This document shows positions 1 to 64,000 of a stretch of DNA of 64,000 nt, one piece after another. The notes under the pieces were generated by a model. The model worked only from the letters and a program-made list of their open reading frames with translations, ran no database searches and was not told where the DNA came from. Each line of letters opens with the position of its first letter. Position 1 is the first letter of the stretch. The position numbers and the translations under genes are program-made. This DNA is from an uncultured Bacteroidota bacterium. Its GTDB lineage: Bacteria > Bacteroidota > Bacteroidia > Flavobacteriales > Schleiferiaceae. The stretch is from positions 1 through 64,000 of the forward strand of contig CAJXNI010000005.1 in the NCBI GenBank assembly GCA_913057235.1, read 5' to 3'.

Positions 1-1259
1 GACTGCCTTTGATGAAATAGGTGTAAATAAGATGGAAATACCAGGGTCCCCTTGGGAACGGTGCAAACGGCCTGGATAGGCTTGTGTCTATTTATCCTGG
101 AAACAGCTTGGTTATAGGCTCCCTTACCCTGATATAAATAGCAATGTTGTGGTGCTTGCTCCTGAGGCCAGGGTAATTCTATCTGCTTTTGAGAAAAAAG
201 AATGTGCCACTCTAAATTAGACTTTACTCTATACTCCTTTAAGCCAAATAATTGGTTGGCTCGTTTGGCGTCTTCAAAATCATCTACCTGAACTAGTATG
301 GCCACCCTTGGTGGGCGCTGGTAATTTTCCTTTACCGAAAGGAGGCCCTCTTTCACCTCCTTAAATTGCGCCTTGGTGTTCATAAAGCCCTCGCTCAACT
401 TTTTGAAAAATTGAGCTACTCTTCTTCGATATTCCCACCTGCGTAACAAGCTTGTCTTTGAGCTAGTACCAATCACTTTTTGATGGTAGCCAATAATATA
501 GGGCAAAACCTGGTTGAAATTCGGGGGAACGTCTAACATGCCGGCCTTTAAGCGGAGGTATTCCCCCCGGCCGTAATTATGGGCAGTCTTAAAGGTGGCC
601 TCCCAGCTGTTTTTGTCTTCATGCCAAACAAAGGCCTTTGCAATGTACTTGATTTTATAACCACATTCCCCTATAATTTGTGAGAGCATTAAATCCTCGC
701 CTCCGGGAAAAGGCATGCGCTCATCAAAACCACCTACTTCTAACAGCACCTCTTTTTTAAAACAAACATTGGCCGTAATTACTGCGTTCAGCAGGCGCTC
801 ATTGCTGCCAGGCCTAAAGAGATTTTGCCGGGTAAGCCCGCTTGCTTCAAAAAAGTCACTAACTTTCTTTTGGGGATACAAAGCGGTTACCCTGCCGCCA
901 AAGCCGCTCAAGTAGGGCTCATGGGTTGTTTCAATTTCTTGCCGGTAGGCCTGCAGCCAGCCTTTGGGCGCCACACAGTCATCATCTAAAAAAACTACCC
1001 AGGGGGCTTGTGCTTTGCTTATCCCAAAATTTCGGGTAATGGCCGGGCCTGAATTTAGGCGATTGTAAAATCGAAAATTCAGCTTGGTTTGATGCTTAAA
1101 TTCCTGAAGAACCTCTGCGGTGTTATCTGTAGAACCGTCATTTACCACAATTACCTCAAACTGCTTTTTTGGCAATTCCTGTGCCTCTAAAGACTTAAGG
1201 CACTGTAAAAGCATTGCAGAGCGATTATAAGAAGGTATTACTACACCAAAGATTAACAT
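1..1259 (-). CDS. Glycosyltransferase family 2 (3' end outside window)
   Basis: The reading frame opens at an ATG at 1259 and stays open to the left edge (419 codons), so the C-terminus is not visible. The N-terminal half is a GT-A fold typical of family 2: a first strand FGVVIPSYNR, the nucleotide-binding VVNDGSTDN near residue 38, the metal-binding LDDDC at 91-95, and the acceptor-loop GGED at 186-189. Such enzymes move a sugar from a nucleotide-sugar to a growing glycan at the inner membrane; the acceptor cannot be read from sequence. The segment after about residue 250 is not recognised and may be an extra domain. Confidence 0.88.
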   Translation of the reverse strand, partial: MLIFGVVIPSYNRSAMLLQCLKSLEAQELPKKQFEVIVVNDGSTDNTAEVLQEFKHQTKLNFRFYNRLNSGPAITRNFGISKAQAPWVVFLDDDCVAPKGWLQAYRQEIETTHEPYLSGFGGRVTALYPQKKVSDFFEASGLTRQNLFRPGSNERLLNAVITANVCFKKEVLLEVGGFDERMPFPGGEDLMLSQIIGECGYKIKYIAKAFVWHEDKNSWEATFKTAHNYGRGEYLRLKAGMLDVPPNFNQVLPYIIGYHQKVIGTSSKTSLLRRWEYRRRVAQFFKKLSEGFMNTKAQFKEVKEGLLSVKENYQRPPRVAILVQVDDFEDAKRANQLFGLKEYRVKSNLEWHILFSQKQIELPWPQEQAPQHCYLYQGKGAYNQAVSRINRHKPIQAVCTVPKGTLVFPSYLHLFHQRQ

Positions 1260-1825
1260 GTGACTTGTACAAAGGTGGGCTAAAATAATGCCTTTGAATT
1301 GGTAAACAGTGAATTCATTTAAAGCAGGCTCTTCCAGTCAAAACTGCCCTTTTGTAAATAGGGCTTTCTGTTTGTCTTGGGTTGTTTTTAAACGCCAATG
1401 AAACCGCCCCGCAAACATAAGGGATTCGTTCACCAAGATTACTACCTAACCGCTTAGGACAAAAAAATACGCATCCGGGCCATTTGTAAATGGCAGCCTT
1501 AATGGCCCCTCTTCGGCTACGTGCTGGTACCCATGGTGTTCAAGCCAGATCAAGCACTTACAGAAAATCTAAATTGGCACTACAAGTAACCTAAGTAGTC
1601 TCCCAATCCTGGCCATTTAGCTTACAAGCTATACGACTGTTGTTTTAAGGCAGCTTGGGTTGACCTAGTTCAATTTTTCTGCAGCCGCTTTAGCCTAATG
1701 GCAAACTGACCTGGCTAAAAGCTGCCCCGCGAAACCAAATTTTCCTCACGAAACTTGGATGTCTCCGTAAAAATAAAGTGAGCAAATGGGTTTTGTTACC
1801 AAAAAGGTGACGCCTCTTAGATTCG
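1260..1825. other. Gene-free stretch, 566 bp
   Basis: No frame on either strand resembles a known family and no frame is convincingly open. The only visible structure is a short hairpin near 1349-1367 (GCCCT, nine-base loop, AGGGC). It lies upstream of the leftward glycosyltransferase and downstream of the leftward folate gene, so promoter and terminator elements should be here, but none is clear. Confidence 0.5.
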
Positions 1826-2371
1826 CTAAGGGTACAATACAGTCGCTATTTTTTGATCGTGTACTTCCACCGGAAGGTGCTCCAAAATCTGGAAGGGATA
1901 GGCCGCAGCCACGGTGTGTTTAATGGGAGCTTCCTTTAAAAACCGATCGTAGTAGCCTCCGCCAAAGCCTAACCGATGACCACTGGCTGTAAAGGCCAAA
2001 CCCGGCACCAGCACTAAATCATAAGCGCCTTGGTAAACCTGGGCTGTAGCCGGATGATAGGTTGCAAAAACACCCTCTTCCAAATCTTCTAAATCACTCA
2101 AAATTCTGTTTTCGAGCAGGCCTTTAGGCAAGGTTTTAGGGCATACTAATTTTTTGCCGGCTTTGATCCACTGCTGGTACAATGGCTTTAGATTCACCTC
2201 ATCAGTCATGGGCCAGTACACGTGTATCACATCAGCCGAAAGGCCTTGCTCCCACTGCTTTAATTGCTCAAGAATAGCGCGGTCCCACACTTCTTTTTGG
2301 CCTTGGTCTAGATTCCTCCGTTGACTTAGGATTCTTTTACGGAGTTGCCGCTTTTCATCTGCAATCTTCAT
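1826..2371 (-). CDS. 5-formyltetrahydrofolate cyclo-ligase
   Basis: Converts 5-formyl-THF to 5,10-methenyl-THF with ATP, returning a storage or inhibitory folate to one-carbon metabolism; cytosolic. The 181-residue protein has the basic N-terminal helix (KRQLRKRILSQRR), the central PKTLP region and the C-terminal family motif LGFGGGYYDRFL. The frame could be extended to 2446, but that would overlap the upstream gene by over 60 bases, and the family starts at the MKIADEKR methionine, so 2371 was chosen. It lies 13 bases downstream of the oxoprolinase-like gene and is probably cotranscribed with it. Confidence 0.9.
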   Translation of the reverse strand: MKIADEKRQLRKRILSQRRNLDQGQKEVWDRAILEQLKQWEQGLSADVIHVYWPMTDEVNLKPLYQQWIKAGKKLVCPKTLPKGLLENRILSDLEDLEEGVFATYHPATAQVYQGAYDLVLVPGLAFTASGHRLGFGGGYYDRFLKEAPIKHTVAAAYPFQILEHLPVEVHDQKIATVLYP

Positions 2372-2384
2372 AAAGCAAAGAAAG

Positions 2385-4127
2385 CTATTCCGGTTTTCCA
2401 AAACCACCCCCTCCTGGGGTTTCAATTCTAAAGCTGTCGCCTGCATTCAGCTTTACGGTTTCTACATGCGCCAAGGTTTGGCTTTCGCCCGATGCTTTGC
2501 GCCAAAACTGTTGACCGGTGGCGCCCGGTTGGCCACCTTTCATACCATAAGGGGCTTGTTGCCAATGCTGGCTTAGTGCGGTTAAGGTTACAGGCTTCTT
2601 AAAGAATAATTCACGCACTATGCCGCAGCCACCGGGAAACTTGCCTTTGCCGCCAGAGCCAGGCCTAATGGCAAATTCACGCACTTGAACCGGGTAACGA
2701 AACTCCATAATTTCTGTATCAGTCATGCGGGTATTGGTCATGTGCTGATGCACAGCAGAAGCACCTGCAAGGCCTTCCGTAGCGCCTACTCCCCCGCCAA
2801 TAGTTTCGTAAAAACCAAACTCAGCATTGCCAAAAAGCACGTTGTTCATGGTACCCTGGCTGCAAGCCGATAGCGAAAAGGCCTTTAGCAGGGTATCCGT
2901 TAGACGTTGGCTAAGCTCCACCTTTCCACCTACTAAAGCCGGGCATTTTTCAGGATCTTCTTTTAAAACCGGGTTTAAAAGGGTTCCCTCCGGTAAGTGG
3001 ATTTTTACCTGCTCCAAAAGCCCCTCATTAAACGGAATTTCCTTGCGAGCAATTAATCGCAAAACGTATAAAATTACACTGGTTACAATGGCCGGGTTGG
3101 CATTCAAATTCCGCGGGTGCTCACCCGAAGTACCTTCAAAATTGAACTCAAGCTTTTTACCCAGGTGAATTTTCACTTGCAGCTTAGCGCCATCATCCAA
3201 AAACTCTGTGGCCTCAAAAGTGCCTTTTCCCATTTTGTCTAAAGCTTTCCATAAGCTATAGTGGGCGTACTTTTTAAGCTGGCCCATGTAATGGAGTACT
3301 TTTTGCGCGCCCTCCTTTTTAAACAGTTGTAGGAGCTGATTTTTACCGTTTTCAATAGACGCTAAAGCGGCATTTAAGTCCGCACGGTTTTCGGCCAAAG
3401 CCCGGGTGGGATAGGAGCCCTGGGTCAGGAGCTCCTCTAAATTTTCCCATTGTGGGCTACCCGCCTCCACAATTTTCTGAGGTTTGAGTACCACACCCTC
3501 GTGAGCCAAGTTCTGAGCATTGGCGGGCATGGAACCCGGAGCAATACCTCCAATTTCTGCGTGGTGGGCTCTATTGGCAGCGTAACCCGCCAGCTTGCCT
3601 TCAAAATGAATGGGAGCAATGAGGGTAACATCCGGCAAATGGGAGCCCCCAAAAGCAGGGCTGTTGGTAATGGCCACGTCATTTTCTTTTAAATCCAAGG
3701 CCTGTACCACCGCTTTGGTGCATACACCTAAAGCTCCCAAATGAACGGGAATGTGTGGCGCGTTCACAATCAAGTCGCCTTGAGCGTCTAACAGTGCACA
3801 TGAAAAATCTAAACGCTCTTTTACGTTTGCTGAAAATGCTGTGCGCTGTAACAATGCGCCCATTTCGCGAGCAATGCCGGTAAACCGGTTACTGAATAAT
3901 TCCAGCTGAATCTCCTCGGGCTGCTCTTCTTTTTGAACGTTTTTCTCTTTTTGCTCAGCTACTAAAATGTGGTCGTTATTAAGGGTGGCTTGCCAACCCG
4001 CCTCCAAAAAGGCGGTAGAAGTAGCGCCTAATACTAAAGCGGGGCTTTTAGATTCAACTTCAAGTAGGTGTAAATAATTTTCGGGAATATCTGCAATGGC
4101 GCTTTTACTGGGAAACAGAGTGTACAC
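2385..4127 (-). CDS. Hydantoinase B/oxoprolinase subunit, 5'-truncated (probable remnant of a fused oxoprolinase)
   Basis: From about residue 73 the protein is a full HyuB-type domain (ELFSNRFTGIAREMGALL..., PHIPVHLGALG, NSPAFGGSHLPDV, glycine-rich end), which in 5-oxoprolinases and hydantoinases helps open cyclic amides with ATP. Residues 1-70 (SPALVLGATSTAFLEAGW...) look like the last part of the HyuA domain that precedes HyuB in fused oxoprolinases of about 1250 residues. The first about 600 residues are missing: upstream in frame there is a TAG stop and then unrelated sequence. The only start is a GTG at 4127 with no clear promoter. It may be a non-functional 3' fragment, although the HyuB frame itself is intact. 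Confidence 0.75.
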   Translation of the reverse strand: MYTLFPSKSAIADIPENYLHLLEVESKSPALVLGATSTAFLEAGWQATLNNDHILVAEQKEKNVQKEEQPEEIQLELFSNRFTGIAREMGALLQRTAFSANVKERLDFSCALLDAQGDLIVNAPHIPVHLGALGVCTKAVVQALDLKENDVAITNSPAFGGSHLPDVTLIAPIHFEGKLAGYAANRAHHAEIGGIAPGSMPANAQNLAHEGVVLKPQKIVEAGSPQWENLEELLTQGSYPTRALAENRADLNAALASIENGKNQLLQLFKKEGAQKVLHYMGQLKKYAHYSLWKALDKMGKGTFEATEFLDDGAKLQVKIHLGKKLEFNFEGTSGEHPRNLNANPAIVTSVILYVLRLIARKEIPFNEGLLEQVKIHLPEGTLLNPVLKEDPEKCPALVGGKVELSQRLTDTLLKAFSLSACSQGTMNNVLFGNAEFGFYETIGGGVGATEGLAGASAVHQHMTNTRMTDTEIMEFRYPVQVREFAIRPGSGGKGKFPGGCGIVRELFFKKPVTLTALSQHWQQAPYGMKGGQPGATGQQFWRKASGESQTLAHVETVKLNAGDSFRIETPGGGGFGKPE

Positions 4128-4174
4128 CGAGTGATGCGGAGGCTGCTATTGTTAAATAATTCCGTGAGCGGCTT

Positions 4175-4411
4175 TTACCAGCCCTCCGCCTTGACGTTGG
4201 TAAAAAGCAATTGCTGCCAATGGCTCTTAGCAATGCTACCATCTAAATAAAGTTGAATTTTTTAAGGGCCCACCAAAGAATCCCAAACCTTGTCTTGAGA
4301 TACCTTAAGTGTTTCTTCTAATCTGAATTCTCTCACCGTATTGCGCTTAGTCCTCCCCTTTTCAAATATAGGTGAAAACTGCTTAGCTTCTGCATATCAA
4401 AGTTTTAGCCA
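4175..4411 (-). pseudogene. SRBCC/AHSA1-like fragment with internal stop
   Basis: One leftward frame reads REFRLEETLKVSQDKVWD, then SLVGP, an in-frame TAA, then KIQLYLDGSIAKSHWQQ and a terminal TAA. The pattern of a beta strand, KVWD-L--P--I--YL-G and S-W resembles the first 50 residues of START/SRBCC (Activator of Hsp90 ATPase-type) domains. There is no in-frame ATG and the C-terminal half is absent. It sits exactly where the missing HyuA part of the oxoprolinase would be expected, so a deletion may have joined two dead genes. The family call is inference from a short match. Confidence 0.35.
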
Positions 4412-4429
4412 CAAGTAGGGTGGCTAAAA
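4403..4429. repeat. Perfect 10-bp inverted repeat (hairpin)
   Basis: TTTTAGCCAC at 4403-4412 is the exact reverse complement of GTGGCTAAAA at 4420-4429, with a 7-base loop. It lies between the leftward remnant and the rightward gene at 4640. There is no clean T-tract on either side, so it could be a terminator-like stem or a binding site. Confidence 0.6.
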
Positions 4430-4639
4430 TGAGTTTTTATGGCAAAGGTGATTGACAAAATAAAGCGCCAAATCATGGACCAATGATGAGTGGTTTATGT
4501 GAAGAAATTACATCAGCCTTTGAATTCATTCAGGGGCCATGGCTCTGGGTTTTCTCACAATCCCTAATGGACCTGGCTGCCAAATACCCGAATGAAAGCG
4601 TTACCTGCCTGCTTCATGTATTCTATTATTTTAGCGGTT

Positions 4640-5116
4640 ATGGTAAAGAAAGCCCTGGTACTAAGTATATTTTTAATGCATCTTGGAACTAACACCTTTT
4701 CACAGGTTTCCAACGAACGACTACGCAAAGGTTTTGACTTGAAAGCAGGAATTGGCACCTATGGTCTGGCTGTGGGTTTTCAATATAATTTTTCTAAAAA
4801 TCTTGTGGCTGAGTTCAACTTTAGGAATGCGCTTTGGCTATGGAATGTGGCCGATGCACAATGGAGATTTGATCTATCTCCTGCGCAAAAGGATGGGTGG
4901 CACCATGAGTTAGGGGTGGCATTAGTGGGAGCCCGCCTTTATGAGTTGTATGATGCTGATACTCCGGGGTTTTATGATGACCTGTACGGTGTTGGAGCTT
5001 CCTACCATATACGAAAAGCACATTTTGGAATTGAGCTTATGGTTTACTACCCATCAGATCTTCCTTACGATTATTTTTATCCGGCCTCATTACATTTTTA
5101 TTGGTACTTTCTTTAG
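4640..5116 (+). CDS. Small exported protein, outer-membrane barrel-like
   Basis: 158 residues with a clear signal peptide (MVKKALVLSIFLMHLGTNTFSQ). The mature part is rich in alternating hydrophobic and aromatic strands (LAVGFQYNFSKNLVAEFNF, HELGVALVGARLY, HFGIELMVYY) and ends in an aromatic strand, HFYWYFL, as do small outer-membrane barrels. The frame opens earlier at 4592, but the methionine at 4640 begins the signal peptide. No specific family is recognised. kbl follows 73 bases downstream with its own promoter. Confidence 0.6.
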   Translation: MVKKALVLSIFLMHLGTNTFSQVSNERLRKGFDLKAGIGTYGLAVGFQYNFSKNLVAEFNFRNALWLWNVADAQWRFDLSPAQKDGWHHELGVALVGARLYELYDADTPGFYDDLYGVGASYHIRKAHFGIELMVYYPSDLPYDYFYPASLHFYWYFL

Positions 5117-5138
5117 CCGTAAGATCTGAAGCAAACAA

Positions 5139-5166
5139 TTGTCTTCCGTTGTGCTTTCTATCTTTG
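5139..5166 (+). promoter_or_regulatory. Promoter of kbl (TTG-N17-TATCTTTG)
   Basis: TTG at 5139-5141 and TATCTTTG at 5159-5166 match the Bacteroidota -33/-7 consensus. The -7 box ends 23 bases before the ATG at 5190, which rules out the longer frame that opens at 5139. Confidence 0.65.
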
Positions 5167-5189
5167 CAACTCACAAAAAAACACAGAGC

Positions 5190-6383
5190 ATGTACGGCAA
5201 ATTACAACAGCACCTTCAGCAAGAATTAGAGCAGATTGAAAATGACGGTCTCTACAAGCGCGAGCGCATTATTATGGGCGAGCAGGGAGCCGAAATTGAA
5301 GTGAAGGACGGACAGAAAGTGTTGAATTTTTGCAGTAATAATTACCTGGGGCTTTCATCACACCCCAAAGTGGTACAGGCAGCAAAAGACACTTTAGATA
5401 GCCATGGCTTTGGCATGAGTTCCGTGCGGTTTATTTGCGGCACACAGGATATCCATAAAGAATTGGAGCAAAAGATTGCCGAGTTTTTAGGCACGGAAGA
5501 CACCATTCTTTATGCGGCCGCCTTTGATGCCAATGGCGGGATTTTTGAGCCTTTGCTTACTAAAGAAGATGCCATAATTTCTGACTCTTTGAACCATGCC
5601 TCCATTATTGATGGTGTGCGATTGTGCAAAGCACAACGCTTCCGCTACCAAAATAATGACATGGCCGATTTAGAAGAAAAACTGAAAGAAGCTGCAGATA
5701 CCGCCCGATTTAAAATTATTGTAACCGATGGGGTTTTCTCTATGGATGGTTACGTGGCCCAATTGGATAAGATCTGCGACTTAGCCGAAAAATATGATGC
5801 TCTGGTAATGGTAGATGATTGCCACGCTACCGGCTTTATTGGTAAAACCGGAAGAGGAACGCATGAACTTAATAATGTAATGGGCCGGGTAGATATTATC
5901 ACCGGCACACTGGGCAAGGCCCTGGGGGGTGCTATGGGTGGTTTTACCAGCGGACGAAAAGAAATTATTGACCTGCTTAGGCAGCGCTCCAGACCTTATC
6001 TTTTTTCCAATTCATTGGCGCCTGCCATTGTAGGGGCTTCCAATGCCGTATTTGACTTACTTAACGAAACCACTGAGCTTCGCGACAAGCTGGAAGAAAA
6101 CATTAGTTATTTCAAGAAAGAAATTAGCCAGGCCGGCTTTGACATTAAAGATGGTTCCTCAGCTATTGTACCCATTATGCTGTATGATGCGGCCCTATCT
6201 CAAAAGTTTGCCGACCGCCTTCTGGAAGAAGGGGTGTACGTAATTGGTTTCTTCTATCCGGTGGTTCCCAAAGGAGAGGCCCGCATAAGGGTACAACTAA
6301 GTGCTGCACACACCAAAGAACACTTGGATAAAGCGGTGCAGGCATTTATTAAGGTAGGTAAAGAGTTAAAGGTTATAAACTGA
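5190..6383 (+). CDS. kbl: Glycine C-acetyltransferase (2-amino-3-ketobutyrate CoA ligase)
   Basis: PLP enzyme of the alpha-oxoamine synthase family that cleaves 2-amino-3-ketobutyrate with CoA to glycine and acetyl-CoA in threonine breakdown; cytosolic. The 397-residue length is that of Kbl. Visible motifs are [14 protein letters not shown] near the start, [28 protein letters not shown], the PLP-aspartate region [12 protein letters not shown], and the Schiff-base lysine in [10 protein letters not shown] near residue 245. Threonine dehydrogenase (tdh), the usual partner, is not next to it. A terminator follows directly, so the gene is probably transcribed alone. Confidence 0.95.
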
Positions 6384-6411
6384 TCTTATTAAATCCGTTT
6401 TGAATTAAAGA

Positions 6412-6438
6412 AGTCGGGCTAAACCCCCGGCTTTTTTT
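6412..6438 (+). terminator. Intrinsic terminator after kbl
   Basis: AGTCGGG at 6412-6418 pairs with CCCGGCT at 6426-6432 (one G-U pair), followed by a run of seven T. Confidence 0.75.
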
Positions 6439-6474
6439 CTGCTGCCTCATTTAAAACAAACTGCGCTAAACGAA

Positions 6475-7140
6475 ATGTGGCCTACCTTTGCGCAGTTTTA
6501 TAATTTATTGGAAAGCATTTCTTTTAATCCTAAGGTATGGCCACGGGTGGCTGACCTTTTGGGAAACCAATGGTTTTGCTGCCTAGACGGTTTTTTAAAT
6601 ACTACCGAAGTAGCGGACCTGAGGCAAGCCTTTAAGCTACAGCAAGAAGCTGATGCATTAAAAAAAGCGGGCGTTGGCCAAGACCATCAATTTACTGTAG
6701 ACCGATCTGTAAGAGGTGATTACATTAAGTGGATAGAGCCCAAAGAAGCACTACCCGCAGCACAACTTTTTTTGCAGCGTGTACAGGGTGTCTTGGAGGC
6801 CTTAAACCCTTTGTTGTTTCTAAGTCTCAAAGATTTTGAATGCCATTATGCCTTGTACCCACCGGGCAGCTTTTATGAAAAGCATATTGATCAGTTTCAG
6901 GGAAGTAGCCACCGCCTACTCTCCTTTGCTTGTTACCTAAACCCCCAGTGGAAAGAAGCCCATGGCGGCTGCCTACGGCTGTACTCTGCATCGGGCGAAA
7001 GCCATGAGATTGCGCCCTTGGCCGGCCGATTGGTGATTTTCAGAAGTGACCTGGTGCCTCATGAAGTGCTAACCACTGCCGTTAATCGTTACAGCATAAC
7101 GGGTTGGCTCCGCGACCAACCCCTAAACCTACCCTATTAA
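6475..7140 (+). CDS. 2OG-Fe(II) oxygenase (SM-20/prolyl hydroxylase type)
   Basis: 221 residues. A double-stranded beta-helix core carries the iron triad HID (H137, D139) and H196 (VPHEV), and R205 (NRYSITGW) binds 2-oxoglutarate. The segment GSFYEKHIDQFQ and the GGCLRLY turn are typical of prokaryotic prolyl-4-hydroxylase-like proteins, which hydroxylate a protein or small molecule; the substrate is unknown. A consensus -7 box (TACCTTTG, 6483-6490) lies just inside the ORF. The true start may therefore be an in-frame TTG at 6508, which would still leave the whole catalytic domain. Confidence 0.85.
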   Translation: MWPTFAQFYNLLESISFNPKVWPRVADLLGNQWFCCLDGFLNTTEVADLRQAFKLQQEADALKKAGVGQDHQFTVDRSVRGDYIKWIEPKEALPAAQLFLQRVQGVLEALNPLLFLSLKDFECHYALYPPGSFYEKHIDQFQGSSHRLLSFACYLNPQWKEAHGGCLRLYSASGESHEIAPLAGRLVIFRSDLVPHEVLTTAVNRYSITGWLRDQPLNLPY

Positions 7141-7212
7141 GAAATTGTACGTGCCGGTTTTTTTAGACCTCAATTTTTATAGATTTAACCCTATTGTTTT
7201 TATACTTCGGCT

Positions 7213-7524
7213 ATGGCAAAAACCAATGATCCAAACAAACCCCGGATAATTGTAGACTACAAAAACATTACTTCAGACATTTTGGAGCTTTTTAGCCAAC
7301 GCTACCCCTACGGCTATGAAGATGAGGATGTTATAAAGTTTAAGAACAGTAAAGGCGAAATGGTACGCGCCATCCCTTTTGAAACCTCAAAAGCAAAATA
7401 CCTGGTAAAAGTTAGTACCCAAATGGACGCAAAAATAGATGCCTTTTTAGAAGAGGATGAAGAGTATAGCGATTCCAGCTCTGAGCTTTCAGCTGATGCA
7501 ACTGAAAAAGAGCCAGATGACTAA
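7213..7524 (+). CDS. Conserved small acidic protein, function unknown
   Basis: 103 residues. The N-terminal 75 residues look folded (RIIVDYKNITSDILELFSQR..., DVIKFKNSKGEMVRAIPFET, KYLVKVS) and the tail is very acidic and Ser-rich (EEDEEYSDSSSEL). No signal peptide or membrane segment. I do not recognise the family by function; the compact conserved style is that of Bacteroidota-restricted hypothetical proteins. Its stop overlaps the start of the next gene by 8 bases, so the two are translationally coupled. Confidence 0.7.
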   Translation: MAKTNDPNKPRIIVDYKNITSDILELFSQRYPYGYEDEDVIKFKNSKGEMVRAIPFETSKAKYLVKVSTQMDAKIDAFLEEDEEYSDSSSELSADATEKEPDD

Positions 7525-7966
7525 AACCTGGCGTGATTACTTTTACGTATTCTTACAGGCACTTCTTTTCACGGCCTTTTTAACTCCCTGGCACACGCCC
7601 TTGCCTCTAGCCCCTCCTGGCTGGCTAGCTTGGAGCCTGATGACCTTAGGGCTACTAGTTATGCTGCTGGCATTTCTTCAGCTTAAAAGTAACCTAACCC
7701 CCTGGCCTACCCCTAAAAAAGAGGGTCAGCTGGTAACTAGCGGTATTTTTGGCGCGGTGCGGCATCCTATTTACAGCGGTATTTTTTTGGCTACAGCCGG
7801 ATGGGCTTCCTACCAGGGTAATGGTTATCACCTGCTTTGGAGCGTGGGGCTACTTACCCTCTTTTACTTTAAATCACGGTATGAAGAAAAGCGCCTGCAA
7901 GAGCGTTTTTCAGATTATAGAGCCTACCAAAAGAACACCGGGCGATTTTTTCCCAATCTCTTTTAA
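7517..7966 (+). CDS. ICMT/PEMT-like membrane methyltransferase
   Basis: 149 residues with four or five hydrophobic segments. The C-terminal core has the isoprenylcysteine carboxyl methyltransferase/phospholipid methyltransferase signature: TSGIFGAVRHPIYSG, where RHP binds S-adenosylmethionine, and later YEEKRLQERFSDYRAYQKNTGRFFP, where the E-x-x-L-x-x-x-F-x-x-Y pattern is typical. The frame extends to 7457, but the ATG at 7517 overlaps the upstream stop (coupled start) and begins the first hydrophobic segment. The substrate, a lipid or a modified protein, is unknown. Confidence 0.8.
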   Translation: MTKTWRDYFYVFLQALLFTAFLTPWHTPLPLAPPGWLAWSLMTLGLLVMLLAFLQLKSNLTPWPTPKKEGQLVTSGIFGAVRHPIYSGIFLATAGWASYQGNGYHLLWSVGLLTLFYFKSRYEEKRLQERFSDYRAYQKNTGRFFPNLF

Positions 7967-7974
7967 GCGCTTTT

Positions 7975-8712
7975 TTAAAGCCATTTTTTAAAGCCCAATT
8001 TCATTCTTTCCGGCCAGGTTAAACTCTGCCAGCGTCTTTCTAAATTTTCCCGGGCGGCTTGGTAGAGTTTTAAGTCTAGCTGGTTACATGCTTCAATGGC
8101 AGGACGGTATTTTTGGGCTAAACTTGTATGTTCTATTTTTTCAGGCGCCACGTTGGCCTTAGCCTGTCGCAAGTGGGACCAACCCAAGTCAAGGGCTAAA
8201 AGCTTTAGGCTTTTGTCAAATTCTTCAGTAATTCCTACCAGGCCAAAACGCGTTAAGTTAAGCAAGGCTTGCTCTAAGGCCTCTTGCGGGTGCGCCTTAA
8301 AATACTCCATATCCTTAGCTCCGGCTATTCTGCGGCACTGGTTATTAAAGGCCTGTTTGAATTCTAAAAACTGAGGAAACTCGGTTATCCCTTTCATCCA
8401 CTCTTGATGCCGGGGGTTTTTAGACCGTTTAAGATGCAAATAATTACTGATTACGCGATCTACCGGATGGCGAATCATGGTGAACACGTATAAATCATCG
8501 GGTGAAAAAATGGCCTCATCTAAAAAAAGGTGGCCGTACAGCATCTTTAGCTGAGGCTTTTGGCGGGCCTTGGGTAGCTCTTCTTCTATGGCTTGTTTGG
8601 TGTAAAAATGCTGCCGGTGAGCTGGCGGGTAATTTCGCTCTAAAAGTTTTACCAAGGTAGTGCCAGCCGTTTTAGGTATGTGTATGAAAATAGCTTGCCA
8701 GGGTGTTGCCAT
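7975..8712 (-). CDS. Sulfotransferase family protein
   Basis: 245 residues. The PAPS-binding P-loop analogue IPKTAGTT is at 12-19 and the 3'-phosphate motif RHPVDRVISNYLH begins at 81, as in the Sulfotransfer_2 family. Such proteins transfer sulfate from PAPS to a carbohydrate or lipid headgroup. It is the last gene of a long leftward envelope operon (4 bases from the EnvC-like gene) and converges on the methyltransferase gene, with 8 bases between their stops. Context suggests sulfation of a surface glycan or lipid, which is inference. Confidence 0.85.
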   Translation of the reverse strand: MATPWQAIFIHIPKTAGTTLVKLLERNYPPAHRQHFYTKQAIEEELPKARQKPQLKMLYGHLFLDEAIFSPDDLYVFTMIRHPVDRVISNYLHLKRSKNPRHQEWMKGITEFPQFLEFKQAFNNQCRRIAGAKDMEYFKAHPQEALEQALLNLTRFGLVGITEEFDKSLKLLALDLGWSHLRQAKANVAPEKIEHTSLAQKYRPAIEACNQLDLKLYQAARENLERRWQSLTWPERMKLGFKKWL

Positions 8713-8716
8713 ATTC

Positions 8717-10087
8717 TTACTTACTGGCCAGCCAACTGAGCGGATTCATAGCCTGGTTATTATTCCAAACTTCAAAATGTAAACGACTTTCATTGGTTAC
8801 GGGGTTGGTAGCAATTTGGCCCAGCTCCTCTCCTTTGGCCAGCTCTTGACCACCGGTAACCTTTACACTAGTTAAGTTTTGGTACACCGAAAAATAATTT
8901 CCGTGATTCACAATCACCGCACGATAGCCGTCAGGCATAAGAATAACGCTGCTCACTTTTCCCTCAAAAATCGTTTTCACGGTGCTGCCTTTAGGGGTAG
9001 CAATGTCAATACCATTGTTTTCAATAATTACACTCTTTACTACCGGGTGGCGCTGCGTACCAAATTTAGACACCACCAAGCCTCGTTCAACCGGCCAGGG
9101 TAAACGCCTTTGGTTGGCCGCAAAATTGGCTGCTAACTGGCTGGCCTTAGGGCTAAGGGCAAAATCCTCATCTGCAGCCTCAGTTGCGGGCTCCTTCACC
9201 TCCACATTTGCCGCAGCCAGGGTCTTTCGCTTGTCCTCTATCAGCTGCTTTAAACGCTCTTCTGAGGTGTTGCTGGTAAAATCGCGGCCCCGCTCCAGGC
9301 CTAAGTCAATGGCTTTGGTCTCCAGCCGATTGCGATCTGCTGCTTCTTTAGCGCGTTTAATTTCTGCGGCAATGATGCGCTGTATTTCTTTCTCTACTTT
9401 ACGCGCTTCGCGCTGCTTCTGCTTAAGCTTTTCAGTAAGATCCCGTTCTACACTTTTGTATTCAGCTATGGCTTCTTGCTGGCTGAGGCGCTCATTCGTC
9501 AATCTTTCTTGCTCCTTATTCAGTTGCGCCCGTAAAGCCTCTTTGCGCACTCTTTGTGCATGCAATTGATCGGTTTTTTGGGCCAATTGCTTTTGGCTTT
9601 CGCGGATTTCCTGCACCTGCCGCTTCCTATATTTTGAGTATTGCTTGAGGTATTCAATTCTGCGTAAGGCCTGGTTAAAATCTTCAGCCGAAAGGATGAA
9701 CATAATGCGGCTAGTGGTGCTGCGGCTCTTGTATGCCTGCTGAATCATTTTGGCGTAGGCCTTCTTTTGGCGCTCCAAGGTCACCTTTAGCGTATCCATT
9801 TCATCGGCCAAAGCCTGCTCCTGTTCAGACATGAGCTCAATTTCACGATCCAGCGTTTTTATCAAATTCTCACGCAGCTTTATTTTTTGCTGTACCGTTT
9901 CTATGTTACCTAAAGAGGCTTTTTTATCTTTTTGCGTTTCTTCTAAGATGCGGTTGGCCAGCTCAATTTCATCCATGAGCCGCACCTTCATTTGTTCCAG
10001 TTTTTCTTTGCGGTTGCTTTGCCCTTGGGCTTGCCAGCCGATGCAGAGCGCGCAAAAAAGCAAGGCGTATTTAAGGTAGGGGCGCAT
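8717..10087 (-). CDS. EnvC-like murein hydrolase activator (degenerate M23/LytM)
   Basis: 456 residues: signal peptide ending ...GWQAQGQ, a coiled coil of roughly 220 residues rich in K/E/Q/R, a linker, then a C-terminal LytM (M23) fold (WPVERGLVVSKFGTQRHPV...). Active LytM enzymes need H-x-G-x-D and H-x-H; here the sequence is NNGID and RLHFE, so two zinc ligands are replaced (H to N, and the first H of HxH to R). This fits an EnvC/NlpD-type activator of a cell-wall amidase in the periplasm rather than a peptidase. The start at 10087 gives a proper signal peptide; the gene overlaps the DUF4292 gene by 17 bases. Confidence 0.85.
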   Translation of the reverse strand: MRPYLKYALLFCALCIGWQAQGQSNRKEKLEQMKVRLMDEIELANRILEETQKDKKASLGNIETVQQKIKLRENLIKTLDREIELMSEQEQALADEMDTLKVTLERQKKAYAKMIQQAYKSRSTTSRIMFILSAEDFNQALRRIEYLKQYSKYRKRQVQEIRESQKQLAQKTDQLHAQRVRKEALRAQLNKEQERLTNERLSQQEAIAEYKSVERDLTEKLKQKQREARKVEKEIQRIIAAEIKRAKEAADRNRLETKAIDLGLERGRDFTSNTSEERLKQLIEDKRKTLAAANVEVKEPATEAADEDFALSPKASQLAANFAANQRRLPWPVERGLVVSKFGTQRHPVVKSVIIENNGIDIATPKGSTVKTIFEGKVSSVILMPDGYRAVIVNHGNYFSVYQNLTSVKVTGGQELAKGEELGQIATNPVTNESRLHFEVWNNNQAMNPLSWLASK

Positions 10088-10895
10088 AGCTGGCTGGTAT
10101 TTTAAAGGGAAACTGAAAAGCTGCGTCACGCTCTAGCCTGTTAATCTCAAGGTCAATTTTAGTGGTACCGTTATGCAGGTACTCCAGGGTAATTTTACGT
10201 GGAAATTGTTCAGCCTCTTCCGGGCCGGAGTAATCAGCGTAAGCCACACGATAAACACGGCCGTTTACGGGCTCACTTAATGTTTGCCGATGCGGTGTGA
10301 AGGTTTCTGGGTTAAGGAGCACTTCGGTGAAAACCTCACGGGTGGGGTTAGGTGCTGATTCACCACTGGCATCAAAATCTTGCAGGCGGTACAGGCCGGG
10401 TAAATAACTTAGTTGCCAAGAGTCTTGAGCAGGCACCAACTGTGCGCTAAGCAAATGATGCAACCATTCAAAGTTAAAATTGAATTGAAACCTTTCTGCC
10501 AGCGCAGCTGGGCTGCCCTTAAAGTACTTTTGCTCCAAACTGTTGTAATAACTGGCGCTTTGTGCGGTTAACTGCCCTTTGGCTATGGTAAGCCCTAAAA
10601 TGGGGTCTTTAAGGCTCACCCAAATGAGGCTGTCTTTGAGCAATCGCAGGTCAAACTTAAAATTTTGGCTGCGCCCCTCAGCGGTATATGTGCCGCGGCC
10701 ACTTATGCGCAATTTTTCAAATGTGGGAATAGCCGCTTCTTGCAGCTCCAATAGCTTGATAAGCCCTATTTCTTCAGGGGCACCATCGGGTAATTTTTTG
10801 CTTCCACCACAAGCAACCAGCCCCCCCACTATTAAGGTGACAACGCCCTTTTGTAGCCACGCAAAGGTTTGTTTCATTTTTGGCAAAACTGGCAT
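10071..10895 (-). CDS. DUF4292-family lipoprotein
   Basis: 274 residues with a lipobox (GGLVAC, Cys about residue 29), so probably lipid-anchored. The body is beta-rich (FEKLRISGRGTYTAEGRSQNFKFDLRLLKDSLIWVSL...), the pattern of DUF4292, distantly like LolA/LolB lipoprotein carriers. The ATG shares one base with the TAA of the TPR gene (TAATG), so translation is coupled and this start is favoured over the next Met six codons in. In Bacteroidota this gene is commonly found between a TPR gene and an M23/EnvC gene, as here. An envelope lipoprotein role is likely but unproven. Confidence 0.8.
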   Translation of the reverse strand: MPVLPKMKQTFAWLQKGVVTLIVGGLVACGGSKKLPDGAPEEIGLIKLLELQEAAIPTFEKLRISGRGTYTAEGRSQNFKFDLRLLKDSLIWVSLKDPILGLTIAKGQLTAQSASYYNSLEQKYFKGSPAALAERFQFNFNFEWLHHLLSAQLVPAQDSWQLSYLPGLYRLQDFDASGESAPNPTREVFTEVLLNPETFTPHRQTLSEPVNGRVYRVAYADYSGPEEAEQFPRKITLEYLHNGTTKIDLEINRLERDAAFQFPFKIPASYAPLP

Positions 10896-12577
10896 TATTG
10901 CAAGGCTTTTATTTTTGCTTTTAAACTTTCTGAGGCCAAACCAGACTCTAAGGCTTTTTGGTACTGCTTCAAGGCCTCTGCTTTTAGCCCGTTGGCTTTT
11001 AAAATGTCACCATAGTGTTCTAGAACTTCCCCATCTGGAATGGGCAAAAGCGCCATCACTTTTTCCATTTTCTGCAAGGCCTGAGTGTACGCGCCCTTCT
11101 GATAAAGCACCCAAGCCCAGGTGTCTAAAAACACAGGGTTATCAGGGCTGAGCTCATTACTTTTTTGCGTGAGTGCCAGAGCCTTGTCTAAATTCTCTTT
11201 GCGGAGAGAAAGGTAGTAGGCATAGTTATTAAGGGCCGTAGGGTTGTTGCCATTTATTTGCAAAGCCTTTTCAAAGTAATCATCACTTTCTGAATGGTTA
11301 TTCAACTGATGATGAGCTGCTGCTAATTGGACATAAAATTGCTCTTTCAGGCGTTGGTTCCCAAATAAATAACTGAGGCCATCTTCCAAAAAATATACAG
11401 CCTCTTGGTGCTTGTTCAACATGGCGTGGGCTACTCCCGCAAAAAAATAGGGCAAAGGCTGATTGGGAAAACTTTCAATAGCTCTTGGAGCATACACCGC
11501 TAAACTATCGTATTTATCATTCTGTACCTGAATAAGCAGCACCTGCTCCCATATTTGAAATTTTTGACCTCCCTTTAAACGTAAGGCCTGCTTGTAGCTT
11601 TCTAAAGCTTCCTGGTCTCGGCCGTCTCGGCTCAGGTAATCGCCATACATAGTGTAAATGCGGGGATCTTGGGCATCCGTTTTTAGCAAATATTCCATAA
11701 TCCCATACACCTCTGCACGCAGGGCGGTATCGGTAGCAGAGGCGTTAAAAAGCGACAGCAATACGGGAATCTTCTTTTCTAAATCTAATTGATTACTACG
11801 CAAGGCAATTTTCAAATGATATAAAGACTGTGCGTAGTTTTGCTTAGTACGGTAGTAGTTGGCCAAATCCAGGTGGGGGCGAGGATCCAAACTATCAATT
11901 TGCAGCATTTGCTGGTACACCTCAAGCGCTTTTTCAGGAAAACCGTTTACCGAGTACAGCTGACCTAAAGTGCCGTAATATTCTAAGGTTTGGGGATACA
12001 CCTCAATAAGTTCATGCACCTCTTGCACTGCTTTCTCAAGGTTACCCTGATTGAGGTAAATATTTTTTTTAAGATCGGTTAAAGCTTCATTCTTGCCTAA
12101 CTGCTCTTCTAGTTTGTTCAGCTCCTGAAGCGCTTCTTTTACTTGTTTATTGGCCAGATAGGCCTGGGCTAACTCATAACGGTATTCTTCTGAAGTGGGC
12201 TCTTGAGCCAAGAGCGACTGGTATAATTGCACTTGTTTTTGGGTGTAACCAAACTTTTCATAAACCTTGGCCCTGAGATAGGTGTACCACTGGTTCTGAG
12301 GATCTAGTGTACTGGCTTTTTCTGCATGAAAAATAGCTGAATCTTCGCGATTTTCATTGGTGTAGAGCTGCGCCAGTTCGTAGTTCACCAAGGCATTTTC
12401 AGGATCCATAGCGTGTAAAGAACGGTACACCTGAAAAGCCTGGTCAAAATCGCCTTTGGCATCATGCGCCTTTGCTTCAAAAAACTTTTCATTAAAAGCA
12501 TGACGTTCTTTAGCCGTTAAAGCATCTTGGCTCCATAAAAAAGACTGAGCCGCTAGCATAAGCAGACTCAGCCCCAT
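10895..12577 (-). CDS. Exported TPR protein
   Basis: 560 residues with signal peptide (MGLSLLMLAAQSFLWSQ) followed by about 12-14 tetratricopeptide repeats throughout (for example ALVNYELAQLYTNENREDS, NPTALNNYAYYLSLRKENLDKAL, PVFLDTWAWVLYQKGAYTQAL). It probably acts as a periplasmic scaffold. The frame is open to 12661, but that would overlap the nucleotidyltransferase; the Met at 12577 begins the signal peptide and leaves a 13-base gap. It sits between the nucleotidyltransferase and the coupled DUF4292 gene in the envelope operon. Confidence 0.85.
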   Translation of the reverse strand: MGLSLLMLAAQSFLWSQDALTAKERHAFNEKFFEAKAHDAKGDFDQAFQVYRSLHAMDPENALVNYELAQLYTNENREDSAIFHAEKASTLDPQNQWYTYLRAKVYEKFGYTQKQVQLYQSLLAQEPTSEEYRYELAQAYLANKQVKEALQELNKLEEQLGKNEALTDLKKNIYLNQGNLEKAVQEVHELIEVYPQTLEYYGTLGQLYSVNGFPEKALEVYQQMLQIDSLDPRPHLDLANYYRTKQNYAQSLYHLKIALRSNQLDLEKKIPVLLSLFNASATDTALRAEVYGIMEYLLKTDAQDPRIYTMYGDYLSRDGRDQEALESYKQALRLKGGQKFQIWEQVLLIQVQNDKYDSLAVYAPRAIESFPNQPLPYFFAGVAHAMLNKHQEAVYFLEDGLSYLFGNQRLKEQFYVQLAAAHHQLNNHSESDDYFEKALQINGNNPTALNNYAYYLSLRKENLDKALALTQKSNELSPDNPVFLDTWAWVLYQKGAYTQALQKMEKVMALLPIPDGEVLEHYGDILKANGLKAEALKQYQKALESGLASESLKAKIKALQ

Positions 12578-12590
12578 GCGCGAAAATGAT

Positions 12591-13595
12591 TTATTCCAAC
12601 ACGCTGTAATCGCCAATAGAAATTGTTGAAAATTTACCATCAAATTTTGCTTTGTTGCCAATCATAGACTGGGTTAAATTGGCATTTCGCACCTCACTTT
12701 CTTCTTGAATAAGCACATCACTAAGGGTACTGTTTTCAACCGTGGTGTTTGCGCCTACGCTTACCCTGGGTCCCACCTTAGAGTTCTTGATTACCGCCCC
12801 GGGTGCAATAAAGCAAGGTTCAATTATTTCGCTGTTTTCAACCGTGGCCTCTGCGCTCACCAAGGTTTCATCAGACTGCACAAAGCCTAGTATTTTACCG
12901 TTGGTTTCTACCGTCACCGCTTTGTTGCCACAGTCCATCCATTCATTTACAGTGCCACTGGTGAAAATGCTGCCTTTATTTTTCATGTTCTCCAGGGCGT
13001 TGGTGATTTGGTATTCACCTTTATACCTAATGTCATTATCAATTAAATATTGCAGCTCATCGCGCAGGTAAGCGCCATCTTTAAAATAGTAAATGCCAAT
13101 AATGGCTTCATCTGATACAAATTCTTGGGGTTTTTCTACAAAACCTGTGATATGCCCTTGATCATTTTTCTTAACTACGCCAAAAGCTTTGGGGTTTTCT
13201 ACTTTCTTAGTCCAGATCACGCCATCTGAGTTGGTTTCAAGCGTAAAGTCTGCGCGAAACAAGGTATCGGCAAAAGCCACCACTACGTTACCCTCTAAAG
13301 AAGGCTTGGCGCACAAGATTGCGTGAGCCGTACCCAAAGGCTCATCTTGGGTATAGACAGAACCTTTGGCGCCCAGGCCCTCGGCAATTATCTTAAGCTG
13401 CGCCTCCGTTTCGGCACCAAAATCACCAACTATAAAAGCAATTTCATCAACCGGTTGGTTGGCCACTTTTACAATATCTTCTACCAAGCGCTGCACTATG
13501 GGCTTACCGGCAATGGGAATTAACGGCTTAGGAACAGTGAGGGTATGAGGGCGTAAGCGGCTACCACGGCCTGCCATGGGTACAATAATTTTCAT
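12591..13595 (-). CDS. Sugar nucleotidyltransferase (RmlA/GlmU-like)
   Basis: 334 residues. The N-terminal pyrophosphorylase domain carries GRGSRLRPHTLTVPKPLIPI (residues 9-28), the NTP and sugar-phosphate binding signature, and later FADTLF, FVEKPQE and EYQITNAL. From about residue 240 the sequence becomes hexapeptide-like (ATVENSEIIEPCFIAPGAVI, KVGPRVSVGANTTVENSTL), suggesting a left-handed beta-helix as in GlmU or mannose-1-phosphate guanylyltransferases. It makes an NDP-sugar for envelope glycans; which sugar cannot be decided. A 78-base gap to dut allows an internal promoter (a weak TAACTTCG is present). Confidence 0.88.
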   Translation of the reverse strand: MKIIVPMAGRGSRLRPHTLTVPKPLIPIAGKPIVQRLVEDIVKVANQPVDEIAFIVGDFGAETEAQLKIIAEGLGAKGSVYTQDEPLGTAHAILCAKPSLEGNVVVAFADTLFRADFTLETNSDGVIWTKKVENPKAFGVVKKNDQGHITGFVEKPQEFVSDEAIIGIYYFKDGAYLRDELQYLIDNDIRYKGEYQITNALENMKNKGSIFTSGTVNEWMDCGNKAVTVETNGKILGFVQSDETLVSAEATVENSEIIEPCFIAPGAVIKNSKVGPRVSVGANTTVENSTLSDVLIQEESEVRNANLTQSMIGNKAKFDGKFSTISIGDYSVLE

Positions 13596-13673
13596 AAATG
13601 CTCTTTTTTGGAAAGGTTGTTTGTGAGTTCACACTTTATTTTCCATCAGCGAAGTTACGGGTTTCTATAACTT

Positions 13674-14111
13674 TTAGTGCCTTCCGGTGCTGCCAAATCC
13701 ACCGCTGCCGCGTGAAGTTTCATCCAACTGTTCTACCGGGAGCCAGTGTACGGTTTCATGCCGGGCCACCACTAGTTGTGCAATGCGTTCACCCGGGGTA
13801 ATTTCTGCTGGTTCATTGCTGAGGTTTACTAATATTACGCCTATTTCTCCGCGGTAATCGGCATCAATGGTGCCGGGGCTATTTAGCACGCTCAGGCCTT
13901 TTTTTAGAGCCAGGCCACTGCGGGGGCGCACCTGAGCTTCATACCCCGCGGGTAAGGCAATAAGCAAGCCGGTTTTTACCAGACTACGCTCTAGCGGTTT
14001 TAAAATCAAGGGCTCCGTTAAAACTGCTTGCAAATCTAAACCCGCAGAAAGGTCCGTCTTATACTGCGGTAGTTCAAACTCTGATTGATTAATAACTGGG
14101 ATTTCGATCAT
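13674..14111 (-). CDS. dut: dUTP diphosphatase
   Basis: 145 residues, standard trimeric dUTPase. Motifs I-V are present: [38 protein letters not shown] with the catalytic Asp, GERIAQLVV, and the C-terminal P-loop-like [10 protein letters not shown]. It hydrolyses dUTP to dUMP and PPi, keeping uracil out of DNA and feeding dTMP synthesis. The ATG overlaps the stop of the upstream flippase gene by 4 bases. Its place among polysaccharide genes recurs in Bacteroidota and need not mean shared function. Confidence 0.96.
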
Positions 14112-15571
14112 TTTACAAATGCGTTTTTAAGGTTTTTGCCTTCGGCCAAAGCCAAATAAGCCAGGTAGAAAATGAAAATTATAAGCCCCCAAAGCCATTG
14201 AGACTCTAATACGTAAAAGCTAAGGTAGGCTAAGACCAGTGCAAGACCCAAATGAGCGCCTATTGCTTTAAGCGGATAGGCAATGCGGTAGTGTTTTTGG
14301 TTTAAATAAAAGGAATAGCCGGTGAGCCCGGCATAGGTTATAAGCGTGGCCCAAGCCGAACCCACATAACCATACAAAGGCACCAACCAAAGATTAGCCA
14401 GCACGGTTATAGACAGGCCAAAAAAGGAGATGTAAGCGCCAAAATGCGTTTTCCCTTCCAGCTTGTACCAAATGTTTAGGTTGAAGTTAATGCCCAACAA
14501 CAAATTGGCAAACACTAATATGGGCACAATATGCCAAGCCTCGTAATATTTTTGGTCAATAAATTGGGTCCACTGCAACAGCGGGGTGAAGCACACCAAG
14601 GCCAGGAAAATAAGGGACTGCACTACCACAAAATAGCGCATCACGCGCGCCATTTTGTCAGAAAAAGCTCCTTCTCCGCTAAAGAAAAACGGTTCTGCCG
14701 CAAAGCGGAATGCCTGAATAAAAAGCACCATAAAGGTGGCTATTTTCATCATAGCGCCAAAAGTACCCACGGCCTCCAGCGCTTCGCCCTCTGGCGATAA
14801 AAATTTTAAAAACTGACGGTTGGCCATTTCATTGGCAATACCGGCCAGCCCGGCAATAACCAAAGGAGCGGCATAGCGCACCATTTTTTGCAGCAAGCTT
14901 TTGGGCCATTGCCAAGTAAAGGATTTAAATTCTGGTAGAAAAAGCAACAGCATTATGGTATTACCCACCAGGTTACTGATAAAAATATAGGCCACTCCTA
15001 AATTGGGGTTGTACACCCAAGGAAGCCAAGCCTGGGCCAGCTGGTTTTCATGCAAATAAGGACACAACAGATAAAAAAACAAGTTGAGTAGAATAAAAAC
15101 ACCAATGGTACTTAGGCGTATGAGCAGGAAACGCGTGGGTCTGTTTTGGGCACGCAAGCGCGCAAAAGGTACTGCTGCTATGGAATCGGCAGAAACTATT
15201 AATACCATCCAGAGCAAAAATTGCGGCTGGCCCTCATACCGCAACAAACCCGCCAGAGGCTCCAAAAAAATGGTAGTGGCCACTACCAAAACCAGACAAA
15301 GAAGCAATACCCAAGAAATGGCCGCGCTAAAAACCTCTTGGGCCTTTTGGCTTTTATCATTAAAAAACTTAAAAAAAGCGGTTTCCATGCCAAAGGTGAG
15401 CAGCACCATTAGCACGGCAATATAACTGTAGATGTCTATATTTATACCATAGCTCTCCTTGTCTAACACACTGGTATGCAGGGGCGTAAGCGCAAAATTG
15501 AGCAAACGCCCCAAAATGCTGCTCACCCCATAAATGGCGGTTTGGGAAGCCAATTGTTTTAGTGATGCCAT
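14108..15571 (-). CDS. Polysaccharide flippase (Wzx/MATE-like)
   Basis: 487 residues with about 12-14 membrane segments. The N-terminus [23 protein letters not shown] is typical of polysaccharide biosynthesis (PST) exporters of the MOP superfamily, which flip lipid-linked glycans across the inner membrane. The frame runs to 15598, but a good promoter occupies 15579-15608, so the ATG at 15571 is the start, with almost no leader. It is the first gene of the seven-gene leftward operon ending with the sulfotransferase. Confidence 0.87.
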
Positions 15572-15578
15572 GCGCGCA

Positions 15579-15608
15579 TAAATATAGTATACCCGCAACC
15601 TAAGCCAA
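15579..15608 (-). promoter_or_regulatory. Promoter of the envelope operon (TTG-N19-TATATTTA)
   Basis: On the minus strand TTG (15608-15606) is followed after 19 bases by TATATTTA (15586-15579), seven of eight matches to the -7 consensus. The box ends 7 bases before the ATG at 15571, so the transcript would be leaderless or nearly so. Confidence 0.6.
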
Positions 15609-15693
15609 CCCGCTAAAAGAGCTAATTCTTAACCCTTGCTTTTTAACAAAAATGAGGTCTGCTTAAAACAGTAGAAAGGCCTAAAGCAATGGT

Positions 15694-15701
15694 TATATTT
15701 G
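15694..15701 (+). promoter_or_regulatory. -7 element (TATATTTG) of the M28 peptidase gene
   Basis: Exact match to TAnnTTTG, 18 bases before the ATG at 15720. No clear TTG is seen at -33. Confidence 0.5.
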
Positions 15702-15719
15702 CGGGAAATTTTTTGACAC

Positions 15720-17384
15720 ATGTACAAATCGCTCAGTATACTATTCATTGTTTTTGCTTTAAACCTCAAGGCTCAGTATTGCCAAATACTAGGTGAGGAA
15801 ACCACGCGCCAATTGAATGAGCATGTTATGTATTTAGCCTCAGAAGAGCTGGAGGGCCGTAAGCCCGGCACCAAAGGCCATCTCTTGGCGCAAAATTTTT
15901 TAGAGCAGTACTTCAAAGCCAAAGGTTTGCAACCCGCTTTTGACGCTAACTTTCTTCAAGAATTGCAGGTGCCCTTTAAAGTGCGTCTGGATAGCACCAA
16001 CAACTATTTTCGCTATCGCGGAGATGAACTCCCCTTAAACTTGGGATACTACCCCACCGAATACAGCGCCAATGGGAAGGTTTCGGGCAAAACAGAATTT
16101 GTGAGTTATGGCATTGAAAGCGAAGCGCTAGAGCGCGATGACGTAGACGATGAAGACATTAAAGGGGCCATTGCTGTAATGGAAATTGGCTCGCCAGACG
16201 GTATTCATCCGCACAGCGCCTTTAAAGAGTACCATGACCTATACGGTAGAATTGAAAACCTTAAGAATAAAGGTGCTATAGCCGTAATTCTTATTGACAT
16301 TGAAAGCAAGGTCAGCAACCCCAGTCGTGATTTTAAGAGCTTGAACAGCACGGGAATTCCGGTGGTTTTTATAGAAGATGCTGATGTTGCCGAAAAACTG
16401 GACCGCAGCCGCAAAGTAGCCTTTTCAGTTAGCCAAACAGAGCTTAAACACACGGTAGCCAACGTGGGGGCCTTTGTAAATAATGGCCGCCCTAAAACCG
16501 TGGTTATAGGGGCGCATTATGATCACTTAGGCCGCGGTAAAGAAAACTCGCGCTACCAGGGAGACGCTGACCCCATACACTATGGCGCTGATGACAACGC
16601 AAGCGGCACTGCTGGCTTACTCGCTTTGGCCAACTACTTGCAAACCACGCAAGAGCCGGTTTTTAAAAGCAACAATTATCTCCTTATGGCTTTTACAGCC
16701 GAGGAGATGGGGCTTTTAGGCAGCCAATACCTGGTAAATAACCTTTCTGGTGAATACGAAATTGCCTACATGCTTAATATGGACATGATTGGGCGCATGA
16801 CTGAAAATCAGCTGCAAGTGAATGGTACGGGTACCTCGCCTGTATGGCCGGCAATTTTTGATCAAATTGAATGCAAGCCTCAGCTAATTTTTAGTGAAAG
16901 TGGTGTGGGTCCCAGTGATCATACCAGCTTTTATTATCAAAATATTCCGGTATTGCATTTTTTCACCGGCACCCATCCAGACTATCACAAACCAAGCGAC
17001 ATTGCCGAAAAAATTAACGAAGAAGGAATTACCAAGGTGCTAAACTTGATGCTTGGCGTAATTGCCAGCAGCGCAGACCAGGAAATTGAATTTACCCCTA
17101 CCAAAAATGAGAGCACCAAAGCTCCGCGCTTCTCAGTAACACTAGGCGTTATGCCCAATTACATGTATTCAAAAGGGGGCTTAAAACTAGACGGTGTTTC
17201 TATGAATAAACCCGCTTTTAAGGCTGGCCTTAAAGCCGGAGACGTTATCACAAAATTAGGAGACTATAAAATTTCAGATATTCAAAGTTACATGCGTGCT
17301 TTAAGTGCCTTTAAAGAAGGCCAGGAGGTAATTATCCAATATCAGCGTGATGGCGCTTCCTTGGAAACCACGGTAAAATTTTAA
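15720..17384 (+). CDS. Exported M28 zinc aminopeptidase with PDZ domain
   Basis: 554 residues. Signal peptide (MYKSLSILFIVFALNLKAQ), a PA-type insertion, then the M28 di-zinc core: HYDHLG, a GADDNASGTAGLLALA Asp ligand, the catalytic pair in FTAEEMGLLGS, LNMDMIGR, and the last His in TGTHPDYHKPSD. A C-terminal PDZ domain follows (about residues 470-554: GVSMNKPAFKAGLKAGDVITKLGDY). It probably trims peptides in the periplasm or outside the cell. gpsA starts 3 bases downstream, so the two are cotranscribed. Confidence 0.93.
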   Translation: MYKSLSILFIVFALNLKAQYCQILGEETTRQLNEHVMYLASEELEGRKPGTKGHLLAQNFLEQYFKAKGLQPAFDANFLQELQVPFKVRLDSTNNYFRYRGDELPLNLGYYPTEYSANGKVSGKTEFVSYGIESEALERDDVDDEDIKGAIAVMEIGSPDGIHPHSAFKEYHDLYGRIENLKNKGAIAVILIDIESKVSNPSRDFKSLNSTGIPVVFIEDADVAEKLDRSRKVAFSVSQTELKHTVANVGAFVNNGRPKTVVIGAHYDHLGRGKENSRYQGDADPIHYGADDNASGTAGLLALANYLQTTQEPVFKSNNYLLMAFTAEEMGLLGSQYLVNNLSGEYEIAYMLNMDMIGRMTENQLQVNGTGTSPVWPAIFDQIECKPQLIFSESGVGPSDHTSFYYQNIPVLHFFTGTHPDYHKPSDIAEKINEEGITKVLNLMLGVIASSADQEIEFTPTKNESTKAPRFSVTLGVMPNYMYSKGGLKLDGVSMNKPAFKAGLKAGDVITKLGDYKISDIQSYMRALSAFKEGQEVIIQYQRDGASLETTVKF

Positions 17385-17387
17385 ATC

Positions 17388-18371
17388 ATGCAAATTGCGG
17401 TATTAGGGGGCGGTAGCTGGGCTACTGCCTTGGTTAAAATTTTGAGCGAAAAGAATGATTACGTGGGCTGGTGGATGCGTGATGAAGAAAATGTAGAATA
17501 CATTAAAAAGTACCATCACAACCGAAAATATTTAAGCTCTACGGAGCTGGCCACTGAGAAGATTGCCATTACCACCAACCTTAACCACATAGTTGATGAA
17601 GCTGATTGCCTTATAGTGGCCATACCCAGCGCCTTTTTAAAAGATGCCTTAAAAAATCTGCAGGGTTCTTTAGAAGACAAATATGTCTTTAGCGCCATTA
17701 AAGGCATTGTTCCTGACGAGAATCTTATTGTAGGGGAGTTTTTTCACCAGCACTACCAAGTACCGCTTATGCACATTGGGGTAATTACCGGCCCTTGCCA
17801 CGCAGAAGAGGTTGCTTTGGAGCGACTCTCTTACCTTACCGTGGCCAGTCAAAACCAAGATGTGGCTCAAAAACTGGGCACCATGCTAGATTGCAGCTTT
17901 ATAAAAACCAATGTGAGTGATGACATCTATGGTACCGAGTACGCAGCTGTGCTTAAAAACATTTACGCACTGGCTTCCGGTATTTGCCACGGTTTGGGTT
18001 ATGGCGATAACTTTCAGGCCGTGCTAGTGAGCAATGCAATACGGGAAATGAAGAAGTTCATAAAAGCCGTACACCCCATAAAGCGTGATATAAATGACTC
18101 AGCCTACCTGGGCGATTTACTGGTAACCGCTTATTCTCAGTTTTCCAGAAACCGCATGTTCGGCAACATGATTGGCAAAGGCTACACCATACGCAGCGCT
18201 CAGTTAGAAATGAACATGATTGCCGAAGGCTACTATGCGGCCAAGCTAATTAGAGAGGTCCGCAAAGAAAATGACGTTAAAATGCCCATCGCCAATGCGG
18301 TATACAAGATTTTGTATGCTAATAAAAACCCTAAAAAGGTGATGGCTAAATTGGCCAACAAATTGGATTAA
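17388..18371 (+). CDS. gpsA: Glycerol-3-phosphate dehydrogenase [NAD(P)+]
   Basis: 327 residues. Makes sn-glycerol-3-phosphate from DHAP for phospholipid synthesis. The Rossmann motif GGGSWATAL is at 7-15; also visible are the substrate-site KGI, the family motif TGPCHAEEVALE, the catalytic-lysine segment AAVLKNIYALASGICHGLGYGDN, and DLLVTAYSQFSRNR. Cytosolic. It lies directly behind the peptidase gene and carries the normal family length. Confidence 0.96.
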   Translation: MQIAVLGGGSWATALVKILSEKNDYVGWWMRDEENVEYIKKYHHNRKYLSSTELATEKIAITTNLNHIVDEADCLIVAIPSAFLKDALKNLQGSLEDKYVFSAIKGIVPDENLIVGEFFHQHYQVPLMHIGVITGPCHAEEVALERLSYLTVASQNQDVAQKLGTMLDCSFIKTNVSDDIYGTEYAAVLKNIYALASGICHGLGYGDNFQAVLVSNAIREMKKFIKAVHPIKRDINDSAYLGDLLVTAYSQFSRNRMFGNMIGKGYTIRSAQLEMNMIAEGYYAAKLIREVRKENDVKMPIANAVYKILYANKNPKKVMAKLANKLD

Positions 18372-18500
18372 AAATTAGGGGCACAAGAAATCCGTCACTT
18401 TTGAGGAATGCTTAAGCGAAAGGTTTAAGAAGCCTTCAAAAATTACAAACTGCTCATTGGTAATACCCCAGTTTTTCCAACTGCTTTACCTTAGGCCAGC

Positions 18501-19606
18501 ATAAAATTGAGTGTGCCTAAAACTATCTTCATATTACTGGTAGCCATTTGTTCACACCTGGAACTAGGGGCGGCAGACACTTTAAAGGTCTATGGCAAGT
18601 AAGATAGCCTGGCTTTTACCCAAAGCATGTTGGAAAGCTATCAGCCATCAGCCGAAAGGCTAAGTGAATTACTACAACCCACAAGCTTGAAAGCGCGAGG
18701 ACCGGTTTTAAGCTTCCCGTTTTGGTTGCAAAACCCAACCGATTAAGACCTTAACTACTGGATATGGTTACCCTACAATGATTTTTGGATTTTAGAAGAG
18801 CAAAACCAATACAGCCTTTACTACGGAGGTCATAAGGTGGGCAAAAGTCTCAATGACTTTTTTTACCGGCTTGATTTCCTGGAGCTAACTCTGCCTGCCC
18901 ATAGCACCCTGCATTTTAAGGCCATTACCTGTAGCTCTATAGGGCGGCAAAGTGTAAATTACCCCATTTACCTTTTTAAGCCCGCTTATCTTTTAAAATA
19001 CCAATCGGAGCTACTGCATGAGGGAAAAACAGATTTAATTATCACCTTTTTCTTTTTTTGTGCTTTAGTGATTATGATGTTGTACATGGGGATTTTGTTC
19101 TTTCATAATCAACAGGAAAAGATGTACCTGTTTTATGCCTTGTACATGTTTTTCACCCTCATGTACATGCTGCCCAAAGTGCCCCTTTTTTATGAATTTC
19201 TTGATCTCATTAGCGAACACTGGCTCATTTTCAGCTACACCAATAAGTCCAGTCAAATGGCCTTATTCATTTTTACAATTTATTTTGTGTCCAATTTTTG
19301 AGTCTCAAAGAACGAGCGCCCCAATTATATCGTGCATTTATTGGTGTGAGTACTGTGTATTTGGCCTACCTCCTTTTTTGCGTCATTAACTTTATCGTTA
19401 CGGGAGAAATTACCTTGATTGACCGGCTTTTTGCGCCCTCCCGTTTAGGAGTTTTTGTTTTAGGCCAAGTACTATTAATATGGGTATAGGTTAGTTTAAA
19501 CACCCTCTTGAATATTATATCATTTCCGGTAGCCTTTGCTTTACCCTAGGTTCTATGCTAGCCATAATCCGAAGGCTTTTGTTATTTCAAACTCTAAATT
19601 CGTCTC
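18501..19606 (+). pseudogene. Decayed 7TMR-DISM sensor kinase (kinase domain lost)
   Basis: One frame from 18501 reads (I)KLSVPKTIFILLVAICSH... with ATA where the ATG should be, stops at 18600 (TAA) and 18744 (TAA), a periplasmic beta domain (DLNYWIWLPYND..., LDFLELTLPAHSTLHFK), then seven-helix membrane sequence. The frame shifts near 19299, stops at 19487 (TAG) and shifts again near 19550 (FTLGSMLAIIRRLLLFQT). The layout is that of a 7TMR-DISM receptor normally followed by a LytS-type histidine kinase domain. No kinase sequence remains: the response-regulator ATG follows at once. At least five lesions make this non-functional. Confidence 0.8.
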
Positions 19607-20345
19607 ATGAAAGCCATTGTCATTGATGACGAAAAACACTGCAGTGAGTCGCTCAGATTTCTAATTAAAGAATTTGCCCCGGAAGTTGAAGTTTTATCAT
19701 AAGCCAATGATCCGTTCAGAGAGCTGGTGCTTATCACAGGCCCATCAACCCAATCTGCTTTTTTTAGCCATTGAAATGCCACACATGAATGGTTTTAAGC
19801 TTTTAAGTAAAGTGAAAGACCTGCGCTTTGAAACCATCTTTACCACCGCCTATGACGAGTTTGCGATTAAGGCTTTTAAGCACAATGCTATTGATTACCT
19901 TTTAAAACCTATAGATGAGAACGATTTATTGCAGGCCTTAGGTAAAGCGCGGGAGAGATTGCAAACCAACGATCTGCACTTTAAGTTTCACGCCTTGCTT
20001 AATCAAATTGGCAAAAACACAGAAATTGACGGTAAAATCTCCTTGCCCACCATGGAGGGGCTGGAGTTTGTAAAATTGAAAGACATCATCCGCTGACAAA
20101 GCGATAGTAATTACACTGAAGTAGTTTTGAACAACCAAAAAACCGTAGTGGTCTCTAAAACACTTAAGGAAATTGAAGAGCTGTTACCTAATAGCATTTT
20201 TGTGCGCATGCACCACAGCCACGTGGTAAACTTAAACCATGTAGAGCGCTACCAGCGCGGGGCCGGAGGTGTTTTGGTGCTGGATAACGGAGACCATGTA
20301 AATGTGAGCCGCAGCAAAAAAAATGACTTTTTAAACAGCATCTAA
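19607..20345 (+). pseudogene. Decayed LytTR response regulator
   Basis: MKAIVIDDEKHCSESLRFLIKEF is a normal receiver start, then an in-frame TAA at 19700. The frame shifts near 19725 and continues QPNLLFLAIEMPHMNGFKLL, where the phospho-acceptor Asp is Ala (LFLAIEMP for LFLDIEMP), then TTAYDEFAIKAFKHNAIDYLLKP. A TGA at 20094 breaks DIIR*QSDSNYT, where a Cys codon (TGC) is expected. The LytTR DNA-binding domain follows (VVVSKTLKEIEELL, FVRMHHSHVVNLNHVERYQRGAGG) to the stop at 20345. It pairs with the broken sensor just upstream. Confidence 0.88.
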
Positions 20346-20601
20346 AATAGGTAGGGCGGTCGCTATCAGATTCTCATTTCCTTTGGGCTGGAGTTATTTT
20401 CTCGTAAACCCGTTCCCTATTAGCTCCACCTTGCCCTTCCCGGTTTATGAATTTTTCCCGTTCCGCCACTACTCGCTCCAAAGCCCGGCCCTGCTTATTC
20501 TTTAAAAAGGGTTAAACCCGATGGCCCATCATGCTGGTTTGGCGTATTTAAATTCTCAAGAAGCTTGTACCTTGTAGGTGCCAATTTAAAAAACAATCTT
20601 T

Positions 20602-21270
20602 TTGAGTACCAATCATTCCTTTATTCCCTTTAAACTAGACCCCCTAACGCCCCAAGAATTAGAGCAGCAAGCAGTAGAACTCAACCAGCAACTGCAGAAA
20701 AGGCGCTCTTGCCGGGCGTTTTCAGATAAGCCTGTACCGCGCTCGGTTATCGAAAACCTACTTAAACTAGCGGGTTCTGCCCCCAGTGGAGCCCACAAAC
20801 AACCCTGGCGTTTTGTAGCCATTAGTAACCCCGCCTTAAAAGCAAAAATTAGGGCAGCGGCAGAGCAGGAAGAAAAGGCCTTTTACCAGGAGCGGGCACC
20901 TCAAGAATGGCTAAAAGACTTAGAGCCCTTAGGAACCCAATGGCAAAAACCTTTTTTAGAAACCGCCCCCTGGCTAATTGTGATTTTTAAAAAACTCTAT
21001 GGCCGTTCATCATCAGGCAAAGAAAAATATTACTACGTAAATGAATCGGTGGGCATAGCCTGCGGCTTCTTAATAAGAGCTTTACACCAGTGTGGTTTGG
21101 CCACGCTAACCCATACCCCCAGCCCCCTAAACTTTCTGTCAGATATTTTAGAACGCCCTCAAAATGAAAAACCCTTTTTGCTTTTGCCGGTGGGCTTTCC
21201 AGCCAATGACGCACAGGTGCCTAACTTAAGTCGTAAAACATTAGATGAAACCAGCCTATTTTTCACCTAA
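20602..21270 (+). CDS. Nitroreductase-family flavoprotein (iodotyrosine-deiodinase-like)
   Basis: 222 residues. FMN-binding signature RRSCRAFSDKPVPRSVIENLL at residues 34-54, then APSGAHKQPWRFVAI, YVNESVGIACGFLIRALHQCGLATLTHTP and a closing FLLLPVGFPA. The order and the long insert after the first strand match the subgroup containing iodotyrosine deiodinase and BluB-like proteins. It is likely an NAD(P)H- or flavin-dependent reductase; the substrate is unknown. No ATG fits; the start taken is TTG at 20602. The membrane-protein gene follows after 30 bases. Confidence 0.85.
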   Translation: MSTNHSFIPFKLDPLTPQELEQQAVELNQQLQKRRSCRAFSDKPVPRSVIENLLKLAGSAPSGAHKQPWRFVAISNPALKAKIRAAAEQEEKAFYQERAPQEWLKDLEPLGTQWQKPFLETAPWLIVIFKKLYGRSSSGKEKYYYVNESVGIACGFLIRALHQCGLATLTHTPSPLNFLSDILERPQNEKPFLLLPVGFPANDAQVPNLSRKTLDETSLFFT

Positions 21271-21300
21271 TTTGCCGGTACTAAACAGCTACCAAAAAAC

Positions 21301-22923
21301 ATGAGGGCTTTTGCTGAAAAATACCCGCTCCTTCTTATCATTCCTTGTGTGGCAGTGGCCAGCATAGCGGGTATTAACCAGTACCAGTATGGTATGTGTA
21401 ATCAGTTTATCTCCATTCCCTGGCTCCAGGATTTAATGGAGCCCCAGTTATACCCCCATGACTTTTTAGTAGACCAAAGGGAGAATTCGCCTACGGTTTT
21501 TTTGATGGTTTTAAAAGCGCTACTGCCCGTTTTTCAAACATTACCCTGGTTATTTTTCATCCTCTATTCCTTCAATCACCTGCTTCTATTCTTTGCTATT
21601 TATAAGCTGTTTTTCAGTTTATTTAGAGATACCCGTGTGGCTATTTTGGGCATAGTAGCTTGCTCTTTTGCCTTTCCGGTTTTAGGAGACATACACCTTT
21701 GGAGCACCTCATTAATGGAAAGAACCCTGGCCCTACCGCTGCTGCTACTTTCTATTAGTTCTCAGTTACGCAAAAATTTTTGGTGGGCTGTTTTTTTGCA
21801 AGGCATAGCATTTAATATTCATCCACTTTCAGGTTTTTATGTGGTAATTATTAGTTGGCTGGCCATTGTTGTGGCTCAAGGCTTTAAAAAAGAATACCTG
21901 GCTTATGCAGTGTTATTTCTGGTAATTGCCAGCCCTGTACTTTATTTAAAGTTTAGCACTCCTAGCCTTAACCCAACTGCATGGCAAGAAGCCGTTTGGT
22001 TAAAGGTGATGCGAGTCCGCAATGCGCATCACGCATTTCCCAGTGCCTATTCTTTAGAAGTTCTGGTAAAATCTGCGGCCATAGCCGTAGTTTTTGGAGG
22101 TATGGTAAGCACTTTAAAGCTGCACTCATACTTAAAAAAATACTTGGTAGGTTTTGCCTGCGCCACCGCTCTGCTGCTGCTGATAGGCCTGGTTTTCACA
22201 GAAATCTACCCCGTTAAATTGATCCTGCAGTTGCAGTTTTTCAGAGCTTACCGCTTTTTTATTTTTCTTACGCTGGCCTTGTGGGTGGGCGGCTTAATCC
22301 TGCAACCCAAACCTCTTTACTACCTTCTTGCTCTTTTAGTACTAAGCCAATACTTTGCGCAAGATTTGGGGAAAAGCGCAGCGGCTGTGGTCTTAATTTT
22401 CCTTGGCTGGCTGTGGTTTAAAAAAACCCTCAAAGGATCTAATGTCCTGTACCTATGCGGGCTCTACCTCTTTTTGGGCCTGGCTGCTTTTACCCAACGC
22501 GATCACCGTGCTTATTTTAAAGGATTACAAGACCCAGAATGGTACAACCTGCAAGGGTGGTTTGCGCAAAACACATCGGCTGAAAGCCTGGTAATTGTGC
22601 CCCCGCAGCAATTGGGCTTTAGGGTGTACAGCCAACGCAGCAGCTATGGCGATTGGTACGATGGAACCAAAGCCTTTTTCAGCGAGACCTATGCGGCCTA
22701 TTGGTGGGAGCACATGTCTAAGCTGAACTGCACCAACCCTGATTCACTGGTGCAAGACTACCGGAAAAATAAGGCGGACGTTTTTCTTAAGATTGCCCGA
22801 GAAGAGCAAAAGCGCTTTAAAAATGTGTACGTCATTCAATACCAAGAAAGCCCGCTAGCCCTGCCTAAAGTGAATGAATTTGGCCGTTTTGTAGTATACC
22901 GCATTCCTTCTTTTTTAGATTAG
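21301..22923 (+). CDS. Polytopic membrane protein, possibly GT-C-like
   Basis: 540 residues with about 11-12 hydrophobic segments (for example LPLLLLSISSQL, YLAYAVLFLVIASPVLYL, FFIFLTLALWVGGLIL) and a soluble C-terminal part from about residue 405 (GLQDPEWYNLQGWFAQNTSAE, RSSYGDWYDGTKAFF). An early periplasmic loop (LYPHDFLVDQRENSP) and such a tail resemble GT-C or DUF6798-like membrane proteins, but I see no diagnostic catalytic motif. The function is not assigned. It probably forms a unit with the nitroreductase; its stop codon lies inside the candidate metal-regulator operator. Confidence 0.65.
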   Translation: MRAFAEKYPLLLIIPCVAVASIAGINQYQYGMCNQFISIPWLQDLMEPQLYPHDFLVDQRENSPTVFLMVLKALLPVFQTLPWLFFILYSFNHLLLFFAIYKLFFSLFRDTRVAILGIVACSFAFPVLGDIHLWSTSLMERTLALPLLLLSISSQLRKNFWWAVFLQGIAFNIHPLSGFYVVIISWLAIVVAQGFKKEYLAYAVLFLVIASPVLYLKFSTPSLNPTAWQEAVWLKVMRVRNAHHAFPSAYSLEVLVKSAAIAVVFGGMVSTLKLHSYLKKYLVGFACATALLLLIGLVFTEIYPVKLILQLQFFRAYRFFIFLTLALWVGGLILQPKPLYYLLALLVLSQYFAQDLGKSAAAVVLIFLGWLWFKKTLKGSNVLYLCGLYLFLGLAAFTQRDHRAYFKGLQDPEWYNLQGWFAQNTSAESLVIVPPQQLGFRVYSQRSSYGDWYDGTKAFFSETYAAYWWEHMSKLNCTNPDSLVQDYRKNKADVFLKIAREEQKRFKNVYVIQYQESPLALPKVNEFGRFVVYRIPSFLD

Positions 22924-22929
22924 TCTAAA
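22914..22929. promoter_or_regulatory. Candidate DtxR/MntR-family operator
   Basis: TTTAGATTAGTCTAAA is a perfect palindrome with 6-base arms and a 4-base centre. It matches 12 of the first 14 bases of the classical DtxR box (TTAGGTTAGCCTAA...). It lies 42 bases upstream of a DtxR-family gene that leads a metal ABC-importer operon, so autoregulation by metal is the obvious reading. Sequence match and context only. Confidence 0.55.
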
Positions 22930-22957
22930 TATATTTTTAAGGCTTGGGGGCTTTCCC

Positions 22958-22965
22958 TAATTTTG
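22958..22965 (+). promoter_or_regulatory. -7 element (TAATTTTG) of the metal-import operon
   Basis: Exact TAnnTTTG six bases before the ATG at 22971, implying a leaderless or very short leader. It supports 22971 over the longer frame from 22944. Confidence 0.55.
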
Positions 22966-22970
22966 TCGTT

Positions 22971-23633
22971 ATGAACGCTTTAAGTTTTACGGAAGAGAAT
23001 TACCTTAAGAGTATTTTTTTTCTCAGCCGTCCGGGTACCAAAATGGTGAGCACCAATGCTTTGGCAGAAAGACTGCAAACGCGAGCCGCCACCGTTACAG
23101 ATATGCTACGCAGGCTTTCTGATAAAGATCTCATTGAATATAAGCCCTACAAAGGCGCTCAACTCACTGAGGCTGGCCAGCAAAGGGCGGTGGCCATTTT
23201 GCGCAAGCACCGTCTTTGGGAAACCTTCTTAGTAGAAAAACTGGCCTTTGGTTGGGAAGAGGTGCACGAAATTGCCGAGCAGTTAGAACATATTCAATCC
23301 ACTGCGCTCACCGAAAGGTTAGCGACTTTTTTAGGGCACCCCAATTACGATCCGCATGGCGATCCGATTCCTGATGCGCAGGGCGTATTCCCCAAGCGTG
23401 CTAACCTTACACTAGATCAGGTAAAAGCCGGTCAGCGCCTGGTCGTAAAAGGGGTGAAAGACAGCAGCACTGAGTTTTTACGCTACATCCGCAAAGCCGG
23501 TATTGGCTTAGGCGATGAACTGACCGTAAAAGATATTGAGCGATTTGATGGCAGCTTACAGGTAATGCACCACGGTAAATCCCTAATGCTAAGTGCTATT
23601 GCCGCTTCAAACATTTACGTAAAAGAATTATGA
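22971..23633 (+). CDS. DtxR/MntR-family metal-dependent repressor
   Basis: 220 residues in three parts: a winged helix (residues 1-65; TENYLKSIFFL, TNALAERLQTRAATVTDMLRRLSDKDLIEY), a metal-binding dimerisation domain (HRLWETFLVEKL, VHEIAEQLEH with ligand-type His and Glu, LGHPNYDPHGDPIP), and a C-terminal FeoA/SH3-like domain (from about 145; ELTVKDIERFDGSLQVMHHGKSLMLS). It represses metal-uptake genes when loaded with Mn2+ or Fe2+. It overlaps the next gene by 4 bases and leads the five-gene importer operon. Confidence 0.92.
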   Translation: MNALSFTEENYLKSIFFLSRPGTKMVSTNALAERLQTRAATVTDMLRRLSDKDLIEYKPYKGAQLTEAGQQRAVAILRKHRLWETFLVEKLAFGWEEVHEIAEQLEHIQSTALTERLATFLGHPNYDPHGDPIPDAQGVFPKRANLTLDQVKAGQRLVVKGVKDSSTEFLRYIRKAGIGLGDELTVKDIERFDGSLQVMHHGKSLMLSAIAASNIYVKEL

Positions 23634-24550
23634 AAAAGCTTTTTCCCGTCTTCACACTTGCCTTGATTCAATTTTTATGCAGTTGCCAAAATCAAGAAAG
23701 CTCTGAAAAAGAGATGCCCACCGTAGTAGCCACCACCAGCATTTTAGGAGACGCTGTTTCCGTACTGCTGGAAGGGGTAGACAGCGTGCAAACCTTGGCC
23801 CTTATGGGTCCGGGCGTAGACCCACATTTATATAAGCCCTCTCAGGGAGATATCACACAGCTAAGTAATGCTAATCTAATTGTTTACAATGGCTTACGCC
23901 TTGAGGGCAAAATGCAAGGCGTATTGGAAAAACTTAAAAATAAACCCGTTTTTGCAGCTGGTAAGGCCTTAAATGAGGGAGACCTTATCAATGCTACCGA
24001 ATTTGGCGGTGCTTATGACCCCCATATTTGGTTTGATCCTTTGCTCTGGAAACAAGTAATTAAAGGACTTTCGGAAAAACTTAAAAAGCAATTTCCCCAA
24101 TATTTGGCTCAAATTGAGAAAAATGAGCAAACCTATCAGCAAAAGCTAGACATATTACACCGTAACACCATTCTTTTATTGGATAACATACAAGAAGACC
24201 AGCGCATTTTAGTAACTGCCCATGATGCTTTTAAATATTTTGGTAGGGTTTATCAAATTCAGGTAGAAGGCCTCCAGGGAATATCTACCACCGCAGAATA
24301 TGGCATTAAAGATGTTGGCCTGCTGGCCGACCTTATTGCCGAAAATAGCATCAAAGCTATTTTTGTAGAAAGCTCTGTACCTAAGCGTTCCATTGAGGCC
24401 GTTTTAAACGCCTGTGAGAGCCGAGGCGCTCAAGTAGTTTTAGGAGGAGAACTTTACAGCGATGCTTTGGGTGGCCCCGATAGCAACGCAGACACCTACC
24501 TCAAAATGTTTCAACATAACGTTGAAACCATAACCACCGCCCTGCAATGA
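23630..24550 (+). CDS. Metal ABC transporter substrate-binding lipoprotein (TroA/ZnuA family)
   Basis: 306 residues. N-terminal lipobox LCSC with lipidated Cys about residue 19, then a cluster A-I solute-binding fold. The four metal ligands can be read as H66 (GVDPHLY), H132 (DPHIWFD), H198 (TAHDAF) and D278 (LYSDALGG), the TroA-type His-His-His-Asp set, which binds Zn or Mn. There is no His-rich loop of the ZnuA kind. It captures metal in the periplasm for the downstream ATPase and permeases. Both ends overlap the neighbouring genes by 4 bases. Confidence 0.92.
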   Translation: MKKLFPVFTLALIQFLCSCQNQESSEKEMPTVVATTSILGDAVSVLLEGVDSVQTLALMGPGVDPHLYKPSQGDITQLSNANLIVYNGLRLEGKMQGVLEKLKNKPVFAAGKALNEGDLINATEFGGAYDPHIWFDPLLWKQVIKGLSEKLKKQFPQYLAQIEKNEQTYQQKLDILHRNTILLLDNIQEDQRILVTAHDAFKYFGRVYQIQVEGLQGISTTAEYGIKDVGLLADLIAENSIKAIFVESSVPKRSIEAVLNACESRGAQVVLGGELYSDALGGPDSNADTYLKMFQHNVETITTALQ

Positions 24551-25374
24551 TAGCAGAGACGCAAGAGGTCATCCCCGCCTTAGAAGTGCACAACTTAAGC
24601 GCCAGCTATCAGCGCAAGCCGGTGCTTTGGGATGTAGATTTTCAGTTGCCTCAGGGTAAGTTGATTGGCGTAGTTGGGCCCAATGGCTCAGGTAAAACCA
24701 CCTTGCTCAAAAATATAATGGGCCTTATGGAGCCCGACAGCGGTTACGTAAAACTCTTTGGAGAAGATCTGGAGAAAGTTCGGCACCGCATTAGCTACGT
24801 ACCCCAGCGCGAGTCGGTTGATTGGAACTTCCCCGCTAGCGTACGCGATGTAGTAGAAATGGGCCGATACCGGAAAAACCGCCTCTTTAAAAGACTAAAA
24901 GCACAAGATCACCAACTGGTTACCGAAGCCCTGGAGCGCGTTAATTTATTGGAGCTTTCCCAAAGGCAAATTAGCCAACTTTCTGGCGGACAGCAGCAAC
25001 GCGTTTTTATTGCCCGGGCCCTGGCACAGCAAGCCGACCTCTACTTGATGGATGAGCCTTTTGTAGGAGTAGATGCCGCCACGGAAGAGGCCCTTTTGGA
25101 ATTACTTACGGAAATGAAGAATGCGGGCAAAACCGTGGTTATTGTGCACCACGACTTACAAACTGCCTATGAATATTTTGACTGGACTGTGCTGCTGAAT
25201 ACGCGCCTAGTAGCTGCTGGTCCGCAGGAAAGCATTTTTAAAAAAGAGCTTTTACAGGAGGCCTATGGTGGCCGTTTAACGGTGTTGTCAAAAATTGGTG
25301 ATCTCATGGCGCGCAAAGACTTTCCGGCCAGGGAAACGGGCTTTAAAGAAAAAGAGGGGCTAGGAGATGGATAG
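24547..25374 (+). CDS. Metal ABC transporter ATP-binding protein
   Basis: 275 residues. Walker A GPNGSGKTT at 44-52, Q-loop PQRESVDWNFP, signature LSGGQQQR, Walker B LYLMDEP, and switch His in VIVHHDL. The sequence QRESVDWNFPASVRDVVEMG is characteristic of Mn/Zn/Fe (MntB/ZnuC) transport ATPases. It powers import through the two permeases encoded next. It overlaps the first permease gene by 8 bases. Confidence 0.95.
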   Translation: MIAETQEVIPALEVHNLSASYQRKPVLWDVDFQLPQGKLIGVVGPNGSGKTTLLKNIMGLMEPDSGYVKLFGEDLEKVRHRISYVPQRESVDWNFPASVRDVVEMGRYRKNRLFKRLKAQDHQLVTEALERVNLLELSQRQISQLSGGQQQRVFIARALAQQADLYLMDEPFVGVDAATEEALLELLTEMKNAGKTVVIVHHDLQTAYEYFDWTVLLNTRLVAAGPQESIFKKELLQEAYGGRLTVLSKIGDLMARKDFPARETGFKEKEGLGDG

Positions 25375-26659
25375 CTTGTGGACCTTTTTGCAGTTTAAAG
25401 ATGCCACATTGCAGCTGGTAACCGCTGGAACTGTACTCATTGCCATGGGTGCCTCAGTGGTGGGCTGCTTTGCCTTTTTAAGAAAGCGTGCCTTGGTAGG
25501 CGATGCGGTGGCGCATGCCATTCTACCTGGCATTGCCGTTGCCTTTATGCTTACCGCAGCTAAAAATCCGCTTATTCTACTAAGCGGTGCATTAGTGAGT
25601 GGCTGGCTGGCCTTGTACTGCATTGAAATAATTCAAAAAACTTCTAAGCTTAGCGCTGACACGGCCATCGCTGCCGTACTAGGCGTTTTTTTTGGCATTG
25701 GCATTCTTTTACTTACTCATATTCAACATAGTGACTTAGAAAACCAGTCTGGTTTAGACCGATTTCTATTTGGCAGTGCGGCCAGTATGAGCACCGCTGA
25801 TTTACTCACCTACGCGGGAGTAGCCCTCTTTCTGCTTCTAGCCATTGCCGGGCTTTACAAAGAGCTAAAGTTGTTTAGCTTTAACCCTGAGTATGCGCAG
25901 GTACTGGGTTTACCGGTAAAAACCATTAGGCGTCTCATTAATAGCCTTACTGTAATGGCCATAGCCATTGGTATTCAATCAGTTGGTGTAGTTCTTATGG
26001 CCGCTTTACTAATCACACCGGCCGCTGCTGCTCGCGCCTGGACCGATCGGCTTTTGGTGATGATTTTTTTGGCGGCCGGCTTTGCTGCTTTCTCAGCCTT
26101 AGTAGGCTCTTATGTCAGCTTCTCTGCTACCGCTATGCCCACCGGGCCATGGATTGTGATGAGTCTTTCTTTTCTGGCTTTGATTTCATTGTTCATCGCG
26201 CCCCAGCGAGGATTATTAGCGCGTTTGAACCGCCAACGCCTTAACCGCATAAAAATACTAACTGAAAATATGCTGAAGGCGTTCTACAACCTGGGAGAGC
26301 GCGCAGGCACCTATCAAAAGTGGCTTACTGCCGAAGATTTGGCAAGAGTGCGCGATTTCACCCATGCCGAATTGACCCAGGGTTTGAGAATCTTGCGTAA
26401 AAAGCACTTGGTAATTCCAAAACAAAGTGGATACCGGCTCAGCAGGCAAGGGTTAGACGAAGCGCGCAGAGTGGTGCGCTTGCATCGTTTGTGGGAAATG
26501 TACCTGACACAGCGCATGCGCATGAAGTCAGATCACATTCACCCCAACGCAGAAACCATTGAGCACATCATTACCCCTGAAATTGAAGAACAACTTTTAC
26601 GGGAGCTGGACTTTCCCGAAAAAGACCCTCACAGCTCACCTATACCCTACCCCCAATGA
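25367..26659 (+). CDS. Metal ABC permease fused to a DtxR-like module
   Basis: 430 residues. Residues 1 to about 290 are an ABC-3 family permease with about eight membrane helices (GDAVAHAILPGIAVAF, FNPEYAQVLGLPVKTIRRLINSL, LLITPAAAARAWTDRL). From about residue 300 a soluble module follows with the shape of DtxR: a winged helix (AEDLARVRDFTHAELTQGLRILRKKHLV) and a dimerisation/metal domain (VVRLHRLWEMYLTQRM, HIHPNAETIEHII, DFPEKDPHSSPIP). The His and Glu positions resemble those of the free regulator at the operon head. The fusion is continuous in frame with no sign of read-through error; the module could sense cytosolic metal and gate transport. Confidence 0.9.
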   Translation: MDSLWTFLQFKDATLQLVTAGTVLIAMGASVVGCFAFLRKRALVGDAVAHAILPGIAVAFMLTAAKNPLILLSGALVSGWLALYCIEIIQKTSKLSADTAIAAVLGVFFGIGILLLTHIQHSDLENQSGLDRFLFGSAASMSTADLLTYAGVALFLLLAIAGLYKELKLFSFNPEYAQVLGLPVKTIRRLINSLTVMAIAIGIQSVGVVLMAALLITPAAAARAWTDRLLVMIFLAAGFAAFSALVGSYVSFSATAMPTGPWIVMSLSFLALISLFIAPQRGLLARLNRQRLNRIKILTENMLKAFYNLGERAGTYQKWLTAEDLARVRDFTHAELTQGLRILRKKHLVIPKQSGYRLSRQGLDEARRVVRLHRLWEMYLTQRMRMKSDHIHPNAETIEHIITPEIEEQLLRELDFPEKDPHSSPIPYPQ

Positions 26660-27513
26660 GCAGTGCCGGATTTTACATAATGGCTACCGGTGCAGTAATT
26701 GCCGCAGCCTGCGCACTTTTGGGCAGCTTTTTAGTGCTACGCAAAATGGCCATGGTGGGCGATGCCGTTTCACACGCAGTACTACCCGGCATTGTGCTGG
26801 CCTTTCTAATTTCAGGAAGCCGCGGCAATCTCATCATGTTGGTGGGCGCAGCCATCACCGGGGTGCTTACCACTGTGCTTATTGAGCTTTTACACAAAAA
26901 AGCCCGGCTGCAAGAAGATGCTTCCATTGGCATCACCTTTACCTGGCTTTTTGCCATAGGCGTAATCCTCATCAGCAGTTTTACCGGACAAGTAGATTTA
27001 GACCAAGACTGCGTGTTGTATGGCGAGATTGCCTACGTGCCACTTGACCTGCTCTACACCAGCAGTGGCACTGTATTGGGTCCACGCGCTTTGTGGGTGG
27101 GGGGCGGCCTGCTGTTGCTAGTGGTCATCTTCGTTCTGGTAGGCTTTAGAGGCTTGAAAATTTCCACCTTTAATCCGGAGTACGCCAAGGCGCTCGGCAT
27201 TAGCACCGCTTTTTGGCACTTTAGTTTTATGGGCTTGGTATCCCTTACCACTGTAGTTTCTTTTGAGTCGGTTGGCGCTATATTAATTGTGGCTTTGTTG
27301 GTAGTACCAGCCGCCACGGCCTACCTGTTAACCCATCGGCTTAAAGCCATGCTACTACTAGCTGTTCTTTTTGGGGTGTTAGCCTCAGTGGGAGGTTATT
27401 ACCTGGCGGCAGCGCTCAACGGCAGTATTGCGGGAGCCATGGTTACGGTAGCCGGTATTCTTTTTCTTTTGGCCTTTGGCTACAGCCGATGGGAGAATAG
27501 CCGCAAGGCTTAA
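26656..27513 (+). CDS. Metal ABC transporter permease (second)
   Basis: 285 residues, ABC-3 family, eight or nine membrane helices: LRKMAMVGDAVSHAVLPGI, DASIGITFTWLFAIGVILIS, FNPEYAKALGISTAFWHF, ALLVVPAATAYLLTHRL. It forms the channel with the first permease; paired different permeases are known in TroCD- and MntCD-type systems. Unlike its partner it has no C-terminal module. It overlaps the upstream gene by 4 bases and is the last gene of the operon. Confidence 0.93.
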   Translation: MSSAGFYIMATGAVIAAACALLGSFLVLRKMAMVGDAVSHAVLPGIVLAFLISGSRGNLIMLVGAAITGVLTTVLIELLHKKARLQEDASIGITFTWLFAIGVILISSFTGQVDLDQDCVLYGEIAYVPLDLLYTSSGTVLGPRALWVGGGLLLLVVIFVLVGFRGLKISTFNPEYAKALGISTAFWHFSFMGLVSLTTVVSFESVGAILIVALLVVPAATAYLLTHRLKAMLLLAVLFGVLASVGGYYLAAALNGSIAGAMVTVAGILFLLAFGYSRWENSRKA

Positions 27514-27661
27514 GCCTAAAAGATCCTTCTGTTTGCCAGGATTTTCACCTCCTAAAATGCTACCTTTAAAACTAAAGCCATTATAGCCCTTGGTACAGAA
27601 ATACTGGTACAATGCATTTGGCCTCAATCACTTTGAGATTATAGATCTAAGGTTATTGCTT

Positions 27662-27817
27662 ATGGATTACCCCTCGCAGCCTAATGCCGAAAAAGTATGG
27701 GACACATGGAAGCAAAAACACCGCATTCTCAATTTCCACAAGGGTTTCCCAGATTATTTCAGGCAATCGCAAAAGCTTTTTGACCAGACGCTTCCTTTAA
27801 AAAATCACGGGCTGTAG
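27662..27817 (+). other. Short unassigned ORF, possible remnant
   Basis: A 51-codon frame begins with ATG (MDYPSQPNAEKVWDTWKQKH...) and ends LPLKNHGL. The frame is open upstream to about 27590 without another ATG. No family is recognised. It lies in a degraded intergenic stretch and overlaps the end of a remnant on the other strand, so it may be chance or a gene fragment. Confidence 0.2.
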
Positions 27818-28011
27818 AAATAGTCGAGAGTGTCGCGGAAAGGAATACTAAAAGTTAAAGTATCGCTTTTGTATACTTCTGGATACTTGTATAAAGTAAA
27901 AACCAACTGATACTCTACGTTAGCCGGCACGGTAAAGTAATAGGCATAGTGCCCCGAAGACTTTCCAGGCAGGGTAATGTGTTGCGTGTGTCTGAATCTA
28001 AGTGGTGTTGC
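27805..28011 (-). pseudogene. 3' remnant of an unidentified gene
   Basis: A leftward frame gives a protein-like C-terminus (ITLPGKSSGHYAYYFTVPAN, then VEYQLVFTLYKYPEVY, then FRDTLDYFYSP and TGA). It begins only after a TAA at 28012-28014 and has no start codon, and the sequence to the right is repeat DNA. It is probably the tail of a lost exported protein whose 5' part was replaced by the repeat block. The parent family is unknown. Confidence 0.35.
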
Positions 28012-28024
28012 TTAGTGAAAATAA

Positions 28025-28137
28025 AACCTACCCCGCCCCGCAAGCTTGCGGGACACCCCTTCCCACGGAAGGGGAAGAATTGCGGATAAATAGCAGGGCT
28101 AGGCCGAACTTCCCAAAGAAGGGGAAGGATTGCGGAT
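28025..28137. repeat. Palindromic GC-rich intergenic repeat, first locus
   Basis: Starts CCTACCCCGCCCCG with two small stems (CCGCAAGCTTGCGG-type and CCTTCCCACGGAAGG-type), followed by GGGGAAGAATTGCGGATAAA. A second copy of the last part (GGGGAAGGATTGCGGATAAA) recurs 46 bases later. The same unit appears near 50.5 kb, so this is a dispersed repeat family. Confidence 0.7.
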
Positions 28138-28172
28138 AAAAAAAGCCGCCCCGAAAGTCTTCGGGGCGGCTT
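28138..28172 (-). terminator. Strong intrinsic terminator of the choice-of-anchor gene
   Basis: On the minus strand AAGCCGCCCCGAA (28172-28160) pairs with TTCGGGGCGGCTT (28155-28143), 13 bp with a 4-base loop, followed by a T tract. Confidence 0.85.
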
Positions 28173-28223
28173 GGGTTCTAATCAATAAAGCGTTGCGCCC
28201 GGTTTGGGCATCGGCCGTAAGGC

Positions 28224-30494
28224 TTAGCGCTTTAAAATTTGCAAGCTGGTTTCAGCATCTACCTTTAAGGTATAAACCCCGGTGGGTAAACCGCTGAGGT
28301 CTATTTGTTGACCGCTTACTTCTAATACCTTCTGCCCTTGTAGGTTAAAAAGTACTGCGTTGTTCACGGCTTGGTTTAGCCTCACTATACCGTTGGTGGG
28401 GTTGGGGTACACCTGTAAGGTTTCTGCACGCTCTTCTTCGGTTAAACCGATGGTACCACTAATGGCATAAAGCGAAAGTGTACCGGAAACCTCATTAGCC
28501 ACTGCTAGCATAGGGCTACCGTTAGGGCTCTCGGCTGCGGAAATAAATTTGATGTCTTCAGGACCTAAATCACCGGCATTAGGGTCATCAGCGGCCACGC
28601 TAAAATCTCTATTCAGGTAGTAGCTCACAAAAGTGGGCGCAGTTGGGTCGGTTACATCGTACACCATTACACCACCCATGCGCTCCAGGCCTACAAAGGC
28701 AATTACTTTACCGTTTATCTCGGCAATTTCAATCGCTTCGGGCTCTGAGCCTTTATCGTCACTGCGGCTTTTCTGCGAGCTGTTATCATCATTGTTGGAG
28801 TTAAACTCGTTAGGGTAATCGCTTGCTAAAACCTGCGCAAACTCGTCTTCACTATCCCATACCAAAGCTCCGGTGCTGGCATTCCAAATGCTGAAAGAGC
28901 GGGCGCCATAGGAGTACAATTCATCGTAGTCGCCATCGCCATCGGTATCGCCTAAAGAGGTGGTAATTAAAAGGCGGCCCAGGCTGTCTTCCATTTGCAG
29001 GTTAGCTGCGTTGGGGAAAGCGGTAGGGTCTAGGGTAAGATCCTCTATTCTTTCCTCTTCGCTGTAGGCATCGTAATCGCGGGCGTCACCCTCATTGGCA
29101 GTAGCTAAGTACACGTTGCCCCCTACTTCAAAAGCTTTCATGGCATCGGGTTGGTACATGCCAAACACAGGCCAGTTTCTAATGTCTATGCCCGAAGAGC
29201 GGTTGCTGGCATCCATACGGTTATTGCCCGTGCTCCAGTCTTTAAAGCCTAAGGGAATTAAAGCGGTGATGCTGTTGGCGGTAAGGTCTACCACTGCCAC
29301 CGTATTGTTTTCCTGACACACTACGTAAGCAGTAGAATTATCAGGAGAAACAGCTACGTACTCAGGCTCCAGGTTTTGCGATAGGCGGGGTTGGGTACCC
29401 TCAAAACGGATGTCGTCTATTTGCCAAAGGGTAGAGTTACCGCCCCCGGGGGCACCGCGGTAGTAAAAGGCCACGCTTACGCGATCACTGAGGTAGTTTT
29501 CCAGGCTGAATTTTCCAGAGAAAGTATCGGTATAACCGCCTGGTGAAAGGGCAAACTGATTGGTGATGGTATCCCAGGTAGCGGTAGCCGGGTCGGTGTT
29601 TACGGCCTCGTCATAATCGGTGGAAACCAACACGTCAAAATCACCGCCACTAAAGTTTTTAGCGCTGTAAAAGCTGAAGTAGGCTGAGTCCAATCCGGTT
29701 AGGTTCTGGGCAGGAGTGATTAACCAACCTACGGTGGGGCCGCTGGAGCTAAAAGCATTGGCCTCGGCAAAGTGGTCTCCGCTAAAATCATCGTAAGCCC
29801 AGCTTTGCGATCCTGCGGTCATTACAAAAATCAGGTTGTCTAAAGAATCAGCGGTGGTCTCAAAGTCTTCAAAGAAATTAGCCACCGGACCAAAGTTGCG
29901 CACGTTAGCCGGGTAGTTGGCATCAAATCCGGTGAAGTCCAAGGTAGTTACGTTGGCTTGGGTTAGGTTGGCTGCGCCTCCTGATAAATCTATGATAGAA
30001 ACCGAACCCATGGGGTCTGCGGTGTAATCATCATCGGGTTCACCCTCATTGGCGGTAATCGCCTTGGAACCATCGGGGGTGAACGTGATCATATCGGGTA
30101 GAACCCCTACCTCTACTGCGGCCAGAAAATTACGCTGGTCGTCAAAAAACACGGCCTGCCCATTGTCGTCAAAGTCATCGGCTTCCACCGCCACGGCCAA
30201 CACACCATTGGAAAAAGCCACCGAGTTAGGCGCATCGCCATAATTGCTTACGTCAATGGAGTCAATCCGAACCGGGTTTGTAGGGTCGGTAATATCCAAA
30301 ACGTCCACCGTTTCCGCATCAGCGTTTACCGCGTACAGCAGTTGGTTGGCGGCATCATAGGCCACAATTTCCATGGCGCTTTCATCAAAGCGGCCGGTTT
30401 GGTAGGTGCCTATTACATTAAGGTCTACCAGGTTTTGGCTCCAGGCCGATGAAGACCCTAAAGCGCATAAAGCAATGAGTATTAGTTTTCTCAT
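28224..30494 (-). CDS. T9SS-secreted choice-of-anchor I beta-propeller with inserted jelly-roll domain
   Basis: 756 residues. Signal peptide (LILIALCALGSSSAWSQ), then LVDLNVIGTYQTGRFDESAMEIVA..., the choice-of-anchor I propeller seen in alkaline-phosphatase-like surface proteins. About residues 205-380 interrupt it with a domain of the choice-of-anchor J type (FFEDFETTADSLDN..., GWLITPAQNLTGLDSAYFSF, WQIDDIRF), after which the propeller resumes (EPEYVAVSPDNSTAYVV). The end is a T9SS sorting domain (LQVYPNPTNGIVRLNQ..., GVYTLKVDA). It is exported by the Sec and then type IX systems. A -7-like CATATTTG lies upstream and a strong terminator downstream. Confidence 0.87.
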   Translation of the reverse strand: MRKLILIALCALGSSSAWSQNLVDLNVIGTYQTGRFDESAMEIVAYDAANQLLYAVNADAETVDVLDITDPTNPVRIDSIDVSNYGDAPNSVAFSNGVLAVAVEADDFDDNGQAVFFDDQRNFLAAVEVGVLPDMITFTPDGSKAITANEGEPDDDYTADPMGSVSIIDLSGGAANLTQANVTTLDFTGFDANYPANVRNFGPVANFFEDFETTADSLDNLIFVMTAGSQSWAYDDFSGDHFAEANAFSSSGPTVGWLITPAQNLTGLDSAYFSFYSAKNFSGGDFDVLVSTDYDEAVNTDPATATWDTITNQFALSPGGYTDTFSGKFSLENYLSDRVSVAFYYRGAPGGGNSTLWQIDDIRFEGTQPRLSQNLEPEYVAVSPDNSTAYVVCQENNTVAVVDLTANSITALIPLGFKDWSTGNNRMDASNRSSGIDIRNWPVFGMYQPDAMKAFEVGGNVYLATANEGDARDYDAYSEEERIEDLTLDPTAFPNAANLQMEDSLGRLLITTSLGDTDGDGDYDELYSYGARSFSIWNASTGALVWDSEDEFAQVLASDYPNEFNSNNDDNSSQKSRSDDKGSEPEAIEIAEINGKVIAFVGLERMGGVMVYDVTDPTAPTFVSYYLNRDFSVAADDPNAGDLGPEDIKFISAAESPNGSPMLAVANEVSGTLSLYAISGTIGLTEEERAETLQVYPNPTNGIVRLNQAVNNAVLFNLQGQKVLEVSGQQIDLSGLPTGVYTLKVDAETSLQILKR

Positions 30495-30694
30495 AATTGG
30501 TGTTTTATAGTTTTTGCAAATATGTTACCGGTAACTTATCTAAGCGTATGCTCAATGTTAGGGCTGAGTTAAGACTTGTAAAAGCTAAAAAGCCGCTTTT
30601 ACCAAGCTTTAGGCCAAGTTGATTTTTTTTAGGCCTGTAAATTCTTCTTGCGCTTTGGGTCTTTACAAAAGTTCTTGGCCTAGGGCTGTTCTTT
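30495..30694. other. Intergenic, about 200 bp
   Basis: It holds a CATATTTG -7-like element near 30517 (minus strand) for the gene at 28224-30494. I see nothing else recognisable before the terminator of the next gene. Confidence 0.4.
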
Positions 30695-30728
30695 AAAAAA
30701 AACTGCCCCAGGATTGCTCCCGGGGCAG
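30695..30728 (-). terminator. Intrinsic terminator of the BspA-like gene
   Basis: On the minus strand CTGCCCC (30728-30722) pairs with GGGGCAG (30709-30703), followed by TTTTTTTT. Confidence 0.8.
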
Positions 30729-30772
30729 GTATGATTCCAGCATAAGGAGGGGAATTTATGCTAGAAAAGCAC

Positions 30773-33700
30773 TTACTTCACCACCCTTTGGGTTTCTCCG
30801 TTCAGGTGAATCAGGTATACGCCTTTTGGCGCTTTGGCCAAGATTTGCACTTCTTGCTGGTTTGTGCTAAAGTGAGCCACTTTCTGCCCATTGAGGCTAT
30901 AGATAGTGACCACATGGTTAGTTTCTACAGCCGGCAGGCGCAAGTAGAGTGCCTCATAATTACGGTAAGCATACCAGGTGCTGGTATTGCGCTCTTCTGC
31001 TGCGCTGGTAGCCACGTTCAAATCACGCTTGGCACTAGTGCCCGGGCAAGTACCCCATACTGGTTTATTAGCATTGGTTAAAGCTGCAGTACCCCCTGCA
31101 AAATTAGTAGGCTCGCTACTGATATTGGTCACACACCAACCGGTTAAATCCTGGTTGAAAGCTGTGGCGTTATTAAACATACCTGTCATGTCTGTCACAC
31201 TCGAAACGTCCCAAGAACCAATGTCTTGGTTGAATGCGCTAGCATCAAAGAACACATACGACATATTTGTCACACTAGACACATCCCAAGAACCAATGTC
31301 TTGATTAAAAGCCGATGCAAAGTCGAATATAGCACTCATGTTTGTCACACTAGACACATCCCAATGGCCAATGTCCTGATTGAAAGCGGATGCCTGGCTG
31401 AACATATAACTCATATTCGTCACACTCGACACGTCCCAGTTGCCAATGTCCTGATTGAAAATGTTTGCATAACTGAACATAAAGCTCATATCCGATACAT
31501 TGGAAACATCCCAGGTACTGATGTCTTGATTAAAGGAGAAAAAATAGAAAAGAAAGCTCATATCAGTTACCTTACTCACACAAACTTTGGTAAAGTCACC
31601 CCCGTTGGTCACCATCGAGTCCAGCATGGCGCGATCTACTACGGTGTACCAGTTATTTCCGCTATCAAGTGAAAAGCTGTCTCTTACCGCATAGGCATCA
31701 CAAACCACGCAACCTAAACCGGGCGCCACCGTATCTGCATAAGCGTTGTTGGGGTTGTAGTTGATGGGGCTTGTACTTGGGCAGGTACCCCATACCGGTT
31801 TGTTGGCATTACTTAAGCCGGAGGTACCACCGGCAAAGTTAGAGGGCTCAGAACCTATATTGGTTACGCACCAACCGGTTAAATCCTGGTTAAAAGCTGT
31901 GGCGTTATTAAACGTACCCGTCATAAACGCTCCCGAAACATCCCAGTTGCCAATGTCTTGGTTGAAAGTGGCAGCGCTATCAAACATAAAAGTAATGCTC
32001 GTGACACCAGACACATCCCAAGAACCAATGTCTTGGTTGAAGGCGGACGCCTCTCGAAACATAGAGAACATGCCCGTGACACCAGACACATCCCAAGAAC
32101 CAATGTCCTGGTTGAAGGCGGATGCCTCTCGGAACATAGACTGCATTTCCGTGACACTCGACACGTCCCAGTTGCCAATGTCTTGGTTGAAGCTAGCTGC
32201 TGCCCGGAACATCTCATACATATTGGTCACACTCGAAACATCCCAAGACCCAATATCCTGATTAAAGCTTACAGCAGCATCGAACATCTCTTGCATAGTG
32301 GTGACACTCGAAACATCCCAAGAACCAATGTCCTGATTGAAAGCGGATGCAGAAAAGAACATTAAGCTCATATCCGTCACACTCGAAACATCCCAAGAAC
32401 CAATGTCTTGATTGAAGGCGGATGCCTTTCGGAACATAGACTGCATTTGCGTGACACTCGACACGTCCCAGTTGCCAATGTCTTGGTTGAAAGAGGATGC
32501 AGAACCGAACATATAGTACATATCCGTCACACTCGAAACATCCCAGCTGCCAATGTCCTGATTGAAGGCGGATGCATCCCTAAATAGGTTAGACATCTTA
32601 ATGACACTCGAAACATCCCAATTACCAATGTCTTGATCAAAAGCACTCGCGTATTCAAACATCCCCTCCATAGTCGTCACACTCGAAACATCCCAAGAAC
32701 CAACGGGCTGGTTGAAGCTAGCTGCTACTGAGAACATAAAATCCATATCGGTCACATTGGAAACATCCCAGGTACTGATGTCCTGATTGAAAGCGGATTG
32801 GTATTGAAAAAGCCTGTTCATATCGGTCACCTTACTCACACACACCCGGGTAAAATCACCTCCGTTGGTTACCATGGAGTCCAGCATGGCGCGGTCTACT
32901 ACGGTGTACCATACATTGTTTAGCTGAAATGAATCGCGCACCGCATAGTTATCACACTCCACACAGCCATTGGCATTTACCAAAGCCCCGTTGGGGTTAG
33001 AGGTAGAGGTGCAAGTGCCCCAACTAGGCTCATTGGCCGAGGTAAGTACGCCCAGGTTACTAAAACCATTGGGGCGGCTGGGTATTAGGCTCACACACCA
33101 ACCGGTAAGATCCTGGTTAAAGGCCGCAGCTCTCTGGAACATGCGGACCATGCGAGTTGCACTGGATACGTCCCAATTACCTATATCCTGGTTAAAAGCG
33201 TTGGCGCCCTGGAACATGCTTTGCATATTAGTGACACTCGATACATCCCAACTGCCAATATCCTGGTTAAAGGCATCGGCTGAATAAAACATGGCCCGTG
33301 CATCGGTAACCTTAGATACATCCCAGTTGCCAATATCCTGATTAAAGGCTGTGGCCTTAAAAAACATGCCGCTCATGGTCGTACCATTAGATACATCCCA
33401 AGTGCTGATATCCTGGTTAAAGCTGCCTTCGTTTCTAAATAAGTTGGAAAAGTCGGTTACATTGGAAACGCACACCTTGGTAAAGTCACCCCCATTGGTC
33501 ACCATAGAATCCAGCATGGCACGATCTACCACCGTGTAGGTGATGCCGTCTAAGGTAAAGGTGCTGCCCACCACGTTATTGGAACACTCTAAACAACCAT
33601 TGCTGTTAAATGCAGCCGCGGCTGCTCCGGGATTAGAACTTGGAGAACAGGAGCCCCAAAGGGGTTCATGACCGGCCGTTAAGCCGCTGCCTACCTTGAA

Positions 33701-36556
33701 GTTTACCGGCTGGGTGGGGATTTGATTTACACACCAACCTGACAGGTCTTGATCAAAGGCTGCCGCTAAACGGAACATCGAGCGCATATTGGTTACACTC
33801 GATACGTCCCAACCACTGATGTCATTGTTAAACTGGCCCGCAAATTTGAACATCCTGCGCATATTGGTCACGCTCGATACGTCCCAGCTGCTGATTGTAT
33901 CATTAAATACCAAGGCATCCTCAAACATACTCTCCATGGTAGTTACCGATGAAACATCCCAACCCGATAAACTCTGATTAAAAGTGGTGGCCCGGTAGAA
34001 CATCCCTTGCATGGTGGTTACAGACGATACATCCCAGCTGCCTATGTCTTGGTTAAAACCTCCCTGATTGGCAAACAGTCCTTGCATATCTGTTACCCCG
34101 GATACACACACCCGGGTGAAGTCTCCTCCGTTACTTACCATAGAATCCAGCATGCTACGGTTTACTTTGGTGTACCAAACTCCGCTTATGCTAAAGCTAT
34201 CACGCACTGCATACGTATCGCATTCTAAACAACCCTCTGTGTTAAAAACCGCACCTAAGGGGTTGCATCCGCCCCAGTCAGGCGCGTTGTCAGCGGTAAG
34301 CGCGCTTTGGCCCGAAAAGAAAGAAGGAGCAGTGGTTATCTGAGGCACACACCAGGTGCTAATATCCTGATTAAAAGCTGTAGCGCCATTAAACATGCGC
34401 TCCATGTCTGTTACAGACGATACATCCCAATTACCCAACGGCTGGTTAAAGGCTGAGGCCCTGAAAAACATCCGCGACATATCTGTTACCGTGGCTACCT
34501 CCCAACTGTTTAAAGGCTGGTCAAATGCACTGGCCAGCTCAAACATTTGCGCCATGGAACTTGCTGAAGAAACATCCCAATCGCTAATATCCTGATTGAA
34601 AGCACTTGCTCCTCTGAACAGGCCCTCCATGTTGGTTACCGCTGCTACGTTCCACTGGTTTAAGGGCTGATTAAATACGGAGGCTCCACTAAAAAGGTTC
34701 CCCATATCGGTGACATTGCTTACATCCCAACTGTTTAGTGCCTGGTTAAAGGCCGATGCGCCAAAAAACAAGGTGCGCATATCGGTTACGCTGGAAACAT
34801 CCCAATTACCTATAGGCTGATCAAAGGCACTGGCACCGAAAAACATACCCCGCATGCTGGTCACATTGGCTACATCCCAACTGCTTATATCCTGATTAAA
34901 GGCAGCAGCCTTTCTAAATAACTGCGCCATATTGGTCACCTTACTTACGCATACGGCTGTGAAATCACCTCCGTTGGTCACCATGGAGTCCAGCATGGCC
35001 CGGTCTACTACCGTGTACCAAACATTATTCAACTGGAACGAATCTCTTACGGCATAATTATCGCATTCCACGCAGCCGTTAGCGTTTACCAATGCTCCGT
35101 TGGGGTTAGTGGGACAAGTACCCCATACCGGCTCATTACTTGCCGTTAAAGCTGAGCCAGCGGAAAAATTTAAAGGTGCTGAGGTAATTTCATTTACGCA
35201 CCAACCTGAGATATCCTGATCAAAAGCCCAGGTTTGAGCTAACATCGCTGACATATCGGTTACATTAGATACATCCCAAGAACCTATATCTTGATTAAAC
35301 GCTCTGGCTTGCGCAAACATCGCTGACATATCGGTTACACTAGATACATCCCAAGAACCAATATTCCGATCAAAGACATTGGCTTGTGCAAACATCCATG
35401 ACATATCGGTTACGCTTGATACATCCCAAGATCCAATGTTTTGATTAAAGGCCATAGCGGCCGAAAACATGCCTCTTGTGCTAATTACATTAGACATGTC
35501 CCAACTACTGATATCTTGATTAAATGTGAATTGTGCAAAAAACAAGGAATCCATAGTATTTACCTTCGAAACACACACCCGGGTAAAATCACCCCCGTTG
35601 GTCACCATGGAGTCCAGCATGGCCCGGTCTACCACCGTGTACGTGTTGCAGTTTAGAGTGAATTGCTCACCTACATTGTAGCCATCGCATTCAATACAAC
35701 CGTTGGCATTTACCAAGGCATTTTTGGGATTAGCGGCAGGGCTATAAGGGAGGTTGCTGGCCACCCAATTCGAAGTATTACCCATTTTTGAGACGCCATC
35801 CAAGGTGGCATCAAGATTATTGCCCGATTGATCCGACACCACCGTAAGGGCCGTGTTGTTGCCGTTTGGGGTTGGCGTTCCACCTTCTTCAAAGTCATAG
35901 AAAATAACCAAATTCGCCTCGTTACCCGAAGGGGAAGCTTGCACCAAATTGCATATTTCCTGTTGCGTAAGCGCTTTATCCCACAGGGTTACATCATCTA
36001 TCTGTCCCTCTAAATCTCCTTTATTCCCGTGCCTGCGGCCCATCATTAACTGAGCACTGGGCCCAAAACTAACGGTGTCTGTATCGGTATAGCTCAAGAT
36101 TTCAACCGCATTGCGGTAAACCTTAAAATTGATGCCTTCTTGTACGGCCGCTATATGCACCCACTCTTCCTGGGTTTCCTTTACGTTGGACCATTGCGCT
36201 GGGGTTCTGGTAAAGTTATCACTTCCCCAACCCCAGCCTTGGTTGGTTTCATTGTAAACGATGGCATCGAAGGTAACGCCATTTGCAGTTTGCAGGGTTA
36301 CCGGCCCCGCAGCACTTTTACCCGATATATTTAGGCTTGATGCCGAAATTTTCACCCAAGCGGCCAAGGTTTTATGGCTGCCAATCGTTCTGCCAATTCC
36401 GGCGCTCACTATTTGCCCATTGTTGTCACGCAGATCCATTACGGTGTTTTGCTGTCCATTTACCGCGAGGCTAAACGCCAAGAGACAACACAGAATTACA
36501 ATTGCCGATGCATTTTTCATTTTTAAAGGCATTTTGGTTGGATGAATTTGTTTCAT
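30773..36556 (-). CDS. Giant BspA/DUF285-repeat surface protein, T9SS cargo
   Basis: 1927 residues. Signal peptide, then a LamG/concanavalin-like domain (residues about 40-270; [35 protein letters not shown]). Six modules follow. Each opens with a header of the type [15 protein letters not shown]...[24 protein letters not shown], continues with 25-residue BspA-type repeats ([18 protein letters not shown]) and closes with a WCV repeat and a W-TC turn. I count 5, 8, 5, 5, 13 and 6 repeats, 42 in all. The end is a T9SS sorting domain ([24 protein letters not shown]). BspA-type repeats often mediate adhesion. The start may instead be one of the Met codons at positions 9 or 13. Confidence 0.9.
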
Positions 36557-36560
36557 AGAT

Positions 36561-36576
36561 GGAACGATTTTGTTCC
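36561..36576. promoter_or_regulatory. Palindrome in the 5' leader of the BspA-like gene
   Basis: GGAAC, six bases, GTTCC, four bases upstream of the ATG and just downstream of the promoter. It could be an operator or a small leader hairpin near the ribosome site. Confidence 0.4.
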
Positions 36577-36581
36577 TTAAG

Positions 36582-36611
36582 CGAAAATATTCGATAAACA
36601 GAATAATCCAA
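36582..36611 (-). promoter_or_regulatory. Promoter of the BspA-like gene (TTG-N19-TATTTTCG)
   Basis: Minus strand TTG (36611-36609), 19 bases, TATTTTCG (36589-36582), close to TAnnTTTG. It supports independent transcription of the gene. Confidence 0.55.
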
Positions 36612-36731
36612 AGAAATTTGTAAATAATTCTAGGCTTAAGACATTGAGCGACTGATTACTAACTACTCTAAATCGATGTTTTTCTCGTTAGGTCACTTTT
36701 AGGAAGTATAACCCGCAATGAGGGACCCTCG

Positions 36732-39200
36732 CTAAATTCGCAGCCCTACCGCTACATAGAAACTGCGCGGATCAGAAGGAGTGATGCCCGGCCCAGGGTA
36801 GCCCGTAGCCCTGCGGGTAAAGTAGCGGGTGTTGGTGAGGTTATTTACCCCGGCTTCAACGGTATAGCGCTGGTAGCGGTAGCTCAGTGAAAAATCTAAA
36901 ATGGCGTAAGCCGGCACGGGACCAATAATTCCCTGACGTAAGTCACCCGCATCGGGTACGGGTGAATTCTCTACATCAGTGAACTGCTCACTCAGGTAGG
37001 TGTATTGCAGGCTAAAGAGCAGGTTCTTATACCCCACATTGATGCCCGTTTTAAGGTTTACCGCTGGAATAAACTCCACCTGATTACCCCTCACGTTGTT
37101 CTCCTCACTGCTTAGGTAAGTGCTCTGGGTAAGCGCCAGATTAAGGAAGTTACTCAATTGAAACTGACGGCTAGCGCTTCCCACTACCTTTAGCCAATTC
37201 ACCTCCGCAAAAGTTTCCAGGCCGTAAATGAGGGCGGTGCCTATATTTTTACGCACCCGCTGCGCGCGATCGTTCAGGATTACACCAATACGGTTGTCGT
37301 AAATGAGGCTGTAAATGCTCACATCATAATTCAGATATTCCTGCCAGTTTCCGCGTAGTCCCGCATCGGCTGTAAAGCCACTTTCATCACTGATATTAGG
37401 ATCAATTTTAAACGTGGGGTTTACCGTGCGGATGTCGCTAAAGGTAACCGAGCGGTAGTTTTGCGAAAAGTTGAAATAGGTTTCCAGAGAGGGGTTGGGT
37501 TTATAGGAAAGCCCCAAACCAGCCAATACAAAAGCCCGCTCCAGCTCACGGTTGTCGCTAAGCGTATCTCTAAAAATGGCATTGCCGGCATTGTCAAAAT
37601 TCACTTGTTGGTACTCCCCTTCACTGGCCGTTTTTAGGTATTCAAAACGCAGACCGGGCGTTATGGAGAGCTTGGAGTTCAGGTACAAAATGTTTTCTGT
37701 AAAAGCGGCCCAGTTGCGGTTGGGAAAAACAAAGGCACTTTGGTTGGCATAATCGGGAAAGCGCTCCGTGGCTAGGCTAAAATCAGGGTCTTGCCCCCGG
37801 CTTCCAGGCCCTTGCACCGCGGTGTTTTGGGCGTGGTAGTACTTGCTCCCCACCAAAAAAACCGCTCTTTTGCCTTTGAGGCGATAGCGGTGCAGCAGGC
37901 GCGCTTCGGCCCCGGCATTGGCAAAGGTGCCTTTGATGACATCCCGCGGGTTCAGGTAGTTGCCCTGAGCATCTTGCTCGTCAATCTCCGTAATGGGGTT
38001 TTGGTTTAAGCTAGAGGGTCTTCCTCTATAGCCTACCGCCTGCCTTTGGGCGTTTAAACCAAAAAGATTGAGACTAAAGTTGGTTTTCTCGCTAAAGAGA
38101 TGCTTAAACTTTAAGGCGTACAACTGCCAGTTTACCTGAAACCAATTGCGATTGCGGTTGCTAAAGTTGGGATTTTGCGCAAACTGGGCATCGGTTAAAC
38201 CGCCCGGTTGCTTAGCCAGGTAATTCAAAAGCGTGTATTCTAAAGCCACCTGGGTTTGCTCTGCAATTTGATAACCCAAATGGCTGTACACATTGCGGGC
38301 ATTGAACTGCGAATTGGGCCGCCAACCATTACCCTGCCGGTAGTTGAAAAAAGTGTAATAGCTGAATTTTCCTGCGGTGCCGCTAAGGCTGGTAAAGTTG
38401 GTATACAAACCATAGCTGCCCAAGGTGTTGCGGTGTACAATTTCCAGGCTGGTATCAGGGGCAGGCTCTTTCATTTTAAAGTTAATGAGGCCGCCAAACT
38501 GGGTACCGTATTGCAGGGAGGCCGCCCCGCGCACCACCTGAATTTCGCGTAAGCCCTCGGCCGTAGGCGTGTAGTAGCTCTCGGGATATCCCAGCACATC
38601 GGCACTAATGTCGTAACCGTTTTGCCGCACATTAAAATTGCTGCTGCGGTTAGGGTCCAGGCCCCGCCCACCAATATTGAGCTGCAGGCCGGCATCATTG
38701 TTCTCGTAAATATTAAGGCCTACAACCTGAGCGTAAATTTGCCTGGCCTGGTTGGCGCCTTGGTTGGCCACCGTGTTGTCCATTAAAACTACCTCGCTCT
38801 TTTTACCGGCATACACGGCCGTGCCTTCTACCTCCTTAAGGCGGTTAAGCCTAAATGTTTTTTCGCGCTCCTGGCGGATGACCACTTCGCTCAGCTCCTG
38901 GCTTAAAGGCTGCATTTGCAGCGTGAGGGAAGTATCGGCCTGCAGGCTGAAATTGAGTTCCTGTGATTGAAACTGATAGCTGAAAAAAATTAATGTTTGG
39001 GGGCCAGCGGGTAGGTTGCTGAAATTGAACTTACCCTGCGCATCGGTTACGACCAGCTTTTCACTGGGCGGGTGAAACACCTCTACACCAGCCAGTGGCT
39101 TTTGAGTACCAGTGGCCACTACCTTCCCCTGCACCTGCAGCTGAGCCATCAGGCAGTGGGTGAATAATCCTAAAATGCTACAAACCGTAAATCGTATCAT
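36732..39200 (-). CDS. TonB-dependent receptor (FecA-like) with CarboxypepD_reg domain
   Basis: 822 residues: signal peptide, a CarboxypepD_reg-like domain (QVQGKVVATGTQKPLAGVEV... to about residue 105), a plug domain (VVLMDNTVANQGANQARQIY, LNIGGRGLDPNRSSNFNVRQ, GLREIQVVRGAASLQYGTQF) and a 22-strand-type barrel ending in aromatic-rich RSFYVAVGLRI. It imports a siderophore or other chelate across the outer membrane using TonB. It is the last gene of the DUF4856-imelysin-HTTM-receptor operon and overlaps the HTTM gene by 23 bases. The iron-chelate call is from neighbours and FecA similarity. Confidence 0.9.
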   Translation of the reverse strand: MIRFTVCSILGLFTHCLMAQLQVQGKVVATGTQKPLAGVEVFHPPSEKLVVTDAQGKFNFSNLPAGPQTLIFFSYQFQSQELNFSLQADTSLTLQMQPLSQELSEVVIRQEREKTFRLNRLKEVEGTAVYAGKKSEVVLMDNTVANQGANQARQIYAQVVGLNIYENNDAGLQLNIGGRGLDPNRSSNFNVRQNGYDISADVLGYPESYYTPTAEGLREIQVVRGAASLQYGTQFGGLINFKMKEPAPDTSLEIVHRNTLGSYGLYTNFTSLSGTAGKFSYYTFFNYRQGNGWRPNSQFNARNVYSHLGYQIAEQTQVALEYTLLNYLAKQPGGLTDAQFAQNPNFSNRNRNWFQVNWQLYALKFKHLFSEKTNFSLNLFGLNAQRQAVGYRGRPSSLNQNPITEIDEQDAQGNYLNPRDVIKGTFANAGAEARLLHRYRLKGKRAVFLVGSKYYHAQNTAVQGPGSRGQDPDFSLATERFPDYANQSAFVFPNRNWAAFTENILYLNSKLSITPGLRFEYLKTASEGEYQQVNFDNAGNAIFRDTLSDNRELERAFVLAGLGLSYKPNPSLETYFNFSQNYRSVTFSDIRTVNPTFKIDPNISDESGFTADAGLRGNWQEYLNYDVSIYSLIYDNRIGVILNDRAQRVRKNIGTALIYGLETFAEVNWLKVVGSASRQFQLSNFLNLALTQSTYLSSEENNVRGNQVEFIPAVNLKTGINVGYKNLLFSLQYTYLSEQFTDVENSPVPDAGDLRQGIIGPVPAYAILDFSLSYRYQRYTVEAGVNNLTNTRYFTRRATGYPGPGITPSDPRSFYVAVGLRI

Positions 39201-40548
39201 TAAAAGGAAGTATCCAGTTTTTGGTGTGCCAGCCTCTACGGTGCTGGGTTAAATCTACACTTGGGTCTATAAAAGGTTGACTGCCACGCCCGTTCAGCGC
39301 CACGTAACTTTGGGCATACACGGCCAGGTCTCCACGCTGCTGGGTTTGTTGGTAGTGTTCTTCTAAAAAGTGGGCAAATTCCAGTATAAAATCGGGCTGA
39401 AAGCTCATCTGCTTTTCTTGAAAGGCGCTTAAAAACGCGCGATTGTCTACCGTAAAGCGTTCGCCCTTTTGAAGATCTACCACGGTAAAGTTTACGTAGC
39501 CCGCTTTCTCCATGAGCATCACCCGCCAGCTGAAGCGAAAACCTTGTTCATGCCAAAAAAGCTCACCGGGATAGCCCAGGTAACGCCAGGGCCAAAGCAG
39601 CTGCAAAGCCAAAACGGCTGCCAGTACGCCAGCGGTCAATCGCTTCCGCGGAAGCGCAGCCCAGGCCAAAACCCGGCCATTGTCAAATACCGCTTTAGGC
39701 AGGTGCAACCAGCCCGCCAAGGCGCTTAAAAGCCGGTGGTGAAAACCGGCACTGAAAAATACCAGGGCACTTACAATCATAATGTAGGGAAACATGCCAA
39801 TGGGAAACAATACGCGGGTAAGCACGTGAAAAATCACCACCAGGGCAAAGGCCCATTTACGGGTAGGCCGGTACAAGAGTAAAAAGGGAATAGCCAGATC
39901 GTAAAGCGCGCCCCCCCAGCTAAAGGCGTAGTGCACCCAGGTTTGCTCCAGCCAGGGGCCTAACAGTGGCAAGTTATAGCGGCCGGGCAGCCAGGTGGCC
40001 AAGGGCTGTGCTTCCAATAGCCAGTCTGAGTTTAACTTGGCCAAACCAGCATAAAAATAAACCAGAGCCAGCAGCAGTTTCAGCACGTCAATACACCAGC
40101 GCGGTATTTTTTGAAAAGCCACTTGGGGTTTACGCCAGGCATCTACTGAAAAGTAGGCCTGAGCCGGTAAAAAGAGCAGCACAAAACTGAGTACCGAAAT
40201 AAAATAGTAGTGATTGAGGTAGGTGGTTTTGTCCATCAACTCAATGTAGGTGAAGCTGAGAAAAAAGAGCAAAATGGCGTAACGGTACCATAGCCCCAGC
40301 GCCACCAGCAAAGCGGCTATCCCGCAAAGGGCAAACAACCCGTAGGTGTAAATACCAAGGGGCTGTACCCATTCAAAGCCGTAATAGCTAAAATGAAAAT
40401 CAGGTTTCAGGTACAATTTTTCAATCCAGCCCATGGCCCAAAAGCGCAGGATGCTCGCAAACATCATCAGGCCAAAAAAAACACGAAAGACCGCCAATGG
40501 GGCGGCCTCTGTGCTTTGGGCTAAGTACTGTTCAAGGGCTTTTTTCAT
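39178..40548 (-). CDS. HTTM-domain (vitamin K-dependent carboxylase-like) membrane protein
   Basis: 456 residues. Several membrane helices in the first about 300 residues and a soluble tail. The motif LMDKTTYLNHYYFI near residue 107 matches the conserved helix of the HTTM/VKGC family; the beginning LAVFRVFFGLMMFASILRFWAMGWI is also typical. In animals the family gamma-carboxylates Glu; bacterial versions are uncharacterised. It lies between the imelysin lipoprotein and the TonB receptor with no or minimal gaps, so a role tied to iron uptake is likely, possibly modifying a partner protein. Confidence 0.85.
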   Translation of the reverse strand: MKKALEQYLAQSTEAAPLAVFRVFFGLMMFASILRFWAMGWIEKLYLKPDFHFSYYGFEWVQPLGIYTYGLFALCGIAALLVALGLWYRYAILLFFLSFTYIELMDKTTYLNHYYFISVLSFVLLFLPAQAYFSVDAWRKPQVAFQKIPRWCIDVLKLLLALVYFYAGLAKLNSDWLLEAQPLATWLPGRYNLPLLGPWLEQTWVHYAFSWGGALYDLAIPFLLLYRPTRKWAFALVVIFHVLTRVLFPIGMFPYIMIVSALVFFSAGFHHRLLSALAGWLHLPKAVFDNGRVLAWAALPRKRLTAGVLAAVLALQLLWPWRYLGYPGELFWHEQGFRFSWRVMLMEKAGYVNFTVVDLQKGERFTVDNRAFLSAFQEKQMSFQPDFILEFAHFLEEHYQQTQQRGDLAVYAQSYVALNGRGSQPFIDPSVDLTQHRRGWHTKNWILPFNDTIYGL

Positions 40549-41670
40549 TTAATCGCCATCGGCATCAATGTAGTCTACGCGCACGTTTAGGGCTTGCAGC
40601 ATGTCTACTTTTAGATACACTACGCCTTGTTGCAAGTCATCGTAAATGGCCAACAAAGCCTGCGGGTTGCTCTCGGCCTCTTGCCTAAAACTACTGGCAA
40701 GGTTTTGGGCACGGCCTTCGGCCAAATCCATTTGCGTAACAATGGCCTCACTCAACAAACCGGCCCCATGTTGGGTACCCAGGTAATCCAGGTAGCTCTG
40801 CAGGCTTTCGCCCGATGCCTGACCGTTGAATCCCATTCCGGTAAAGAAATTACGGTGGGCGGCTAAACTGCGTAAAAAGAGGCTTTGGCTCAAAGTATCG
40901 GTGTACACCGCTTCCACACTTTGCGGTAAGGTGTTTCCTGAAAACACCCCGGCAGGAATGCCCACTTTACCAGCTCGCAATTCCTTCTCAAAATGAAAAA
41001 CATAGTCGTTCACCATTTTATTTACGGAGGCTGCGGCTGAGGAGCCATCGCGGCTCACAAAAGTTTGACGGTAATCGTTTTCCCAGTCGGCCAGGGTGTT
41101 ACCCGCCAATAATTCCAGCCTTTCTGCCAAAGCCTGCAGGTAATCTCCGTAGCGCGGGTCATTACCAAAGCGCGTGTTGGTTTCAGCCAAAGTTCCTAAA
41201 CCGCTAAGCAGGTAATCAATAGCGGGAAAGCCCTGTCGATTAAAAGTGCTGGGCAAGGTTAAGTTGTAGCTGGCCACATTCACAAACTCTAAAATGCCGG
41301 CCGTATCAGTAGGGTACACGTTGGTGAAGTTGCGCAGGCCTTTTTCTTCAGCGGGGCCAATGGCTAGGAAGCTCACCGCCTGCCAGGCGCGGTAGGCTTC
41401 TCTAAAGGCCGCGTGGGTAGCGCTGTGCTGAGCGGCAGTGGGGTTATCCACATAAGTGTTTACAGCCGTAAGTAGGGCCTGGGTACTTTGGTGGTAGTTT
41501 TGATAAGCCGGAATGGCGTAGTCATCGGCCCAATGCACCAGCATGGCACTGCGGTCAAAATTGTCAATTGGCTCATTGGCCTCCCCCTCCTCTTCATTAG
41601 GGGTGCAAGAAAGGGCTGCGCTTAGCAAAAGCGCAAGCCCAATCATCTTACTCAAACTCACCTTTTTCAT
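40549..41670 (-). CDS. Imelysin-family lipoprotein
   Basis: 373 residues with a lipobox (LLLSAALSC, Cys about 22) and a helical imelysin/insulin-cleaving-peptidase-like body. Members are regulated by iron and are proposed to bind iron or heme at the cell surface rather than cleave peptides. The classical GxHxxE motif is here GFPAIDYLL, so the His is Pro and the Glu is Asp, which argues against peptidase activity. The stop is followed directly by the HTTM start, and the DUF4856 gene ends 8 bases upstream; all share one operon. Confidence 0.88.
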   Translation of the reverse strand: MKKVSLSKMIGLALLLSAALSCTPNEEEGEANEPIDNFDRSAMLVHWADDYAIPAYQNYHQSTQALLTAVNTYVDNPTAAQHSATHAAFREAYRAWQAVSFLAIGPAEEKGLRNFTNVYPTDTAGILEFVNVASYNLTLPSTFNRQGFPAIDYLLSGLGTLAETNTRFGNDPRYGDYLQALAERLELLAGNTLADWENDYRQTFVSRDGSSAAASVNKMVNDYVFHFEKELRAGKVGIPAGVFSGNTLPQSVEAVYTDTLSQSLFLRSLAAHRNFFTGMGFNGQASGESLQSYLDYLGTQHGAGLLSEAIVTQMDLAEGRAQNLASSFRQEAESNPQALLAIYDDLQQGVVYLKVDMLQALNVRVDYIDADGD

Positions 41671-41678
41671 AAATGCTA

Positions 41679-42926
41679 TTAATTTAAGTTAGCGGCCTGG
41701 GCCACGGTAAAATTAAAACTTGCGGCAATATCCTGGGCTATGTTTTCCAAGGTACTGGCCTTAATATCCCAAAAGCCATTGGGCCCATCGCCTAAAAGGC
41801 CATTGCTACCTAAAAAGTTTTCTACCTCAGCAGCACTAAAATAAGGCTGATTGGTAGCCGGGTTGTGGGTGAAGCGCAGGCTGTAAATAAAGCCATAAGC
41901 CTCTGAAAGGTCGTGAAAAGCCGTTCCGGTATCGCCTGCCGCCATTACTTGTTTGGCGGTTTCCAGGTAGTACACGGCCCGTATGCCTATAATTTCAGAT
42001 AGCTTTTCGCGGATGATGGCCACCTGCTGATCGCGTACCTCATAGTTGCCTTCAGTAATTGCCGCCCGCCCTAATTTCAATGCGTTGTAGATTTCTACCG
42101 CTATGTTGGCAAAGTCTTCGTCTCCGGCCACACGACCTAAGTATTTGTTTAGAAAATCATCATCACCGCCCAGGTTGGTAAAAGGGTCGGCACCGTTGGC
42201 CGCACCACCAAAAAGATAGCCGTAGGCCTCATCCCACTTGTGCTCCATGGTGGTGTAGGGCTTACCTTCAGCGGTAATACCCTTGCTGTTGTCTTCACGA
42301 TTAGTGCCTGCGTCCAGCACCCCGGCATCCAAGTAGTTGTTAATCATTTGGTCCAGCACCAAGGCGCCAATTAGTCCTTTACCCACGGCCTGGTTGTACT
42401 CTAAACCTTGACCATTTACGAAACGAGCGGAGCTGCCATCGGCAATTTGACCAGCCACCCCTGGTGCCGCGGCTTGATTTTGGTACGGAAAAATTTCCTG
42501 CACCTGCAACCCGATCCAATTTTCAAAATCGGCCTTGATGGCTGCGCTCTCCGTGGCGCTGGTGTTAAAATACGCGTAGGAGGCGGCTGTTTTGGAACGC
42601 AAACTTTTGGTTGAGGCATTTAAGGCGGGGTTCATAAAGGGGTCTACCGGATTGCCATTGGCGTCTTGATTGGCGTACATTTCCAGAAGCTCTTCTTCGG
42701 TTTTGGAGAAATCAAGCAGGGCGGCATTTAGTTCTCCTCCCATGGCCAGGCGGGTAGTTTGTCCCTCATAACTGACCGTGCTTTGGCCGTTCCGTTCAAA
42801 GGTGTAAGTAGCCGGGGCCGTAACACCATTTTCACTAAAGTTGGTGTTGTTGTTTTCTTCTTCGCAGCTGCTTAGAGTAAACAGAGTAGCAGCGCTTAAA
42901 GCTAGGGATAGTGCGGGTTTACGCAT
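41679..42926 (-). CDS. DUF4856 lipoprotein
   Basis: 415 residues. Lipobox LFTLSSC (Cys about 21), then YTFERNGQSTVSYEGQTTRLAMGGEL, the typical start of DUF4856 proteins, and a mostly helical body with repeated dimerisation-like segments (LEYNQAVGKGLIGALVLDQMINNYLDA, WDEAYGYLFGG). The family regularly precedes imelysin genes in Bacteroidota and is thought to be an imelysin relative working on the cell surface in iron uptake. It is the first gene of the operon, with a strong consensus promoter 40 bases upstream. Confidence 0.87.
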   Translation of the reverse strand: MRKPALSLALSAATLFTLSSCEEENNNTNFSENGVTAPATYTFERNGQSTVSYEGQTTRLAMGGELNAALLDFSKTEEELLEMYANQDANGNPVDPFMNPALNASTKSLRSKTAASYAYFNTSATESAAIKADFENWIGLQVQEIFPYQNQAAAPGVAGQIADGSSARFVNGQGLEYNQAVGKGLIGALVLDQMINNYLDAGVLDAGTNREDNSKGITAEGKPYTTMEHKWDEAYGYLFGGAANGADPFTNLGGDDDFLNKYLGRVAGDEDFANIAVEIYNALKLGRAAITEGNYEVRDQQVAIIREKLSEIIGIRAVYYLETAKQVMAAGDTGTAFHDLSEAYGFIYSLRFTHNPATNQPYFSAAEVENFLGSNGLLGDGPNGFWDIKASTLENIAQDIAASFNFTVAQAANLN

Positions 42927-42965
42927 TTGTTTTTATTTAGTCTGTTTTCAAATAGTAATCTGTGG

Positions 42966-42996
42966 CAAAGCTAAAACAGGGAATTCTGATAGCCAA
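42966..42996 (-). promoter_or_regulatory. Promoter of the DUF4856-imelysin operon (TTG-N20-TAGCTTTG)
   Basis: Minus strand TTG (42996-42994), 20 bases, TAGCTTTG (42973-42966): an exact match to the Bacteroidota consensus, about 40 bases before the ATG at 42926. Confidence 0.7.
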
Positions 42997-43059
42997 GCTT
43001 ATTTAGAAAGTTTTTAAATAGGGTGAGTGGTGGGCCAAAAGTTTCCTAGGCCAAAAATC

Positions 43060-43102
43060 AAAAAAGAAGCCGTCTCATAACCCAATGAAACGGCTTTTTT
43101 AT
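43060..43102. terminator. Bidirectional-looking terminator after the Fur-family gene
   Basis: AAGCCGT (43067-43073) and ACGGCTT (43090-43096) form a stem, extended by TCAT/ATGA pairing, flanked by an A run on the left and T run on the right. It would stop the leftward Fur transcript before the DUF4856 operon. Confidence 0.7.
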
Positions 43103-43207
43103 GTTTTTCCTTCGGACTCCCATTCGTGCATGGTTATCAAATACTCAATTCTCAGAGAGGCTAGGTAGGTTTTGAGACACTTTCTTTTAATGCTTAAGCT
43201 TTTTAGC

Positions 43208-43627
43208 CTAAGCTGCGCAATGTCTGCAATAGCCGCGAAGAAGTAATTCGGCCGATTCTACTTTAAGACTATCCGGAGTTTTTACCTTAGGTAGCTTTAC
43301 TTCCGGCAAGCACTGCGTTTCTCCACAATGGTTGCATTTAAAATGAACGTGATTATCATGGTGCTGCTCGCTGCTGCAAGCCCCGCTGCACAGTGCGTAT
43401 TTTACACTTACCTCATCATCGGGTACGCGGTGTACAATGCCGCTTTCTTCAAAGCTTTGCAGCACCCGGTAAAGGCTGGCCCGGTTTAGCTGATCGCCCA
43501 ACAGGGTGTTGAGCTCTCCGTGGCTTAAGGCCCGGGATTGATCTAAAAAAGTAGTTAACACCAACTCACGGCCCAACGTTTTACGCAGGCCGTGGTGGTG
43601 TAAATATTGTGCCGGTGTTTCCGTCAT
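43208..43627 (-). CDS. Fur-family metalloregulator (Zur-like)
   Basis: 139 residues: winged helix (residues 1-75; SHGELNTLLGDQLNRASLYRVLQSFEESGIV) and a metal-sensing domain with C98-NH-C101 and C134-RH-C137, the structural zinc site of Fur/Zur/PerR, plus the His-rich segment EQHHDNHVHF. C80 and C84 are extra cysteines. The ATG shares a base with the stop of the DUF4625 gene (TAATG), so the two are coupled. Short length, the His-rich DUF4625 partner and a TonB receptor next door favour zinc as effector, but Fur or PerR activity cannot be excluded. Confidence 0.88.
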   Translation of the reverse strand: MTETPAQYLHHHGLRKTLGRELVLTTFLDQSRALSHGELNTLLGDQLNRASLYRVLQSFEESGIVHRVPDDEVSVKYALCSGACSSEQHHDNHVHFKCNHCGETQCLPEVKLPKVKTPDSLKVESAELLLRGYCRHCAA

Positions 43628-44409
43628 TAGTCTAAATGCAGTTCGCCTTTTACAATGCCGTAATTGCCATCACTGTCTATGGCTTCAATCTTAATTTCAT
43701 ACTCACCCAATGGTGCGCTGGCTGGCAAAGCAATGGTGAAGTTACTCAAATCAAAAGACGTGTCAGCATTGCCTGTCAATTCAATTTCCTCCTCAAAAAG
43801 TGCGGCTTCTGCTTTTTTGTGATGGTCATGACCTTCGTGCTTTTCTTCAATTTTCACCTTCACTTCCTCTAAATCCTTGTCATCTGTAACGGTTCCCACT
43901 AAAAAAATTGTGTCGCCCGGGGCGTAGTCTAAGTGGTTCGCTAAGTTAGGACTGCTAATATTGAACTGAGGCTCATTGCCATTTACCAAGGTGAAGTTGA
44001 GTTCTACAAAGTCACCCTCATTGCCTTCCGCATCCAATACTCTGAAAACAGCGTGGTAGGCCCCGGCTGTAGCCGATGCGGGTACGTCTACATGCTCGTG
44101 CAAATCCTGGGTTTTTCCGCTTAAGGGAATAACCATTACCTGCTCCCACTCCGCTTTTTTGCCGTGCTCATGGCCGTCAAATACATCGTGAATGTCAATC
44201 TTTAATTCACGCAACTCTTCGTTATCACTTAGTTCCGCATCAATGTGCATTTCAGTGCCAGATGTAACCTGAATGTCGTGATCTTTCTCGTTAATGGTTA
44301 CTTTGTTAATCTGAGGTTTCACGGTATCCTGTACCTCGTCATCCTCATCGGTGCAAGCCACAAAAGCCAAGGCCAAAAGGGGCAATGCCCAGTACTTTTT
44401 CATTTTCAT
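43627..44409 (-). CDS. His-rich DUF4625-type lipoprotein
   Basis: 260 residues. Lipobox LALAFVAC (Cys about 19), then two Ig-like beta domains, each with an inserted metal-binding-looking loop: VFDGHEHGKK near residue 85 and EEKHEGHDHHKK near 195. The style (TVKPQINKVTINEKDH...) is that of DUF4625. The His clusters suggest zinc or copper binding outside the cytoplasm, perhaps handing metal to the TonB receptor encoded upstream. It has its own promoter with an operator-like palindrome and is coupled to the Fur/Zur gene downstream. Confidence 0.82.
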   Translation of the reverse strand: MKMKKYWALPLLALAFVACTDEDDEVQDTVKPQINKVTINEKDHDIQVTSGTEMHIDAELSDNEELRELKIDIHDVFDGHEHGKKAEWEQVMVIPLSGKTQDLHEHVDVPASATAGAYHAVFRVLDAEGNEGDFVELNFTLVNGNEPQFNISSPNLANHLDYAPGDTIFLVGTVTDDKDLEEVKVKIEEKHEGHDHHKKAEAALFEEEIELTGNADTSFDLSNFTIALPASAPLGEYEIKIEAIDSDGNYGIVKGELHLD

Positions 44410-44425
44410 GGTGTTAAATTTTGGG

Positions 44426-44456
44426 CAAAGTTAACCTTTATGCAACAGTGTTGCAA
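44426..44456 (-). promoter_or_regulatory. Promoter of the DUF4625-fur unit (TTG-N20-TAACTTTG)
   Basis: Minus strand TTG (44456-44454), 20 bases, TAACTTTG (44433-44426): exact consensus, 16 bases before the ATG at 44409. Confidence 0.7.
44441..44455. promoter_or_regulatory. Candidate Fur/Zur operator over the -33 box
   Basis: TGCAACAGTGTTGCA is a perfect palindrome (TGCAAC-AGT-GTTGCA) covering two bases of the -33 TTG and most of the spacer. A bound Fur-family dimer would block the promoter of its own gene. Found by eye; only this copy was noticed in the window. Confidence 0.6.
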
Positions 44457-44459
44457 ATA

Positions 44460-46778
44460 TTAAAAAGTTGCCTTTAAGGCGATGTTGAAATTGCGCCCCT
44501 GTTCGGGAAGGTTCAGGATACGGTAACGGGAGAGGTGCTTGAGGTACGCAGTGTTGAAAAGGTTGGTGCAACTGGCCTGGAGCGTAAAAGCTTGCTGGCC
44601 CAATTTAAAATCGTAACCGGCCTTGAGGTGAAACAGGTGGTAAGCGGGGGTGGCGTCTTCATTACGGTCGGTACGGTTTTGCGCAGCGGTAAAGCGCCAA
44701 CTGGCCCCCAGGCGCCAGTGTTCTTCCTCCCAGTTGAGCTGCATAAGGTTGGAGAAAGGCGGGGTGAAAGGTAGCGGTAGGTTGGTCTCTACGTTGTGGT
44801 TAAAAAGGTATTCTACCCCGTTGCTCCAGTGCAGCTTGCGCCAAAAATGCCAGTCCAGGTACAATTCAGCCCCCGTTTGAAAAACCGCACTTTCATCGTA
44901 GCGATACAGCTGGCCGGCATCAGGCAGGTTGCTAAAACGGCCGCTGGGCCTTAAAAAAATGTAGTTGAAAAAGTAATTAGCAAAAGGCGTAAACGTTGCC
45001 AAAAAGCGCGGCTGCTGAAAAGTGGCAGCCAGGTCCAGCTGCAGACCTTCTTCGGCCTTAAGCCCCGCCTGACCCTGCTCATGCCTGAAGGTGCCGTGGT
45101 GCACCCCATTGGAAGCGAGCTCTGCCACCACGGGCAAACGGAAGCTTTTGGCCAAATTGGCTTTGAAGTTCCATCGCTCAGCAGGCACAAACGAAATTCC
45201 GGCTGCAGCCGAGTAATTGAAGAACTGGCGGTTTAAGGCGGGCGAACGCAAGACCAAGCTGTCGATATCATTCCACCAGCGGGTAAAGCTGGCCGCGCTG
45301 TTAATGCTGCCGTAGTCTAGCCGCAGGCCGGCATTCCAGTTCCATTTTTGGGCTTTTACGTTTTCAGCTAGTAAAAACACGCCCCCATTGTAGGTGGCAA
45401 AAGAGGGAATCAGGTATTCAAAACCATCCCGGTTGTTGCGCTTGTATTGCTGGTTCAGCCCGGTGGTAAACTCCACCTGGCCCTGGTGCCAGCTGTAATC
45501 GGCATTAAGGGTAAGGGTGTGCAGTTGCAGACCCAAGGCCAGGGTTTGCGAAGAGTCCAGCTCTTCAAAACCGTGGTTATGGGGTAAGGAGTTTTCAGCG
45601 CGGTTGTTAAACTGATAGCCGGCATTTATTTGCAGCCAGTGGCCTCCTAAGCGAAAGTTTTGCCGAGTATACAACTTGGTGTGGTTAACCGCTTGATTGG
45701 GCAAGGCCAAATTGCTGGTGCTGCCAATGGTGCCTACATCAAAGGCACGGGGTATGCCGGTAGCGCCCGGGTACAGCCCCAACTGCTGGCGGTACTGCGA
45801 AAAAAGGTAGCGCGAGGAATAGCCTTCTTTTTGCTGCCCCACTTCAAACCGGTAACTGAGCAACTGTCCAGCCGTATTTTTTAGGGTATTATTGGTAATG
45901 GGCAATACAAAACCATTGTAGGTAAACTCTTCGGCCGGCACTCTAAAATCGCGGTAACGCTGAGCGCTAAGGCGCGCCCGTACAAACCAATCCTGCTTGC
46001 GGTACTGCAGCTGACCCGAGCCACCCAGGGTGGTATTATTGCTGCGGTACAAAGTAGTAAGCTCCCCGCTGAGCCCTGGTTTGGGTAGTTTGTTGGGCAA
46101 AATATTGAGAACGCCTCCGGTGGCATCTGAACCGTACTGCAAAGACTGTGGACCTTTTACCAGCTCCATGCGCTGGGCCTGAAAGGGGTCTATTTCCAAA
46201 CCATGGTCTTGCCCCCACTGCTGGCCTTCTTGTTTAATGCCCTGGTCTAGCACGCTTACGCGATTGCCCATAAATCCGCGGATCACCGGCTTGGCCACCC
46301 CTACGCCCGTGTTTAAGGCACTCACGCCTGGTAAATCTTCCAGGCTTTCGCCCAGACTGTTGGCACTAATTTGGTCTTGTAAAGAGGCGCTGCGGTTTTG
46401 CACGGTAAGGCTACTCTTTTGCTGGCTCCTGCGGGAGAAGCTTTCTTCCACCACCACTTCACTCAACTCAATAAAAGAAGGTAAAAGGGTAAGGGTTAAC
46501 TGATTTTCTTCAGGAAAGAGGAGATCAAAATCACGGGCTTTAAAGCCTTCCTTTTCTACGTGCAAGTGGTAGTGCCCCGGTGCCAGGTTGGCAAAAGCTA
46601 CCTTGCCACTGGCCGAAGTGGTGTCCAGCAGTCCTTCGCGCGGCAGCGATACCAGCACACCCTGCAGAGGCGCCTGACTTTGCCCGCTAAAAACCTGTAT
46701 AGAAAGTTGCGTTTGGGCAAAGAGGCCGGTATTGCCTAAAATTAGTACTAGGAGCCAGGCTTTAAGCCGATGCTGCAT
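44460..46778 (-). CDS. TonB-dependent receptor (probable zinc/chelate importer)
   Basis: 772 residues: signal peptide (LLVLILGNTGLFAQ), CarboxypepD_reg-like domain (LSIQVFSGQSQAPLQGVLV..., to about residue 95), plug (SLGESLEDLPGVSALNTGVG, VIRGFMGNRVSVLDQGIKQ, MELVKGPQSLQYGSDATGGV) and a barrel ending FNIALKATF. The plug has His and Gln-rich loops (QQWGQDHGLEID), as in zinc/copper-related receptors such as ZnuD, but this is weak. It starts 2 bases after the rseP stop, so it is probably cotranscribed with it, and is followed by the DUF4625-fur unit. Confidence 0.88.
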   Translation of the reverse strand: MQHRLKAWLLVLILGNTGLFAQTQLSIQVFSGQSQAPLQGVLVSLPREGLLDTTSASGKVAFANLAPGHYHLHVEKEGFKARDFDLLFPEENQLTLTLLPSFIELSEVVVEESFSRRSQQKSSLTVQNRSASLQDQISANSLGESLEDLPGVSALNTGVGVAKPVIRGFMGNRVSVLDQGIKQEGQQWGQDHGLEIDPFQAQRMELVKGPQSLQYGSDATGGVLNILPNKLPKPGLSGELTTLYRSNNTTLGGSGQLQYRKQDWFVRARLSAQRYRDFRVPAEEFTYNGFVLPITNNTLKNTAGQLLSYRFEVGQQKEGYSSRYLFSQYRQQLGLYPGATGIPRAFDVGTIGSTSNLALPNQAVNHTKLYTRQNFRLGGHWLQINAGYQFNNRAENSLPHNHGFEELDSSQTLALGLQLHTLTLNADYSWHQGQVEFTTGLNQQYKRNNRDGFEYLIPSFATYNGGVFLLAENVKAQKWNWNAGLRLDYGSINSAASFTRWWNDIDSLVLRSPALNRQFFNYSAAAGISFVPAERWNFKANLAKSFRLPVVAELASNGVHHGTFRHEQGQAGLKAEEGLQLDLAATFQQPRFLATFTPFANYFFNYIFLRPSGRFSNLPDAGQLYRYDESAVFQTGAELYLDWHFWRKLHWSNGVEYLFNHNVETNLPLPFTPPFSNLMQLNWEEEHWRLGASWRFTAAQNRTDRNEDATPAYHLFHLKAGYDFKLGQQAFTLQASCTNLFNTAYLKHLSRYRILNLPEQGRNFNIALKATF

Positions 46779-46780
46779 TT

Positions 46781-48100
46781 TTAAAATAATCCCAAAATAT
46801 CATTGCCGTTGGCCAACACAATTAAGGCTAAAAGAATTACAAAGCCCACCAATTGGGCATACTCCAGCACCTTTTCGGCTGGCTTGCGGCCGGTTACCAT
46901 CTCCCAAAGCACAAAAACCACGTGGCCCCCGTCTAAAGCGGGAATAGGTAAGATATTCAAGAAAGCCAGCATGATGCTTAAAAAGGCGGTAAAGCCCCAA
47001 AAGCGCTGCCAGTTCCATTGGGTGTCAAACTGCTTGCCAATGGTGATGAAACCGCCCACTTGTTTGTAGGCCTCAGTTTCGGTATTGAAAATTAAACGAA
47101 ACTGCCGGATGTAGTCGGTTAAGACAGTTTTAGACTTATTGAAACCTGCGGGTATAGCCGCCAAAAATCCATACTTTTTGGTTTCCACATCGTAGTAGCT
47201 CAGAATGGAACGGCCACCGGGGCGCACGCCTATTTTTCCGTGCTCTGGCACGGTCATGCTTACCTCCTTAAAGTTTCCTTCTCGGTACAAACCCAGGGTA
47301 ATCTCCTGATTGGCATAGTTAGGAATGGCCTCTACATACTGATCAAAAAAGCGCAATTCTTTTCCATTCAGACTCACAATGCTATCGCCCACCTGCAGGC
47401 CGGCCGGCTCTGCTACCGAAGTATCGGTAAACTCCCCTACCAAATACGGGAAGCGCAAACCTACCATGGTGCTTTGCTCGGCAATCAATTCCTTTTTGGC
47501 TCCGTCATCAACGGGTAGCTCTACCCTACGTCCATCGCGCAAAACGGTAATGGTGTTTTCACTTAGCAGAATTTCTTTGGGTATGGCCGAAAAGCGCTCG
47601 ATTTTCTTGCCGTCTACTTCCACTACCAGGTCACCGGTTTGCAGGCCCAATTGCTGGGCATTTTCGTCTACTACCAAACCGTTTTTAATGTTTTCAATGG
47701 GCAGGTACTCCTCTCCGTAGTACATCATCATACCCGTGTAGATGAGTATGGCCAAAATCACATTTACGGTTACCCCGCCCACCATAATAATGAGGCGTTG
47801 CCAAGCGGGCTTGGTTCTGAACTCCCAGGGCTGCGGCTCCTGAGCGAGCTGCTCCTTGTCCATGCTCTCGTCTACCATGCCGGCAATTTTCACATAACCG
47901 CCTAGGGGCAGCCATCCTATGCCGTACTCGGTATCGCCAATCTTCTTTTTAAAAAGGGAAAAATAGGGGTCAAAGAAGAGGTAGAATTTTTCCACCTTAG
48001 TTTTAAACAGTTTAGCCGGTATAAAGTGGCCAAACTCATGCAGCACAATCAGCAGCGATAAGCTCAAAATAAACTGGGCTGCCTGAATCAAAATATCCAT
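46781..48100 (-). CDS. rseP: Site-2 intramembrane metalloprotease
   Basis: 439 residues. Zinc motif HEFGH at 21-25 in the first helix, a second motif PALDGGHVVFVLWE near residue 378, two central PDZ regions (LGLQTGDLVVEVDGKKIERF; AGLQVGDSIVSLNGKELRFF) and four membrane helices: an RseP/MucP-type protease. It cleaves membrane-bound anti-sigma factors or signal-peptide remnants. A TonB receptor gene follows after 2 bases. The ECF sigma/anti-sigma pair near 52-53 kb is a possible, unproven client. Confidence 0.95.
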   Translation of the reverse strand: MDILIQAAQFILSLSLLIVLHEFGHFIPAKLFKTKVEKFYLFFDPYFSLFKKKIGDTEYGIGWLPLGGYVKIAGMVDESMDKEQLAQEPQPWEFRTKPAWQRLIIMVGGVTVNVILAILIYTGMMMYYGEEYLPIENIKNGLVVDENAQQLGLQTGDLVVEVDGKKIERFSAIPKEILLSENTITVLRDGRRVELPVDDGAKKELIAEQSTMVGLRFPYLVGEFTDTSVAEPAGLQVGDSIVSLNGKELRFFDQYVEAIPNYANQEITLGLYREGNFKEVSMTVPEHGKIGVRPGGRSILSYYDVETKKYGFLAAIPAGFNKSKTVLTDYIRQFRLIFNTETEAYKQVGGFITIGKQFDTQWNWQRFWGFTAFLSIMLAFLNILPIPALDGGHVVFVLWEMVTGRKPAEKVLEYAQLVGFVILLALIVLANGNDILGLF

Positions 48101-48149
48101 ACTATCTTCTATCTATTGCAGCGGTTTGCACCGATGTTTTCAAAAAATG

Positions 48150-48157
48150 CAAAATTA
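48150..48157 (-). promoter_or_regulatory. -7 element (TAATTTTG) upstream of rseP
   Basis: Exact TAnnTTTG on the minus strand, about 50 bases before the ATG at 48100. It probably drives rseP and the following receptor gene. Confidence 0.5.
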
Positions 48158-48172
48158 CGGTTTCCATTTGGT

Positions 48173-49909
48173 TTAGGGGTAGAATTGCTTCACCCACTCC
48201 AGCGCTTGCGCCTTCACTTGCGGGTGGGGGCTTTCCCGGGCCAGTTTCTTAAAAGTGGCGGCTAGCTTTTGCCGGCCCCGGGCGTCTAATTTCTCGGCCT
48301 GCTTCAATGCTTTTAGCTGAAGCTGAGGCCTTTCTGCGTCTAAGGCAATGCCCACCACCGTAGAGAATAAATTGCCGCGGGCATTTTTCAGTAAGTGTTC
48401 TAAGGCCTCCGTTTGCCACTGCAAATTTTGCTCCTGCGCTAGTTCTGCCAGCCAATAGTTTTGGGGACGAATAGCGGTCAACTTCACAAAGGCCTGGGGC
48501 TGAGCCTGTACCCGCACACTTTGCGGACTTTCCGCCAAGGGAATTTGAACGGTGTCGCCTAGCCCCAGCTGCACCGCTACGGTATCATAGCAGATAGGCT
48601 TTCCCTTGCCCAGGTAGAGCCCCACCCTAGCGGTAAAGGCAAATTGGAGATTGGTGTCGGGCTGGGAAAAGTACAGTTGCAAGCTTTGAATGCCTGCGGT
48701 GTACTTAAAGCGTACTTCCGCCTGAAGCGGCTGGCGTTGCCGGTAAAGAGTTTGGGCTAGCAGCAAGTACCTTTCCTGGCGGGCGGTGAGGTTGGCCAGG
48801 GTGTCGGTCAGTTGTAGAGTGTCGGTCAGCCGTACGCTTAGGTACTCTTGGGCTAAAAAGAGATTGATGTATTCCTGCCAAAAGAAATTGCCCTGTGGCG
48901 CGCCACTTTGGTAGCGGGCTTCCAATAGGGCTTTTCTCCACTCGGGGCCCAGGTGCTGGCTGTAAAACTGATATTGGAGCAGGGAAGCTTCCTCTTTTTC
49001 ACCTTCCGTAGCCATTAGGGCCGCAGCCTTGTTGCGGTGAAACTGCTCCGCAGTAATTCCTGCAATGCGGACCTCAGGCTCTTGCAGAAAAAAGCCGCTG
49101 GTATCAAAACCTTTCGGTTCATACAGCGCCACCAACTCATCTTCTAAAAATAGAAAGCCGGTTTGTTGGGTGTAGTAAAATAGGGCCGGCTCTAATTGCG
49201 CTTCCACTTGCTCAGCTTGTAAGTTTCTGAGACTGTTTTGGCTAAAGGCGTAGGTTTCTTCCAGGTCTTCGGCATCTTCCCCGGGGTCAAAATCTCCAAT
49301 GATCAGGTAAAAGCCATCGGCCTTGAGCCCGGTTTGCATGCGGGTGAAGTAGGCCATACCGCTTGGCGTGCGCACGCTAAACTCCAACTCCCCGGGCGCT
49401 TTGAAATGGGTGCCTTTAGGCAGTTGCAAATTGAGGTGCACCTTGGGCTCTTGTCCACTTGGCACGGGGTAAAAGAAACCGGGCTGGCCGTAGTTCTCGT
49501 CTTCTACAAAGCTGAGCGCATTTAAGGCAAAGCCATTTTCTAAGGTGGTGTAAAAAGGGCTGCTTCCCAGCTGATTTTTAGCAAAGGCGTAGTGCACCCG
49601 AATTTGCGTGCGCGATTCGTACTGCGCGGGCAATTGAAATTGCAAGCGGTTTTGTTGGTAGGTGAAAGGCACATCGCCCTTAGGCAAACCTTGCACCCAC
49701 TGTATTTTTTGTACTTGCGCTTGTAGCAAAACCAGTTGGACCACTTGGCGGGGAGCGGCTTCTTGAAAACTGAGAAGGGCTTCCAGGTACAGCGTGTCTT
49801 GCTTGGGCTGGTGCCGATAGCTGAGCTCTACCGTTTCAACTAGAGCCGTTTGAGCGCTGGCCAAACGAAGGAGAAGGAATGCTGCAAAAAACGCCCGAAG
49901 CCTAAACAT
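48173..49909 (-). CDS. Exported M1-aminopeptidase-like protein without catalytic motif
   Basis: 578 residues with signal peptide (FFAAFLLLRLASAQ). The first about 190 residues have the beta-saddle character of M1 aminopeptidase N-terminal domains (LPAQYESRTQIRVHYAF, EDENYGQPGFFYPVPSG, KVHLNLQLPKGTHF). The middle is helical, and the last about 90 residues look like HEAT repeats (TEALEHLLKNARGNLFSTVVG, PQLQLKALKQAEKLD). No HEXXH zinc motif is present anywhere, so it is not a peptidase. The overall family call is inference from fold-like patterns; a scaffold or binding role is possible. Confidence 0.5.
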   Translation of the reverse strand: MFRLRAFFAAFLLLRLASAQTALVETVELSYRHQPKQDTLYLEALLSFQEAAPRQVVQLVLLQAQVQKIQWVQGLPKGDVPFTYQQNRLQFQLPAQYESRTQIRVHYAFAKNQLGSSPFYTTLENGFALNALSFVEDENYGQPGFFYPVPSGQEPKVHLNLQLPKGTHFKAPGELEFSVRTPSGMAYFTRMQTGLKADGFYLIIGDFDPGEDAEDLEETYAFSQNSLRNLQAEQVEAQLEPALFYYTQQTGFLFLEDELVALYEPKGFDTSGFFLQEPEVRIAGITAEQFHRNKAAALMATEGEKEEASLLQYQFYSQHLGPEWRKALLEARYQSGAPQGNFFWQEYINLFLAQEYLSVRLTDTLQLTDTLANLTARQERYLLLAQTLYRQRQPLQAEVRFKYTAGIQSLQLYFSQPDTNLQFAFTARVGLYLGKGKPICYDTVAVQLGLGDTVQIPLAESPQSVRVQAQPQAFVKLTAIRPQNYWLAELAQEQNLQWQTEALEHLLKNARGNLFSTVVGIALDAERPQLQLKALKQAEKLDARGRQKLAATFKKLARESPHPQVKAQALEWVKQFYP

Positions 49910-49940
49910 GAAATTTTAACTTAGCGGCTAAATTAAACTT

Positions 49941-50465
49941 ATGGCAGCAACGGCAAAGTACCAGATTAAGGTTAACGAGCAAGAGTTTGATATTGAGACA
50001 CTTAAAAACAAGGGCCAAAGTGGTACCGTAAATGGCGCCCCCTACGAACTGGATTTGGTAGGCAATGCGCAGGAGGGCTTTAGCCTGATTCACCAAAACC
50101 AAAGTCACCGCATACAGGTACTGGAAGCCGATTATGACAGTAAGTCTTTTACCCTAAATATTAACGGTGCGCTTTACACGGTAGAGGCAGCCGACAAATA
50201 CGATTTGTTGCTGAAAGAATTGGGGATGGAACACTTGGCCGGAGCGGCAGTAAACGATCTGAAGGCGCCCATGCCAGGCTTGGTATTAGACATTAAAATT
50301 GCGGCCGGTGATACGATTAAAAAAGGCGACCCGGTTTTGGTTTTAGAAGCCATGAAAATGGAAAACGTGCTAAAAGCAGAAGCCGATGCCACCGTGAAAG
50401 CGGTGTTGTGCGAGAAAGGCGCAGCGGTAGAAAAAAACCAAGTACTGGTAGAGCTAGAGGGCTAG
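49941..50465 (+). CDS. Biotinyl/lipoyl carrier protein of an acyl-CoA carboxylase
   Basis: 174 residues. The C-terminal about 75 residues form the biotinyl domain (LKAPMPGLVLDIKIAAGDTI, VLEAMKMENVL with the biotinylated Lys about 139). The N-terminal part (QIKVNEQEFDIETLKNKGQS..., HRIQVLEADYDSKSFTLNING) is the domain seen in carrier subunits of acetyl/propionyl-CoA or pyruvate carboxylases. The catalytic carboxylase subunits are not in the window. It is divergent from the exported protein gene, with 31 bases between starts. Confidence 0.92.
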   Translation: MAATAKYQIKVNEQEFDIETLKNKGQSGTVNGAPYELDLVGNAQEGFSLIHQNQSHRIQVLEADYDSKSFTLNINGALYTVEAADKYDLLLKELGMEHLAGAAVNDLKAPMPGLVLDIKIAAGDTIKKGDPVLVLEAMKMENVLKAEADATVKAVLCEKGAAVEKNQVLVELEG

Positions 50466-50531
50466 TACCTGAGTTGATTAAAGATTTGCGCTATCACTAC
50501 GCAGCAATGAGCCCCTCTCCTTAAAGCACGC

Positions 50532-50692
50532 AAAACCTACCCCACCCCGAAGGCATTCGGGGCACCCCTTCCACGGGAAGGGGAAGGATAGCGCGTAAAT
50601 TTCTTTTCAATTTAATTATCTATAAAAATAATCGGCTTTCCGTTCCCCTTCTGCCAGAAGGGGTGGCGCGGCCAAGGGCCGTGGCGGGGTAG
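50532..50692. repeat. Head-to-head pair of palindromic intergenic repeats
   Basis: Left unit 50532-50590: CCTACCCCACCCCG, stem CCCCGAAGGCATTCGGGG, then stem CCCCTTCCACGGGAAGGGG. Right unit about 50637-50692 is an inverted relative: its reverse complement reads CTACCCCGCCACGG... and ends CCCCTTCTGGCAGAAGGGG. An AT-rich core of about 45 bases separates them. The left unit matches the element at 28.03 kb. Confidence 0.75.
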
Positions 50693-50718
50693 TGCTTGGC
50701 GCCCCTCACTAAAACGCC

Positions 50719-51816
50719 CTAAGGCAGCTCAAAGGCGAAGCTGCCGCTTACCTGATCCAGGCTAAGGGTATCGCCATTATCACTTTTAAGGAGACCAGAG
50801 CCTGCAAAATGAATTTGCATGTGCTCCCCACTACCCAAGCTTTTTTTACCGTAAGGCATTACCTGCTCAATGGTAAAAGCCCCGTGTTGGTGCAGCGTTC
50901 GGTAGGGCGTGCCGCTCACATCATAGTAAATGAGCTCTACCGTATTGGTATTTAGCGGGTTGGATTCCAATAGCGGTATGCGGCTATAAAACAGACTTTG
51001 GTCACAGTTGATATTGGGACCCATTACCTCTTTGGTGATTTTTTGGCGGTAGCCCGATGCAAAGCCTACTTCAGCCGAAATGCGCAGCGGATAACTGGCC
51101 TGACCGGGCCCAATTTGGAGCTTTGGCTGATCGGTTGTTTGGAGCTGATTGTTTAAACGCCACTCTACGGAAGATAAGGTGCCTTGGTTCACCGAAACTT
51201 CAGCCTGCAGGGTTAGCGAGTCAATGGGATTTAAATTTAAGAGCGCTTGATCGGTACTAGCCGTTTGCAGCTCGTACTCTATGCGTGGCACGCAGGTAAC
51301 GGCTCCAGCCGATAAGAGGGTGACCGCCAAATCAGGCTGCTGCTGGGTATGAATGGGACCCAATTGCAAGGTGTCGTCATTTACGGCTGCCCCTCCGTTT
51401 ACGTACCAGTTGACAATACTTTGGGCATGACCCGGGTTGGTGGTAAAGGTGTAATTCACCTGATTGGGCTGCTGCGTAAAGCCCGTGGGGCTGCGCCAAG
51501 GCAATACGCCTTCGGTGAAAACCTGTCCGGTAGAATTTTCATCACCCCGCAACACAATCACCAAGGCATTGCGTAAATCAGTGCTGTCTTGGGCCAAGAC
51601 TGATTGCATGGTGACAACGCCATTATCAATGCTGTGGGTAGTAAAAAGGGCGTAATTCTCTTCTCCTGCGTTAAACTCCAGAGCTTGCCCATCTAAGGTG
51701 GCCTCCGTAAAAAAGCGAAAAGGTTCTTGGTAACTGCTGTTTACACCTGCTTCCTCATCGCTGCTGCAAGCAATTGCTAAGGTTATAAGAAAGATGAGGG
51801 CCAGTGTTTTTTTCAT
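50719..51816 (-). CDS. Lipoprotein of unknown function
   Basis: 365 residues. Lipobox ITLAIAC (Cys about 17), then beta-rich sequence with two Ig/PKD-like parts (NYTFTTNPGHAQSIVNWYVNG; SLTLQAEVSVNQGTLSSVEW) and a final beta domain (ELIYYDVSGTPYRTLHQHGAF, MQIHFAGSGLLKSDNG). No known family is recognised. It lies 5 bases downstream of the anti-sigma/barrel gene, hence in the same operon as the ECF sigma factor, and may be an output or partner of that system. Confidence 0.7.
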   Translation of the reverse strand: MKKTLALIFLITLAIACSSDEEAGVNSSYQEPFRFFTEATLDGQALEFNAGEENYALFTTHSIDNGVVTMQSVLAQDSTDLRNALVIVLRGDENSTGQVFTEGVLPWRSPTGFTQQPNQVNYTFTTNPGHAQSIVNWYVNGGAAVNDDTLQLGPIHTQQQPDLAVTLLSAGAVTCVPRIEYELQTASTDQALLNLNPIDSLTLQAEVSVNQGTLSSVEWRLNNQLQTTDQPKLQIGPGQASYPLRISAEVGFASGYRQKITKEVMGPNINCDQSLFYSRIPLLESNPLNTNTVELIYYDVSGTPYRTLHQHGAFTIEQVMPYGKKSLGSGEHMQIHFAGSGLLKSDNGDTLSLDQVSGSFAFELP

Positions 51817-51821
51817 AGGTC

Positions 51822-53042
51822 TTAAAACAAACGGTAGCGCAAGGTCAAATCGGTTTGCAGCAGGCGGTGGTTGTGCTCAAAATGCCTGTGGGCATTATTG
51901 GTAAGATCACTTAGACCGTAATTCAATTGTAAGCCTACACTCAATTGGGGGTAAATTTGATAAAAGTAGGCCATTTGCAAACCGTAGTTCACTGGGTTAA
52001 ACTCTGGGCGCTGCTTGGAGTTGCTGTGTTCCTCTACATCGGTAGCGCCCTTTTGGGTGTGGGTAGTACGGGTCATGTCCATACTCACCGTGAGGGGAAC
52101 ATCGGCATAAGCCCCTACACTAAGGGCGTGCGCGGGGTTTAGCTGGTACTCAAAATTGATGGGAAAACGCAGGCTACCAATATTCTTGTAATGCTTTTGG
52201 GTGTTCACTTCCGTGCGACCAAAGCCAAAGAACACACTGTCGGTTTCAATTAAAAGACCCATATCTCCGGTACGGTTGTACTGTGCGCCAGCCAGCAAAG
52301 CCATGCGGCTGTTGATGCGGTAACGGTACCCCAAACCGGCATTCCACCCGGCTGATTGGCCTGAGGCATAACTGGTGTTGGCCGCAGGACCTCCTGAAAC
52401 AAAGAATTCATGTTTGGCCTGATAGCGTGGCAGCACATCGGGCTTGACCGGTTGAATGGGCGCTGGCGCTTCAAAAGGCTCTGGCAAATCCATTAATGGT
52501 TGTGCACTTTGGGGGCTGGGGCTAAAGCTGGCCATACCCAAAGGACTGAGCGGTGGCAGACTAACTCCCGCCTGACGAGGGCTTTGGGGAGTTTCCGCTG
52601 CGCTGGTGTTGCTGGCCGTTAAGGCCGCTTCTACAGGAGTGGTGTTGGGCGTAGCAAGTTGACTTGCTGGTGCCGTTTGATTGGTTGAAATGGTGGACTC
52701 TGTTGCTGGCTGCTCGGTGGTTTCGGGCTGTTGTAAAGCGGGAGTTTTGAACGTTGAAGGAGGGGAGGTAGCTTCTTCAGTAGCTTCTATCGCAGGTGAT
52801 TGCACCACAGGGTTTTGCACACCTGTATCGCCCTGAGGTAATTGATTTTGCCAAAATAAAGCCGCAGCAGTGAGCAGCCCAAAACCCAGAATAGCGGCCG
52901 TCATACGCCAAAACATGAAGTAATTGGCGGGCTTGCTATCCAGCATTTTTTCCATAGCCTGCCAATTGGCAGGATTAAAAGGATGCGCCCGTTGAGCCCC
53001 TAGCTTTTGCTTAAATAATTGATCAAACTCCTTCTCCGTCAA
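51822..53042 (-). CDS. Membrane-anchored anti-sigma-like protein with beta-barrel-like C-terminus
   Basis: 406 residues. Residues 1-40 are cytoplasmic-looking and short (EFDQLFKQKLGAQRAHPFNPANWQ), followed by one membrane helix at about 47-64 (MTAAILGFGLLTAAALFW), a Pro/Thr/Ala/Gln-rich linker of about 140 residues, then about 190 residues of outer-membrane barrel-like strands (GWNAGLGYRYRINSRMALLAGAQYNR, LSVGLQLNYGLSDL) ending in TLRYRLF. It overlaps the ECF sigma gene by 4 bases, so it is the probable anti-sigma partner. A single chain reaching from the inner membrane to the outer membrane would be unusual; the barrel may instead be a periplasmic beta domain. Confidence 0.7.
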   Translation of the reverse strand: MTEKEFDQLFKQKLGAQRAHPFNPANWQAMEKMLDSKPANYFMFWRMTAAILGFGLLTAAALFWQNQLPQGDTGVQNPVVQSPAIEATEEATSPPSTFKTPALQQPETTEQPATESTISTNQTAPASQLATPNTTPVEAALTASNTSAAETPQSPRQAGVSLPPLSPLGMASFSPSPQSAQPLMDLPEPFEAPAPIQPVKPDVLPRYQAKHEFFVSGGPAANTSYASGQSAGWNAGLGYRYRINSRMALLAGAQYNRTGDMGLLIETDSVFFGFGRTEVNTQKHYKNIGSLRFPINFEYQLNPAHALSVGAYADVPLTVSMDMTRTTHTQKGATDVEEHSNSKQRPEFNPVNYGLQMAYFYQIYPQLSVGLQLNYGLSDLTNNAHRHFEHNHRLLQTDLTLRYRLF

Positions 53043-53608
53043 AACAGTATTGCTACGTTATTGATAACCTTGGTTACTAATTCTTTGAGCTTTTTACGGG
53101 CACTGCTCAAATGCCATTTGCTGGTGCCCTCACTCATATCCAGCTTTTCCGCTATTTCTTTGTGGTTGTACCCGTCAATCACATAAAGGTTAAACACTTT
53201 TTGGCTAGCGGGGGGTAGTCTTTTCACCATCTCCAAAAGCTCATCTGCATTAAACTTTTTTTCGGCTTCATTAAAATCCATGTCCAGCAACGGATAGCTT
53301 TCCATGGGTTCTTCCACAAAATCTAATTTGGAGCGTTTACTTTTTCGATATTCATCTATGGCCGTGTTGATAGTTATACGTCTTATCCAAGCCTCAAAAG
53401 GCACATTGTCTTGATAAGACTCCAGGTTTTTGAGAATCTTGTAAAAGGCCTTATTGAGCAGAAACTCTGCATCTTCCTTGTTATTCTCATACCTAAGACA
53501 AACCGACAAAAGAATGCTGTAGCAAAGTTTGTAAAGCTCAAATTGAGCCTTACGCTTGTTTTGCTTGCAATCTTCTAAAAGCGTTTTATCTACTATTAAA
53601 TTAGCCAT
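53039..53608 (-). CDS. ECF-type RNA polymerase sigma factor
   Basis: 189 residues. Region 2 (YKLCYSILLSVCLRYENNKE, DAEFLLNKAFYKILKNL, FEAWIRRITINTAIDEYRK) and region 4 (LPPASQKVFNLYVIDGYNHKEIAEKLDMSEGTSKWHLSSARKKLKEL) are both clear. It directs RNA polymerase to a small regulon, under control of the overlapping membrane protein. A 7-base inverted repeat (ACCTTGG at 53611 and CCAAGGT at 53645) brackets its upstream region. Confidence 0.93.
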   Translation of the reverse strand: MANLIVDKTLLEDCKQNKRKAQFELYKLCYSILLSVCLRYENNKEDAEFLLNKAFYKILKNLESYQDNVPFEAWIRRITINTAIDEYRKSKRSKLDFVEEPMESYPLLDMDFNEAEKKFNADELLEMVKRLPPASQKVFNLYVIDGYNHKEIAEKLDMSEGTSKWHLSSARKKLKELVTKVINNVAILF

Positions 53609-53698
53609 AGACCTTGGGGCTAATTTAATTTAAAACTTACAACACCAAGGTGCAAGACTTTCAAAAACCTCTTCTATCTCATTAGCCCGATGCTTCAC

Positions 53699-53735
53699 AA
53701 AAAAAGCAGCGCTCCTAGGGGAAACGCTGCTTTTC
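53699..53735 (-). terminator. Intrinsic terminator of the PfkB kinase gene
   Basis: On the minus strand AGCAGCG (53731-53725) pairs with CGCTGCT (53711-53705) and is followed by a run of T. Confidence 0.75.
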
Positions 53736-53756
53736 AAAAGGGGGTTGGGTATCTTT

Positions 53757-54683
53757 TTATTTTGACAATTGCATGTCTAAACGCGTAAGGTCTATAAAGT
53801 CCATTACCCGCTCATGCACTTGCTTACGGTCTACATTTTTAATTTGGTCGGTGCCAAAACGCTCTACACAAAAAGAGGCCATGGCCGAACCATAAATTAC
53901 GGCCCGCTTCATGTTTTCAAAGCTAATATCCTGGCTGTGCGCCAAATGGCCCATGAAGCCTCCTGCAAATGTGTCGCCCGCTCCGGTGGGGTCAAATACT
54001 TCCTCCAATGGTAAGGCGGGGGCAAAAAACACTTCACTTCCGTGGAAGAGCAGGGCTCCGTGTTCGCCTTTTTTAATGATTAAATATTCAGGTCCCATGG
54101 TAAAGATTTTTTGAGCAGCTTTTACCAACGAATACTCTCCGCTGAGCTGTCGGGCTTCTTCATCATTAATGGTTAGCACATCCACCTGCTTCAACACTAC
54201 CTTTAATTCATCCAAAGCCACATCCATCCAAAAGTTCATGGTGTCTAAAGCCACTAGTTTGGGCCGTTGGTTCATTTGTTCCAATACCTTAAGCTGCACA
54301 GCCGGGGTGAGGTTTCCCAACATTAAATATTCAGTGTCTCTAAAGGCTTCCGGAATTACCGGGTCAAAGTCGGCCAGCACATTTAATTGTGTGTCTAAGG
54401 TGTCGCGGGTATTCATGTCATTGTGGTATTTCCCTTTCCAAAAGAAAGTTTTTCCACCTTTTACCTGTTCCACCCCTTGAGTGTTGATCCCTTTTTGAGC
54501 AAAAAGATCTAAATGTTCCTGGGGAAAATCTTCACCTACCACAGAAACAATTCGTATTTCATCCATAAAATTGGAAGCCGAAAGTGATCCGTAAGTAGCT
54601 GATCCACCGAGTATTTTACCCGATTCACCAAAGGGGGTAATCAATTCATCAAAGGCAACCGTGCCAACTATTAATAAGCTCAT
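53757..54683 (-). CDS. PfkB-family carbohydrate/nucleoside kinase
   Basis: 308 residues. PfkB fold: start LLIVGTVAFDELITPFGES, substrate-side GGSATYGSLSASNF, the second signature DPTGAGDTFAGGFMGHLA with the catalytic Asp, and NDEEARQLSG. The substrate could be a sugar or a nucleoside such as adenosine and is not fixed by sequence. The frame opens at 54710, but the Met at 54683 directly precedes the first beta strand. It is divergent from the tRNA locus. Confidence 0.9.
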   Translation of the reverse strand: MSLLIVGTVAFDELITPFGESGKILGGSATYGSLSASNFMDEIRIVSVVGEDFPQEHLDLFAQKGINTQGVEQVKGGKTFFWKGKYHNDMNTRDTLDTQLNVLADFDPVIPEAFRDTEYLMLGNLTPAVQLKVLEQMNQRPKLVALDTMNFWMDVALDELKVVLKQVDVLTINDEEARQLSGEYSLVKAAQKIFTMGPEYLIIKKGEHGALLFHGSEVFFAPALPLEEVFDPTGAGDTFAGGFMGHLAHSQDISFENMKRAVIYGSAMASFCVERFGTDQIKNVDRKQVHERVMDFIDLTRLDMQLSK

Positions 54684-54713
54684 GTAGGGGGCTTTAAAAT
54701 TTTGGGGCAAATA

Positions 54714-54744
54714 TTGTGTATTTATTAGAAAGGCGCTAATATTG
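54714..54744 (+). promoter_or_regulatory. Promoter of the tRNA-Asn locus (TTG-N20-TAATATTG)
   Basis: TTG at 54714-54716, 20 bases, TAATATTG at 54737-54744, seven of eight -7 consensus bases. It points at the broken tRNA copy and the intact tRNA behind it. Confidence 0.5.
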
Positions 54745-54794
54745 CAGCCCGTTTTTGAGGCATCTAAAAGAGATGTTGAAAAAACGAAAGAAAA

Positions 54795-54870
54795 GCTTCC
54801 TTAGCTCAGCTGCCCGCCCGGATGAACGGAGGTTCACCGTTCGGACGGGGTTAGAGTATCTGATCAAAGG
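54795..54870 (+). pseudogene. Broken tRNA-Asn copy with a 36-base hairpin insertion
   Basis: 54795-54812 (GCTTCCTTAGCTCAGCTG) is identical to the first 18 bases of the intact tRNA. A 36-base palindromic insert follows in the D-loop (54813-54848; GAACGG pairs with CCGTTC, flanked by CCGCCCG/CGGACGG), then GGTTAGAGTATCTGA, which again matches the tRNA with one change. After that the copy diverges and the anticodon, variable and T arms are missing. Confidence 0.75.
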
Positions 54871-54883
54871 TTATTAAAATAAT

Positions 54884-54957
54884 GCTTCCTTAGCTCAGCT
54901 GGTTAGAGCATCTGACTGTTAATCAGAGGGTCCTTGGTTCGAGCCCAAGAGGAAGCG
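54884..54957 (+). tRNA. tRNA-Asn (anticodon GTT)
   Basis: Perfect 7-bp acceptor stem (GCTTCCT/AGGAAGC), D arm AGCTCAGCTGGTTAGAGC, anticodon stem-loop TCTGA-CTGTTAA-TCAGA with GTT, and T arm CTTGG-TTCGAGC-CCAAG. CCA is not encoded. It is followed at once by an intrinsic terminator. Confidence 0.97.
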
Positions 54958-54964
54958 CTAATAA

Positions 54965-54997
54965 AAAGCCAATTGTGTAAAAGCAGTTGGCTTTTTT
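54965..54997 (+). terminator. Terminator of tRNA-Asn
   Basis: AAGCCAATTG and CAGTTGGCTT form a stem (one G-U pair), followed by TTTTTTA. Confidence 0.8.
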
Positions 54998-55034
54998 ATT
55001 TGTATGAAATCTTTTCGGGCGAGAGGTTTACCCT

Positions 55035-55068
55035 GAGCCTTAGCCGAAGGGAGCCCAAGAGGAAGCGC
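55035..55068 (+). pseudogene. 3' remnant of a third tRNA-Asn copy
   Basis: GAGCCCAAGAGGAAGCGC at 55051-55068 repeats exactly the last 18 bases of the intact tRNA locus (54941-54958). It is preceded by an imperfect palindrome CCCTGAGCCTTAGCCGAAGGG (55031-55051) in place of the T arm, and followed by its own terminator. Confidence 0.7.
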
Positions 55069-55074
55069 AGAGAA

Positions 55075-55101
55075 AGCCTGAGCTTTTGCTCGGGCTTTTT
55101 T
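55075..55101 (+). terminator. Terminator behind the third tRNA remnant
   Basis: GCCTGAGC, TTTT loop, GCTCGGGC, then TTTTTT. Confidence 0.8.
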
Positions 55102-55247
55102 GTGGAACATGTGCAGGATACATTGACTTTCAGTGCCAATTTGATTAACTGCCAGACCCAACTGATCATTCAGCTTCAATCGCCTTATGTTGAAGAATTG
55201 CAGAGGCTAGTATGACTAAAGGACAAGCCTCCCACAGACCTCCTTTT

Positions 55248-56435
55248 TTAAAGCCTATTAAATAGCACCACTACCTTTCTAAAACTGGGGTCGGGGCCCG
55301 ATGCTTCAAATAAAGCTACCTCTAACTTAATTTGTTGAGGAGCAAAGCCCAGCTCCTCAACCAAGAATGCTTGCACAGCCCGCACCCGCGCCTGTTTTAA
55401 TTCCAGATTTTTTTCCAGGCTACCTGTACTACTGCTGTAGCCCACCAAGCGCACAGAGCCTTGATTGAAGTTTAAGTTTTGCCGCAATACGGCCTTGGCT
55501 TCAGCCGATAAGCCCGAAAGGGCGTTCTCAAAATAGACCTCCAAACTATCCCTTTGTGGAACCGGAAGGCGGTCTGCCAGAGCTGGCATAGGGCTCACCA
55601 CGGTAGGCGGCATGCCAGAGTTTGCCTTATTCTCGAGTTGAGCGAGACGTTGACTCAAGTCCTGCACACTGTCGCGTAAAGCTTGTACAATTTGCGCGGT
55701 AGAGTCTGCGGCCTTTACCTTCTCTGGATAAGGTGGCTTTCGCTCACCGGTAATCACCAAATTCAAAGAGGATTGGGTATGGCGCGCGGCTTTGTGTTTT
55801 GTTCCAAAGGTGTAAATCAGTCCAAGGCCCGCGGAGGCATACGGCTCCCAGGCGGTGCCGTAATCAAAGCCGTCAAAGCCATCGTGCTGCACCAGATTGG
55901 CCTGAACTTCAAAATTCAAACGCCATGCTTTAGCCAATTGAAAACTTGTACCTAGCCCGCCAAAAAAACCATAGTGCTGGCTGTGCAAACCGTGGTTTAA
56001 GGCGCCGTCCTGTTGCAGAAAACGCTGAGCTTTAAACCGCCCGTGCAGCAAGCCTGCGCTGTTGTAAAAATGCCAGCGCCTATCGGCCGCATCCAGGCTT
56101 AAGCTGGTCCAATTGAGCAACATTGCTACACGCAATTCGGTAAACTCATTTTCATAGAATTCCCGTTGATTGGCTCCGGCTAAATGCCCAAAGCGGCCTT
56201 GCAATTGAAAACCCAAAAGCGGGTTGGCAAAGTACTCCACCCAAAGCTCTGCCCCCCAATTAGGCGTGCCAGCCGCATCTTGCCAGCCGTGAGGATCATC
56301 GGCCAAAGGGCCATCCCGTTCAGGACTGTGGATATCATAAAGTCCAACACCGCGCAAACCTGCAGACCAGGGAGCTGTTTGCGCCCTGCTGAGATAACCG
56401 GTGAAAACCACAACAAATAGAAGGATGTTTCTCAT
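55248..56435 (-). CDS. Outer-membrane beta-barrel with OmpA-like C-terminal domain
   Basis: 395 residues. Signal peptide (ILLFVVVFTGYLSRAQ), then an eight-strand-type barrel (to about residue 215; LGFQLQGRFGHLAG, AYASAGLGLIYTFG-like strands). A short coiled-coil linker follows (IVQALRDSVQDLSQRLAQLEN), then a peptidoglycan-facing OmpA-like domain (NFNQGSVRLVGYSSSTGSLEKNLELKQARVRAVQAFL). The domain is shorter than usual. Its start overlaps the stop of the HYR-domain gene by 4 bases, so the two are translated together and could form one surface assembly. Confidence 0.82.
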   Translation of the reverse strand: MRNILLFVVVFTGYLSRAQTAPWSAGLRGVGLYDIHSPERDGPLADDPHGWQDAAGTPNWGAELWVEYFANPLLGFQLQGRFGHLAGANQREFYENEFTELRVAMLLNWTSLSLDAADRRWHFYNSAGLLHGRFKAQRFLQQDGALNHGLHSQHYGFFGGLGTSFQLAKAWRLNFEVQANLVQHDGFDGFDYGTAWEPYASAGLGLIYTFGTKHKAARHTQSSLNLVITGERKPPYPEKVKAADSTAQIVQALRDSVQDLSQRLAQLENKANSGMPPTVVSPMPALADRLPVPQRDSLEVYFENALSGLSAEAKAVLRQNLNFNQGSVRLVGYSSSTGSLEKNLELKQARVRAVQAFLVEELGFAPQQIKLEVALFEASGPDPSFRKVVVLFNRL

Positions 56436-59400
56436 GGCCGCAACTGAATTTTACGTACTACCCGCGCCCGGGCACCCTGTATAGTTAAAAGATAGGAACC
56501 CGCAGACAAAGAAGGTAAAGGCAGTCTTTCGCGCTCACCGCTCGCTTTTATTTGCCACTGGTGCATCTTTTGCCCCGTGGTACTCACTAAGCAAATTATA
56601 TAGTCCTGCTTTTTAGGCAAGCCGGTGATAAAAAGCTGGCGGTAGGCCGGGTTGGGGAATAGTTGCAAGTCCTGTAATAATGCTTCTTCCAGGCCAATGC
56701 CGCCTCCACTTTGGCCTACCACAAAATCTGCAGAGTAGGCAGAACAGGCGTTGGCATTCTGCACCCGCACCTGGTAATTACCCCCCTGGCTGTACTGGTA
56801 GGTTTGCTGGGTAGCTCCCGGAATGGGCTGCCCATTGCGGTACCATTGATACTGCGCAAATAAGCCTGTGCCTAAAACGGTGCTGCCCAGCTGCTGCACT
56901 TGCGGACGGTTTGGGGCTGCGCTCACCTGCACCGCAAAGCGCCCCTGCTGGCTGCAGCCGGTGGTATCTGTAAATATATAACTTATAAAATGCTGACCCG
57001 GGCCGGCTTGGGCCGGGTCAAAGGCCCCGTTTTGCATGCCTGGACCTTGCAAGTTTAGATTCTGTCCTTGCCTAAAATCCTGGGGCGAGTCGTTTTCACA
57101 ATAACTTAGTTGTTGCGGCAGCACCGGGAATTGAGCCGGTAGCACTGTTACCGAAAACTGCGTTTGCACGGTGTTTCCAGACGCGTCTTGCAAAGTGAAG
57201 ACGTTTACGGTGGTGCCTACCGGCAGCACCGTGCCGCTGGGTTGCCCAGCTGTCTGGGTCACCTGAACCGCCCCACAATTATCGCTGCCCTGGGGCAGAC
57301 TGAAAAAGTAAGCAGCCCTGCAAAGGCCTACCGTATCAGAAGGGGGCACTTGGGTAACCACCGGGTCTTCTTGGTCTAAAACCCGCACGTTAAAGCTGGC
57401 CGTTGCCACATTATTGGCTGCATCAGTGGCCGTAAAAGTTACCCTAGTGCGGCCTACCGGAAAAGTGCTACCCGTTGGATGCGTGGTAGTAAGAGTAGCG
57501 CCTGAGCAGTTATCCACCACGGTAGGCAAGGCGTAGTTGGCCACGGCAGAGCAGCTTCCCGCGGAAGCGGCCACGGTAATGGTGCTGGGTATATTGGTGA
57601 TTTGGGGCGGTAGCTGGTCGGCTACGGTTACGCTAAAACTGTAGGTACTTTGGTTAGTGGCGCTATCGGTAGCGGTATAGGTGATTTGCGTAGTGCCCAC
57701 CGGCAGGGTATCTCCGGACTCATGGCTGCTGCTGAGGCTCACCGTACCGCAATTATCAATGGCCAGCGGTGGGTTCCACTGCACCACCGCGCCACATTGG
57801 TTGCTCAAGGGTGTTTGGCTTATAGCCGATGCATTGGCCGTAAAAATTGGCCTCACGGTGTCTAAAACGCTTACCGTAAATGAATCGATGCGCAGGTTGT
57901 TCTGGGCATCCGTAGCGGTAAAAGTAATGGTGTGGGCACCCACACTAAAAAAGCTTGCGCTGGGGCGCGATGCAGTCAAGGTGGCTCCGCTGCAGTTATC
58001 GTGAACCGTTGGCAGGTTAAAGCTTACGGTAGCTCCGCAACTTCCCGCGGCAGCGTAGGCCACTTGGTTAGCGGGCACATTGCTTAACCACGGTCTGATG
58101 GTATCTAGCAGCGTTACACCGGCCGAAGCTTGCGCCAGGTTTTGCTGCCCATCTCGCGCATAAACCTGCACCAACTGACCCATGCCTCCTGCACAGGTAA
58201 GAAGGGTATCGCTAAGCCAAAGGCTGTCAATGGCACAATTATCTGAGCTGGCTAACAACAGATCACTTGGGCTGATCAGAGCCTGCCCGGCCGAGTCTAG
58301 GAATAGCGTGGGGTTTACCACCGTTAAAAGCGGTGCCCGGGCATCTGCTACGGTTAAGATTGCGGAAATGGTATCACTGTTGCCGGCCGCATCGGTAGCG
58401 CTAAAAAGCACCGTTTGCGGGCCTATATCAGCACAAGAAAAGTTTTGCCGTGACACGCTGAAACTTAGCGGGCCGCAGTTATCAGAACTGTTACTATCCA
58501 GCTGAGCCGGATTTAAGAAGGCTTGGCCCTGGGCATTTAAAAGGAGGGTTAAACTGCGGACTTGCGCCTGAGGAGCTATGGTGTCTCGCACTAAAACTAT
58601 AGCTTGAGCGCTGTCTCGATTGCCCTGAGGGTCAGTACCTACTAGCCACACCAAGTTGGCGCCCCGCTGGCTGCAATTAAACTGATTGGGACGCACGCTC
58701 AGGCTTAGGCTGCAATTATCAAAACTGCCGTTGTCTACCACTTGTGGGTTTAGCGTGGCTTGCCCATTGGCATTGAGAAACACCTCGGCATTTTGGGCAC
58801 GCACCGTGGGGGGTACAACATCGGGCACACCCGGCAAGCAAGAACTTTGGGCAATCACCACCTGGTCAAAACCCAAACCGTCTGAAGGCCAGGAAAAATT
58901 ATCAAACTGGCTAAAACGCACTTGAAAGCCCGCCCCCACACTTTGGCCATTCGCTTGCACAATGCTGTCTAAATCATAAGGCCCCATGGTTTGCCAGCTG
59001 CTTACCCCATTGGTGAGAGCCACCAAGGGAATCCAGGGCTGGGTTGCGCTTCCGCGGATTTCTACCTGGTCCTGGGCATTTGGTTCATCGCCCTGATCAA
59101 AAAAGCGGAAGCTGAAAATAAGGTTGGTGTCATTCTGGTAGGCGCTCAGGTTCAACGTTAACACGGCTTGCGAGAGGGAAGGACTGCCTGCGGAATTGAC
59201 GTCCAGCGCCAAGGCTCCCAAACCCGCATCGGGCAAACCGGGAAAGGCAGTGCCGTAGCGCACGCGGCTGCGGCTAGTCTGCGGGGTTGCCTGCCAAAAG
59301 GCCCCGCTTTGGCAAGCAAAAACACTGCTATCGGTTAAGGTGCCACTGCTCTGTTCAAAATCTTCAATAAAAGGGAGTTGTATCGGCTGCAAAGCTTGGC

Positions 59401-59473
59401 AACCGCTTGGTTGTGCCCAAGCTGAAAAAGCTCCCGCAAAAGCCAAAAGTATAACGGATAAAGAATTGCCCAT
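56432..59473 (-). CDS. T9SS-secreted protein with seven HYR-like domains
   Basis: 1013 residues. Signal peptide (VILLAFAGAFSAWAQ), a jelly-roll domain of the choice-of-anchor/MAM type (about 25-220; LPFIEDFEQSSGTLTD, LGFDQVVIAQSS), then seven Ig-like HYR or related domains, each with a DNC motif and the pattern TITFTATDAQNN (about 225-800). A PKD-like stretch precedes the T9SS sorting domain (LQLFPNPAYRQLFITG, GSYLLTIQG). It is surface-exposed or released, probably adhesive. It overlaps the OmpA-like gene by 4 bases. Confidence 0.9.
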   Translation of the reverse strand: MGNSLSVILLAFAGAFSAWAQPSGCQALQPIQLPFIEDFEQSSGTLTDSSVFACQSGAFWQATPQTSRSRVRYGTAFPGLPDAGLGALALDVNSAGSPSLSQAVLTLNLSAYQNDTNLIFSFRFFDQGDEPNAQDQVEIRGSATQPWIPLVALTNGVSSWQTMGPYDLDSIVQANGQSVGAGFQVRFSQFDNFSWPSDGLGFDQVVIAQSSCLPGVPDVVPPTVRAQNAEVFLNANGQATLNPQVVDNGSFDNCSLSLSVRPNQFNCSQRGANLVWLVGTDPQGNRDSAQAIVLVRDTIAPQAQVRSLTLLLNAQGQAFLNPAQLDSNSSDNCGPLSFSVSRQNFSCADIGPQTVLFSATDAAGNSDTISAILTVADARAPLLTVVNPTLFLDSAGQALISPSDLLLASSDNCAIDSLWLSDTLLTCAGGMGQLVQVYARDGQQNLAQASAGVTLLDTIRPWLSNVPANQVAYAAAGSCGATVSFNLPTVHDNCSGATLTASRPSASFFSVGAHTITFTATDAQNNLRIDSFTVSVLDTVRPIFTANASAISQTPLSNQCGAVVQWNPPLAIDNCGTVSLSSSHESGDTLPVGTTQITYTATDSATNQSTYSFSVTVADQLPPQITNIPSTITVAASAGSCSAVANYALPTVVDNCSGATLTTTHPTGSTFPVGRTRVTFTATDAANNVATASFNVRVLDQEDPVVTQVPPSDTVGLCRAAYFFSLPQGSDNCGAVQVTQTAGQPSGTVLPVGTTVNVFTLQDASGNTVQTQFSVTVLPAQFPVLPQQLSYCENDSPQDFRQGQNLNLQGPGMQNGAFDPAQAGPGQHFISYIFTDTTGCSQQGRFAVQVSAAPNRPQVQQLGSTVLGTGLFAQYQWYRNGQPIPGATQQTYQYSQGGNYQVRVQNANACSAYSADFVVGQSGGGIGLEEALLQDLQLFPNPAYRQLFITGLPKKQDYIICLVSTTGQKMHQWQIKASGERERLPLPSLSAGSYLLTIQGARARVVRKIQLRP

Positions 59474-59519
59474 AGCACGGTTGAGTTCGTGTCAAAAATA
59501 CACGCTTTGCCGGCTCTGT

Positions 59520-60557
59520 TCAAAATGAATGGAGGTCAAAGGCTTTAATTTTTCCATGACGCCCCGCCAGCCAAAGCTTTCCGCTTTCTGGCACCAGCGC
59601 GCAAGTCCAAAAGTCTTCAGAACTTAGGTGATGCCAGCTCATACCTAAATCAAGGCTGAGGGCCGCTCCCTGCGGGCCACAAACCGCCAGCACCCATTTT
59701 TGGCCCCATCGGCCTAGAGCCGAGCCGTAGTAGGCACCGGGAACCGGAGCCGGCTGGGTAGGCTGCCAGGTTTGGCCTTTGTCAAAGCTTAGAAAAACAG
59801 ACTTTTGTTGACTGCTATCGGCTAGGTTGCCGCCAGCTATGCTCCACACAGAGTCTTGCGCCTGCACAGAGGTAATGCCGGCAAAATCGCCTGTGGGCAT
59901 GGGCGTAGAAAATGCCTGCCAATTTTCCTGATCCGGATTCTTTACAAGCAGGCGCGCATGGCCGCCCGCTCCCGTACCGATTATAAACTCATCTGGTGGC
60001 CCGGCCGACACGCAGGTGCCGGAGGCGGCAAAGCCGCCTTCGCCCTTAAGGGCCAAGGGTACATGTTGCGCTTCTACCCGTAACCAGCTCTGGCCAAAGT
60101 TTGAGGTTTCCAAGATAAAGGGCAGGCCGTCTACTGCGTCTGCATAGGCGTAGCCCTTGCCAGTAGCCTGCAGTGCCAGTGCATCTAAAAACCCTTTGGG
60201 ATGCGGCATTTGGTAACGCAGCGCAAAACCCTGGGACACCGAGAAGCGGTAAATCCGCGAAAGCGAGCCCGGGCCCGCAGAGAGCACTAAACAAGAGTCT
60301 TGGTTAAATCCGTGTACGTCTCTAAATTGAAGACTGTCGTTTTCAGGAAATGAAAATCGTTGCCAGGTTTGACCTCCATCTGTGGTAAGCTGCACCATAC
60401 TTTGCGTGCCACTTACCCAGGCCAACTGGGGGCTTAGCCAGTGCATACCGATAAAAAGCGGTTCGCTTGGTAGATTTTGAGCGTGGCCCTGCTCCCAAGC
60501 CCAGCAGCACGCGACTAAAAGCAGTGCAAGCTTTTTTAGCGGAGCTTTTGACGCCAC
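59520..60557 (-). CDS. Ycf48/BNR-type beta-propeller, exported
   Basis: 345 residues with signal peptide (LALLLVACCWAWEQGHAQ). BNR/Asp-box repeats S/T-x-D-G-G-x-T-W occur (TTDGGQTWQRF, SFDKGQTWQP, SLDLGMSWHHL), giving a seven-blade propeller like Ycf48/photosystem-stability-factor proteins, which help assemble redox complexes in cyanobacteria. It overlaps the cytochrome c gene by 22 bases, so a link to an electron-transfer protein is plausible. The substrate or partner is unknown. Confidence 0.8.
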   Translation of the reverse strand: MASKAPLKKLALLLVACCWAWEQGHAQNLPSEPLFIGMHWLSPQLAWVSGTQSMVQLTTDGGQTWQRFSFPENDSLQFRDVHGFNQDSCLVLSAGPGSLSRIYRFSVSQGFALRYQMPHPKGFLDALALQATGKGYAYADAVDGLPFILETSNFGQSWLRVEAQHVPLALKGEGGFAASGTCVSAGPPDEFIIGTGAGGHARLLVKNPDQENWQAFSTPMPTGDFAGITSVQAQDSVWSIAGGNLADSSQQKSVFLSFDKGQTWQPTQPAPVPGAYYGSALGRWGQKWVLAVCGPQGAALSLDLGMSWHHLSSEDFWTCALVPESGKLWLAGRHGKIKAFDLHSF

Positions 60558-60949
60558 TTTTGTACGGTTTGAGGATTTAGTTTTTGCGTAGATTGAATGA
60601 ACTCTTTACGCATGTAGTTTACCACCGCGCTAATTTCTGCATTGGTAATTCCGGCAATAGCCGCCATTTCCCGGTTGTACTCCTTACCATTCACCTCAAT
60701 GGGACCTTGTAAACCCTGAGTGATAATGGCCACCATTAAAGAATCATTGTTAAGATAGGTAGGGTCATCCAGAGGTGGATACAGCTTAAAGAAGCCCCGG
60801 CCTTTATTGCGGTGGCAGTTCTTGCAATATTGATCGTATACCTCATCGCCCTGAGGCTGGGTAAGTTCTACTGGGTAAAGGTTGGCCGCGGCTATTAAAA
60901 ATACGCTCAGTAATAGTAAGGAATTGCGAATAAAAGGGAGGAAGGTCAT
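60536..60949 (-). CDS. Exported class I cytochrome c
   Basis: 137 residues. Hydrophobic N-terminus (SLLLLSVFLIAAANL) acts as signal or anchor. The heme-binding CKNCH is near residue 42 and the axial Met probably lies in NREMAAIAG near 95; the fold matches monoheme class I cytochromes (DDPTYLNNDSLMVAIITQGLQG). It carries electrons in the periplasm. It is the first gene of a leftward group with the Ycf48-like propeller and is divergent from the next gene, with only 39 bases between starts. Confidence 0.9.
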   Translation of the reverse strand: MTFLPFIRNSLLLLSVFLIAAANLYPVELTQPQGDEVYDQYCKNCHRNKGRGFFKLYPPLDDPTYLNNDSLMVAIITQGLQGPIEVNGKEYNREMAAIAGITNAEISAVVNYMRKEFIQSTQKLNPQTVQKWRQKLR

Positions 60950-60988
60950 AAAATAAATTTTAGCAATTTACCAGTTTATACCTTGGAA

Positions 60989-62092
60989 ATGCGCTCCAAC
61001 AAAGTTTTTTTATTGTTGCGGCTTACCGGCAGTTCGTGTTCAACCAACGTGTACGTAGAAAAAGGTTACTATGAAAATGGAAAGTTGTATCTGGATGTGG
61101 TAAATACGGTTGGCGCTAGTAAGTTAGTTATTGACGCGAACAGCACCGTAACGGAAACAGACCAGCGTCAGAGCTTCACGCAAGTGCTTAATCTAGACTC
61201 CAACAAAACCAAGGAAACCATTATTTGGAATATAGGCTACATATTTGATGCCGGTTTTGCCATTAGTAATAATTTAGGCGGTGGCACTGATGTGCTCTAT
61301 TTTGCAGACGGGCCCTGGGGTGCCGACTATGAGCGCAACACCGGGGTAAGATCGGCTGCCTTAAGCATTATACCCGAAGCGGGTTACAACGTAGTGGCCA
61401 ATGAACGGCACCTAGAGCGCGGTGCGCAATTTAATGGAGACGTTAAAAACTACGTAAGCTTGTTTCGCATGCTTCGACCTGGTAATGGCTTAACAGATCT
61501 ATCAGATTACAATCAAATAGAATTTGAGGCCAGTTTAACCGGGGCAAATGAAATTGTTGTAACCCTTGTAAGCGATAGCGTTGCCCAATGGCAAAATCAA
61601 TTTAAAACAACGGTGAGTGTTACAAATGGAAGCCTAAACCGTAACAGCGTAGATTTTGCAGACTTTAAAAGTTTAGCGAGAGGTAAAATCCGCAGAAGCG
61701 ATCTTGTAAATGTTACTTTTTCAGTGGTAGGCGATCAATCAAACTTTAACCCTACCACGCTTATTGTTGACAATATAAACTTCACCCAAAACGGCAGAGG
61801 TCTTGGCGCTGAAGACTATGCTAATAACAAAGAGGAGAACCTTACGGTATACCCTAATCCTTTTAGCTACAGCACCACGATTGATTTTGACGCAGCGCAA
61901 GCTAGCGATTACCGTATTGAATTGTATGACGTGAGCGGTAAGTTGGTAGACTTTGCCCAGATCAGCAATGTTGTGCCAGGTGTTAACAGTGCCCAATACA
62001 CCCCGGCTAACCGGGTGAAATCAGGAGTTTATCTGATCAAGGTTATTGGTGCTTCCCAGACCTTAACCCAACAAGTGGTAATCCGAAAATAA
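60989..62092 (+). CDS. T9SS-sorted protein lacking a clear signal peptide, possibly 5'-truncated
   Basis: 367 residues from the ATG at 60989 (a TTG lies 6 bases earlier). The C-terminus is a T9SS sorting domain (LTVYPNPFSYSTTIDFDAAQ, GVYLIKVIG) and the middle looks like a CBM11/CIA30-type beta domain (NQIEFEASLTGANEIVVTLV, TTLIVDNINFTQN). T9SS cargo needs a Sec signal, but the N-terminus MRSNKVFLLLRLTGSSC is only a poor candidate. It may be the 3' part of a larger gene that lost its 5' half, or the signal may have mutated. Terminator downstream. Confidence 0.7.
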   Translation: MRSNKVFLLLRLTGSSCSTNVYVEKGYYENGKLYLDVVNTVGASKLVIDANSTVTETDQRQSFTQVLNLDSNKTKETIIWNIGYIFDAGFAISNNLGGGTDVLYFADGPWGADYERNTGVRSAALSIIPEAGYNVVANERHLERGAQFNGDVKNYVSLFRMLRPGNGLTDLSDYNQIEFEASLTGANEIVVTLVSDSVAQWQNQFKTTVSVTNGSLNRNSVDFADFKSLARGKIRRSDLVNVTFSVVGDQSNFNPTTLIVDNINFTQNGRGLGAEDYANNKEENLTVYPNPFSYSTTIDFDAAQASDYRIELYDVSGKLVDFAQISNVVPGVNSAQYTPANRVKSGVYLIKVIGASQTLTQQVVIRK

Positions 62093-62117
62093 CCGCTTAA
62101 AACTTTGTTTTCATGTG

Positions 62118-62154
62118 AAAAGCCCGGGTGAACATTTTTGCCTGGGCTTTCTTT
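62118..62154 (+). terminator. Intrinsic terminator of the T9SS gene
   Basis: AAAGCCCGGG and CCTGGGCTTT form a stem (one G-U pair) with a 13-base loop, then TCTTTATT. Confidence 0.7.
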
Positions 62155-62165
62155 ATTCTGGCACC

Positions 62166-62534
62166 ATGCGAATTGACAAATATTTATGGTGCGTGCGCAA
62201 GTACAAGACGCGCAGCCTAGCCACCCAGCAAATAAAAAAAGATAAGGTTAAGGTAAACGATGAGGACGTGAAGCCATCTCGTGAGGTAAAGCCGGGTGAC
62301 CTTATCACCTATCGAAAGGAGGGAGTAGACTTTAGGCTTAAAGTGTTGGACATACCCAAATCTAGGGTAGGGGCAAAATTAGTAGCTGACTTTATGCAAG
62401 ATGCCACGGCCCCTGAGGAACTGGAGAAACAAGAATTTATTCGCATGATGCATACTCTAAACCGGCCGCGGGGCACGGGTAGACCTACCAAAAAAGAACG
62501 CAGGGATTTAGACGATTTTAAAGATCTTGATTAG
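62166..62534 (+). CDS. S4-domain RNA-binding protein (Hsp15-like)
   Basis: 122 residues. MRIDKYLWCVRKYKTRSLATQQI followed by KVKVNDEDVKPSREVKPGDLI is the S4 fold of the HslR/Hsp15 family, which binds ribosomal 50S-nascent chain complexes. The lower half has a basic tail (RPRGTGRPTKKERR) typical of the family. The frame reads back to 62115, but that region is the terminator of the previous gene, so the ATG at 62166 is used. The last 17 bases overlap the 3' end of the convergent esterase gene. Confidence 0.9.
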   Translation: MRIDKYLWCVRKYKTRSLATQQIKKDKVKVNDEDVKPSREVKPGDLITYRKEGVDFRLKVLDIPKSRVGAKLVADFMQDATAPEELEKQEFIRMMHTLNRPRGTGRPTKKERRDLDDFKDLD

Positions 62535-63192
62535 CTGGAAAAATTTGAGCCAATAGTTTTTCTAGCAGACTCTTATTAAGCTCGTGCTTGCCTTCAAAAA
62601 AATGGGTGGTGTAATGGATGTCTTTATCCTTTAAGAAGCGGAGATGCTGTTCTAGTTGCACGTTAGAAATGAACTCATCCTGCCTTCCCAAAACCATGTC
62701 TACGGGTATGCTTTCCAAGCGATCATGCGCTTTAGCAAAATCCAAATCTGGAGGAAAGGCCCCTGCCCAGTTAATGAGGTGAGAAAAAGGGACTTTACTG
62801 TGAGCCACCCAACGGCAAGCGGTTGCCACCCCTTGTGAAAAACCCAAAATGGCAATTTTCATGTAGGGCTGCTCTTGACGCTCTATTACTTCATAAGCCA
62901 CCTGGTCCAACAAACCGATGTAATCTGCTATATCGGTCAGGCGGTCTTCTTTGGTCATCCAACTGGCCCCCACCCGGCCTTGGCTGCCCTTCAGGTAAAA
63001 ACGGTGTAAGCCCTCAGGAGCCACAAAAAGAATATCTGAGCGATTTAAGGCGCTGAATTTGCGCAAGAAAAATTGTGGCAGCTGGCCGTAACCATGCAAG
63101 ACAAAACACAAATATGGCCGATACACAAACGGCTCACCACTTAAATAGTAGCGAGCCGTGCGCGTGTACGAAATTCTTTGTTCTAAACTCAA
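62518..63192 (-). CDS. Alpha/beta hydrolase (phospholipase/carboxylesterase family)
   Basis: 224 residues. Nucleophile elbow GFSQG near residue 118, oxyanion-side HGYGQLPQFFLRKF near 33, a LGRQDEFIS Asp region and the final His in GKHELNK near 202: a complete Ser-Asp-His triad. Cytosolic, without a signal peptide. The family hydrolyses acyl esters. It starts within the last bases of the crotonase gene (4-base overlap), so the two may share a lipid or acyl-CoA pathway. It converges with the S4-domain gene. Confidence 0.87.
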   Translation of the reverse strand: MSLEQRISYTRTARYYLSGEPFVYRPYLCFVLHGYGQLPQFFLRKFSALNRSDILFVAPEGLHRFYLKGSQGRVGASWMTKEDRLTDIADYIGLLDQVAYEVIERQEQPYMKIAILGFSQGVATACRWVAHSKVPFSHLINWAGAFPPDLDFAKAHDRLESIPVDMVLGRQDEFISNVQLEQHLRFLKDKDIHYTTHFFEGKHELNKSLLEKLLAQIFPANQDL

Positions 63193-63962
63193 AACTGGGG
63201 TTTACGCTTTTCTAAAAAGGCGGAAGTGCCTTCATTGAACTCCTCGGTGCCAAAGCACTTTCCAAACTCTTCAATTTCTACCCGGTAGCCATCTTTATCT
63301 TGGCTAAAACCCGCGTTCACACACTTTATAGCGCTGTTAATGGCGTTGGGGGAGTTCTTAATCATTTTTCTCGCTAGCGTTTTACAAAAATCCAAAAGCT
63401 CATTAGGTTCTACCACATGATTAACCAAACCCATTTCATAGGCTCTGGCGGCCGATGTCATTTCTGCGGTAGTAATCATCTCTAAAGCACGTCCTTTGCC
63501 GATAAGCTGTGCCAACCGTTGGGTACCGCCATAACCGGGAATTACCCCTAAAGACACTTCGGGCAAACCCATTTTGGCATTAGTTGAAGCTACACGGATA
63601 TGGCAGGCCATAGCCAACTCTAGCCCGCCACCTAGAGCAAACCCATTAACAGCTGCTATCATGGGCTTGCTAAAATGCTCCACGTAATCAAATAGCTTTT
63701 GCTGCCCCTCTTGTGCCAGCTCTGACCCTTCGTTCACCGAATAATCAGCAAATTCTTTAATATCGGCTCCAGCCACAAAAGCTTTTTCTCCACTACCGGT
63801 AATAAGCACCACCCTAACCTCTGGATTGGTATTTAATGCGTGTAGCTCGTCATGCAGCTCTTGAATAGTGGCTCTATTGAGCGCATTTAGTTGCTTGGGT
63901 CGATTTATGGTAAGCAGCGCTATTTGGTCTTCTAAGGTGCTGGTAATTGTAGAATGGTTCAT
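63189..63962 (-). CDS. Enoyl-CoA hydratase/isomerase (crotonase)
   Basis: 257 residues. Oxyanion-hole segments AGADIKEFADYS and GFALGGGLELAMACHIRVAS, and the two catalytic Glu residues in GLELAMAC and MGLPEVSLGVIPGYGGTQRL, as in true enoyl-CoA hydratases. It hydrates trans-2-enoyl-CoA in beta-oxidation. The ORF reads back to a TTG at 63968, but the ATG at 63962 is the natural start. It is followed by the overlapping esterase gene. Confidence 0.92.
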   Translation of the reverse strand: MNHSTITSTLEDQIALLTINRPKQLNALNRATIQELHDELHALNTNPEVRVVLITGSGEKAFVAGADIKEFADYSVNEGSELAQEGQQKLFDYVEHFSKPMIAAVNGFALGGGLELAMACHIRVASTNAKMGLPEVSLGVIPGYGGTQRLAQLIGKGRALEMITTAEMTSAARAYEMGLVNHVVEPNELLDFCKTLARKMIKNSPNAINSAIKCVNAGFSQDKDGYRVEIEEFGKCFGTEEFNEGTSAFLEKRKPQF

Positions 63963-64000
63963 ATGCAAGCAAAAATTTGGTGCAAGTTTAAAGGCTTATT

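Follow-up and report, generated by a model that had tools for sequence, protein, structure and literature searches.

The window, the whole 64,000-nucleotide stretch of DNA analysed here, carries four minus-strand genes preceded by predicted control elements:

41679..42926, minus strand: DUF4856 lipoprotein, 415 aa, predicted lipid-bearing Cys21 (Pfam DUF4856, 4e-132)
40549..41670, minus strand: imelysin lipoprotein of the IPPA type, 373 aa, predicted lipid-bearing Cys22 (Pfam Peptidase_M75, 3e-28)
39178..40548, minus strand: VKGC homologue, 456 aa, with an HTTM membrane domain (6e-81) and a VKGC_lumenal_dom (3e-53)
36732..39200, minus strand: TonB-dependent outer-membrane receptor, 822 aa (Pfam TonB barrel, 1e-27)
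42966..42996, minus strand: putative Bacteroidota-type promoter, TTG-N20-TAGCTTTG, a pattern match
43000..43020, minus strand: predicted Fur-type operator, the 21-bp near-palindrome TATTTAAAAACTTTCTAAATA, abutting the promoter
43067..43096, minus strand: terminator-like hairpin of 12 pairs followed by a T run

The genes are read in the order DUF4856 lipoprotein, imelysin lipoprotein, HTTM/VKGC protein and TonB receptor. The first two are separated by 8 nt and the next two by 0 nt, and the last two overlap by 23 nt; the open reading frames and spacing confirm the tight packing that the first-pass annotation had described. The NCBIfam models closest to the receptor are those of siderophore and FecA receptors, all under cut-off. 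The hairpin lies between the operon and upstream Fur-like, DUF4625 and TBDT genes, but terminator-like hairpins number 16 in the region against 11.9 expected from shuffles, so that this hairpin alone is weak evidence. The adjoining unit (43208-46778), made up of Fur-like, DUF4625 and ZnuD/haem-receptor-like TonB receptor genes, may, judging by these predicted products, be a zinc system.

The four genes were found in the same order and on the same strand in 74 of 80 loci, two of the six exceptions meeting a contig end, and the largest internal gap among the 74 complete loci was 284 nt. Across 247 sampled genomes of the phylum, VKGC was present in 35/38 genomes with DUF4856 and in 21/209 others (Fisher p 2e-24), 36 of 39 DUF4856 matches had a same-strand VKGC luminal-domain match 1.9-3.8 kb downstream, and 48 of 64 VKGC genes followed an IPPA-type imelysin. 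Relatives thus keep the HTTM protein in this operon, as the earlier iron-uptake reading presupposes. Exceptions took several forms: genomes G079 and G237 have the imelysin, VKGC and receptor, a VKGC of the operon kind stands alone in G108, and a search found no DUF4856 relative in any of these three genomes. In one Roseivirga assembly VKGC neighbours a second DUF4856 and the imelysin and receptor lie separately, a split in which mixing is possible because the assembly is metagenomic; the second DUF4856 copy was seen in the assembly of locus L012. In the open-access papers searched we found none joining imelysin with HTTM or the HTTM domain with iron, or naming DUF4856; vitamin K-dependent gamma-carboxylase, TonB and iron occurred together only in PMC5609570, and vitamin K-dependent carboxylase and HTTM only in a review of human GGCX. 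The parts of the operon are known; their combination is undescribed.

The single consensus promoter claimed for the operon is present ahead of it, but a sigma-70 scan found nothing at the operon start, and the element instead matches what we take to be the Bacteroidota consensus; TTG-N19-21-TANNTTTG occurs five times in the whole window when both strands are scanned. Elements at -7 and -33 are mentioned for this bacterial group in a paper on Riemerella Fur (PMC5609570). Starting 93 nt ahead of the ATG, the inner 19 bases of the predicted operator agree at 15 of 19 positions with the Fur-box consensus given there for Riemerella, and the -7 element lies 27 nt past this 19-mer. Operators matching at 15 or more of 19 positions were found in 67/76 regions upstream of DUF4856 and in 18/333 control upstreams, and in 55 of 75 sequences, that of the window among them, 26-29 nt separated the operator from the -7 element.

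Riemerella anatipestifer RAYM_09779-09794 are annotated as a TonB receptor, a vitamin K-dependent gamma-carboxylase, an imelysin lipoprotein and a hypothetical protein (PMC5609570, Table 4), the same gene order as in the operon, a likeness known from annotation alone. According to that paper, all four were upregulated under iron limitation (2.11-3.07 in table units) and in a fur mutant with iron (1.36-1.93), and Table 4 classes them as putatively Fur-regulated; they are absent from the paper's Fur-box table, and the passages covered here give the carboxylase no discussion. Their expression still responded to iron in the fur mutant (2.70-3.07), suggesting that Fur is only part of the control there. 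The dependence on iron expected by the first-pass annotation is therefore seen in these genes matched by annotation, and the operon looks Fur-type and iron-regulated, the operator being predicted and the iron response carried over from Riemerella.

The product of 40549-41670 is an imelysin, scoring 99.8 bits against Peptidase_M75 (cut-off 23.5). Its predicted model (pLDDT 92.7) has the two-bundle imelysin fold, aligning with ICMP 7xrx (Z 33.1, rmsd 2.5 over 318 residues) and IPPA 3pf0 (Z 32.0, rmsd 2.6 over 300). It carries GFPAID, a GxPxxD variant in place of GxHxxE, and ends in DxDGD; Gx[P/G/A/S]xxD is found in 78/78 close operon imelysins, from which the GxHxxE of the ICMP and IrpA kinds is absent. 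GFPAID had been read as a pointer to binding over proteolysis, but it is not diagnostic, because proline already replaces histidine in the IPPA motif and imelysins in general have been argued to be no peptidases, both according to PMC3143127, which also links imelysin families to iron.

Comparison of 48 operon imelysins (the window's own, 10 distant ones and 37 from the set of 77 close ones) with seven others suggested E228 and the C-terminal DGD as VKGC targets. Both were rejected because they also occur in IPPA-type imelysins outside VKGC operons: the DGD end is found in 3/3 of these (L197, L198 and L199, from genomes G108, G187 and G182, which carry VKGC elsewhere) and in PDB 3pf0, and Glu at 228 in two of the three and, as aligned, in 3pf0. 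The operon-specific position D152 (Asp in 43/48 operon members, Glu in 3/3 others) represents a loss of Glu and so is not itself a carboxylation site; Q97, A107 and G237 are operon-specific as well, as are a few less marked positions.

Of the two lipoproteins originally called imelysin-type, just one keeps that description, as the DUF4856 protein does not test as an imelysin by sequence or by fold comparison. It has no Peptidase_M75 match in Pfam and no sequence match in the PDB, and its predicted model (pLDDT 93.8) aligns with imelysin 3n8u at Z 4.7 (140 residues, rmsd 4.3), ranking it below several unrelated helical chains. A Foldseek search with the model returned no close fold (best E 1.2); the top VIA row, the catenin M domain (Z 7.5, 175 residues, 4.4 A), scores in a range common for helical proteins, and we claim no new fold. 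The NCBIfam model NF038033 (FEA1-related lipoprotein) weakly matched 29/52 DUF4856 members (best 1e-9), at 27.9 bits for DUF4856, far under the 250 bits that the curated model requires. Iron is bound by Ot-Fea1, and phytotransferrin needs carbonate for its binding (PMC7676907); the possible likeness of DUF4856 to algal FEA1 and phytotransferrin is drawn from the weak NF038033 matches. Among 62 VKGC-linked DUF4856 members, K183, Y262, Y320 and E342 are invariant and H338 almost so, and one of three DUF4856 proteins from genomes without a VKGC match retains this whole candidate site.

A crude lipobox pattern was found in 72/77 DUF4856 proteins and 51/78 imelysins, with the cysteine aligned in every one. 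The acidic tails at their N termini, viewed in 25 of each lipoprotein kind, were considered as clusters of gamma-carboxyglutamate (Gla) and dropped because they are mainly Asp-rich, of the CSSDDD type; they resemble what we take to be surface-export signals rather than Gla domains.

The carboxylase-like membrane protein of the first-pass annotation is borne out and can be described more fully, as it combines HTTM with a VKGC luminal domain, clearing both Pfam cut-offs (272 bits for HTTM and 180 for VKGC_lumenal_dom, against 27.7 each). Its residues 8-448 (441 residues) are homologous to human GGCX (E 4.4e-35 to 1.3e-34), and K171, H113 and N112 are the equivalents of GGCX K218, the catalytic base, and of H160 and N159, the pair that holds the side chain of Glu (PMC12589487). 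In GGCX numbering, K218, H160, N159, W223, G259, F286, F294 and F299 are kept in 81/81 close relatives, and K218, H160, N159, W223, G259, F286 and F299 in 36/36 VKGC proteins from three kinds of context. Five residues of the quinone pocket (F286, F294, F299, W223 and V210) are likewise kept in 81/81, the sixth, M401, being Val in 81/81. As most active-site residues match those of GGCX, the enzyme is more than carboxylase-like.

Human GGCX is, however, 758 aa long against 456 aa here. The homologue ends in alignment at about GGCX residue 504, so that the remaining luminal part is absent and I532 of the propeptide site falls beyond it. Also lost are the C99-C450 disulfide (C99 is Phe in 81/81 close relatives; C450 is Tyr, Phe or His), K217 (Ala in 80/81) and the Glu-backbone contacts N158 and R436. 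MenD, for menaquinone synthesis, is encoded in the genome. No VKOR (PF07884) was found in this genome, and VKOR and VKGC were not associated across the 247 genomes (11/56 versus 47/191, p 0.48), so that a vitamin K cycle with a VKOR partner is not supported.

We propose, with confidence that stands about midway, that the operon is an iron-acquisition system in which a TonB receptor and two lipoproteins work together and VKGC modifies those lipoproteins. The earlier picture, in which an operon for iron uptake includes a membrane enzyme resembling a carboxylase, survives here, shorn of the second imelysin and of the argument from GFPAID. When iron is short, a repressor would leave the operator and the four genes would be expressed. 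The lipoproteins would lie on the periplasmic side of the inner membrane while VKGC, with menaquinol, O2 and CO2, forms carboxylated glutamate on them, chiefly on DUF4856; the finished lipoproteins would then move to the outer membrane, where the modified site would bind Fe(III) and pass it to the receptor. On this reading the lipoproteins, chiefly DUF4856, would be the VKGC substrate from which an iron site is made; the modification would probably be gamma-carboxylation, and it would serve iron binding. Several observations speak against the proposal: neither lipoprotein is present at every VKGC locus, VKOR is absent here, the GGCX C-terminal part and disulfide are lost, E228 and DxDGD recur in imelysins outside VKGC operons, one DUF4856 from a genome lacking a VKGC match keeps the candidate site, and the Riemerella genes respond to iron even in the fur mutant.

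It is also possible, if somewhat unlikely, that VKGC is a menaquinol-dependent oxygenase or epoxidase that carboxylates no protein and contributes redox or base chemistry to the release or handling of iron, filling the position held by a di-haem oxidoreductase in the other imelysin operons. Retention of K218 and most of the quinone pocket, together with loss of the Glu-backbone contacts and everything past GGCX residue ~504, is consistent with such an enzyme, and a Leptospira VKGC homologue reportedly shows vitamin K epoxidation with no carboxylation detected, which also counts against the main proposal. IPPA-type imelysins outside VKGC operons adjoin a di-haem oxidoreductase and an ICMP-type imelysin in 3/3 loci, so that a redox enzyme would suit the VKGC slot. 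Yet the Glu-holding H160 and N159, kept in every one of the 81 and 36 proteins, have no obvious use in a pure quinol oxidase. Doubtful is the idea that VKGC acts on a small molecule, such as a citrate-like or peptide chelator imported by the receptor: the subthreshold siderophore and FecA matches of the receptor point that way and a common chelator would require no biosynthetic gene, but the 74 complete loci leave no room for an extra gene, GGCX itself modifies proteins, and the Roseivirga assembly has VKGC beside DUF4856 and away from the receptor. Service to another metal or metal complex, with indirect iron control, is very improbable, for although the adjoining unit may be a zinc system and iron alters expression even in the Riemerella fur mutant, the enriched and regularly spaced Fur-box pattern, the Riemerella induction under iron limitation (PMC5609570) and the link of imelysin families to iron (PMC3143127) all argue against it.

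The proposed iron-acquisition system with VKGC-modified lipoproteins resembles the Pseudomonas PA4370-4372 type (ICMP, di-haem oxidoreductase, IPPA; PMC3143127), in which iron-regulated lipoproteins of the imelysin superfamily flank an enzyme; the IPPA-type member there also lacks the motif histidine (Pro in IPPA) and ends in DGD. In the operon, DUF4856 replaces ICMP, VKGC replaces the di-haem enzyme, and GxPxxE becomes GxPxxD, with Asp in 43/48 operon imelysins and Glu in 3/3 others. An operon-encoded enzyme that fashions a metal site has a counterpart too. In the MbnH/MbnP copper system, an operon-encoded di-haem redox enzyme modifies its partner protein, yielding a copper site containing kynurenine; VKGC, possible Gla and iron take the place of the di-haem enzyme, kynurenine and copper, and the parallel is by analogy only. 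As a tentative and rather speculative extension, DUF4856 could be a transferrin-like ferric-binding lipoprotein whose site (Y262, Y320, H338, E342 and K183) is completed by VKGC-made Gla, the second carboxylate of which would take the role of free carbonate in transferrins.

A VKGC with the main catalytic residues is thus tied, across much of the phylum, to two lipoproteins, a receptor and a predicted Fur-type operator, a context that supplies candidate substrates and a growth condition for the enzyme. If the lipoproteins carry no Gla, the operon still hints at the enzyme's purpose; if they do, bacteria would use vitamin K-dependent carboxylation in metal capture. A transferrin-like DUF4856 completed by Gla would place vitamin K-dependent modification in iron uptake and give bacterial VKGC homologues a role. 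Together, these data suggest that bacteria may modify a protein chemically to capture iron.

All four genes described by the first-pass annotation were found at its coordinates, separated by 8 nt and 0 nt and, at one junction, overlapping by 23 nt, in a source genome of 2.83 Mb that is 99.97% complete and carries the window on contig 5. The operon and its surroundings comprise:

36732–42926, minus strand: four-gene operon
first gene: DUF4856 lipoprotein (Pfam DUF4856, 4e-132)
second gene: imelysin lipoprotein (Pfam Peptidase_M75 imelysin, 3e-28)
third gene: vitamin K-dependent carboxylase homologue, VKGC (Pfam HTTM, 6e-81; VKGC_lumenal_dom, 3e-53)
fourth gene: TonB receptor (Pfam, 1e-27)
30773–36556, minus strand: 1927-aa protein directly downstream, with 16 DUF285 stretches and a Laminin_G_3 domain
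43208–46778, minus strand: adjoining unit of a Fur-like regulator, a His/Glu-rich DUF4625 lipoprotein and a ZnuD/haem-receptor-like TonB receptor
23630–27513, plus strand: ZnuA, ABC ATPase, ABC-3 permease–repressor fusion and second ABC-3 permease
25367–26659, plus strand: the fusion itself, an ABC-3 permease joined to an iron-dependent repressor C-terminal (DtxR-type) domain, which looks unusual

Membership of the carboxylase-like gene, which the first-pass annotation had made depend on its retention in relatives, was borne out: among 80 loci from named genomes (the best-scoring out of at least 593 relatives), 74 preserved the order and strand of the complete four-gene set, and gaps inside the operon nowhere exceeded 284 nt. 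Two exceptions run into a contig end (L069 and L074), two have an opposite-direction imelysin replacing DUF4856 (L078, confirmed by Pfam, and L080) and two retain DUF4856 and VKGC only (L012 and L020). Across a phylum sample of 247 genomes, VKGC occurred in 56 (64 matches) and DUF4856 in 38 (39 matches), and 35 genomes had the two together (Fisher p 2e-24). Of the 39 DUF4856 matches, 36 were followed 1.9–3.8 kb downstream by a same-strand VKGC luminal-domain match. Operon-type imelysins preceded 48 of the 64 VKGC genes within 2.5 kb, representing 48 of the 52 imelysin matches of at least 110 bits (15 weaker rows left out). A further 12 VKGC loci, more distant, begin with a gene for a distant DUF4856 relative; together with L159, a DUF4856 locus lacking VKGC, these aligned to the family with an hhalign probability of 99.9 (18% identity, 324 columns). 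In G079 and G237, imelysin, VKGC and receptor are present, and a search of these two genomes for a DUF4856 relative found none.

The other 16 VKGC genes lie outside the operon-type imelysin context. Nine (L126–L134) follow ribF, encoding riboflavin kinase/FAD synthetase (Pfam-confirmed, 9/9), and seven lie elsewhere; a serS-like gene is next downstream on the same strand at 7 of the 9 ribF loci, two by Pfam and the rest by eye. The ribF-linked proteins are a second kind, about 440 aa long, that keeps the main catalytic residues and is nearer to human GGCX at N158 and M401. At L155 and L156, VKGC relatives adjoin a protein of ~240 aa, possibly another lipoprotein partner, whose match to DUF4382 is weak and below the cut-off. 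In a Roseivirga assembly, a 732-aa PepSY_TM–flavodoxin–NAD-binding protein (L205, 4940–7138), possibly an inner-membrane iron reductase, precedes DUF4856–imelysin–receptor.

The 21-bp near-palindrome ahead of DUF4856 (43000–43020) is one of only three genome sites with ≤3 mismatches, compared with one for the reversed control pattern. It scores 15/19 against a Fur-box consensus of 19 bases from Riemerella (PMC5609570), and 67 of 76 DUF4856 upstreams reached at least 15/19, versus 18 of 333 control upstreams from the same loci. A TANNTTTG element, present in 5.7% of shuffled 78-nt stretches, begins 26–29 nt after the operator in 55 sequences out of 75, the window among them, so that by sequence the operator occupies a fixed position on a Bacteroidota promoter. 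The second-best site (G000:C7:100583–100603; L084 1501–1521), the genome's only other copy with ≤1 mismatch, starts 98 nt before nqrA, suggesting possible iron control of the sodium-pumping NADH:quinone reductase in this organism. The adjoining unit at 43208–46778 may be a zinc unit. Because a stronger Fur-family gene lies elsewhere (C2:15138–15494), its Fur-like regulator may be Zur rather than the operon's regulator.

The iron-dependent expression expected by the first-pass annotation has a counterpart in Riemerella, in which RAYM_09779–09794, matched by annotation, have the same gene order as the window operon. Under iron limitation, the TonB-dependent receptor (RAYM_09779), vitamin K-dependent gamma-carboxylase (RAYM_09784), imelysin lipoprotein (RAYM_09789) and hypothetical protein (RAYM_09794) rose 2.11, 2.64, 3.07 and 2.41 in the wild type (Table 4, putative Fur-regulated genes, PMC5609570). 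With iron, the fur mutant exceeded the wild type by 1.36–1.93, and the iron response persisted inside the mutant (2.70, 2.77, 2.92 and 3.07), indicating that Fur is not the whole of iron control there; the genes are absent from that paper's Fur-box table, and the four promoters on which binding was assayed do not include theirs (PMC5609570). In a Bizionia argentinensis JUB59 regulator mutant, the genes most reduced included one for a siderophore receptor and one that is imelysin-like (PMC9478572), which may or may not belong to this strain's operon, L076. The operon's components are known ones, and the iron response of annotation-matched genes was found in one table of one paper (PMC5609570); a search of open-access literature turned up no paper that describes the operon as a system or gives VKGC a part in iron uptake. 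Overall, support for an iron-acquisition operon is strong.

The HTTM label given to the third protein (P0002) is right as to the domain and incomplete as to the protein, which also matches VKGC_lumenal_dom and aligns with GGCX over query residues 8–448 (E 4.4e-35). Residues named for GGCX in PMC12589487 were mapped onto 81 aligned relatives. K218, which as the base takes a proton from vitamin K hydroquinone, and H160 and N159, by which the Glu side chain is held (PMC12589487), were identical in 81/81, as were V210, A214, W223, G259, F286, F294, F299, D222, S398, M402, D442 and R476; at position Y395, 54 have Tyr and 27, including the window's protein, have Phe. Lost relative to GGCX are the disulfide pair C99 and C450, together with K217, N158, R436, M401 and N290, and P0002 ends near GGCX residue 504, so that the remainder of the luminal part is absent. 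As the set is fairly close (80 relatives, 57–67% identical to the query), the check was repeated on 36 proteins, some much more distant, from three kinds of genomic context (L161 and L162 left out; the L156 protein split into two ORFs): K218, H160, N159, W223, G259, F286 and F299 were kept in 36/36 and F294 in 35/36. Residue conservation argues strongly for a VKGC with an intact catalytic core.

The imelysin model (pLDDT 92.7) matched ICMP 7xrx (Z 33.1, 2.5 A over 318) and IPPA 3pf0 (Z 32.0, 2.6 A over 300), and its motif and C-terminal end go with the IPPA kind. The His of GxHxxE is missing, as first noted, but is no special pointer to binding over proteolysis, since the IPPA kind, argued to be non-peptidase, already has Pro there (PMC3143127). 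Position D152 is Asp in 43/48 operon imelysins and Glu in 3/3 IPPA-type proteins outside VKGC operons; Q97, A107 and G237 are among further operon-specific positions relative to these three.

The DUF4856 model, built from 52 sequences (including 46 of 76 close loci), was confident (pLDDT 93.8, pTM 0.90), but solved structures offered nothing that matched it well (Foldseek best E 1.2; VIA best Z 7.5). An FEA1-related lipoprotein model weakly matched 29 of the 52 members at E ≤0.01 (best 1e-9) and 0 of 10 further DUF4856 scans, nine being relatives outside that set; phytotransferrin, whose ferric binding is carbonate-dependent, belongs to the algal FEA1 kin (PMC7676907). C21, K183, Y262, Y320, E342 and G345 were invariant in 62 VKGC-linked members, with H338 kept in 60 and E176 in 57, and helix geometry predicts that the hairpin formed by helices 295–329 and 333–352 would bring Y320 and E342 opposite one another. 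Transferrins use a pair of Tyr, a His, a carboxylate and a basic residue as ligands, a make-up that the candidate site of Y262, Y320, H338, E342 and K183 shares. Among three DUF4856 proteins from genomes without a VKGC match, L157 lost K183, Y262, Y320, H338 and E342, L159 lost H338 and L158 kept every candidate site residue, a suggestive pattern and not more.

What VKGC does here can be read in more than one way. As a rival to the main reading, it could be an oxygenase without carboxylation, an alternative kept alive by the sister clusters of the three IPPA-type imelysins outside VKGC operons, in which a di-haem oxidoreductase is present in 3/3 and VKGC thus occupies the place of another redox enzyme. 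As for cofactor, MenD scored 374 bits (cut-off 244) in a family that also matches all 14 control genomes, 7 above cut-off, making menaquinone synthesis likely; no VKOR was found in the organism's own genome, and any epoxide product would therefore have to be dealt with in some other way. The main reading, that VKGC would modify the operon lipoproteins, draws on operon logic, the known activity of GGCX and a split Roseivirga case. In the L012 assembly, a metagenome-assembled genome listed at 8.2 Mb in which organism mixing is possible, one contig carries DUF4856, imelysin and receptor without VKGC, behind the PepSY_TM–flavodoxin–NAD-binding protein noted above, and another a second DUF4856 with VKGC; because VKGC stayed with a DUF4856, that lipoprotein is favoured as its partner. 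By analogy with GGCX, gamma-carboxylation would be the default chemistry of this modification.
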